DNA of 45,439 nt, taken from Nannochloropsis salina CCMP1776. Its lineage: Eukaryota > Sar > Eustigmatophyceae > Eustigmatales > Monodopsidaceae. Under the pieces are notes generated by a model. It did not search any database. It saw nothing but the letters and a program-made list of their open reading frames with translations, and was not told the origin of the DNA. Of this stretch, positions 1 to 45,439 are shown piece by piece. The stretch lies in assembly GCA_004565275.1 (NCBI GenBank), contig SDOX01000101.1, positions 2,919 through 48,357 on the forward strand. The letters are read 5' to 3'. Positions within the stretch are counted from its first letter, which is position 1, and the number at the start of each line of letters is the position of its first letter. The position numbers and the translations under genes are program-made.

Positions 1-207
1 ACTCGGGTGGTTCCATCTCTTTCTCCGGGGGCTGGTCCTTTCTCTCTCTAAGTGGCTTGACGTACCTATTATATGTTTAGATAAATAGAGGGATAGATTG
101 ATGAATAGATAGATATACGCGCTGTAGTATGGATTTGCTAGATGTACACTCATTTTAATTTTTCAATTCCCTCCCCCCCTCCCCCCCCTCCCCCTACCTA
201 CCCCCCC

Positions 208-246
208 CTCCTCTCCCTCCCTCCCTCCCTCCCTCCCTCCCTCCCC
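208..246. repeat. CTCC simple repeat in an intron tail
   Basis: Runs of CTCC fill the 3' part of an intron and lead into the acceptor at 251-253. The same C/T-rich intron style recurs at 1551-1597 and in the MutY intron near 43540-43588, but not in the genes between 3.7 and 43.2 kb. Confidence 0.9.
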
Positions 247-253
247 TGCCCAG

Positions 254-1710
254 GTGGTCAAGCACCTCTACGCCCTCTGGGGCCTCCCCCTCCACATGGA
301 GCTCCAAAAGGCGCTGGCAGACAGCAAGAAGGAGCACGACAGCTACAAGCAGGTGGGGAGGGAGGGAGGAAGGGAAAGAGGGACATTCCTCGAGGACGGC
401 ACCAGGGCTCGATGAGGAGTTGTAATTATTTTTATTTTTATTTTGTTTCCCTGAACCGTTTTGGGGGTCGATCTCCCTTCTTGGCTCTCTTCCGCGACAA
501 TAGCTACTCTACATATATATTTTGTATTTTCCTTTCTTAATTCATTTTTTTTAGTATTTAAAATTTCAACCTCCCTGCCTCCCTCCCCCTGAAAAGCCTG
601 CCCCTCTCTGCTTGGGGCCTCCGCCTCCCAATATTCCCTTCCCCCATTTCACCCAACTTTTTCCCCCACTTTCCTCCCCCCCCCCCCCCCCACTTTTTCC
701 GGGATTTCTCCAGGTCCACAGATATCGGAACCCGTCGTTGCAGGAGCTCGGGCTCTCGCTCGATGTCATCGAGGTAGGGACGAGGGCCTCGGCGCTGGTC
801 ATCTTGTGGAATTAGGGTTGGCTTTAGGGTTGGCTTTAGGGTTGCTTTTAGGGTGGGCTTAAGGGTTGATTTTAGGGTTGGATGGAGGTTGAGGTCCTGC
901 TCGGTCGTTGGCATGAAGGAGGGAAGGGAAGGGGTGAGGCGGGTGGACGATGGTCTGGATCTATTTTTATTTGTTGGGTTTTTATTTATTGGGTTTTCAT
1001 ATTGCTTACCCGTTCCTCCCTTTGCTCAACCCCGCCCTCCCTCCCGCCCTCCCTCCCGTCTTCCAGGAGCGCTACAAGCACTACATCCGCACCGTCCACG
1101 TCGCCATCTCCCACCACCCCGACCACAAGGTGAGTCTCCAGCCCGCCCTTTCATTTGCCGGGGGGGGGAATTTAACCCCACTTTTACCCCACTTTTCCCC
1201 CCACATTTCCCCCATGTTCTCGGACCCCAGGGTCTGTCTTTTCCTTAATGGTCTTCTTTATTTCCTTTTCCTTCTTTCCCCGAATTTTTCCCCGATTTGT
1301 TTTTCTCCCCCGAATTTTCCCCCGAATTAATTTTTCCCTTCTTGTGTCTTTGTGGAGGAAGCGCCGCCTGTGCTCGCAGGTCCAGGAAGGAAAAAGTGTT
1401 ACATCTTCTTCTTGCCCTGTCGCCTTCTTTTTTAGGATACACTGTACATTAAAAAAACATGTCCACTCGATACAGACATTGTTTGTCTGAATCATCGCCA
1501 AAGCTTTCCTCTCTCGCGCGCGCCCGCCGGCTTACCCGCTAATTTCCTGCTCCCTCTCTCCCTCCCTCCCTCCCTCCTTCCCTCCCTCCCTCCCTCCAGA
1601 TCCCCCCACCGCTCCTCCCTCCCTCCTTCGCCCGCGGCGTCTCCCTGATGAGTAATATCGCCTCGCCCACTCCCCCCCTGAGCCCTACCAATGAGGAGGG
1701 CGGGAAGTAG
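254..1710 (+). CDS. 3' end of an unidentified multi-exon protein gene (four exons)
   Basis: Four exons joined by GT-AG introns can be read by eye: 254-352 (33 codons), 714-773 (20 codons), 1067-1129 (21 codons) and 1600-1710 (36 codons plus TAG). All introns are phase 0 and each exon is preceded by a long C/T tract ending in CAG. The exons have C/G-rich third positions. The peptide starts VVKHLYALWGLPLHMELQKA, continues with a charged helical stretch, and ends in a Pro/Ser-rich tail with SPTPPLSPTNEEGGK before the stop. I do not recognise the family. The 5' part lies outside the window. An extra small exon in the 470-bp last intron cannot be excluded. The evidence for coding is frame, codon bias and splice signals, not homology. 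Confidence 0.6.
812..881. repeat. Telomere-like 12-13 bp minisatellite in intron 2
   Basis: Six imperfect units of the type TTAGGGTTGGCT follow one another just after the 714-773 exon. Each carries the TTAGGG hexamer, but the 12-13 bp period shows this is a minisatellite and not telomeric DNA proper. Confidence 0.75.
1551..1597. repeat. CTCC simple repeat before the last exon
   Basis: Near-uninterrupted CCCT units end in CCAG at 1596-1599, the acceptor of the last exon at 1600. This is an extreme polypyrimidine tract. Confidence 0.9.
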
Positions 1711-1717
1711 AAAATGA

Positions 1718-1888
1718 GGGAGGGAGGGAGGGAGGGAGGAAGGGGGGAAAGGAAGGGCTGTCGGCGCGTTTTCATCTCCGTGACAAGTCTTGTATCAAAG
1801 GGAGCGAGGGGCAAGGTCAAAAATAGGGAGGGAGGGAGGGAGGGAAGGAGGGAGGGAGGGAGGGAGGGAGGGAGGGAGGGAGGGAGAG
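1718..1888. repeat. GGGA arrays just after the stop codon
   Basis: Two blocks of GGGA repeats (1718-1740 and about 1825-1888) lie in the probable 3' UTR or downstream flank. The pyrimidine-rich skew of the gene flips to purine-rich within a few bases of the TAG at 1708-1710. Four or more GGG runs with 1-nt loops can form G-quadruplexes. Confidence 0.85.
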
Positions 1889-2424
1889 AGGGCAGCTGTG
1901 TAGGGCCGGATATTTGAAAGAGGCAGAAGGCGTATGGAAGCGTCGAAGGGGGGGGGGGTCCATAGCAAAAAACCTCCTGTCCGAAAAGCGTGGAAGAGGT
2001 TTGGAGTTCGGAAAAATGTGAGGGGCCAAAAGTCATCGCAGTGCCATCATCACGAGTAACAGTAGTCGCACACAGAGGCAAGCGAGAGAGAGAAGTGAGG
2101 ACGGAGGGTCCATTCCGTTGGGAGTCAGGGATGGAAGAGACGCTCTTCAAATTTTCAAATTCAATTTTTAGAGGGCTTGGTCACGGTTGGCAGGAGTTTC
2201 ACGCAGAAAGCCCAGTGGAAATGCAAAGGGGTGGTAGGAAAAGAAATAATCGAGACTTCATCTTGTAGGGGATGCGCGGATGTGGTGATGGTATGGCGTT
2301 ACACTCAGAAGCACGGCCTCCTTTTCTTCTTTTTGTTTCTGTTGATTCTCCCAAGATGGAATGCCGCGCTGATACCCCAAACGCCCTCATCTGGAGAGCT
2401 TCCACCATCATAGTCGCACGCCTC
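1889..2424. other. Intergenic stretch, nothing recognised
   Basis: Short overlapping open frames of 70-130 codons occur on both strands, but none has a recognisable motif or codon pattern. Composition shifts here from the GC-rich left edge to the AT-richer interior. Confidence 0.5.
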
Positions 2425-2705
2425 GAGAAAGACTTGGTCTCTCGAAGAAAATGTTTCTTCATTCAGAAAGAAACATTTTCTTCGGAAGAAAAGAAGAAGG
2501 TTTTTCTTCGTCTGAAGAAAAGGGTCGCTATGACTCCGGAAAAAAGTTTCTCTTTACGAAGAAAATCCACTATCGTTATTCCAAAACAAGGCAATATAGA
2601 CCAAAAATGTCCAAAGTTTAAATGTGCTTTTTCTTTGCATTTTCTTATCCTCCTTTTCTTCCAAAGAAAAATGTAATTTTTCCGAAGGAAAAAAAACAAC
2701 TTTTC
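2425..2705. repeat. Hairpin-rich GAAGAAAA/TTTTCTTC zone
   Basis: The segment is made of GAAGAAA and TTTCTTC blocks in both orientations. The clearest hairpin is 2444-2483, where GAAGAAAATGTTTCTT pairs with its exact reverse complement across a loop of about 8 nt. Further weaker pairs lie at 2480-2700. No transposase or terminal repeat is visible, so it is left unclassified; a MITE or transcript-processing element is possible. Confidence 0.6.
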
Positions 2706-2737
2706 TCTATGGGTGTGGTAAGGAGTCGCTCACAAAG

Positions 2738-2845
2738 AAGGCACGCACCTTCGAAAAGGTGCAAAAGTGCGAAGGTGCAGGTGTGAAAAGGTGTGGTGGT
2801 GCACCTCGACGGCAAGGTGCCCACCTTTTTGGCCCTTTCCAGCTT
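2738..2845 (+). repeat. Interspersed repeat 'RA' (AAGGTGC hairpins), copy 1
   Basis: It contains the perfect hairpin GCACCTT-CGAA-AAGGTGC at 2745-2762, a second GCACCT...AGGTGC pair at 2801-2820, and several free GAAGGTGC motifs. About 108 bp align by eye, in reverse complement, to 37335-37440 at roughly 80% identity, including 19 of 20 positions of the second hairpin. It is non-coding and its family is unknown. Confidence 0.7.
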
Positions 2846-3017
2846 TGCGGCCATTTTACACAGTTTCACTGCATTGTTCAGAATGAGAAAGTGCGTAAAA
2901 TTCATCGGAATGCTTTAAATGAACAAGAGCAATGGAATTATGCTAATATTGAATCTGTATATGGAAGTAAAGTAGTTCATGGGTGGAATCCAGGATCGAC
3001 AACTCAGAGTCGCCGAA

Positions 3018-3038
3018 GGGTTAGGGTTGGGGTTAGGG
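3018..3038 (+). repeat. Short interstitial telomere-like tract
   Basis: Three GGGTTAGGG-type units lie back to back within 21 bp. The tract is too short to be a telomere. It is the second TTAGGG-bearing tract in the first 3.1 kb. Confidence 0.55.
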
Positions 3039-3169
3039 ATAGGCGGGGAAAATTCATCAAGTGGAAATACTTTGCCTTACTCACCATAAAGGGAAGGCGC
3101 ACGCACACGACAATAAAATTACAGCAAACATGAGTGGATCTGCGAGGAAGATATTTCTATAAAATAATA

Positions 3170-3440
3170 AGGGACAAGGCGCGCCGTGCCGTTATGTGGC
3201 GGTAGGACTGAGCTCTCTCGTTCTGTGGGACCTCATCCCAGCCTCTCAGTCCTTGGTCATATAGTGTTAATACAAACATTATGAGCCTTTTGTGGTCTTA
3301 ACACGCCCTAAAAATGTTTGCAAAATAAGCGCACCTTCTTGTCGCATTTTCCACACCTCGATGTCCCGAGGTGCACTTCCCAAAGCACCTCGATTTTGAA
3401 AGTGCGTCCCTTCCCTTGTTGCTCAAACCCTTCGCCAGTT
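3170..3440 (-). repeat. Interspersed repeat 'RB', copy 1 (minus orientation)
   Basis: Read on the minus strand, this roughly 270-bp unit matches 23305-23575. Shared marks are a GAGGTGC...GCACCTC hairpin, AGAAGGTGCGCTT, AGGGCGTGTTAAGACCACA, CCAAGGACTGAGAGGC and GAACGAGAGAGCTCAGTC. Partial copies lie at 19329-19409 and 41191-41316. No open reading frame is conserved. It may be a SINE or a short non-autonomous DNA element; I saw no A/B box or terminal inverted repeat. Confidence 0.7.
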
Positions 3441-3713
3441 TGGGAACGCACGAGCCCAGCCCCAAACATTCAAAACGCAACCACTTCCCACTGATCCCCT
3501 CCGTAACCAAATAAAACCAAAAAAAGTAATATTCACGCTTGCCATGATCGAATTCTCCCTCAGAAGTCATTTAATATGGTTTCTTTGACATCTGAGTGGT
3601 TTACAAACCCACCAAATTTTAACGTATTACGCGGTGACGGCACACTGAAGAAAGCGAGCATGTGTTCATTTGCTCGATTTTGCTTTCTCATCACGCGACC
3701 AACAAATTAGAGT

Positions 3714-5171
3714 ATGGCCAGCTTGAAAGAGCATGAAGGATACAAGCCTCGCGGAGCGTGGAGAATATCTTTTCGGAATAATTCTCTTGTGAGAAAACAA
3801 CAGTATAAAGCATGGCTCATTGGTTTTATTGGCTGTTTTCTACTCGGGGCACTGAATAATATATTGGAGAATGTAAAGCCGGTTACTGAATCGATTTCAT
3901 ATCCGGATGATCTAAAGCGCGGGCTCCTTGTGAAAAGCACGACGGAGACGCCCAATTTAAGTGATAGAACGCTTATCATTTACACCATCCATCCCGATGC
4001 ATCCTCGCTGGACACTACAAACAGAGAAAATCTACAATTCTTCCTAACAATAGGCTTAGAGAATTTGGGGACTTGGGTCGACACCATTATGGTGGTTACT
4101 GCTTCTCCTGTCGCTGATACATCTGTCGATAAAGCATCACACGACATAAACTCAATCTTGAAAGAGCACAGTGTGCGCGTTATTTGGCGTGAAGAAGATT
4201 GCATAGGCTGCAGTGGATTCGTTGGAAGAACTAGAGACGAAAGTATTGGCACAAATGGGCGACTTGGCAATGACTCTATTGACACTTTGCTAGGGCAAAC
4301 GAGTGAACTCTTCAAGAAGTATAAATACTTTGTCTTTCTTGATTCGTCCATGAGAGGACCGTTTTTGCCGAGATATATGTATAGTCAGCGTGTAAAGAGA
4401 AAGATGAAGAATTCATCCCATCCGAATCTTGAGCCATGGACAAATTTGTTCACAAATCGACTGAGTCCGCAGGTCAAACTTGTAGGATGTACCATCAGCT
4501 GCGAAGATGAGATGCATGTACAAGCGCCTGTGTGGGCCACAGATCGTACTGGATTGCAAATATTAATAAAAAGTGGTGCTCTAAGTTGTGCAACAGACTT
4601 ATTCACCGCCCGGTATCAATACGAGATTGGGGCGACTCGCGCTATACTTGAAGCGGGATATGATGTGGATTGTCTTATGAAACGATACCAAGGTCATGAC
4701 TTACGGCGTATTTGGGAGAAAAAAGTACCTTGCGCGGAGCGGGATAATCCAAGTATCCCCCTTCTGAACGATGGGCTGAATATCAACCCCCTTGAGATCA
4801 TTTTTGTCCAATCAAGACCGTTGGTTTTGGACCCCTTGCTGCTTCGCTATTCAGAGTATTTCCTAGGCCGCGTCGATATCAGCGAAAATCAAGTTACGAC
4901 GGAGCGTGGCAAGCTTGCGCTACACATGAAGCGGCAGCGCTTAACTCATGTGGTTGCCGGATGCAACGCTACACTGGACCTTGCCTCTTTATTAAAGCGC
5001 TGCCCGAGTTGTGTTGCTGACACTTCGCCTTCAGAAGCCCAAAGGCTTTTTATCGAGCGATCTATTATGCATGGATATGACTATCGTTTCATTGTTGATG
5101 ACGATAGTAAGATGTTGAATCCATACTGCGATCCGTTACTAAAGTTTCAAGCACCAGATTTGACGACATAA
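3714..5171 (+). CDS. Type II membrane glycosyltransferase-like protein
   Basis: A 485-codon intronless gene from ATG to TAA. Residues 1-32 are basic and cytosolic, and about 33-51 form a single hydrophobic anchor, so the rest should be lumenal (Golgi/ER). The core around residues 203-220 reads KYKYFVFLDSSMRGPFLP. It resembles the F-L-N-S-S-x-R-G-P-F-L-P signature of a family of putative glycosyltransferases in algae, plants and bacteria. It is followed by VKLVGCTISC (254-263), a WATDRTGL stretch (274-281) and NPLEIIFVQ (358-366), which also fit that family. A DDD triplet near the C-terminus (FIVDDDSK) could bind metal. Donor and acceptor are unknown. The nearest other genes in the island are also glycan enzymes. 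Codons are A/T-rich at third positions, unlike the window edges. The membrane anchor is clear; the enzymatic class is likely but not certain. Confidence 0.7.
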   Translation: MASLKEHEGYKPRGAWRISFRNNSLVRKQQYKAWLIGFIGCFLLGALNNILENVKPVTESISYPDDLKRGLLVKSTTETPNLSDRTLIIYTIHPDASSLDTTNRENLQFFLTIGLENLGTWVDTIMVVTASPVADTSVDKASHDINSILKEHSVRVIWREEDCIGCSGFVGRTRDESIGTNGRLGNDSIDTLLGQTSELFKKYKYFVFLDSSMRGPFLPRYMYSQRVKRKMKNSSHPNLEPWTNLFTNRLSPQVKLVGCTISCEDEMHVQAPVWATDRTGLQILIKSGALSCATDLFTARYQYEIGATRAILEAGYDVDCLMKRYQGHDLRRIWEKKVPCAERDNPSIPLLNDGLNINPLEIIFVQSRPLVLDPLLLRYSEYFLGRVDISENQVTTERGKLALHMKRQRLTHVVAGCNATLDLASLLKRCPSCVADTSPSEAQRLFIERSIMHGYDYRFIVDDDSKMLNPYCDPLLKFQAPDLTT

Positions 5172-7109
5172 AAATACGGGAGTCATGTTTAAAAATGTCG
5201 CTCAGAACCCTGCATTCTCAAATGCTGTGCCATAACAGCTCTTGCTTATGTATATGCATTATAAATTTGCTATACTTAAGAGGTGTGAGCTGTGAAATTC
5301 ATTTCTTCTGTATTTTTCACACTCTTCGCGAGTCAGTCACAATGTTCAAAATCCATCCCGTCGTCGATTTGCATGAATGATCTGCAAGAAGAAAATGAAA
5401 ATATGTCCAAATTTCTTATGTGTACGTCTCAAAAAGATGGTTGGAAACATTCTTTAAATAATTGAAATTTAAGCATTTTTAATGTTGGCTTTGTGAGATG
5501 TGAGAGTGAACAAATCTTAAAAGCAGGAGTCAGCTGATAGCTTCTTTGGTTTGTTCCGACCCGGATTTTTCTGTATAACAATAAAACAGGGTTGTCAAAT
5601 TAATTAATTTAAAATCAATAAATTTGATCTATCCCCTATTGATCGCAAAAATTCATCTTTGCTGCTAGACTGATCAGCCTCTACTTTTCATGGCACGGTG
5701 TAGAATCGGGGAACGGAGCAACGCCTTCCCTTTTAAGACAATGACATGTTTGCATTTACGGATACTCTCATCTCTTCGATACTCTGTTTTCTTCGATCTA
5801 AATTGCACGAAGCTTGGTGATACGTTTGGGCAATCTTTGCTCCGCTGAGTGAAGTGGGACTCGCCCGTAGATTGAATATCACAGGTCTCTTGCATTCTTC
5901 CACCGAGCTTAACCTGAGAGCAGGTGTTCGTAGATCATGTAGAATACAAGACAACACGATCTCCCAATGAAAAAAGAGGTTTCTATTCTCAAAATAGTGA
6001 GAGTCAGGGGGGATCATGCAGCGAGAGAGCGGGGTTTAGCAATTATCGAGATCGCTGGTATTCTTCATGAATTTGGCATCTTGTTGTGCATGTCCACTTT
6101 CGTTCATGCACTTCCTTCAATTCGCTAAGCTTCAACTGTAGTGATATGCATCAGTTCATCTTCTATCTGCCCCATTGTCAGATGCTCAAGTATTGACTTC
6201 ACATATGCCATTTCATGAAGATTCCCGAACGAAATTTCATTCATATATGCTCGGGGTCTTCAAGCGTAAACTTATATTTTCTTTCCTAGTTATTTTATTT
6301 TTTAATTAGCAATGTCCCGTAGACTCAAGCGAGGATTATTCGATTATTTTTAACTTTGATTGTCACAGAGTTTTGAGTATAGCCTTGTTGTTGCTATATT
6401 GCCATATTTTGGGAATCATTTTTCATCTCTTGTTATGTAACCCTTAAAAAAGCTTTGAGAGGGGAAAAAAATCGAAATAGGACAGTGACGGGGGAAGTAA
6501 TAGAAATCAGATGCTGGAGGCAGAATACCGATAATGAAATCGCGCGAAACCCAAAAAATGAGATATCAGAGTTAGGCTGCTCCAAACCTGTCGATACATT
6601 ACACGGATGTTAAAAATGTCGTATCGCGCTATAAGTGAGAGATGGATGTTTCTCGATGTGTAGACGGAATAGCACATGTTGGGTCGCGGTCCGACCGAGC
6701 CGAGCCGCAATGCCACCCGGCGAGATGCACCCAAGGGAGTATAGATTTTTCCTCGGGGAAGAAGGTGTTATCATAGTTTTACCTATTTGGTATCTCTCTA
6801 TGCCTCTCTTCTCCCTGTGGGTACCGTCGATCCATATGGTTATTACCATATCTATGGGACGGATTGGCAGGAGAGGGTGGGACTCCCGCCAACGGGTCTG
6901 GGTGACCCGGATTTGTTTGTGAAACACGCGCACGCACGAAGGAATTATGAACGGAGAGACATTCTGTACAGTTCTTTCTTTTTTTCTCTGAGCTTATAAT
7001 GTGAGCTTACCCGGGAATGTTACATTCCTTCCCAGAGGTCGTTCCCTTTCCTTCACCCTCGTAGAGCTCGCTGCTTACTTGCTCTGAGGGGTGACCCGAC
7101 ACGTTTTTA
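5172..7109. other. Intergenic, AT-rich, no supported gene
   Basis: Only short frames (60-107 codons) without motifs occur. The last 670 bp (from about 6436, TGTAA, to 7109, TTACA) could be an LTR of the gag-bearing relic that follows, because 7109 is directly followed by a TGGTAGCAGCGG stretch that looks like a tRNA-primer site. No second copy is present to confirm this. Confidence 0.35.
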
Positions 7110-8542
7110 CAGTGGTAGCAGCGGTAGAAAGTGTGGTCGTGCGGAAGTGTAGAATATGTGCCGCACCTGAACGATCCAAATGAGGGCGTGTCCGGGTGAC
7201 ACGGGAACTGGAGGGGAGTAATCAACCCTTCTTGATACACTTCCTACATCCGGCAAATATTTCACTCTCTGAAGTTAATACAAGCTGAAAAGAGCGGATG
7301 TCAATGAGGTCGGCTGCAACAGCGCATAGAAATACACCAATCATGGCAGAAGAAGGGGGCACATAGGGCCCCACGAAGTCGAAACGCCCTAAGGGAGGGA
7401 CTCTCTCAGCAGCAAAGATGCAGCCAGCTACTCGAGAGAAGATTCTCGCGGAACTATACAAGACCTGGAAGAAAGACACTCTGCCGTTCACAAAAAAGAT
7501 GGATGCGTCTCAGGTCTTCTACTTCGTCCGACTTATCAACCCGGAAATCCGCATCGTCGCGAAGCATGATCGCACCGCTACAGTCCCAGAGGCTTTACAT
7601 CCTCTTAAAGAGAGCGGTGCATTCTTGAAACATGCTCAAGTGGAAATGTGGCTAAATACAACCCTTCAAGGATAAGACCCGAATGAAGTTAAGGCCCTCG
7701 CGGACCTCGGCCCCAGTTTGGCTACTGCCTTAAGAGCGAGACGCACGAGGGCGGAGGGAGAAGCAGCAACCCTACCCCTAACAGATAAGCTTCACGATGA
7801 GGGACTATTCGCAAACCTCAATCGGATGGTGAACGCAGTCGGATCCACCGTCAACATACTCGTTGAGACGATGAGCCTCCAGGACGGGCATACGTTTACC
7901 CAATTCCTGCAAGCCTTGGAGCGAGCGGAGAAGAATAGCAGCCTGTACTCCACCGGAAAACGGACAAATCTAGTACAAGCCATTGATGAACGGAATTCCA
8001 CAACACCAGATAAGTCGCACGAGATGCTTCAAGCCATTGCCGAACTCAAAGGGGCGGTGGAAAGCAACTCCAAGATGATGGAAGAAATCAAGAACCGGCC
8101 ATCAAGAGACCAGGGCCCACAGTGGCCCCAGGGAGATCACACGCGGTTATATCGAGACAATCCCCGACCACCTGCAGATGGACCTCAACACTTTTAACAG
8201 AGAAACGTGGAATGCTTCAGGTGCCGAGAATGGGGATATTGGGCGAAAGATTGCCCCTACTCCTTACACCAAATCAGAGCGGTCCTCCCACCTGCAGAAC
8301 ATCGAAGAACTCCTATGACCGGACAAATACGACTGACGCCCGATCTGGCCACTCAACCCCCAGATCGCCCAAACGGGAGGCCGCCCGCTCGACATCCCTA
8401 TTAGGAAGTCGCAGTGGGCGAGAGCATACAAGCATAAACAAGTCAAGAAGAAGAGGGCAAAAAATGGTCAGAATCGCACATGTGGATAAAGACCTTGAAG
8501 ACAAGCTACAAGATGTGGACGAAAGAATCAATAGATGGATAC
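7110..8542 (+). mobile_element. Gag-like relic of an LTR-type retroelement (broken)
   Basis: Open segments on the plus strand between about 7418 and 8290 encode a gag-like product. It has a helical N-terminal region, a long middle region rich in charged residues, and a C-terminal zinc-knuckle-like motif, CFRCREWGYWAKDCP, near 8210-8255. A possible primer-binding site lies at 7110-7121. No protease, integrase or reverse transcriptase follows, because the sequence ends at the LTR of the copia element at 8543. The family is not the copia family of this window: the gag sequences do not resemble each other. The element is incomplete with several breaks and is probably old. Confidence 0.55.
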
Positions 8543-8916
8543 TGACGCGAATATAAAGATGACATGATGATGCTAAGGGAGCATGAGATCGGCGATAGGA
8601 GGTTAAGTGAGCCGTCTTACAGTGTTGCTCCTCTATCCTTTATGGATCTTACAGTCTGTATCACGATGTGCTGATCGCTATTGTATCATGTCATGGTTTA
8701 CGTCCACCTAATCATTTGTATGTTATATTGTTATACGACAACAGGACTGGCGTCGACCAGTGTCTTTGGTTGTCGATCGTACTGGTTATCTTAGTGCGAG
8801 ATTCTTGGGTGAATCGTTGGTCTACATTCTCAGGGAGAATAGTAGTCGTACTGAAGAACTGAATTGGATATTGGGTTATCCACCACAACGTTGTTTTGGT
8901 TTGTTTATTCGCATCA
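8543..8916 (+). repeat. Copia LTR (374 bp) of copy A
   Basis: It begins TGACGCGAATATAA and ends TTTATTCGCATCA; the ends form an imperfect 11-bp inverted repeat (TGA[C/T]GCGAATA). A TATAA motif lies 10 bp inside the left end. Confidence 0.9.
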
Positions 8917-8928
8917 GGTTATGGGCCC
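8917..8928 (+). promoter_or_regulatory. Primer-binding site matching the initiator tRNA-Met anticodon arm
   Basis: GGTTATGGGCCC directly abuts the LTR end. It is the reverse complement of GGGCCCATAACC, the conserved anticodon stem-loop of eukaryotic initiator tRNA-Met, not of a tRNA 3' end. Drosophila copia and yeast Ty5 are known to prime from this half-tRNA. The same site is at 10018-10029 and 30265-30276, and in a variant form at 25091-25103. Confidence 0.8.
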
Positions 8929-9640
8929 TAACTGACCTAGCGTTTGAACTGGATAAATAGCTGATTATTCAAGACACTGATCGACGGTCTATTTTGGTGC
9001 AATTGGATTTGCAGAAGTAGAGGTCTGGACGCATTTGAATCTCTCTGGTGCAATTGGATTTGCAGAGATTCAGGACTGCTTTAATTGGTAATTGGATTTA
9101 CTAGATTAAAAACAGCATTTGATTTGATCTGGAGGCTGAATATTGAGCTGGCCAGGATCACAAACTCAAAGTCATGAGTGATATGGATGACTATAGAATG
9201 GCAATCTTCAGTGGAAGATTGGAGGATTGGGACGCGTGAAAACGCGATATCGAAAACTGCAATAGGTGTGGTAAATACGGGCATAAGGAAACAGAATGCC
9301 TCGTAAAGAAAAATGGTGGAGGTCGAGCGGGACCTCCTAATAATGGAAAGAAATCGGGCCGGTATGAGCGTGTACCTGGCAACCCCTACAATGGCCCTGG
9401 CAAAGGCGGGCGCATTAGTTACGGACGGGAAAATGGAGGCCGTGGAGGCCGTAATGGACGTGGCCGTGGCAAAGGATTGCACGGCGGAAAGGGTTGTCGC
9501 TATTGTGGAAGCGCAGACCACTGGGGCAATGAATGCCCGAAATCTAACCCAAAGGAACATTCCTACACTTGCCTGCTAGCTAACAAAAGGACGGATACAA
9601 GCATAAGGCAGATGAAATCGACTTCTGGTATGGTGGATAG

Positions 9641-10395
9641 TGACGCGAATATAAGGATGACATGATGATGCTAAGGGAGCATGAAATCGGCGATAGGAGG
9701 TTAAGCGAGCCGAGGAGGTTGAGCGAGCCATCTTACAGTGTTGCACCTATATCCTTTATGGATCCAACAGTCTGTATTGCGATGTGCTGATCGCTATTGT
9801 ATCATGTCATGGTTTGCGTCCACCTAATCATTTGTATGTTATATTGTTATACGACAACAGGACTGGCGTCGACCAGTGTCTTTGATTGTCGTTAGTTATC
9901 TTAGTACGAGATTCTTGGGTGAATCGTTGGTCCACACTCTCAGGGAGAACTAGTGGCGTACTGAAGAATCAACTGGATATTGGGTTACCTCTGGTATAAG
10001 TTTGTTTATTCGCATCAGGTTATGGGCCCTAATTTGATGCGAATAAACAAACCAAATACCAGAGGTAACCCAATATCCAGTTGATTCTTCAGTACGACCG
10101 CTAGTTCTCCCTGAGAGTGTGGACCAACGATTCACCCAAGAATCTCGTACTAAGATAACTAACGACAATCAAAGACACTGGGCGACGCCAGTCCTGTTGT
10201 CGTATAACAATATAACATACAAATGATTAGGTGGACGTAAACCATGACATGATACAATAGCGATCAGCACATCGCAATACAGACTGTTGGATCCATAAAG
10301 GATATAGGAGCAACACTGTAAGATGGCTCGCTTAACCTCCTATCGCTGATCTCATGCTCCCTTAGCATCATCATGTCATCCTTATATTCGCGTCA
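9641..10395. repeat. Head-to-head copia LTR palindrome
   Basis: A plus-strand LTR (9641-10017, 377 bp) is followed by a 17-bp spacer containing the primer-binding site (10018-10034) and then a minus-strand LTR (10035-10395, 361 bp). The arms are near-identical reverse complements except for an 18-bp internal duplication present only in the left arm. DNA or RNA of this region could fold into a stem of about 360 bp. Confidence 0.9.
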
Positions 10396-10877
10396 CCCCC
10401 ACTCGTACTCCTAATCATTAAATATGATCCACAGTACCTAATTTTATAACTCACAAACCTAAGATAAGATTTTATGTCTCATCCACACCATATCTACAGC
10501 TTATCCCAAAGCTGTCTCCAGATCCCAATTAAGACTCACAACCCATCATTCGATCACGTATCATCGCTAATCGAATATTAGATAAAGGTTTTGTCAAAAT
10601 ATCCGCAAGTTGATGCTGAGTAGGAATGTATACCAGCTCCACTTCCTTACTCTCAACTTTCTCACGCACAAAATGGTATCGAACATCGATGTGTTTTGTC
10701 CTCTTATGTGTAATCGGATTATTGCTCATCGCAATGCAAGAGTAGGCTGTTGGATCCATAAAGGATATAGGTGTGAACACTGTAAGATGGCTCGCTCAAC
10801 CTCCTCGGCTCGCTTAACCTCCTATCGCCGATTTCATGCTCCCTTAGCATCATCATGTCATCCTTATATTCGCGTCA
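10396..10877 (-). mobile_element. Minus-strand 3' end of a copia copy plus partial LTR
   Basis: Read on the minus strand, this holds the C-terminal part of RNase H (about 10529-10740), the tail with the polypurine tract GAGTGGGGG next to the inverted LTR at 10395, and on the other side a partial LTR (about 10747-10877). It is a fragment only and abuts the leader of copy B without a primer-binding site. Confidence 0.8.
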
Positions 10878-13800
10878 TAATTGACCTAACCTTTGAACTG
10901 AATGAATAACTGATTATTCAAGACACTGGTCAACGTCCTATCTCTGGTGCAATTGGATTTGCAGAGATAGAGGACTGAGTTGATTGAATCTCTTTGGTGC
11001 AATTGGATTTGCAGAGATTCAGGGCCGTTATATTTGGTAATTGGATTTACTAGATTAAAGACAGCATTTAATTGGATCTGGAGGCTGTACGTACGGCTGG
11101 CCAGGCTCACAACTGTGAAATCATGGGAGATAATGATGACTACAGGATGGCAATCTTCAGTGGAAGACTGGAGGATTGGGACGCGTGGAAACGCGATATC
11201 GAAAGCTTCATTGGTGCCAAGGACCCAGAGATGGCAGATATCATCGTGGGATTAATCGAGAAGCCAATCTCATTGGATGAGCTATCATCATACAAGGAGA
11301 AGAATGCCAAGGGCTACTTCATTCTCAAGAAGTACCTGAGAGGAGCGGCAGCAAACCACATCGAAAAATTCCGTTTGGATAAGGATGGAGCTGGTGCATT
11401 CCGAGCACTCAGGGATAAATACGAGTTAAGGGGAGAGACTCAAAAGGCATTACTTATATCTGAGTTCATTCACCTCAACTTCAGTGAAAATGGTGACCCG
11501 GGGGAAACTTTCGAGGCAGCTGAGGAGCTGGCTAGAAAAATGAAGAATCGTTTCGACGTGGATATTAATGAATCTCTGCTTCTCACACACCTGATTAACA
11601 AAATTCCATCGGTATATGGAATTGTAAAAGTGAGTTTGGAGACCCAAGAGTCGATGACATACGCTAACTTAAAGTCAAAAATGAGCAATCATTTTGTGAC
11701 AAACGTCGCTAATAAGGTCAAGAAGGACCAATGCTTAGCAGTTAGCTTCAATGGATACTGCAATTGGTGCGGTAAATACGGGCATAAGGAAACAGAGTGC
11801 CTCGTAAAGAAAATGGTGGAGGTCGAGCGGGACCTCCTCATAATGGAAACAAATTGGGCCGGTATGAGCGGTTACCTGGCAACCCCTACAATGGCCCTGG
11901 CAAAGGCGGGCGCATTAGTTACGGACGGGGACATGGAGGCCGTGGAGGCCGTAATGGACGTGGCCGTGGCAAAGGATTGCACGGCGGAAATGGTTGTCGT
12001 TATTGTGGGAGCACAGATCACTGGGGAAATACATGCCCCAAGAATAAAACGGAGCATTCTTACACATGCTTGTTGGCAACCAAGAAAACATATGAAAGTG
12101 GTGTGGAACCACAAGCATCTTCTGTAATGGTAGATAGCGGAGCTACATCCCATATGAAAAGGGATAGTACAGAATTAGTAAATATCAGGCAACATAGTGG
12201 TCACGTATATGTGGCTAATGGAGATAAGCTACAAGTACGTTACATCGGAGACTGGCTCATGGAAGTGAAGCACAGTGATGGGACTGTTAAAGGTGTTATG
12301 TTTAAGGATGTTATTGTAGTACCCAATCTGAGTCGCGATTTATTATCTATGGCTAAAATAGATAAAGCTGGTGGAAAAATCGTTATCCGTGAAGGAAAGG
12401 GTACGATTCAAAAGGGTGACACATGCTTACCGATAAGAAAGGTAGATAACATGTATATGTTAGACTACTACGGGAAATCACGTTAGGAAACTAATGTAGT
12501 CAGCTCACCCGAATTATGGCACAAAAGGTTCGGACACATTTATTATGAGTACCTAAGACAAATGGGTGAAATTGATGATACCGGAGTGCCAAAGGGAATT
12601 AAGAAACCCGGCGTCTGTGGAACGTGTGAGCGTGCGAAACAAACTAAAAGGAGTTTCGGGACCAAATCTAGGGAAAGGGCAAAGGAGCCTCTCGAACTAG
12701 TCCATACAGATGTACTTGGACCAGTTGAAGTAGAATCACTTGGAGGCGCAAGATACGCGATAGGATTTACGGACGATTACACCCGATGGAGGGTAGTGTA
12801 TCCGATGAAACATAAGTTGGAATCACTTGATTGTCTGAAGCGATATATACAGGATATGAATATATCATTTCGTGATCACAAAGTGAATACTTTGCGCGGA
12901 TTAAGATCGGACAATGGAGGTGAATACACTGGCGTAGACTTTAAGAACTTCTGCAAGAATCATGGTATTAGACAAGATTTTGGTATACCATATGGACCGC
13001 AGGATAATGGTGTTGCTGAAAAGTCATGGCATGTATTATCAAACATGGCTCGAAGTCTTCGCATACAGGCTGGATTGGGAAAGGGTTTCTGGGCTGAAGC
13101 ATTAAATACTGCTGCTTATATTTGGAACAGATCGAGGAATTCCGCATTGGGGCCAGGTGAAACTCCCTACTACAAAATGTTCGGAAAGCATGCTAGTGTG
13201 GAGCATTTTAGAACTTTTGGATGCAAGGCGTTTGTCCATGATACGTCTATCAGGAGAGGAAAATTTGATGATCGTGCTGTTGAAGGGATCCTGATTGGAT
13301 ACGATGACATAGGGAACAATCCTAAATGTTATCGAATTTACATGCCTTCTATTGGAAAATACATTAGATCTGGTCATGTGACATTTGATGAGGCAACGTT
13401 TCCAGCAATGAAGCAGAAACAACCAGTTTCGAGAGTTAAACTACACAATGATGTAGAAGAAGATGACGTAGATTCTATGGAGACAGTGGGGGCTCATCAG
13501 GAGGATGAGGTACCACCCACGAATACAAGTGAGAATGATGACGGCATCGAAGATGATTTACATCACGATGATCAACCTGACGATCGTAGTATCGATCATG
13601 TCAGAGAGGATCCGTCGCAAGTGGGGGCGACAGGATGGAAAGACACGGATAATATTGTTCGGAACATGAACAATATGGGACGCACGCGAAGCAGGACAAA
13701 GGCTCGTGAACGTCGTCGATTGGATCCTGGATCCACATCTATGGGAGGTAATTTAGCCTTTGCTGCAGCCTCAGAAATTGTCAATGAGGACTATCATCTT

Positions 13801-15861
13801 ACGGAAGATGAGAGTGAGGTGCGAGCTGAAAGGAAGAAAGCAAAGGATGCAGAGTACCAGGCCCATATGAGAAATGGTACCTGGGAGTTAACCCCCTTAC
13901 CGAAGGGAGAACGGTGCATCTCAAGTGGCTGGGTGGAAACGGATAAAAGAGATCAAAATGGTGTTATTGTGAGGAGAAAGGCAAGATTTATTGCCAAAGG
14001 GTATAGTCAAGAGTTTGGCTACGACTACCTTCACACTTATGCACCAGTTGCATCGATTACAACTATTCGTTTGATATTAGCTTTGGCGTGTATTCTGGAC
14101 TTAGAGCTGGATAACATGGATGTAGGCACAACTTATCTTCAATCAGACCTTGAAGAAAAGATATATGTCAAGCAGCCACCTGGATATGAACAGTATGGAT
14201 CAAATGGGGAAGAGCTAGTTTGTCGATTGCATAAGTCGCTATACGGACTTAAACAATCTGGACGTAATTGGCACAAGAAGATTGATGGATGGTTCCGAGG
14301 ATATGGATTCCACCCTTCTTCTGCGGATCCATGCTTATATGTAAAGTTTGAATCTAGTGGTGAAGTATTAGTCATCGTCTTATATGTGGATGATTTAATT
14401 ATCGCTAGTAACTCCCGAACAATGACTGATAAATTCAAACAAAATATTTCAAGAGAATTCAGCATGAAAGATTTGAAAGAACTGGATTGGATACTTGGAA
14501 TGGCTATAAAACGTAATAGAGAGAATAGAACCATGGAAATCTCTCAGACAGCCTACATCGATATGATGCTGGCGAAATTTAGAATGGTTGACTGCAAACC
14601 GGTCCTAACGCCCATGGAAGGGACTCTGACGAGAATGGATGGCAAGGACGTCAAGCCAGATAGTGAATACATGAAGCTAGTGGGTAGCTTATTGTATGCA
14701 GCACTGGTTACACGTCCGGACATTGCATTTGCGGTTCAATCATTGGGGAAACATTTGCAAGGATCTAACGAAGAACATTGGATTGCTGCAAAACGTGTAT
14801 TAAGATACCTGAAGGGTACTCGTGAGGTCGGACTCAAATACACAGGTAATTCTACAGGATCGTTTACCCTGGTAGGATACGCGGATGCGGATTACGCTGG
14901 TGATAAAGATAACAGACGTTCAACGTCTGGTTATGCTTTTACATTAAGTCATGGAGGAATTGTCAATATGATTGATTGGCGAGCCAAGCAACAAGATGTG
15001 GTGGCTCTGTCGTCTGCTGAATCGGAGCTAATATCTGCTTGTTCGGCGACACAAACGGCAAAATATATTCGTCAACTACTTATGGACCTCGAATTAAAGC
15101 AAGATGAGCCTACTATGATTATGGAAGATAATCAAGCTTGCATTGCGATGAGTAATAATCCGATTACGCATAAGAGGACGAAGCATATTGATGTACGTTT
15201 TCATTTTGTGCGTGAGAAAGTTGAGAGTAAGGAAGTAGAACTGGTTTACATCCCTACTCAGTATCAACTTGCAGATATTTTGACAAAACCTTTATCTAAT
15301 ATTCGATTAGCGATGATACGTAATCGAATAATGGGTTATGTGTCTTAATTGGGATCTGGAGACAGCTGTGGGATCAGCTGGAGATATGTTAGAGATAAGA
15401 GATATGGTTCTTATCTTAAGTGTGCGAGTAATGGGATTAACCGCTGTGGATCATATTTAATGATTAGGAGTACGAGTGGGGGTGACGCGAATATAAAGAT
15501 GACATGATGATGCTAAGGGAGCATGAGATCGGCGATAGGAGGTTAAGCGAGCCGAGGAGGTTGAGCGAGCCATTTTACAGTGTTGCTCCTACATCCTTTA
15601 TGGATCCTACAGTCTGTATCATGGTGTGCTGTTCGCTACTGTATCATGTCATGGTTTGCATCCACCTAATCATTTGTATGTTATATTATCGTACGGCAAC
15701 AGGACTGGCGTCGACCAGTGTCTTTGATTGTCGTTAGTTATCTTAGTACGAGATTCTTGGGTGAATCGTTGGTCCACACTCTCAGGGAGAACTAGTGGTC
15801 GTACTGAAGAATCAACTGGATATTGGGTTACCTCTGGTATTTGGTTTGTTTATTCGCATCA
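10878..15861 (+). mobile_element. Ty1/copia fossil, copy B (leader, gag-pol, 3' LTR)
   Basis: The order is leader with two 51-bp units (10878-11120), gag from about 11120, two CCHC zinc knuckles (CNWCGKYGHKETEC near 11760 and a second near 11995), aspartic protease (DSGATSH near 12135), pre-integrase and integrase (about 12500-13600, with DNGGEYTG), reverse transcriptase (about 13840-14500, YVDDLIIAS) and RNase H (to about 15345). The polypurine tract and the 3' LTR (15483-15861) follow. The order integrase before reverse transcriptase identifies Ty1/copia. No full 5' LTR is present and about three breaks interrupt the coding part. The long open pol part suggests a fairly young insertion. Confidence 0.92.
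15483..15861 (+). repeat. Copia LTR (379 bp), 3' end of copy B
   Basis: It begins TGACGCGAATATAAAG and ends TATTCGCATCA. It carries the 18-bp GAGGAGGTTRAGCGAGCC duplication, as in the LTRs at 9641 and 24702. Confidence 0.9.
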
Positions 15862-16607
15862 TTAAGCAAGATGGACCTACCGTGATTATGGAGGATAATC
15901 AAGCTTGCATTCCGATGAGCAATAATCCGATTACGCATAAGAGGTCGAAGCACATTGATGTACGTTCTCATTTTGTGCGTGAGAAAGTTGAGAGTAAGGA
16001 AGTAGAACTGGTATACATTCCTACTCAGCATCAACTTGCAGATATTTTGACAAAACCTTTATCTAATATTCGATTGGCGATGATACGTAATCGAATGATG
16101 GGTTGTGAGTCTTAATTGGCATTTGGAGGCAGCTGTGGGATCAGCTGTAGATATGTTAGAGATATGGTTATTATCTAAGTGTGAGTTACAATGTTTATTA
16201 AAATGGATCATATTTAATGATTAGGAGTACGAGTGGGGGTGACGCGAATATAAGGATGACATGATGATGCTAAGGGAGCATGAGATCGGCGATAGGAGGT
16301 TAAGCGAGCCGTCTTACAGTGTTGCTCCTCTATCCTTTATGGATCCAACAGTCTGTATCGCGATGTGCTGTTCGCTACTGTATCATGTCATGGTTTGCGT
16401 CCACCTAATCATTTGTATGTTATATTGTTATACGACAACAGGACTGGCGTCGACCAGTGTCTTTGGTTGTCGATCGTATTGGTCATCTTAGTGCGAGATT
16501 CTTGGGTGAATCGTTGGTCTACATTCTCAGGGAGAATAGTGGTCGTACTGAAGAATTAATTGGGTATTGGGTTATCCGCTGTGGTATTAGTTTGTTTATT
16601 CGCATCA
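15862..16607 (+). mobile_element. Copia 3' fragment (RNase H end, tail and LTR)
   Basis: A C-terminal RNase H segment (about 15862-16115), the tail with polypurine tract, and an LTR (16240-16607) follow directly on the LTR of copy B. The RNase H end and tail are almost identical to those of copy D (34890-35140), so the parent was D-like. No 5-bp target duplication is recognisable between 8543 and 16607. Confidence 0.85.
16240..16607 (+). repeat. Copia LTR (368 bp)
   Basis: It begins TGACGCGAATATAAGG and ends TTTATTCGCATCA. It lacks the 18-bp internal duplication. Non-element sequence starts at 16608. Confidence 0.9.
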
Positions 16608-17540
16608 CTTGGGACATTGATATTCATAACCATTCTAGCGAAAGAATCGGTCTTACATGTAATGAGGTCTTAATCATGACCATAGATTAGGATAACGTGA
16701 AGAGGTACACAGGAAAAAGCGTTTCCTCGGACTGTCGAACAGAACAAGCATGCATGCGGACAGATAATTTTCAAGGCGTGGCATACCGTAGCGCTTTGCA
16801 TTGAAGTACATTGATATTAAATCTACAGCTTGGGGAAACACAAGACTAGAAATAGACTTGAAAGAGAAAAACACGTGCGGCATGAATGAAAGCGTTCTCT
16901 CTAGATATTCACAAAAATAGGGAGAAATGAAAAAACTAATAATTAGATCCCACAACCAAATTTTTTGAAAACTCACGAGCTTCCTGTGAAGCAAAAGTTT
17001 AGGGCTTAAATTTTCCAAAAAGAATATCAGTACCTCTACATCTCCTTTTCTTTCCCTGCTAACACCCAATTATTATGTTGTGAGATATTTAAATCATCAT
17101 GTACACTGCCTACCAAGTCATTTGTTATGGATCAATCTATGCGATCATGACACAGCTAAATGCAAGTACGTCAAAGAGAAATAAAGAATGTAAGATACGT
17201 CAGACCGATGAGGCACGCTTTGTTCTCAGTGCTCTATTTGCGCCTTGGTGTTGCTTTACGGAAAAATGCATATTTTCTACTAAAAAAATCCTCTTTTTGG
17301 AAATTCTGAGACTAAGCTGAACATCAGACGTTCCTAATATTTCCTTGCCGACAACGAGTGAATTTTGGTGAAGAGGAACCGACAGTCAATCTGTGGGTGT
17401 GCATAATTCAAATGAAATCCCCTGGACATCACAGCCAAGTGATTCTTTCTTCGTTAAAAAGTAGCACACGCTTATTTATCTGATTGTTTCTTCTTCGCAT
17501 GTCCGTGGACTGTTTGTAACTTCAGAATTGGAATTCCCTT
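16608..17540. other. Intergenic, no supported gene
   Basis: A minus-strand frame of 131 codons (16674-17069) has no recognisable motif, and the region is AT-rich. It may contain the 3' flank of the minus-strand glycosyltransferase ending at 17541. Confidence 0.4.
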
Positions 17541-18671
17541 TTAGTTATGGAAGAAAAGTAACTGCTTCACAACCTTAGCTCTTGCGCCAAGTTCAAGCGC
17601 TCGTGCAGCAAACAACCAATCAGCATTATGTGCTTGCTCCGCTCTGGACCCTACAGGCAAAGATGCAATAAATCCTTGCACGGACGTTACAATTCTTTTC
17701 GAAAAAAGTATACCACCCAAGTCCATGGAACCTAGTCTCCACTCACCTCCCAGAAGAATCCCACTGGTGGTAAAATCAGTCGCTACCATGTCCCATAGCT
17801 CTCCTCTTTCCCAGGCAAGCATTCTTTCTGTGTATTTGTGCATTGCCTGCCCCCGAACGTTTTGAGCAGCATTGGATAATTGCTGGATTGAACCATATTG
17901 CGTATCGGAGGGCAGTTCAAGCTCTAGTAATGTCTCTTTTAGATAGTTTGGATGGTAACAGTTGTCACCATTTGTGACAAGAGCATGCGTGCACCATGAA
18001 CATCGAACTAAGTCCGCTACAGCCACGTCTGTTGCTTGATAGAACACATGATTGTTATAACGGCAGATCTTAATCATGGACGCCTTTCCTTCTTTACGTG
18101 CTATTTCTCGCGCCTCCTCTTTCGAGCACTTGAAAGGCGCCGCGCGTTTAATTGCAATATCAAAAAACTTTTCGTCAATATCAAGAGCGTACACGTGGGG
18201 ATAGGGCTCTACTGTGTTCAACCAAAAGTATCGCGCGATGGAGTCAACCACGGGTATACCGCGAAGCTCAGTCGGTACCAGGGCGAAGTCCATGCTCAGT
18301 GTAGGGTAGGGGAAAGAAACGGAAAGTCGTTGCTGGTATAAGAGACTATGAATCAGCCCTTTCACTAGATCAGCCTGTTCGTGGTGAACTCGAATAATGA
18401 CCCGCACATGATGGTGGATGCTGGTGGCATTCGACACAGAAGGTGCTCTCAGTCCTTGACTGCCCAGCCAGGGTTTTGACTCCTCCTTGAGTGGATGAAA
18501 TGGAGTAGATGACAAGATGGTTGCCGGGTTTGATGATAAAGATGACGATAATGATGCAGACAAAAATGAGCGCAGCAAGATAATAGTGAGCATTCCAACC
18601 GAGCATTGCAAGAGCACTCGCCCGATTCGTTGCCGCGTGTGCCGCCGGATAGGCTTCCTCCCGAATGACAT
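17541..18671 (-). CDS. GT2-like type II membrane glycosyltransferase
   Basis: I take the ATG at 18671 (376 codons) because the longer open frame upstream begins only with TTG. A basic N-terminus is followed by a hydrophobic anchor at about residues 18-38 and a Ser-rich stem, as in Golgi transferases. HHHVRVIIRVHHEQADLVKG (about 86-105), followed by a SLLYQQ stretch, resembles the start of GT-A family 2 domains (VxVIIPxxNE). Near 229-244, THALVTNGDNCYHPNYL fits a metal-binding D-x-N/DxD-like segment. The C-terminal part ends in AKVVKQLLFFHN before TAA. It is intronless and divergent from the epimerase fusion gene with about 1.2 kb between them. Substrate unknown; the glycosyltransferase call rests on fold-like motifs and context. 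Confidence 0.65.
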   Translation of the reverse strand: MSFGRKPIRRHTRQRIGRVLLQCSVGMLTIILLRSFLSASLSSSLSSNPATILSSTPFHPLKEESKPWLGSQGLRAPSVSNATSIHHHVRVIIRVHHEQADLVKGLIHSLLYQQRLSVSFPYPTLSMDFALVPTELRGIPVVDSIARYFWLNTVEPYPHVYALDIDEKFFDIAIKRAAPFKCSKEEAREIARKEGKASMIKICRYNNHVFYQATDVAVADLVRCSWCTHALVTNGDNCYHPNYLKETLLELELPSDTQYGSIQQLSNAAQNVRGQAMHKYTERMLAWERGELWDMVATDFTTSGILLGGEWRLGSMDLGGILFSKRIVTSVQGFIASLPVGSRAEQAHNADWLFAARALELGARAKVVKQLLFFHN

Positions 18672-19868
18672 TCTCTCTATTTCGAAAGGTATGAGAGTGC
18701 ATTTATATGAGTACAAAGTCGCGAGTTCAACTATCCTCCTTGAGAAGGTATTTAATCAAGTCGAGGAAAGCAATTTAAAACACTATCAGATGTGACGGAT
18801 TTTTCTTGTACCCACAAGTCTCTTCATACAAAGTTGCATTAATCGTTGCAATAATCGTTGCGCATACTCTGTCAATTGTTTCTCAGATCACGCAAGTAAA
18901 AGATGCAATCGCCTTCTGGGGGATATTTACATATCCAACTCTCAGAGCGAGCGTTAATCAAGTCAGAGAAGGTGAGGCTGAGGGCAGCTGAACGCTTTAC
19001 CGTGCTCATATCGGAAAGGCATGTTATGATATCTTGTCAGCGTGATAGCCATCGGAATTCCTCAACACGACAATAGAGTCCCACATGTTTTTCCTTTAGA
19101 AAACACGGTTCCATTTTGAGAAAAAATAAAAGTCGGTATATATGCAAAACTCAAGAACACTGTTCGCAGACATAGCGCATCATCATGAAGATCACCGCGT
19201 TTTAACGGCTGGAAGAGTCGAATTACCAGGGGATATTCCGACTTGCATAATCAAAGTGGAATCGAAAGCGCGAGTGGAGACATCGCAGTGCAAATAAAGT
19301 GTAAATGAGATGCGATTGGAAGAAATTCATTTCAAGGCTGTCTAAGGGCCACAGAAGGCTCCTAATATGTTTCTAACGGCTAAAATAGCAAGTACTCTCA
19401 GTCCCCCTCAATTACACAAAATTTCACTGTAACTTTGTGTAATTGAGTGTCGCTCTAAAGGGATATTTTTCCTGGCTCATAATTATCCCTGAATCTCATT
19501 TCTCTCATTTTGTAAGAAGAAACCATTTCGGCGTATGTATCTGCCTTGAAAAATGCTACTCATGGCTACCATTGATATGTGAAACGGTACCGGAGCTTCT
19601 ATCGCACTCTTTGCGTGCCATCGAGCTTTTACCTTATTATCGATGCCATTAATATTTATCTTATATCGACAATACACGCATCACCTGCGACTATATCTCC
19701 TGATTTCTTCCTGCTGTGAAATCTACAGTATAAGCCCCTCACGTAGAGCATATTTATCTTTGTCTGACCTTGAATATAAATCTCACCTTAGCACTGTTTT
19801 ACAGGACACAGTGTCTCGCGCGACAGTTCTATATATCTGAAAGTAAGATTTGGCGTCTTGATAAAGAA
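18672..19868. promoter_or_regulatory. Divergent intergenic region between two glycan genes
   Basis: This 1.2-kb stretch separates the minus-strand GT2-like gene from the plus-strand epimerase fusion, so it should hold both promoters. A partial RB repeat lies at 19329-19409. A 61-codon plus frame (18806-18991) contains a hydrophobic stretch but has no further support. I see no clear TATA box or operator. Confidence 0.4.
19329..19409 (+). repeat. Interspersed repeat 'RB', partial copy
   Basis: The segment with GGGCCACAGAAGGCTCCTAA and CTCTCAGTCCCCC matches the middle of the RB family (23428-23540). It lies in the divergent promoter region. Confidence 0.5.
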
Positions 19869-21920
19869 ATGGCACTTGTAAAGCGCGTCTGTAGAACAGC
19901 GGCCATCATGGTCCTGAGCTCGATGATCTTTTGGGGACTTATAACCTACTTTACACTGCAACACATGCTCGAGGATGATTCGAATGAGCCTTTCAATTTT
20001 ATTTCTACAGAGGAAGATGTCAGCTACACAGAAGGAAGAGTCGTGTCCTTAGATCTTGAAAACGTAACAGTTCTGATAACAGGCATTGCGGGATTTATAG
20101 GGTATTCAGTAGCCTCTAAACTTCTCGACCGAGAGACTTGTAATATTGTTGGCATTGATAATTTCAACGATTACTACGATGTATCATTGAAGTATAAGCG
20201 AGCAGACTTATTGAGTTACTGGGATAAGGTACGCATAATTGAAGGGGATGCATGTAATGCTACCCTTATGCGGAACGTTCTGGAAGAGTACAAGGTGACC
20301 CATGTACTCCATTTAGCAGCTCAAGCTGGTGTGCGATATTCGTTGGAAAACCCGTTAACCTACGTACGCAATAACATTCAATGCTTTGTTGTCCTCCTCG
20401 AAGAGCTTAGACGCGTCAAAGCGAATTCCGATAATGGTTTCGTCCCTCATCTTGTGTATGCGTCGTCATCCAGTGTCTACGGCGGCAATAAAAAGGTGCC
20501 CTTCGAAGAGATTGATCCTGTTGAAAATCCCTCGAGCCTTTATGGCCTGACAAAACGAGTAAATGAGCTTCTAGCGCTGGTGTACTCTCGGAATTTTGGT
20601 ATTTCTTCTCTAGGTCTACGATTTTTTACTGTGTATGGTCCCTGGGGCCGGCCTGACATGGCGCCATACAAGTTTACTGAAAGCATCCTTAAAGGAGGGA
20701 ATATTACAGTGTTCAATCATGGAAAAATGGCTCGAGATTTTACATACATTGATGATATTGTATCGGGAATAAGTGCTGCGCTAGAATACCAGCCATCTTC
20801 TCCGCTGATTTTGAATCTGGGTCATGGCAATCCCGAGAACGTTCTCGATTTGGTCAAAATAATTGAAAATTATACAGGACGGCCTGCAAAGCTTCAGTTC
20901 ATGGAATCCATTGTAGATTTGCCTCTAACTTCTGCTTCAGTCAAGAAGGCGAAGAAGCTTCTATCGTACTCCCCACGCGTGAGTCTGAGAGAGGGCATGC
21001 AAAGCTTTATTGATTGGTATTCTTTATACTCAGGAGAACAATCAATCTGTGCAATAGAATGTGCTGATAAGGACCGTTGTATATCCTCACCATTTGACGA
21101 TGTTTACGCTGAATCAATCGAAGCAACACGTAACTGTGAAACTGTCGTTTACACTGTCTCTTTCGGGTCGCACTATGGACTTAAGGAACCTCCGTCTACT
21201 CTTTCATGTAATAGAGGGTCTTGCTGTTCTATTGCATTCGTGACGAAACTCGGTACGACATCCCATTCGAATAGAATGTGGAAAGAAATACTTGTGAAAG
21301 CTGATAAATTCCTATTCTGGGATTCTCGTCGTATGTCGAGAGTCATAAAATTAACGCCAGGCAAATTTTTTTCTCCGTCCGTAAAGTATGCTATTTACGT
21401 AGATGTAAAGTTGCAATTGAATATGGATCCCAAGACCCTTGTCCAAATGCTTGGCGATGGCGTGAACCGCACAGCGAGCCTTTTGGCAGTGCGGCATAAC
21501 GTCAATTCAGATCCGTTTCACGAACGTTCACATATACTCGGAGCCAAAAAGGTCTTGCGCAGTGCGACTTATACCGTTAAAACAATGAATCATCAAGTTG
21601 AGCAGTATAGAAAGGATCTAGCGTCTCGCAACATGTCAATAGGGAACATGATTGATGGAGCACTCTTAGTGCATAATTTAGAAAGCTCATCAGGTCGATC
21701 GTTTCGTTGTGCTTGGTCTAAAGAGTACTACAGAGGTTCGGACAGAGATCAAATATCGTTCCCTTGGATTCTTGCATTAGAAGCCAACAAAGCTGGAGTA
21801 AATCTTGCAGCAGGAGAAGAATGGTGCAAAATTAGTGAAAATCCGCCGAGCTATGTCAGAATTTTATCAAATGCACTTCATTGGAATAAAAACTCGAGAA
21901 CTATTGCGGATATTCGGTAG
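19869..21920 (+). CDS. UDP-glucuronate 4-epimerase fused to a DUF616 glycosyltransferase-like domain
   Basis: 683 codons from ATG at 19869 to TAG; the open frame upstream begins only with TTG. Residues 9-30 form a membrane anchor. Residues 67-388 are an extended SDR sugar-nucleotide epimerase: G72-x-x-G75-x-x-G78 NAD motif (VLITGIAGFIG), GIDNFNDYYD (95-104), LHLAAQAGVRYS (148-158), Ser cluster ASSSSVYGG (198-206), catalytic YxxxK (Tyr225, Lys229) and RFFTVYGPWGRPDMA (251-265). This set is typical of GAE enzymes making UDP-galacturonate from UDP-glucuronate. Residues about 420-640 match DUF616 (the TOD1/MUCI70 family): KYAIYVDVKLQL (506-517), LLAVRHN (539-544) and RDQISF (626-631). Arabidopsis MUCI70 is linked to pectin synthesis. 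One reading frame spans both domains without introns. The fusion suggests coupling of donor synthesis and transfer (inference). Confidence 0.88.
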   Translation: MALVKRVCRTAAIMVLSSMIFWGLITYFTLQHMLEDDSNEPFNFISTEEDVSYTEGRVVSLDLENVTVLITGIAGFIGYSVASKLLDRETCNIVGIDNFNDYYDVSLKYKRADLLSYWDKVRIIEGDACNATLMRNVLEEYKVTHVLHLAAQAGVRYSLENPLTYVRNNIQCFVVLLEELRRVKANSDNGFVPHLVYASSSSVYGGNKKVPFEEIDPVENPSSLYGLTKRVNELLALVYSRNFGISSLGLRFFTVYGPWGRPDMAPYKFTESILKGGNITVFNHGKMARDFTYIDDIVSGISAALEYQPSSPLILNLGHGNPENVLDLVKIIENYTGRPAKLQFMESIVDLPLTSASVKKAKKLLSYSPRVSLREGMQSFIDWYSLYSGEQSICAIECADKDRCISSPFDDVYAESIEATRNCETVVYTVSFGSHYGLKEPPSTLSCNRGSCCSIAFVTKLGTTSHSNRMWKEILVKADKFLFWDSRRMSRVIKLTPGKFFSPSVKYAIYVDVKLQLNMDPKTLVQMLGDGVNRTASLLAVRHNVNSDPFHERSHILGAKKVLRSATYTVKTMNHQVEQYRKDLASRNMSIGNMIDGALLVHNLESSSGRSFRCAWSKEYYRGSDRDQISFPWILALEANKAGVNLAAGEEWCKISENPPSYVRILSNALHWNKNSRTIADIR

Positions 21921-22519
21921 CCAACTTCTGTAGGACGAAAATATATGTGCTACGAATCTACCGCCATAGAAGGGCGACTTTGTGTCAACTCTCGAGGGAA
22001 ATCACGCATATCACACGCATCATTTATTTCCTTTGACATCGAAACAAGGCAATTCATCATTTCTGCAAACCGTTCAAAGCTAAACTCGATCCATGATTGA
22101 GTTTGTCGATTATGCATTGATCAATACAAAATATTGTTATGGTTTAGGCAAATGGGATGCCTAGTTCTCAAATGGTGCCCTTGATATCTCAATATGATGA
22201 TTCGAAATAAAACACACTTTGGGCCATTGCATCGACGCGTTTTGGGTATTGTTATACTTCCAAGACTCAGCCCTGGTAGAAAGCATCGATTATGGTGTCT
22301 TTGAAGACATGCAAGATGGAGCTATTATGGCTACATGTATGACCTAATTAAAAGATTAAGCGTTTATGCATAAGAATTTAGATAAGAAGGTAAAAGACAT
22401 GTTGAGGTATAATCACTTGAGCCAGCTCAAAACGTTTATCGACAACCTAAGTCATGGGTCTGGTACGGTTTTTCATGTCTCCTTGACACCGCATTCGCGC
22501 ATTCTCTTGCTTATCTAAA
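21921..22519. other. Downstream intergenic, nothing recognised
   Basis: AT-rich sequence with no long frames or repeats that I can support. Confidence 0.4.
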
Positions 22520-22900
22520 CACTTTTTGGTATTTCAATTATATATGTGGCGCTTTCAGGTACCGGTCGAGTGATCTCTTGGTGTACCTCTATCGTCCATG
22601 TTTCCTCGAGGATATCAAACCAAGCAACTATGGGTTGCTTTCCGTCATAAGAAGGCATTCTATCACATATCAAACACACAAGTATATCCCCCAAAAAATC
22701 TGTAGTGCGCTCGAGAGGTAAGCAGTCGTATTTTTCCGTACTAAGTCGACAGACTGGTGGAACACAATGGAAGCCAAGTTTTCAACTCGAACGGACGTCA
22801 ATCCTCCGGTACAAACCGCTGTTTCTCCAATTGCATTATCTCCCCCCACTGAAACCGAGATTCTAATGTCGGGAAGATTTCCGGTGACTATCGTTTCCAT
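22520..22900 (-). pseudogene. Possible kelch/beta-propeller gene relic
   Basis: On the minus strand an open part (22900-22670) encodes AVCTGGL and ENLASIVF, then FWGIYLCV. A second open part (about 22642-22520) encodes MPSYDGKQPIVAWFDILEE and TWTIEVHQEI before a stop. Near 22690 another frame reads FFGGYTCVFDM. The GG-Y-D-W spacing recalls kelch repeats (galactose oxidase-type propeller), but the pieces lie in different frames. The call is weak; chance similarity is possible. Confidence 0.25.
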
Positions 22901-23304
22901 TCCACATAGCGTTGCTTCATGGTCACAGTGGAGCGCACCTGCGCGACAAACGAAGACGTTTTGTGTGAGTTGGGTTGTTTTGGAGCCCTTCCTGTGCTAT
23001 TTATAGTAATTCTTCGGCTTTTAAGCGAGCTTTCTCATGCTGGATACTGGTTAAAGAGAAGCGTACTCCCTCAAATTTGACATCCCGGACTTCAGCTTGC
23101 GTCCCGCAAAATACTCAAAGGGTACATCAGGGGCCTTGCGCTTGTACCCCCTAAAACTGTTTAGTCTTATCGAAACACAAAAAGAACTAGTTTTAAAGTC
23201 GATACTCTGTATGGTGTTAGAATGATGGTGGCAGCCGGGGGCTACGGCCACGGGGGGAATAAGCCCATCACCAGTATCAAGAAAAGGCGGAAGGAAAAAG
23301 ATGG

Positions 23305-23575
23305 GTCGAGGGCAGGGAAGGGACGCATCTTCCAAATCGAGGTGCTTTTGAAAGTGCACCTCGGGAAATATAGGTGCGGAAGGTGTGTCAAGAAGGTGTG
23401 TCAAGAAGGTGCGCTTGTTTCAAAACATTTTCAGGGCGTGTTAAGACCACAGAGGGCTTATACTGTGTATACTAAGACTATGTGTCCAAGGACTGAGAGG
23501 CAAGGTGAGGTCCACGGAACGAGAGAGCTCAGTCACGGACAATTCAACGGCACGGATCGGAGCGCCTTAGTGATT
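23305..23575 (+). repeat. Interspersed repeat 'RB', copy 2
   Basis: Full-length plus-strand copy matching 3170-3440 in reverse. It contains GAGGTGC-TTTTGAAA-GTGCACCTC (hairpin at about 23339-23363), a local duplication GGTGTGTCAAGAA, then AGGGCGTGTTAAGACCACAG and the GAACGAGAGAGCTCAGTC end block. Confidence 0.7.
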
Positions 23576-24701
23576 TGAAATAAATGCCAGGCATGGATGA
23601 CGAATAACTAGATGAACTCCCTCCAGGAATACAAGGCAACTTCGAATCCTAAATCTCGTTCTTGACTCTCAATCCTTCATCTCATGACTGAGGTGTGCCC
23701 ATCGCATAGCGATTCCCACAATACTCAAGTCCAAGTCAACGGCCCTCTCTTCTTTTCTATATCAGGCTTTTTCACTCTGAACCAGCGTGCGTGCGGCGCT
23801 TGCCAGTCTGACAGACTTAGCAGTCGTGTCGACATCGATTCTGTCCAACGAGACCCAGGATACGTGAACTTCTCCCTGTACTTACCAGGCGCACAGAAGG
23901 GACAAGATGGCGTGCGGGAGTCATTTTCAAAGAGACGGAGGAAGACATCGAAATTCATTGCGAGCACGTTTGGTCTGCTTTCCTAGCCAGCACCCTCCCG
24001 CCGGAAGGCCGAATAGACATGGCCCGCCTCGGTTTTCAGGGAGGCGAGAACGGTCTGAACAAGGTCGAGTACTACTCTCAGTCCAAGTTTGGCAAGTATG
24101 AAGGAAACATGGGTACAGAAAACATTTTACAGTGTACTGCAGTGTATGGGAAACAAAAGCAGCCTTGTTGGGACCATCGTTGGGACCATATGGCCACCAG
24201 GTCGGGCCGCGGAGGAACCCATGCCACTTTATTTCGGGGAGATTTGAAATGTCTTTATTTAAATATCTTTCTCAAGGCTCCAGGACCGCACGCTGGAACC
24301 TAGCCAAGATGAGCCCCGTATGAAGTTGTGGATGCGCTGCTACAGCCATCTTAAAGTTTCCCAGGAGCGAGAGGGCCGAGGTTGGCAGTTGCTACGTGAC
24401 GTCCTGGGTTGGCACACCTTGGTAGCGGAGGAAGGATGTATGTGGGATATAAGCGACTGGAGGTGGATGTATAATACAGCTTTTGTCTTGCCATTCATGC
24501 CGGATGATGACACGTTCCGGTCACGTATGTATTGGCCGGAGAAGGACCTTCATCACAAGATCGGAGCGTATTCTGCGGTGCCACTTTGGCCTTCTACTAG
24601 CGTCTTTCCCTAGATGGTCGTGGAGCAAGACACGTAAGAGGGTAGACAAGAATACACAATAAAGACGCAGACGTCCTTCCGGGAGAACTACTAGTATTTG
24701 C
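23576..24701 (+). other. Intergenic with a possible unclassified coding relic (about 23900-24613)
   Basis: Between 23900 and 24613 the plus strand holds two consecutive open segments, roughly 94 and 97 codons, in different frames. The second is rich in Trp and charged residues (for example WDISDWRWMYNTAF). This looks more like decayed coding sequence than noise, but I do not recognise a family. It could be host or mobile. It ends at the LTR at 24702. Confidence 0.3.
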
Positions 24702-25090
24702 TGACGCGAATATAAGGATGACATGATGATGCTAAGGGAGCATGAAATCGGCGATAGGAGGTTAAGCGAGCCGAGGAGGTTAAGCGAGCCATCTTACAGT
24801 GTTGCACCTATATCCTTTATGGATCCAACAGTCTGTATCACGATGTGCTGTTCGCTATTGTATCATGTCATGGTTTGCGTCCACCTAACCATTTGTATGT
24901 TATATCATTATACGACAACAGGACTGGCGTCGACCAGTGTCTTTGGTTGTCGATCGTACTGGTTATCTTAGTGCGAGATTCTTGGGTGAATCGTTGGTCT
25001 ACATTCTCAGGGAGAATAGTAGTCGTACTGAAGAACTGAATTGGATATTGGGTTATCCACAACGTTGTTTTGGTTTGTTTATTCGCATCA
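24702..25090 (+). repeat. Copia LTR (389 bp), 5' end of copy C
   Basis: It begins TGACGCGAATATAAGG and ends TATTCGCATCA. It contains the 18-bp GAGGAGGTTAAGCGAGCC tandem duplication. Confidence 0.9.
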
Positions 25091-28000
25091 GGTTTTTGGG
25101 CCCTAGTCGACCAAACCTTTGAACTGGATAAATAGCTGATTATTCAAGACACTGATCGACGGTCTATTTTGGTGCAATTGGATTTGCAGAAATAGAGGTC
25201 TAAACGCATTTGAATCTCTCTGGTGCAATTGGATTTGCAGAGATTCAGGACTGCTTTAATTGGTAATTGGATTTACTAGATTAAAAACAGCATTTGATTT
25301 GATCTGGAGGCTGAATATTGAGCTGGCCAGGATCACAAACTCAAAGTCATGAGTGATATGGATGACTATAGAATGGCAATCTTAAGTGGAAGATTGGAGG
25401 ATTGGGACGCGTGAAAACGCGATATCGAAAGCTTCATTGGTGCCAAGGACCCAGAGATGGCAGATATCATTGTTGGATTAACCAAGTCACCGATTTCTGG
25501 GGACGAGGAAAAATCTTATGATGACAAGAATGCGAAGAGCTACTTCATTCTCAAGAAGTACTTGAAGGGAGCAGCCGCCAGTTTGATCGAAAAATTTCGT
25601 CAAGATAAAAATGGGGCTGGTGCATTCCGAGCACTCAGGGATAAATACGAGTTAAGGGGAGAGACTCAAAAGGCATTACTTATGTCTGAGTTCAGTCACC
25701 TCAACTTCAGTGAAAATGGTGATCCGGGGGAAACTTTCGAGGCAGCTGAGGAGCTGGCTAGAAAAATGAAGAATCGTTTCGACGTGGATATTAATGAATC
25801 TCTGCTTCTCACACACCTGATTAACAAAATTCCATCGGTATATGGAATTGTAAAAGTGAGTTTGGAGACCCAAGAGTCGATGACATACGCTAACTTAAAG
25901 TCAAAAATGACCAATCATTTTGTGACAAACGTCGCTAATAAGGTCAAGGAGGACCAATGCTTAGCAGTTAGCTTCAATGGATACTGCAATTGGTGCGGTA
26001 AATACGGGCATAAGGAAACAGAGTGCCTCGTAAAGAAGAATGGTGGAGGTCGCGGGGGACCTCCTCATAACGGAAAGAAATCGGGCCGGTATGAGCGTGT
26101 ACCTGGCAACCCCTACAATGGCCCTGGCAAAGGCGGGCGCATTAGTAACGGACGGGAAAATGGAGGCCGTGGAGGCCGTAATGGACGTGGCCGTGGCAAT
26201 GGATTGCACGGCGGAAATGGTTGTCGTTATTGTGGAAGTGCAGACCACTGGGGCAATGAATGCCCGAAATCTAACCCAAAGGAACATTCCTACACTTGCC
26301 TGCTAGCTAACAAAAGGGCGGATACTAGCATAAGGCAGATGAAATCGACTTCTGTTATGGTGGATAGCGGAGCTACATCCCATATGAAGAGAGACACTAC
26401 GGGATTGACTAATGTCAGACGACATTATGGTCACGTATACGTGGCAAACGGGGAGAAACTAGAAGTATGTTACATCGGAGACTGGCTCATGGAAGTGAAG
26501 CACAGTGATGGGACTGTTAAAGGTGTCATGTTCAAGGATGTTATTGTAGTACCCAATCTGAGTCGCGATCTATTATCTATGGCTAAGATAGATAAAGCTG
26601 GTGGAAAAATCGTTATCCTTGAAGGAAAGGGTACGATTCACAAGGGTGACACATGCTTGCCGATGAGAAAAGTAGATAACATGTATTTGTTAGACTACTA
26701 TGGTAAAAAATGTGAGGAGGCTAACGTAGTTAGCTCACCCGAATTATGGCACCAGAGGTTCGGGCATATGGACTATGAGTACCTGAGACAAATGGGGGAA
26801 ATCGACGGTACCGGAGTACCAAAGGGGATTAAGAAACCTGGTGTTTGTGGAACGTGTGAGCGTGCGAAACACACCAAAAAGAGTTTCGGGACCAAACCTA
26901 GGGAGAGGGCACAAGAGCCTCTTGAACTAGTTCACACTGATGTACTTGGACCTGTAGAAGTACAATCGCTTGGAGGCGCACGATACGCGATTGGATTTAC
27001 CGATGATTACACCCGATGGCGGGTGGTACATCCAATGAAGTGCAAATCGGAATCCTTAGATTGCTTGAGGAGATACATTCAAGATATGAATGTATTACAC
27101 CGTGATAGTAAAGTGAAGACTATGATTGGATTGAGATCCGATAATGGAGGTGAATATACCGGTGTAGACTTCAAGAATTTCTGTAAAAATCATGGCATCA
27201 GACAACATTTTAGCATGCCATATGGACCACAAGATAGTGGAGTTGCTGAAAAATCATGGCACATATTATGCAATATGGCACGGAGTCTTCGTATACAAGC
27301 CGGACTGGAAAAACGTTTTTGGGCTGAAGCATTAAATACTGCAACCTATATTTGGAACAGATCGAGGAATTCTACTCTAGGTGCCGGTGAAACTCCCTAC
27401 TACAAAATGTTCGGAAAGCATGCTAGTGTGGAGCATTTTAGAACTTTTGGATGCAAGGCGTTTGTCCATGATACGTCTATCAGGAGAGGAAAATTTGATG
27501 ATCGTGCTGTTGAAGGGATCCTGATTGGATACGATGACATAGGGAACAATCCTAAATGTTATCGAATTTACATGCCTTCTATTGGAAAATACATTAGATC
27601 TGGTCATGTGACATTTGATGAGGCAACGTTTCCAGCAATGAAGCAGAAACAACCAGTTTCGAGAGTTAAACTACACAATGATGTAGAAGAAGATGACGTA
27701 GATTCTATGGAGACAGTGGGGGCTCATCAGGAGGATGAGGTACCACCCACGAATACAAGTGAGAATGATGACGGCATCGAAGATGATTTACATCACGATG
27801 ATCAACCTGACGATCGTAGTATCGATCATGTCAGAGAGGATATGTCGCAAGTGGGGGCGACAGGATGGAAAGATAGGGATGATATTGTTCAGAATATGAA
27901 TAATATGGGGCGCACGCGAAGCAGGACAAAGGCTCGTGAACGTCGTCGATTGGATCCTGGATCTACATCTATGGGAGGTAATTTAGCCTTCGCTGCAGCC

Positions 28001-29892
28001 TCAGAAATTGTCAACGAGGACTATCATCTTACGGAAGATGAGAGTGAGGTGCGAGCTGAAAGGAGGAGAGCCAGGGATGCAGAGTACCAAGCCCACATTA
28101 AAAACGGCACCTGGGAGTTAACTCCATTACCGAAGGGAGAAAGGTGCATCTCAAGTGGCTGGGTGGAAACTGATAAGCGAGACCAGAATGGCATCATCGT
28201 AAGGAGAAAGGCAAGATTCATTGCAAAGGGCTATAGTCAAGAGTATGGCTATGATTATCTCCATACTTATGCACCGGTTGCATCGATGACGACTATACGT
28301 TTGATATTGGCATTAGCATGCATATTGGATCTTAAGCTGTTTCAACATCCATATTATCCAGCTCAAGATCCAATATGCATGCTAATGCCAATATCAAACG
28401 TATAGTCGTCATCGATGCAACCGGTGCATAAGTATGGAGATAATCATAGCCATACTCTTGACTATAGCCCTTTGCAATGAATCTTGCCTTTCTCCTTACG
28501 ACTATCCCATTCTGATCTCGCTTATCAGTTTCCACCCAGCCACTCGTGATGCACCGTTCTCCCTTTGGTAAAGGGGTTAACTCCCAGGTGCCGTTTTTAA
28601 TGTGGGCTTGGTACTCTGCATCCCTGGCTCTCCTCCTTTCAGCTCGCACCTCACTCTCATCAAAACAATCTGGACATAATTGGCACAAGAAGATTGATGG
28701 ATGGTTCCGAGGGTATGGATTCCACTCTTCTTCTGCGGATCCATGCTTATATACGAAGTTTGGATCTGGTGGTGAATTATTAGTTATCGTCTTATATGTG
28801 GACGATTTAATTATTGCTAGTAATTCTAATGCAATGGTAGATGATTTCAAGCTAGCTATTTCGAGGGAATTTAGCATGAAGGACTTGAAGGAGCTTGGTT
28901 GGATACTTGGTATGGCAATCAAACGTGATAGAGAAAAGAGAGTTATGGAAATCTCTCAGACAGCCTATATCGATATGATGCTGGCGAAATTTAGAATGGC
29001 TGACTGCAAACCGGTCCTAACGCCCATGGAAGGGACTCTGACGAGAATGGATGGCAAGGACGTCAAGCCAGATAATGAATACATGAAGCTAGTGGGTAGC
29101 TTATTGTATGCAGCACTGGTTACGCGTCCGGACATTGCATTTGCAGTGCAATCATTGGGAAAACACTTGCAAGCAGCTGGTACAGAACATTGGATTGCTG
29201 CAAAACGTGTATTAAGGTACCTGAAGGGTACTCGTGAGGTTGGACTCAGATATACCGGTACTATTAGGGGATCATTTACCCTAACAGGATACGCAGACGC
29301 GGATTACGCTGGTGATAAGGATAATAGACGTTCGACGTCTGGTTATGCTTTTACTTTGAGTCATGGAGATGATGTCAACACGATTGATTGGAAAGCCAAG
29401 CAACAAGATGTGGTGGCTCTATCGTCGGCTGAATCGGAGTTGATATCTGCTTGTTCAGCGACACAAAGTGCAGTTTATATTCGTCAACTACTTGTGGACC
29501 TTGGATTTAAGCAAGATGAGCCTACTATGATTATGGAGGATAATCAAGCTTGCATTGCAATGAGCAATAACCAGATTATTCAAAAGAGGACGAAGCATAT
29601 CGATGTTCGATATCATTTTGTGCGTGAGAAAGTTGAGAGTAAGGAAGTAGAACTGGTATACATTCCTACTCAGCATCAACTTGCGGATATCTTAACTAAA
29701 CCCTTATCGAGTATTCGATTAGCGATGATACGTAATCGAATGATGGGTTATAAATCATAATTGGGATCTGGAGACAGCTGTGGGATCAGCTGTAGATATG
29801 TTAGGGATCAGAGATGTGGTTATTATCTAAGTGTGAGTTACAAGGTTTATTGAAATGGATCATATTTAAATGATTAGGAGTACGAGTGGGGG

Positions 29893-30264
29893 CGACGCGA
29901 ATATAAGGATGACATGATGATGCTAAGGGAGCATGAGATCAGCGATAGGAGGTCAAGCGAGCCATCTTACAGTGTTGCACCTATATCCTTTATGGATCCA
30001 ACAGTCTGTATTACGATGTGCTGTTCGCTATTGTATCATGTCATGGTTTGCGTCCACCTAATCATTTGTATGTTATATCATTATACGACAACAGGACTGG
30101 TGTCGACCAGTGTCTTTGCTTATATGTCGTACTGGTTATCTTAGTACAAGATTCTTGGCTGAATCGTTTGGTATATATTCCCAGGGAGAATATTAGTTGT
30201 ACTGAAGAACTGAATTGGATATTGGGTTATCCACAACGTTGTTTTGGTTTGTTTATACGCATCA
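29893..30264 (+). repeat. Copia LTR (372 bp) shared by copies C and D
   Basis: It begins CGACGCGAATATAAGG and ends TTTATACGCATCA, followed at once by the primer-binding site GGTTATGGGCCC (30265-30276). It serves as 3' LTR of C and 5' LTR of D. Confidence 0.9.
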
Positions 30265-30337
30265 GGTTATGGGCCCTAATTGACCTATCCTTTTGAGTTG
30301 AATAAGAAATCTGAAAAGACACTTATCGACTACCTAT

Positions 30338-30731
30338 TTCTGGTGCAATTGGATTTGCAGAAATAGAGGTCTGGACGTATTTGAATCTCTCTGGTGCAAT
30401 TGGATTTGCAGAAGTAGAGGTCTGGACGTATTTGAATCTCTCTGGTGCAATTGGATTTGCAGAAGTAGAGGTCTGGACATATTTGAATCTCTCTGGTGCA
30501 ATTGGATTTGCAGAAGTAGAGGTCTGGACATATTTGAATCTCTCTGGTGCAATTGGATTTGCAGAAGTAGAGGTCTGGACATATTTGAATCTCTCTGGTG
30601 CAATTGGATTTGCAGAAGTAGAGGTCTGGACGTATTTGAATCTCTCTGGTGCAATTGGATTTGCAGAAGTAGAGGTCTGGACGTATTTGAATCTTTCTGG
30701 TGCAATTGGATTTGCAGAAATAGTGGTCTGA
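30338..30731 (+). repeat. 51-bp leader minisatellite, seven to eight units
   Basis: Units containing TGGTGCAATTGGATTTGCAG and AAGTAGAGGTCTGGACRTA repeat with a 51-bp period and very few differences. Copies A, B and C have about two units at the same place. Because 51 is a multiple of three, the array stays open in several frames on both strands; the resulting peptides are by-products, not genes. Confidence 0.92.
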
Positions 30732-33700
30732 TTTACTGAATCGATCCCGTGCAATTGGATTTGCAGAGAGTAAGGGCTGTTTTAATTGGTAATTGGATTT
30801 GCTAGATTAAAAACAGCATTTGATTTGATCTGGAGGCTGAATATTGGGCTGGCCAGGATCACAACCTCAAAGTCATGGGTGATATGGATGACTACAGAAT
30901 GGCAATCTTAAGTGGAAGATTGGAGGATTGGGACGCGTGGAAACGCGATATCAAAAGCTTCGTTGGTGCCAAGGACCCAGGGATGGCAGATATCATTGTT
31001 GGATTAACCAAGCCACCGATTTCTGGGGACGAGGAAAAATCTTATGATGACAAGAATGCGAAGGGTTACTTCACGCTTAAGAAGTACCTGAGAGGGGCGG
31101 CAGCAAATCTTAGCGAAAAATTCCGTTTGGATAAACATGGAGCTGGTGCGTTTAAAGCACTCACTGACAAATATGAATTGAGAGGAGAGACTCAAAAGGC
31201 ATTACTTATGTCTGAGTTCAGTCACCTCAACTTCAGTGAAAATGGTGACCCGGGGGAAACTTTCGAAGCAGCTGAGGAGCTGGCAAGAAAAATGAAGAAT
31301 CGTTTCGACGTGGATATTAATGAATCCATGCTTCTCACACACCTGATTAACAAAATTCCATCGGTATATGGAATTGTTAAAGTGAATTTAGAAACACAAG
31401 AGTCGATGACGTATGCTAACATGAAGTCAAAAATGACCAATCATTTTGTGACTAACATTGCTAATAAGGTCAAGGATGACCAGTGCTTAGCAGTTAGTTT
31501 CAATGGATACTGCAATTGGTGCGGTAAATACGGGCATAAGGAAATCGAATGCCTCGTAAAGAAGAATGGTGGAGGTCGCGGGGGACCTCCTAATAATGGA
31601 AACAAATCGGGCCGGTATGAGCGTGTACCTGGCAACCCCTACAATGGCCCTGGCAAAGGCGGGCGCATTAGTTACGGACGGGGAAATGGAGGCCGTGGAG
31701 GCCGAAGTGGACGTGGCCGTGGCAAAGGATTGCACGGTGGCAATGGTTGCCGATACTGTGCAAGTGCAGATCACTGGGGAAATGAATGCCCCAAGAATAA
31801 AACGGAGCATTCTTACACATGCTTGCTGGCTACCAGGGATATGTATGGGAACTCGAAGCACATGAAATCAAATTCTATAATGGTGGATAGCGGAGCTACA
31901 TCCCATATGAAGAGAGATACTACAGAATTGATTAATGTCAGGCGACATTATGGTCACGTATATGTAGCAAATGGTGAAAAGCTTGAAGTACATTACATCG
32001 GAGACTGGCTCATGGATGTTAAGCACAGCGATGGGACTGTTAAAGGTGTTATGTTTTAGGATGTAATTGTCGTACCCAATCTGAGTCGCGATTTATTATC
32101 TATGGCTAAGATAGATAAAGCTGGTGGAAAAATCGTTATCCGTGAAGGAAAGGGTATAATTAAAAAGGGTGACACATGTTTACCGATAAGGAAAGCAGAT
32201 AACACGTATATCTTAGACTACTACGGCAAACCATGTAAGGAAGCTAATATACTTAGCTCACCTGAATTATGGCACCAGAGGTTCGGACACACGAACTGTG
32301 AGTACATGAGGCAAATGGGTGAAATCGACGGTACCGGAGTACCAAAGGGGATTAAGAAACCTGGTGTTTGTGGGACTTGTGAATGTGCGAAACAAAGTAA
32401 AACGAGTTTCGGGACCAAACCTAGGGAGAGGGCGAAGGACCAGTCGAAGTAGTTCATACAGATGTACTTGGACCAGTCGAAGTACAATCACTTGGAGGCG
32501 CACGATATGCGATTGGATTTACGGATGATTACACCCGATGGAGGGTGGTATATCCAACGAAGTGCAAATCGGAATCCTTAGATTGTTTGAAACGATACAT
32601 TAAGGATATGAGTGTATTACACCGTGATTGTAAACTGAAGACTTTGATTGGATTGAGATCTGATAATGGTGGTGAATATACCGGCGTAGATTTCAAGAAT
32701 TTCTGCAAGAATCATGGGATTAGACAAGATTTTGGTATACCATATGGACCGCAGGATAATGGTGTTGCCGAAAAATCATGGCATGTATTATCAAACATGG
32801 CTCGAAGTCTTCGCATACAGGCTGGGGTGAGAAAACGTTTCTGGGCTGAAGCCCTCAACACTGCTGCCTATATTTTAAACCGATCCAGGACTTCTGCACT
32901 GGGCCCAGGTGAAACACCCTACTACAAGATGTTTGGAAAACACGCGAATATGAAGTATTTGAGAGTTTTTGGATGCAAAGCATTCGTCCATGATACATCT
33001 ACTGGAAGAGGAAAATTTGATGACCGTGCCTTGGAAGGATTCCTGATTGGTTATGATGACATAGGGAACAACCCTAAATGTTATCGAATTTATATGCCTT
33101 CTATTGGAAAATACATTAGATCTGGTCATGTAACGTTTGATGAAGAGACATTCCGGGCGGATATAATGCAACCTAACACTAGAGTTGAAACTTATCATAA
33201 TGAGGAAGAAGATGATAAGGATTCTATCAAGACAGTGGGGGCTCATCAGGAAGATGAGGTACTACCTACTTATACAAGTGAGGATGATGACGGCATCGAA
33301 GATGTGTCACATCACGATGATCAACCTGACGATCGTAGTATCGATCATGTCAGGGAGTTTCCGTCGCAAGTGGGGGCGACAGGATGGAAAAACACGGATG
33401 ATATTATTCAGAATATGAATAATATGGGGCGCACGCGAAGCAGGACAAAGGCTCGAGAACACCATCGATTGGATGATGGATTAGTAACCATGGGAGGTAA
33501 TTTAGCCTTTGCTGCAGCCTCAGAAATTGTCAATGAGGACTATCATCACACGGAAGATGAGAGTGGAGTGCTAGCTGAAAGGAGAAAAGCCAAAGATGCA
33601 AAGTACCAGGCCCGCATATAAAACGGTACCTGGGAATTCACCCCCTTACCGAAGGGAGAACGTTGTATCTCAAGTGGCTGGGTTGAAGCTGATAAGCGAG

Positions 33701-35229
33701 ATCAGAATGGAGTTATCGTAAGGAGAAAGGCAAGATTCATTGCAAAGGGCTACAGTCAAGAGTATGGATATGATTATCTCAACACTTATGCACCGGTTGC
33801 ATCGATAACCACGATTCGTTTGATATTGGCAATCGCATGCATATTGGATCTTGAACTGGATAACATGGATGTAGACACAGCTTATCTTCAATCAGACCTT
33901 GAAGAAAAGATATACGTCAAACAACCACCTGGATACGAGCAGTATGGACCAAATGGGGAAGAACTAGTTTGTCTATTGCATAAGTCATTATATGGCCTGA
34001 AGCAATCTGGACGTAACTGGCATAAGAAGATTGATGGATGGTTCCGAGGGTACGGTTTTCATTCTTCTTCTGCGGATCCATGCTTATATGTGAAGTTTGG
34101 ATCTAGTGGTGAGATAGAGGTTATCGTCTTATATGTAGACGATTTAATTATTGCTAGTAATTCTAGGACAATGGCTGATAAATTCAAGCAAGCTATTTCA
34201 AAGGAATTTAGCATGAAGGACTTGAAGGAACTTGATTGGATACTTGGTATGGCAATCAAACGGAATAGAGAGAAGCGGGTTATGGAAATCTCTCAGACAG
34301 CCTATATCGATATGATGCTGGCGAAATTTAGAATGGCTGATTGTAAACCACTCCTAAGACCCATGGAGGGGATTTTAACGAAGATGAATAGGAAAGATAT
34401 CAAGCCAGATAGTGAATACATGAAGCTAGTGGGTAGCTTATTGTATGTAGCACTGGTTACACGTCCGGACATTGCATTTGCAGTGCAGTCATTGGGAAAA
34501 CACTTGCAAGCAGCTAGTACAGAACATTGGATTGCTGCAAAACATGTATTAAGGTACCTGAAGGGTACTCGTGAAATCGGACTCAGATATACCGGTAATA
34601 CTACGGGATCATTTACCCTAATAGGATACGCGGACGCAGATTACGCTGGTGATAAGGATAATAGACGTTCGACGTCTGGTTATGCTTTTACGTTGAGTCA
34701 TGGAGATGATGTCAACACGATTGATTGGAAAGCCAAGCAACAAGATGTGGTGGCTCTATCGTCGGCTGAATCGGAGTTGATATCTGCTTGTTCAGCGACA
34801 CAAAGTGCAGTTTATATTCGTCAACTACTTATGGACCTTGGATTTGAGCAAGATGAGCCTACTATGATTATGGAGGATAATCAAGCTTGCATTGCGAAGA
34901 GCAATAATCCGATTACGCATAAGAGGTCGAAGCACATTGATGTACGTTCTCATTTTGTGCGTGAGAAAGTTGAGAGTAAGGAAGTAGAACTGGTATACAT
35001 TCCTACTCAGCATCAACTTGCAGATATTTTGACAAAACCTTTATCTAATATTCGATTGGCGATGATACGTAATCGAATGATGGGTTGTGAGTCTTAATTG
35101 GCATTTGGAGGCAGCTGTGGGATCAGCTGTAGATATGTTAGGGATCAGAGATGTGGTTATTATCTAAGTGTGAGTTACAAGGTTAATTGAAATGGATCAT
35201 ATTTAAATGATTAGGAGTACGAGTGGGGG

Positions 35230-35600
35230 CGACGCGAATATAAGGATGACATGATGATGCTAAGGGAGCATGAGATCAGCGATAGGAGGTCAAGCGAGCC
35301 ATCTTACAGTGTTGCACCTATATCCTTTATGGATCCAACAGTCTGTATTACGATGTGCTGTTCGCTATTGTATCATGTCATTGTTTGCGTCCACCTAATC
35401 ATTTGTATGTTATATCGTTATACGACAACAGGACTGGCGTCGACCAGTGTCTTTGCTTATCTGTCGTATTGGTCATCTTAGTGCGAGATTCTTGGGTGAA
35501 TCGTTGGTCTACATTCTCAGGGAGAATATTAGTTGTACTATAGAAGTGAATTGGATATTGGGTTATCCACAACGTTGTTTTGGTTTGTTTATACGCATCA
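35230..35600 (+). repeat. Copia LTR (371 bp), 3' end of copy D
   Basis: It begins CGACGCGAATATAAGG and ends TTTATACGCATCA, the same variant ends as the 29893 LTR. It is followed by hAT-derived sequence. Confidence 0.9.
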
Positions 35601-37080
35601 CCTAGTTCTTGCCCCATTACACTCGCCAGTGCACGGACGGGAACGTCGTTGTGGGGCGCCTCATCCTCCTTTTCCGCCATCGAAAACTCCTTTAAGCTGC
35701 CTGCCTTAACATTGCCGCCATCGCCTCGCTTCTCCCCGTGTTTCTTATCGCCATACATGTCCTCTTTCGTCAGTGCGGAAATTGTCTTACCCGTCAGGTG
35801 GTGTATCACACACCACGCTTTCTTCCATGCGTAATTGTCGGGGTCATTGTGTGTAAGATGGGTCCAGACACATCGCCATTCCTAGTGTCAGCATGCATCG
35901 AGCTTGAATCGACGCATTATGTCAGTGCGCGCTTGCTTCGCTATTTGTGGTACAGAGGGATGCAGGTCGGATAGTGCCTACTTTGTCCATATGGCGGGGA
36001 AGCCTCTACCGCCGTCAGGCAACACCACCGCGATTTTCGATGTGCGACTCAGCTGCTATATGAGGTGGAAGTACGAGGGCACCACGAGGGGGGCGGTCGC
36101 GCCTTCCGCCTGGAGCTTTGTGGTAAGCCTTTGAAAAGGCTCGTATGTGGCCTCTCTTTGCACGAGGTTGGAAAAATCTTCCATCGTCAGTTTAGTGTCG
36201 GACTGGGAGACCCCAGAGGACTCTGCAGGATTTCGATATTCGTCCATTGAGTGAGCAGTGAGGGAGGCCCCGCGCTGCTCGGTCGCTCGCTCCGCCATGT
36301 CATGGGTAGAGCTCCGCCGCGTCTGATTTCCCATGACCAAAGCGTGTTGTGGGGCACCCATATTCTCCTGTGCCTCCCGCAGATACCCTGCTTGGACGTT
36401 GCTGTGGCGGGCGCCAGCGACAGCCTTCCTGGTGCGCTTGAGAGCGGTGAGGATATGGTCAACTAACTTTAAAGACGCCGCAATGGTGCGCTGGATGCCT
36501 CGGAAGATAACACAGCAAGGACGAGACACCGGCATCCCTAACGCCTTTGATGACCTTAGCGTCAGCGTCGTGCACTACCCGGAAGATTGCTTTCACAGGT
36601 CTTCCGAAATCCTGCAGTGTCGCTTCCACGTACTGCTTAACGACCGCGGCAGTTACGTGTATCGTATCTACCTCCATACATGCTAGACAAAACTGCTTCT
36701 CAAAGCCGATCCTTGTGAGTTGTACCGTGTGAAGAAGCACGCCCATGTACTCCACCTGTGACATGTCCGTCCACATGTGAAAAGAAACGCAGCCCACCAT
36801 AAAGCGTAGAGCCGCCGAACCTGGTAGTTGAAGCGGACGAATGAAATCGAGAATCAAGCCCCGCGCCGCTTCATGCATAGCTATCGAGAACTCTTTGATT
36901 ATTTGGCGAATGAGCACGATATATCTGGGGTTCAGGAAATAGACAAACGCACGAAAACTCCAAGCATCAGCGCTGCGAGACGACAGTCGCGGATCAGGAA
37001 GCCCACGAGCTTGACAGTGTCCACTGCCTGTGTTTCGGCCAAGTAAGGGTCTGTGTCGGTCATCTTGCGCTGCACCGTGG
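35601..37080 (-). mobile_element. hAT-family DNA transposon remnant (transposase)
   Basis: Minus-strand frames at 36917-36459 and 36535-36056 overlap in different phases and together show hAT order. MWTDMSQVEYMGVLLHTV matches the hAT catalytic-region pattern (D-x-W-T-S ... Y-x-G-V-x-x-H). RRSSTHDMAERATEQR matches the conserved R-W-N-S-T-x-D-M-L-x-R-x-x-E-Q-R block, then LTMEDFSNLV and YEPFQRLTTKL match the segment that follows in the family. A start-like MTDTDPYLAETQ lies near 37064. The C-terminal dimerisation part is not seen, since the element ends at the copia LTR at 35600. Stops between the parts and the phase change show it is inactive. Terminal inverted repeats were not found. Confidence 0.7.
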
Positions 37081-37334
37081 CAGCATCGACTTATAATAGA
37101 AGGGTTTCTTCAACAACCTATGGATCTTTCGCTTGCACATAGATAGGGGTAGTAAGGAACATTTGTTTATCCTGTTTCCGCGATAATCCTCATCCGCGCG
37201 AAGGGCATCTCCATCCCCTGAGTCAGCTCAGACTGTTGAGGCCATGGCCAAAGGAGAAAGTTCTGGTTTGAAATGACCTTCTGTGGACACATAGAGGTAA
37301 ATAACTTATGATTGATGGTGGATATATGGACAAT

Positions 37335-37440
37335 AAATAAAGGGCAAAAAAGGTGCGCACCTTGCCATCGAGGTGCAGCACCGCACCTTTCACTCCTGCA
37401 CCTTCGCATCTTCGCACTATTTCGAAGGTGCGAGCCTTCC
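37335..37440 (-). repeat. Interspersed repeat 'RA' (AAGGTGC hairpins), copy 2
   Basis: In reverse complement it aligns with 2738-2845. The hairpin GCACCT-TGCCATCG-AGGTGC lies at 37357-37376. It sits about 210 bp upstream of the methyltransferase ATG. Confidence 0.7.
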
Positions 37441-37565
37441 CTGGTTATATCGTTGCAGCCGTTTTACAGTCGTTACTACTGGGTGTTAGCGAAGTTGTAG
37501 AGCGACTCGCAGCAGATCACCATAGTGAAATGTTATGATTTGCTTCCGCCTTGGAATGATAATTC

Positions 37566-37651
37566 ATTATTATACCACAACAGGACTAGCGTCGCCCAGT
37601 GTCTTTGGTAAAAGATTCTTGATTGAATCTTTTGTGAATATTCTCAGGGAG
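37566..37651 (+). repeat. Copia LTR fragment abutting a host start codon
   Basis: The segment with CACAACAGGACTAGCGTCG, CCAGTGTCTTTGGT, AGATTCTTG and ATTCTCAGGGAG matches the 3' third of the copia LTR (for example 16430-16535) with a short gap. It ends 2 bp before the ATG at 37654. Confidence 0.75.
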
Positions 37652-37653
37652 GC

Positions 37654-38888
37654 ATGAAATCAGCTCAACGCAAATATTTGACTCGACTACAACAGCAAAC
37701 CACGAAGTGGGCGCGGTTGATTTCATTTGTGTGCATTAGCATAATTCTGTGTGCCTTTATTAAGTACTTGGATGGAATGAAGATCTCTGTTCAGAGGATT
37801 CCGTCATCAGCCACTCTCCAAAATAAAGTCAATAAAGTAATAGATTACACGTGCGCGGACTCTTGGGTACTTAAGCATATCAACACCAGCATGCAGCAAC
37901 AAGTAGAAAAGAGGACCGCAGAATGGTACGACTCCTTACCCCTGCAGCTTGAGCGCGCTTACGACAAAGTGTCATCGCAACAAAGTGGAAATCCCAAACC
38001 CTCAAACGAGCCAGACAAATGGGATCGCTTTGACGTCATGATGCCCGTCATGGCAGGCGCATGTGAAATGCAAAGAATGCCAGAAATGAGCGACGATGGA
38101 AAATTTATTTGCGGTATCAAAGACATCCCCAATGAGGCACAACGACCTTGCATTGTCTACTCAATTGGTACGTCTTGGTCTCATACGGGCCCAAAATATT
38201 AGAAGAATCTAGCTGATTTCATTGTTCGTGCTTCATCCATCCTAACCTTAAACATCAACAAAACCAAGGTTCTGCTGATCGATGGGACTTTGAAGCGGCG
38301 ATTTATAAATCTACCGCATGCGAGATCCATACATTCGACTGCACAGTTGACAGCGCTCACATTCCAGAAGAAATCCAAGACAGAGTGATGTTTCATAAAG
38401 TATGTATTGGCAATTCTTCGAAGAGTGACTCTTCCAATAATCTGATATTTATGAATTTAAAGGAGATTATGGACTCACTTGGACATACCTACATGACGTT
38501 GCTGAAGGTAATTTCAAAAAGACATAAGGGTTTGGAAGGTCGTCAAGCTTTTGAATAGACGGGAAGCTCTTGTATATTGATACACGTCATCTCTCTTTCA
38601 CTCTAGGCTGATATCGAAGGCTATGAATATGGGATGTTCAACGAGATCCTGCTTGAGGACGATGTGGAGCTACCTGAGCAAATTTCCTTCGAATTACATT
38701 ACAGAGTTGCACCAAACTCTCATCTGACTTGGAAATCCCGAGAGAAAACAGCAGGAGAGATTGCCCTCTTTGCCATTCGTTTATATGAGCAAGGTTATCG
38801 CGTTCTTTCTCGAGAGGACAACAGGTACTCTCGGTGCAGGTCGGCTCGTATTAATCTTAACACCAAATTGCCTCTTCATTTGCGATAA
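37654..38888 (+). CDS. METTL24-like (Methyltransf_22) membrane-anchored methyltransferase
   Basis: Three exons can be joined: 37654-38167, 38269-38507 and 38607-38888. The introns are GT-AG, 101 and 99 bp, phases 1 and 0. The product is 344 residues. Residues about 19-38 form a type II anchor. Exon 1 ends in RPCIVYSIG and joins SADRWDFEAAIY, matching the C-x-V-Y-S-x-G ... F-E start of the SAM-binding domain of METTL24-like proteins. IHTFDCTV and VMFHKVCIG follow, then LLKADIEGYEYGMF (the D-I-E-G motif shared with FkbM methyltransferases) and ISFELHY. The C-terminus ends in a Cys-containing SREDNRYSRC segment, as in the family. Substrate unknown; sugar O-methylation is a guess from the neighbours. 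Its promoter region carries an RA repeat and an LTR fragment. The introns are short and AT-rich, unlike those at the window edges. Confidence 0.8.
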
Positions 38889-39808
38889 TTCCGAATTATA
38901 TTTTGAATCATTATCATACTACCTACAGGCTTTGTTCGCATTGTACGGAATTTACAGTAGCCCGGTTTCGGTGTCCGAAAGGTTCCCGCAGCATGATCAA
39001 AAATATTGAATCGCTACAATCGAATCCATGATAGCTTCCGGAGTCCACAAAAACCAAAAATCATGGGTGCAAAATGACTCAATACTCTGTTTACGGGAAC
39101 ATTTCTCCCTCAATAAGTTGTCATGTATAATATGGAGTTTTCATTAATCTACTATTTGTTTCGAAATTTTAGACCATTTAAAAGAATTTGTCATCTTATG
39201 TTCCAGGGATACGATACTTAAGACAACATAACATTAGCAAAGAATCACCGTTGATAAGGAGAAAGAGTATTGACTTATTCCAAACAATTATTTTTTCAGA
39301 ATATACGTTAATTTTTACAGATGACTTTTTAGGCGAGAGTTTACAGCTGTCGCTAGCACGCCGGGTATTGCCTTCTATTGAATTCTCCACTGTCATAGCC
39401 ATATTGATCTCGATCAGTTTACATCTATCCATGTTACGATGTGATCATGCCATTATAGCTATATATTGCAAGGCATCACTCCTATGCAGTCAACTATCGA
39501 GAGAATGTACAGTTCACAGGCCTCCTTTAGGTTGTTGAGCTTTCTTCATACCCAGCTCCTGCTGGTGTGAACTATCCGAGGAAAAGTGGAGAATCTATTT
39601 AGCTCTGGCGTTTTCAAATGACATTTCGTAGACGCGTGGTATGCCAGCGGCTATTTCGGTTGTTGATCTAGGATTATTTGGGGCGGTATTATGAAAGCTT
39701 GGAATGTATTGCATGTCTATCGCCGCGAGTTTCGATGCATAGAAACTGAAAGGGTGCTTCCACCCATAAATTTCTATGCTTAATTGGACGATTTCATCAG
39801 AAGGCAAA
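38889..39808. other. Intergenic, no supported gene
   Basis: AT-rich. A minus-strand frame (39807-39595, no ATG, TTG at its start) encodes about 70 residues with a protein-like look (LSIEIYGWKHPFSFYA) and runs up to the edge of the 121-bp repeat. It may be a piece of a broken gene, but I cannot assign it. Confidence 0.35.
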
Positions 39809-39929
39809 TTGACTATTTGATACAGATAAACAATGAGTCTCGACGGCTAGTCGCTGAAGATTTTTCCAAGATTACTAGTCCAGAGGTCCTTAGTATTGGA
39901 ATTCAGATTCGGGAGGGAGATCAGACAAT
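39809..39929 (+). repeat. 121-bp perfect direct repeat, left copy
   Basis: Identical over all 121 bases to 43153-43273, with a spacing of 3,344 bp. It encodes the DYLIQINNESRRLVAEDF ... IGIQIREGDQ segment of the fucosyltransferase-like protein. Confidence 0.95.
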
Positions 39930-40476
39930 GAAAAACGCCTTGAAGTCTTCGGCTTACCAGATCACTACACATGAAAATAGAAAATACTTCCTGGATTGTG
40001 CCTCGCTAATCGAACATCAGCTAATAAACGAGCTCGACAAGTGGAACCACAAAAGAATTTTATGGTATCTCGTAACCGATTCAATAAGTTCCAGGAAAGA
40101 GCTGAAGCAGCTAATAGGAGACAAGCTTATTGTGAACGTAAGACATGAAATCGCGCACTCACGACATTATTCCCTTAAACTTAGTGGTGAGCATGGTAAG
40201 AGCACGAGCGAACAGGGAATAGTAGAGGCTACAACAAATGAGGAAGTTATAGAGGCATTTCGCTTGGCAGCCGCTGAAAACTGGCTACTGTCGCTAACAA
40301 ATTTTAAGGTCATCAGTGGCTGGAGTGGATATGGGCGAATAGCATCCGCTCAATCTATGATGACGGGGACTACTTTTTCGATACGAGGTTCCCCTCAAGG
40401 AGGGAAATTGAACATCCAAGATCGAAATTGCTCGCTAAATCAGTCTGACGACATACTCAAGTTCTCAAATATATAA
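39809..40476 (+). pseudogene. C-terminal half of a fucosyltransferase-like gene
   Basis: The open frame has no ATG at its start (it runs in from 39784). It encodes the repeat-borne segment with IGIQIREGDQ and continues for about 180 residues to TAA at 40476. Visible features are RKYFLDCASLIEHQL, ILWYLVTDS, VNVRHEIAHSRH and LLSLTNFKVISGWSGYGRIA. This order (R-x-G-D, then V-T-D-S, then ISxxSGxGRxA) fits the acceptor and nucleotide-sugar parts of GT-B fucosyltransferases of the GT23/GT37 type. The N-terminal half is downstream at 42501. As drawn, this half has no start codon or membrane anchor, so it should not be made alone. Confidence 0.65.
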
Positions 40477-42500
40477 CGGATAGTCGATTATACTAGATAG
40501 TTTCGTTTTTAAATTATGCACTAGCTTTGGATGTTCGCTCGCATTCGACTCGTCCTTTTCGATCAGCGAAGGTCTAATCTTTCTTCCTCAGTTGCAAGTC
40601 GCCTCGTTGCCGCTTTTATCCTTTCCTGTTCCATTTTACTCACCATTTGCACCGTAGCCCATGAACCAGGAGTCGTTAGACTTTGGTTTCTGTCATCCCT
40701 TGTCAGCAATTGCGCATCGTCGTTTGTCTTGTATGAGGCCGGGCCTAGAAGAATGCCCTATATTGGTTGAATCTTGATTCTATCCAGACTCCAAAACCAT
40801 AGGGTTTGATTGATACGCCTCCCTCGTGATGAACATGACCAGCTCTACGATCAACCTCGCACGCGCCGCCAACGGCCAACGACCGCTTTCCCACGTGTTG
40901 AAACATGGGTTAATGCTCTTAAAGCGACGCTCACAGCGTGCCCTTTGAGGGTAAGGGAAGACCCCCCGGAAAAGTTGTGTGCATTCTCATGTGAGCTATG
41001 TTAGGAGTTCAGAGGAAAAAAACAACAAGAATTGTGCCAAAATACTCTCCCGTGAAGGTTTGTCCTCACGCTATGGGACTGATCGCCAGAGAAAGATGGC
41101 TACGACATGCAATGCCCGAGTGGAGTTCCCGAGCCGAGTGGAGGGCGTCCGAGAAGGGAAAAAGTCATAATTGGATCCTAATTAAGTTAGCATTTCTAGG
41201 GTGTGTGAGGGCCACAGAAGGATCCTGATGGTTTTTCAAGCACTCAATGAACAGGGCCTGAAAGGCTGGTCCGTGGCCCACGGATCGAAAGAACTCAGTT
41301 CTACCTTTCGCTTACCTTTCTGAGCGCCAAAGCGTCTTTTTTCTTCGTTGTTTGAGACGAAAATCCTCCGTTCAGCTTGGCTATCTATTCTTGTTTGCCC
41401 TTTTTTTTATTGTGTGTGTTGTTATCTTCTTTGGATTATGAGCAAGACATACTATTTCCAGTTGATCACTTTTTCGCCCCTAAGCCGAGTCCTAGACCTC
41501 GGCGACTCGTGTATACTGGATCCCACCCCACCAACCACTTCACGCCCAAAGCCTCAAGAATACCATTATTCTATTCCTCTTGCTCTTTCAAGACACTCCG
41601 ATGGAGTCCATACTCCCATTAACTTTTCCAAAATGTCGTGAACGTTTTAAAATGGCCGCACACTAAGAAAGTGAAATTTAAGCCCCCACTTGGCCATCCG
41701 AGTGGGGCACTTCTTGAAACGCTCTCCAAATCGTCCCACTTTCGTACTCACTGGCGAGTGGGCGCATTCTATGGACTGGGGCCAAGGCCAGACCGTCACC
41801 CCTACTTATATTCGGTCATTGATGAATGGCAGCCAATCAATCGATGGTCAGTTATGACTCATGCATGAGACTGCACCCGCTCCGCAGTACCGGGCCTGTC
41901 CAAACTGAGGGGATTCAAAAAGGGAGTATTGCGAAGGGGGAACTACTACAGGCGCTCCCTCGCGGGCTTTGGGGCAGAGCCCTAGGGAAAGACGTATTTA
42001 AGAGGGTCAAACACGCATTCTCTGATCACAAATTGGGGGCCCGCATATTCTGTCTGGTCATTACAATTAGCTCAAGCATCCTTCATGAAGAGAATTGCAT
42101 CACTGATTGGTGACCTTCATTGGTGACCCGTAGATGACGCAACTCCCCCGGGCGGGGGCATTCACATTGACAGTTCTAGCGGGCAGCTATATCTGTGGCT
42201 TTCTGTAAATACAGCTCTTCTCGGGGTTTGCACAAGTGAAAAACTATAGGAAACGTCCGGGTTTTTTGCGCCACTGACAATAAAATACTCTGTGCCGCCC
42301 TTTTCTTCCCTCGTGGGTCCCTTTCTCCATGGCGGAGGGGAAGGGGGAGGGAGGAAGGAGGGACGGAGGAAAAGAGGAATAGGGCCAACAGGATGAACGG
42401 ACATAAATTTTTCAAGTGCTTCCTATGTTGTGTCATTTACTGGCAAAATTACGTATCTGTACTTCCTCATTGCAGGTACCCCACAATATCTCGAGGTAAT
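40477..42500. other. Intergenic between the two gene halves
   Basis: No gene supported; frames of 60-97 codons have no motifs. It holds an RB fragment (41191-41316), a stretch of AGTGGGC/GCCCACT-type inverted motifs (about 41660-41765), and a short purine-rich GGGAGGAAGGAGG run at 42335-42380 resembling the window edges. The last part should carry the promoter of the N-terminal half. Confidence 0.45.
41191..41316 (+). repeat. Interspersed repeat 'RB', partial copy
   Basis: Shares CTAGGGTGTG, GGGCCACAGAAGG and GATCGAAAGAACTCAGT with the 3' half of 23305-23575. More diverged than the two long copies. Confidence 0.55.
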
Positions 42501-43304
42501 ATGGGCGACATGACGCGACACGGAATGAAGGTCGCAAAGCGTATTTTATTGTGCATCGCTGCTCTTCAATCCTTGAAGCTATTAAGTATAATTAATCCGA
42601 ATGAAATTTACTCCAGAAACTGGTCATTGTCGGATGTGTCACAAAGAAGCACGAGCAACATTTCAAGATGTACGGGTGAATGGCGATCGACATATGCACA
42701 ACTTCATGACGAAATTCGCAAAGGACGAGCTGATCAGCGTTATCTTGTGGCAATGGGAACAGGAGGACTTGCTGACTCTTTGACTGGGGCTATCACCCTT
42801 TTTTGGGTGGCGCTACTTACGAATCGTGCTTTTCTTATGGATTTCGGGGACGGACTTAAGTACGAGTTTGTTTACGACCAGCCAAACATCAACTGGAGCG
42901 TTGACATGAAAGCACTAAGCCTATACCCCAACGAGACAATTAAAATGAATCATGGAGGTATTCAAGGGAAAGGACGAAATCTTTACGATGCTTTAGATGG
43001 GAAAATGGACCTTAACACCGCACTTGGAGAAGTCCCTGTAATTTTCGTTAGAACTAATGTCGGCCACACTGTAAAGCTACTCTCGAGCATATATCACGGT
43101 CCCGAGCTTCATAAGATGGGAATCTCATCCAGAACTGCTTTCGGGTGTGCATTTGACTATTTGATACAGATAAACAATGAGTCTCGACGGCTAGTCGCTG
43201 AAGATTTTTCCAAGATTACTAGTCCAGAGGTCCTTAGTATTGGAATTCAGATTCGGGAGGGAGATCAGACAATCATCTTTTCTCCCACGTCAAGCACGAG
43301 ATGA
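42501..43304 (+). pseudogene. N-terminal half of a fucosyltransferase-like gene
   Basis: The ATG at 42501 opens a frame of about 258 family-like residues up to 43273, then a few unrelated codons to a stop at 43304. Residues about 11-31 (VAKRILLCIAALQSLKLL) form a type II anchor. YLVAMGTGGLADSLTGAITL and LLTNRAFLMDFGDG recall the N-terminal pattern of xyloglucan-type and related fucosyltransferases (G-x-x-D/N-x-L ... A-L-L-T-x-R-x-x-L). The half ends in the 121-bp repeat at IGIQIREGDQ. Continuing in phase from the identical repeat at 39809 would give an intact protein of about 440 residues, so the gene is permuted and not randomly decayed. Third positions are A/T-rich, unlike the MutY exon that begins one base later. 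Confidence 0.7.
43153..43273 (+). repeat. 121-bp perfect direct repeat, right copy
   Basis: Identical to 39809-39929. Its right end is the exact border to GC-rich sequence encoding the MutY C-terminus. Confidence 0.95.
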
Positions 43305-43710
43305 CTGTCTTCAAGGCGACCTACACTGGCGCGTCAGGTACATGCGAAAAAGCGAGGGGGAAGGAAGGGGGGGGAATGGAATAGCTCGTGGAGCACGCGA
43401 CGGCGACAACGGGAAGCAGGAGGGCGACAGAGGCGAGGGCTCAAAGAAGAATACGGATGTACGGGCCATGCACACAGCATATACATGTACTATACTCACG
43501 GACCCTACCCGCCATATCAACTCCTTTGCGTTCCCCCCCCCCTCCTGCTCTGTCCCCTCCCACTTTTCCTCCCTTCTTCCACCCCCAGACCGGGCTACCA
43601 CCCTCGTCACGGAGAGGGACGTCGCGTGGATGGACGACCGCCGCCGAACAACCTCCGGTATGACTACAGGTGTCCTCAAAATCCTGGCTTTGATCCGCTC
43701 TCAAACGTGA
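43274..43710 (+). CDS. MUTYH-like: C-terminal exons of a MutY/MUTYH-like adenine DNA glycosylase
   Basis: Two exons, 43274-43337 and 43589-43710, are joined by a 251-bp C/T-rich GT-AG intron in phase 1. The product reads HLFSHVKHEMTVFKATYTG, then a linker, then DVAWMDDRRRT and SGMTTGVLKILALI before TGA at 43708-43710. The H-x-F-S-H-x-x...x-V-F/Y block and the final A-W/aromatic ... S-x-x-x-x-x-V-L-K-I/V-x helix match the Nudix-like C-terminal domain of MutY, which recognises 8-oxoG opposite A in base-excision repair. The helix-hairpin-helix and Fe-S parts should lie upstream, but the sequence to the left of 43274 is a fucosyltransferase-like gene, so the gene as shown is cut. Codons are GC-rich. 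Confidence 0.6.
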
Positions 43711-44885
43711 GCAAGGGGGGAGAGGGAGGGAGAGAGGAGAAAAGGAAATCGATCGGACACCTGTGCGGAAAATGCTGCGAGGGTCAGCGGGAGCGGTGGA
43801 AGAGATCGGGGAAGGAGAAGGAAGGAGGAGCGCAAAGGAGAATGGAACGGGGTGTCCGTGGTTGAAGAAGGAATAGGGGAGTTGGCAAGCGAAGGGACCG
43901 AGGGAAGGCAGGAGGAAGGGAGGGGAGGAAGGAGGGGGAAAAGAGGCTTGATAGATTTGCGTAAGCAGGTTGATTGATTCATAAAGATGTCACACGAGAT
44001 GATTGTAATGTAACGAGGAATGTAATTGTCGAAGCCTCCTCCACCGCCATCGTCCGGGAGGGAAACCTCGCTCGTTCCCTCCTTCCATCCCTCCCTCCTT
44101 CCCCTTCTCCGTCGCCAATACGAGTTGCACAGATGTTCTTCATTTTCCGCGTAATTTATGCTTTTGATATACTCAAGTCGCTCGATGGAAGCGTCCAATA
44201 GATGCGATTCCTTTCACATAAACAGGTACTTTCCGGGTCGACGATTGATCTCTGCCATCTAACAATATGAATTTCTTGCACGCGGTCAATTTTTCTAAGA
44301 TTTCTTTTTCGTCATGTATCAACATGAAAAACACACTAATGTATCTCTATATTAATACCTCCGGCTCGGCCAGAAGGAGGCATATCCGCATTCACCTCCT
44401 GCGCCATGTCTTGTCATTCTCTTAAAGTAACTTCACCCTGCTGCCTCGAGTGGCACAGAGGCCATTCGATCCGAGGAAACCTATCTACTCTCCCCTGTTT
44501 AAATCATTCTCTTCTTCGCCTTCTCGTTCTCAAGGGCATTTTTTTGGAAGAATATTTTCCCTTTCTGCCACTCCATTCATATTTTCTCAAGCCTCATAGC
44601 TCTTGCTTATATCTCCTTCTTCCATCCCTCCTCTTGTACGATGGGGGTGGAGAGAGTGGCAAAATAAGCGTGCACGTCAGTGAGAAGGGCGCCGAAGGTG
44701 GGGTAGGACCTGAGGGAGGGAGGGAAGGGAGGGATGGAGGGAGGGAGGGAAAGGGGGGTAGGATGGAATGTGAGCAAAATCGACGTGCGAAGTCATGGAT
44801 AGGGGAGTGGGGGAGGAAAACCACAAAGAAGGAAGCGAGAAGGGGAGGGAAAAGCAAGAGGAATTGAAGGTGGAAGGGCAAATAC
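43711..44885. other. Intergenic between convergent MutY and desaturase genes
   Basis: Should hold the 3' ends of both genes. It is rich in GGGA/CTCC tracts (43712-43740, 43900-43950, 44070-44110). Further desaturase exons toward the C-terminus must lie here on the minus strand, but I could not place one with confidence. Confidence 0.4.
44713..44750. repeat. GGGA simple repeat
   Basis: Repeated GGGA/GGGAA units, the mirror of the CTCC intron tracts when read on the desaturase strand. Confidence 0.85.
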
Positions 44886-45004
44886 GCACTTGAAAGGTAT
44901 ATTGAACTCTCGACAAGTCTCTTGGATGACGGGTGTGAGAGTCCGAAGGACGCTGTGGGACAAGCCCGGGAACAGATGGTGCTCGATCTGCAGGTTGAGA
45001 CCAC
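44886..45004 (-). CDS. Exon of a front-end fatty acid desaturase (third His box)
   Basis: On the minus strand an acceptor (CTTAAG at 45010-45005) opens an exon encoding GGLNLQIEHHLFPGLSHSVL, then RTLTPVIQETCREFNIPFKC, followed by a GT donor at 44885. QIEHH is the variant third histidine box of cytochrome-b5-fused front-end desaturases (delta-4, -5, -6 and -8 acyl and sphingolipid types), where Q replaces the first His and the box helps bind the di-iron centre. The spacing to LFPxLxH and the following helix fits the family. Upstream exons (b5 domain, His boxes 1 and 2) lie beyond 45439. Regiospecificity cannot be told from this exon. The exon is short (119 nt), in GC-rich host style. Confidence 0.8.
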
Positions 45005-45439
45005 CTTAAGAAGGGAATGGAGGTAGATGGTATGAGGAAAGTGGAGGGAAGAGAAACGGCGGTTAAGGCGTTTGAATGGACGATGTAAATACATATACAG
45101 CCAATCGAAGGGCTGAAAAGAGAGGGCCGGGGGCCTAGAGACATACATTCTCATACATATATATATATATATATATATCAAAGGGCGAGAAAGAGAGGAC
45201 CGGAGGACAGGACATATATAAGTATATATATATATGTACATGTCTATACACACAGCCAGTCCAAGGGGGGGAGGGGCGACACAACGCATGCGGAACACGT
45301 CGCACCGGGAGAGTAAAACAACGGCGGAGAAACATCAGGCATGTCGGCATGTGAGAGAAGGGCCAGATAGGCCCAGGCACAGGAAGGCGGGAAAGAGGAG
45401 TAGGGAGGGATGGCCAAAGAGGGAGGGAGGGAGGGAGGG
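45005..45439 (-). other. Intron of the desaturase gene with simple repeats
   Basis: No exon is supported. AT dinucleotide runs lie at 45155-45179 and 45211-45238, and a GGGA run closes the window from 45420. Confidence 0.6.
45155..45179. repeat. AT dinucleotide microsatellite
   Basis: About eleven AT units in a row, with a second imperfect AT block at 45211-45238. Confidence 0.9.

Follow-up and report, generated by a model that had tools for sequence, protein, structure and literature searches.

A fucosyltransferase-like gene in circularly permuted order between two copies of an exact 121-bp direct repeat, suggestive of one turn of a head-to-tail unit

We found that what appears to be a single fucosyltransferase-like gene lies with its C-terminal half upstream of its N-terminal half, between and across two identical copies of a 121-bp direct repeat, within the 45,439-nucleotide stretch of DNA analysed here (the window). 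The segment from 39809 to 43273 probably represents a head-to-tail unit of 3,344 bp containing this gene, read through once and for a further 121 bp; the unit would form either a tandem array or a circle, and we infer that it is, or has been, repeated or circular. The window is eukaryotic DNA, because it contains intron-bearing genes and copia-type elements. Its GAGGG/CCTCC-rich introns and GGREGG-type frames would suit a eustigmatophyte-like alga.

The two copies of the repeat, R1 (39809-39929) and R2 (43153-43273), are both on the plus strand, are identical at 121/121 nt and start 3,344 bp apart, as the first-pass annotation had described with the right coordinates. R1 is in frame at the start of the C-half and R2 is in frame at the end of the N-half, and the bases flanking the two copies agree at approximately the level of chance (28/100 to the left and 24/100 to the right). 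A 120-nt pattern taken from the repeat, allowing up to 3 mismatches, was found at these 2 sites in the window without a third, and gave 0 matches in 100 dinucleotide shuffles. The repeat, the length of which is an odd number, is internal to the window, with 39.8 kb of sequence on one side of it and 2.2 kb on the other. It is the ninth longest among the 25 longest listed of the 112 direct exact repeats of at least 40 bp in the window; the other 24 listed were all found at 8.7-35.4 kb, among copia-type elements and a 51-bp tandem array, with the longest being 456 bp. Two of the copia copies (10.9-14.1 kb and 25.1-28.3 kb) are 88.7% identical overall, yet have an exact 456-bp block in common, which adjoins 150-column windows at 77-93% identity. 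The perfect identity of R1 and R2 is less telling than it appears, because long exact blocks arise in the same window by gene conversion or assembly mosaicism. With 0/121 differences the true divergence of the two copies could still reach 2.4% (95% bound), and recency of the duplication is therefore not proved.

Both half-ORFs were found on the plus strand, in the order C-half, spacer X, N-half, which agrees with the order given in the first-pass annotation. The N-terminal part extends from an ATG at 42393 to 43152 and includes the N-terminal match to the Pfam family XG_FTase; the ATG chosen in the first-pass annotation was that at 42501. The C-terminal part after the repeat covers 39930-40476, including its stop codon. 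Reading 42501-43273 and then 39930-40476 gives a single frame of 439 codons plus a stop, without an internal stop, and the resulting protein contains the motifs REGD and VTDS; a hydrophobic stretch can also be seen by eye close to the N-terminus. This bears out the earlier proposal that walking from 43273 into 39930 restores one protein with an anchor, an R-x-G-D motif and VTDS.

The joined 439-aa protein matched XG_FTase (PF03254) with an E-value of 8.6e-10 and 38.2 bits, passing the gathering cut-off of 23.4, while the N-half alone scored 28.9 bits (5.8e-07) and the C-half alone fell below the cut-off (E 0.19, 10.7 bits), with two other families at chance level ranking ahead (0.038 and 0.077). 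In a phmmer search of solved structures the joined protein matched 5koe, a galactoside 2-alpha-L-fucosyltransferase, with a whole-sequence E-value of 4.9e-06. The match consists of three collinear stretches (query 58-125, 173-257 and 371-398) which are weak singly (independent E 0.24, 74 and 30); the middle stretch ends within the repeat and the last falls in the C-half. PDB entries 5koe and 5kop, which we take to be Arabidopsis FUT1 of family GT37, resemble the protein read in loop order in having three weak stretches in the same order, and are unlike it in that the similarity is low. Third-position GC is similar in the N-half (0.43), the repeat (0.38) and the C-half (0.45). Judged from its predicted product, the gene is fucosyltransferase-like and of the XG_FTase (GT37) type; the brown-algal fucosyltransferase candidates described in the part of PMC11468063 used here belong to family GT23. 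The collinear order and the shared in-frame repeat, rather than the C-half match alone, support the view that the two halves are one predicted gene, with a normal order of N then C, which is seen permuted in the window. The higher XG_FTase score of the joined protein and the collinear match to 5koe also uphold the earlier reading that the permuted gene reflects a single turn of a 3.34-kb circle or tandem repeat.

The frames of both halves are open and their overlap amounts to about 40 residues. The frame of the C-half is open from a stop at 39781-39783, and its first in-frame ATG, counted from the translation, is at 39928, at the end of the overlap. Beyond R2 the N-half continues for ten codons which are unlike the loop-through reading and then reaches a stop ending at 43304. 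Two open, overlapping frames would suit a working split or permuted enzyme, in which the halves are separate genes whose products assemble; however, the N-half terminates in ten codons deviating from the loop-through reading, and such an enzyme is extremely unlikely, unless a start were spliced in from upstream, because the C-half has a stop upstream at 39781 and no in-frame ATG before 39928. Trans-splicing of the half genes was also considered and seems unlikely, as inspection by eye showed no donor site where the N-half ends, the bases after 43273 being CATC.

To the left of R1, the nearest gene is an intron-bearing methyltransferase gene on the plus strand (37654-39031), for which a hand-spliced model with four introns gave a product matching Methyltransf_22 at 4e-13. 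It is followed, up to the left border of R1, by an AT-rich intergenic stretch (39032-39808, left flank L) which has a GC content of 0.388 over 39030-39808 and no Pfam family match in a six-frame scan. Spacer X, from the stop of the C-half to the first ATG of the N-half (40477-42392), contains purine-rich stretches at 42335-42378 and also lacks a Pfam match in six frames. GC content per kb is 0.52 and 0.57 in the first two kb of the window, mostly 0.39-0.49 from 2 to 43 kb (with exceptions of 0.52 at 7-8 kb and 0.55 at 36-37 kb), and then 0.54 and 0.49. We computed a 3-mer score for 1-4 kb and 36-45.4 kb, training it on parts of the window itself. Its sign switches on the left between 1751-2000 and 2001-2250 and on the right between 43001-43250 and 43251-43500, the latter change coinciding with the end of R2 to within the 250-base step. 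By this score both gene halves and left flank L are island-like, the right flank is host-like and spacer X is of mixed composition; it should be noted that the score is noisy, with some single windows inside X being positive and 44251-44500 being negative. As X is compositionally mixed, a false join may lie inside it, in which case a tandem or circular unit would no longer be needed.

At the right border R2 is followed immediately by a truncated MutY-like exon on the plus strand, HLFSHVKHEMTVFKATYTGAS (43274-43337), which carries the H-x-F-[ST]-H pattern typical of C-terminal domains in MutY, and then by the last MutY-like exon (43589-43710, plus strand), which extends to the stop codon. The exon ends of the former were placed by eye with GT/AG checked, as was the acceptor of the latter with AG checked. 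Joining the first exon, with its donor after 43337, to the acceptor before 43589 and on to the stop ending at 43710 gives a 61-aa C-terminus. Third-position GC in the first of these exons is 0.76 (21 codons), whereas a host exon at the left end of the window has 0.94 and the two fucosyltransferase halves have 0.43-0.45. The spliced peptide matched Pfam NUDIX_4, which we take to be the domain at the C-terminus of MutY, at E 0.02 and 15.1 bits, below the cut-off of 35. Against our own profile of six bacterial MutY C-termini (that of E. coli and five picked from 30 listed of 97 records) it scored 12.9 bits, a value reached by none of the 1929 sequences reported from 2000 shuffles, the best of which scored 8.0. 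The H-x-F-[ST]-H pattern is present in the peptide and in 5/6 of the bacterial MutY proteins, while the sixth, from Phocaeicola, has HVLSH. MutY was absent among the 25 hits (to E 10) of the peptide to solved structures, and no MutY catalytic domain was found in six-frame Pfam scans of 1-8.6, 16.6-24.7 and 36.0-45.4 kb, scans which are weak for intron-split genes and which missed both the intron-split methyltransferase and NUDIX_4, found in spliced peptides.

On these matches, the right flank likely carries the 3' end of a gene for a MutY-type DNA glycosylase, namely its last two exons, the first of which is cut at 43273/43274; the 5' part of this gene is not adjacent to the truncated exon. 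Since the border falls mid-exon at a change from GC-poorer to GC-richer, host-like DNA, the two unrelated loci were either truly joined there or brought together as a chimera. This mid-exon border does not feature in the first-pass annotation. We also considered whether L and the right flank form an empty site: by eye, L runs via an open frame of 14 codons into HLFSHV, which is too short and too AT-rich to count.

If spacer X is real, the gene was arranged head to tail with itself, in a tandem array or a circle. The unit would have existed as a chromosomal tandem repeat or as a closed extrachromosomal circle, and at the internal junction of the array or circle spacer X would lie upstream of an intact gene in the order N-half, repeat, C-half. 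The contig would then open the turn inside the gene, leaving both halves incomplete, with the right end joined to DNA in the middle of a MutY-like exon and the left end to intergenic DNA. These outer joins could have been made by insertion through end joining, by the copying in of a fragment, or by an assembler linearising or collapsing a repeat. Three joins are at issue, namely L to the repeat, the repeat to the MutY-like exon, and the C-half to the N-half via X, and the outer two fall at opposite edges of the 121-bp repeat. The same picture would result from a tandem-array fragment, from an assembler walking a loop once, or from a circle of which a little more than one turn was copied. The first-pass annotation had named integration of a circle, a tandem duplication that lost its flanks and linearisation by an assembler as origins, and the window sequence does not separate them. 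No second unit, intact copy, circle or array was seen within the window.

Arrangements of this kind are already known, and permuted copies made through circles have been reported in cattle, besides yeast and human. The wine-yeast 'region B', a segment from Zygosaccharomyces bailii, was copied into Saccharomyces through extrachromosomal circles according to the passages of PMC3053389 used here. It is likewise circularly permuted, its genes A and E are sometimes broken in two and one copy lies inside COS4; however, eight forms and several insertion points support the circle there, whereas we have one copy (PMC3053389, same passages). The circle-mediated duplications in human described by Takahashi and Innan, in the part of PMC7188851 used here, also consist of two directly oriented blocks in swapped order, and the two parts of our gene are swapped in the same orientation relative to a normal gene. 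Those cases were judged against an unpermuted donor copy and reads, while ours is judged from the window sequence. A third comparison is with linearised circles in assemblies, where, according to a figure legend in PMC8116208, the CheckV authors find that assembled circles accumulate terminal repeats with odd, k-mer-like lengths. These resemble our repeat in being exact, direct, of odd length and present at both ends, and differ in being terminal, whereas ours lies within 45 kb of sequence and has different flanks; the example lengths in PMC8116208 are 55, 77 and 99, compared to 121 here.

An assembly artefact, in which the cell has an ordinary single gene (N-half, repeat, C-half) and the contig has false joins in X and at the outer borders, is somewhat unlikely. 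It would account for the odd length of the repeat, which is in the usual k-mer range and of the kind noted by the CheckV authors in the legend cited above (PMC8116208), and for a right border which fuses two compositionally different loci mid-exon; the exact 456-bp block shared by copia copies that are otherwise diverged could be assembly mosaicism, and the window runs out in a simple repeat at its right end. However, a k-mer repeat would be expected at contig ends rather than internally with differing flanks, and the window spans exact repeats of up to 456 bp, which suggests that the assembly was not limited to overlaps of 121 bp. The outer joins, at both ends of the same 121 bp, would also need one cause, and a palindrome at 28037-28661 is 94.9% identical, which argues against a fresh amplification artefact despite an exact run of 137 bp. 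The palindrome is, at this identity, not a fresh copy, and it lent no support to a chimera from MDA-type amplification. Searching the literature for an assembler setting of 121 yielded nothing of use.

Two biological alternatives were considered. A fixed chromosomal insertion, where a 3,344-bp extrachromosomal circle was copied slightly more than one turn and entered the chromosome where a break separated L from the MutY-like exon, is unlikely, though it is a special case of the head-to-tail unit that we prefer and the odds of the two overlap. The permuted order and the gene broken at the insertion point resemble the wine-yeast case (PMC3053389) and the human eccDNA-type duplications (PMC7188851), as far as the passages used here describe them. 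Against this, the wine-yeast junctions are mostly unaltered and show a loss or gain of 1-2 nt in two cases, while here 121 bp are duplicated (PMC3053389, same passages), and L, which is island-like, and the MutY-like exon, in a host-like flank, do not form an obvious empty site; the absence of a MutY catalytic domain from the six-frame scans of 1-8.6, 16.6-24.7 and 36.0-45.4 kb is a weak point on the same side. Takahashi and Innan leave out cases where the swapped pair has a block on each side, as likely tandem duplication followed by partial deletion, and with 121 bp on both sides our segment would be among those left out; in the same part of PMC7188851 the authors call this screen conservative and say that it does not rule out a circle. 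The other alternative, quite unlikely, is an old tandem pair of full genes in which separate deletions removed the N-half of the first and the C-half of the second, the 121-bp overlap being due to chance. It has the advantage of being a described mimic of circle-mediated permutation (PMC7188851, same part), and for independent breakpoints the chance of an overlap of up to 121 bp in a 3,344-bp unit is about 3.6% (121/3344), which is low but not absurd; as exact blocks inside diverged copies occur in the window, the identity of R1 and R2 could stem from gene conversion. However, two independent truncations at the same place in the gene would be required, and both halves keep open frames, unlike old pseudogenes.

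A transposon insertion with a 121-bp target duplication inside the gene was rejected, because it predicts the order N-half, repeat, element, repeat, C-half, which is the reverse of that observed; this argument would fail only if the window itself were circular, and by eye the two ends of the window have no shared overlap. A viral or plasmid circle was also rejected. At E-values up to 1 the six-frame Pfam scan of 36.0-45.4 kb, which is poor at detecting intron-split genes, gave XG_FTase, FA_desaturase, a weak match to the uncharacterised DUF7462 (E 0.12) and nothing else, and the window had no Rfam match and, using the bacterial code, no tRNA.

If the arrangement is real, it would be a single-gene permuted insertion in an apparent alga, the exact 121-bp scar of which could reveal the way in which the turn was copied, and amplification of a gene would be linked to a locus for cell-surface polysaccharides. 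A fuller version, which we regard as unlikely, is that in an alga-like eukaryote a 3.34-kb extrachromosomal circle or head-to-tail array of a cell-surface fucosyltransferase gene and its upstream spacer would amplify the gene and would have returned to the chromosome at the border of an island of polysaccharide genes, where it truncated a MutY-like DNA-repair gene. If the arrangement is an artefact, a gene catalogue made from this contig would list a broken MutY and two further broken genes, although the cell may have all of them intact.

Searches for relatives in viral or prokaryote collections confirmed none. The 120-nt word from the repeat had 0 matches in viral contigs, and for the joined protein 1 stretch matched a pattern with 0 confirmed. 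For the copia polyprotein, 6 viral matches and 67 from prokaryote genomes were obtained as candidate relatives with 0 confirmed in either, and a 24-nt LTR word gave 0 matches each in the viral and prokaryote collections. In the one copia-type ORF scanned, gag, integrase and reverse transcriptase domains were found, and the other elements were recognised by DNA similarity.

The window comprises a GC-poorer stretch (2000-43273) flanked on both sides by GC-richer, host-like ends, and this stretch carries genes of sugar chemistry. These include the permuted fucosyltransferase gene, a methyltransferase gene (37654-39031) and a single ORF in which an epimerase is fused to a TOD1/MUCI70 domain (19770-21920). 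Two further ORFs of this set, 3714-5171 and 17541-18716 (minus strand), had no Pfam match above the cut-off.

At the GC-richer ends, an exon at 44889-45005 (minus strand) encodes a C-terminal segment of a fatty acid desaturase, with QIEHHLFP present and an FA_desaturase match of 6.6e-09, and is convergent with the MutY-like gene. A GC-rich, host-like gene was also found at 254-1710; with its exons chosen by eye it gave no Pfam match. Its 3' end is complete and its 5' end apparently lies outside the window.

Two copia-type elements, 88.7% identical overall, share an identical 456 bp (13156-13611 and 27386-27841), which may be due to gene conversion, recombination or an assembly mosaic. The second element also contains an imperfect palindrome (28037-28661, 94.9%), in which a portion of its reverse transcriptase region recurs in inverted orientation. 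A third copia element carries at its 5' end a tandem repeat of 8.7 copies of a 51-bp unit (30339-30779), and 72-bp stretches resembling this repeat were also found at 8995-9066 and 25170-25241.
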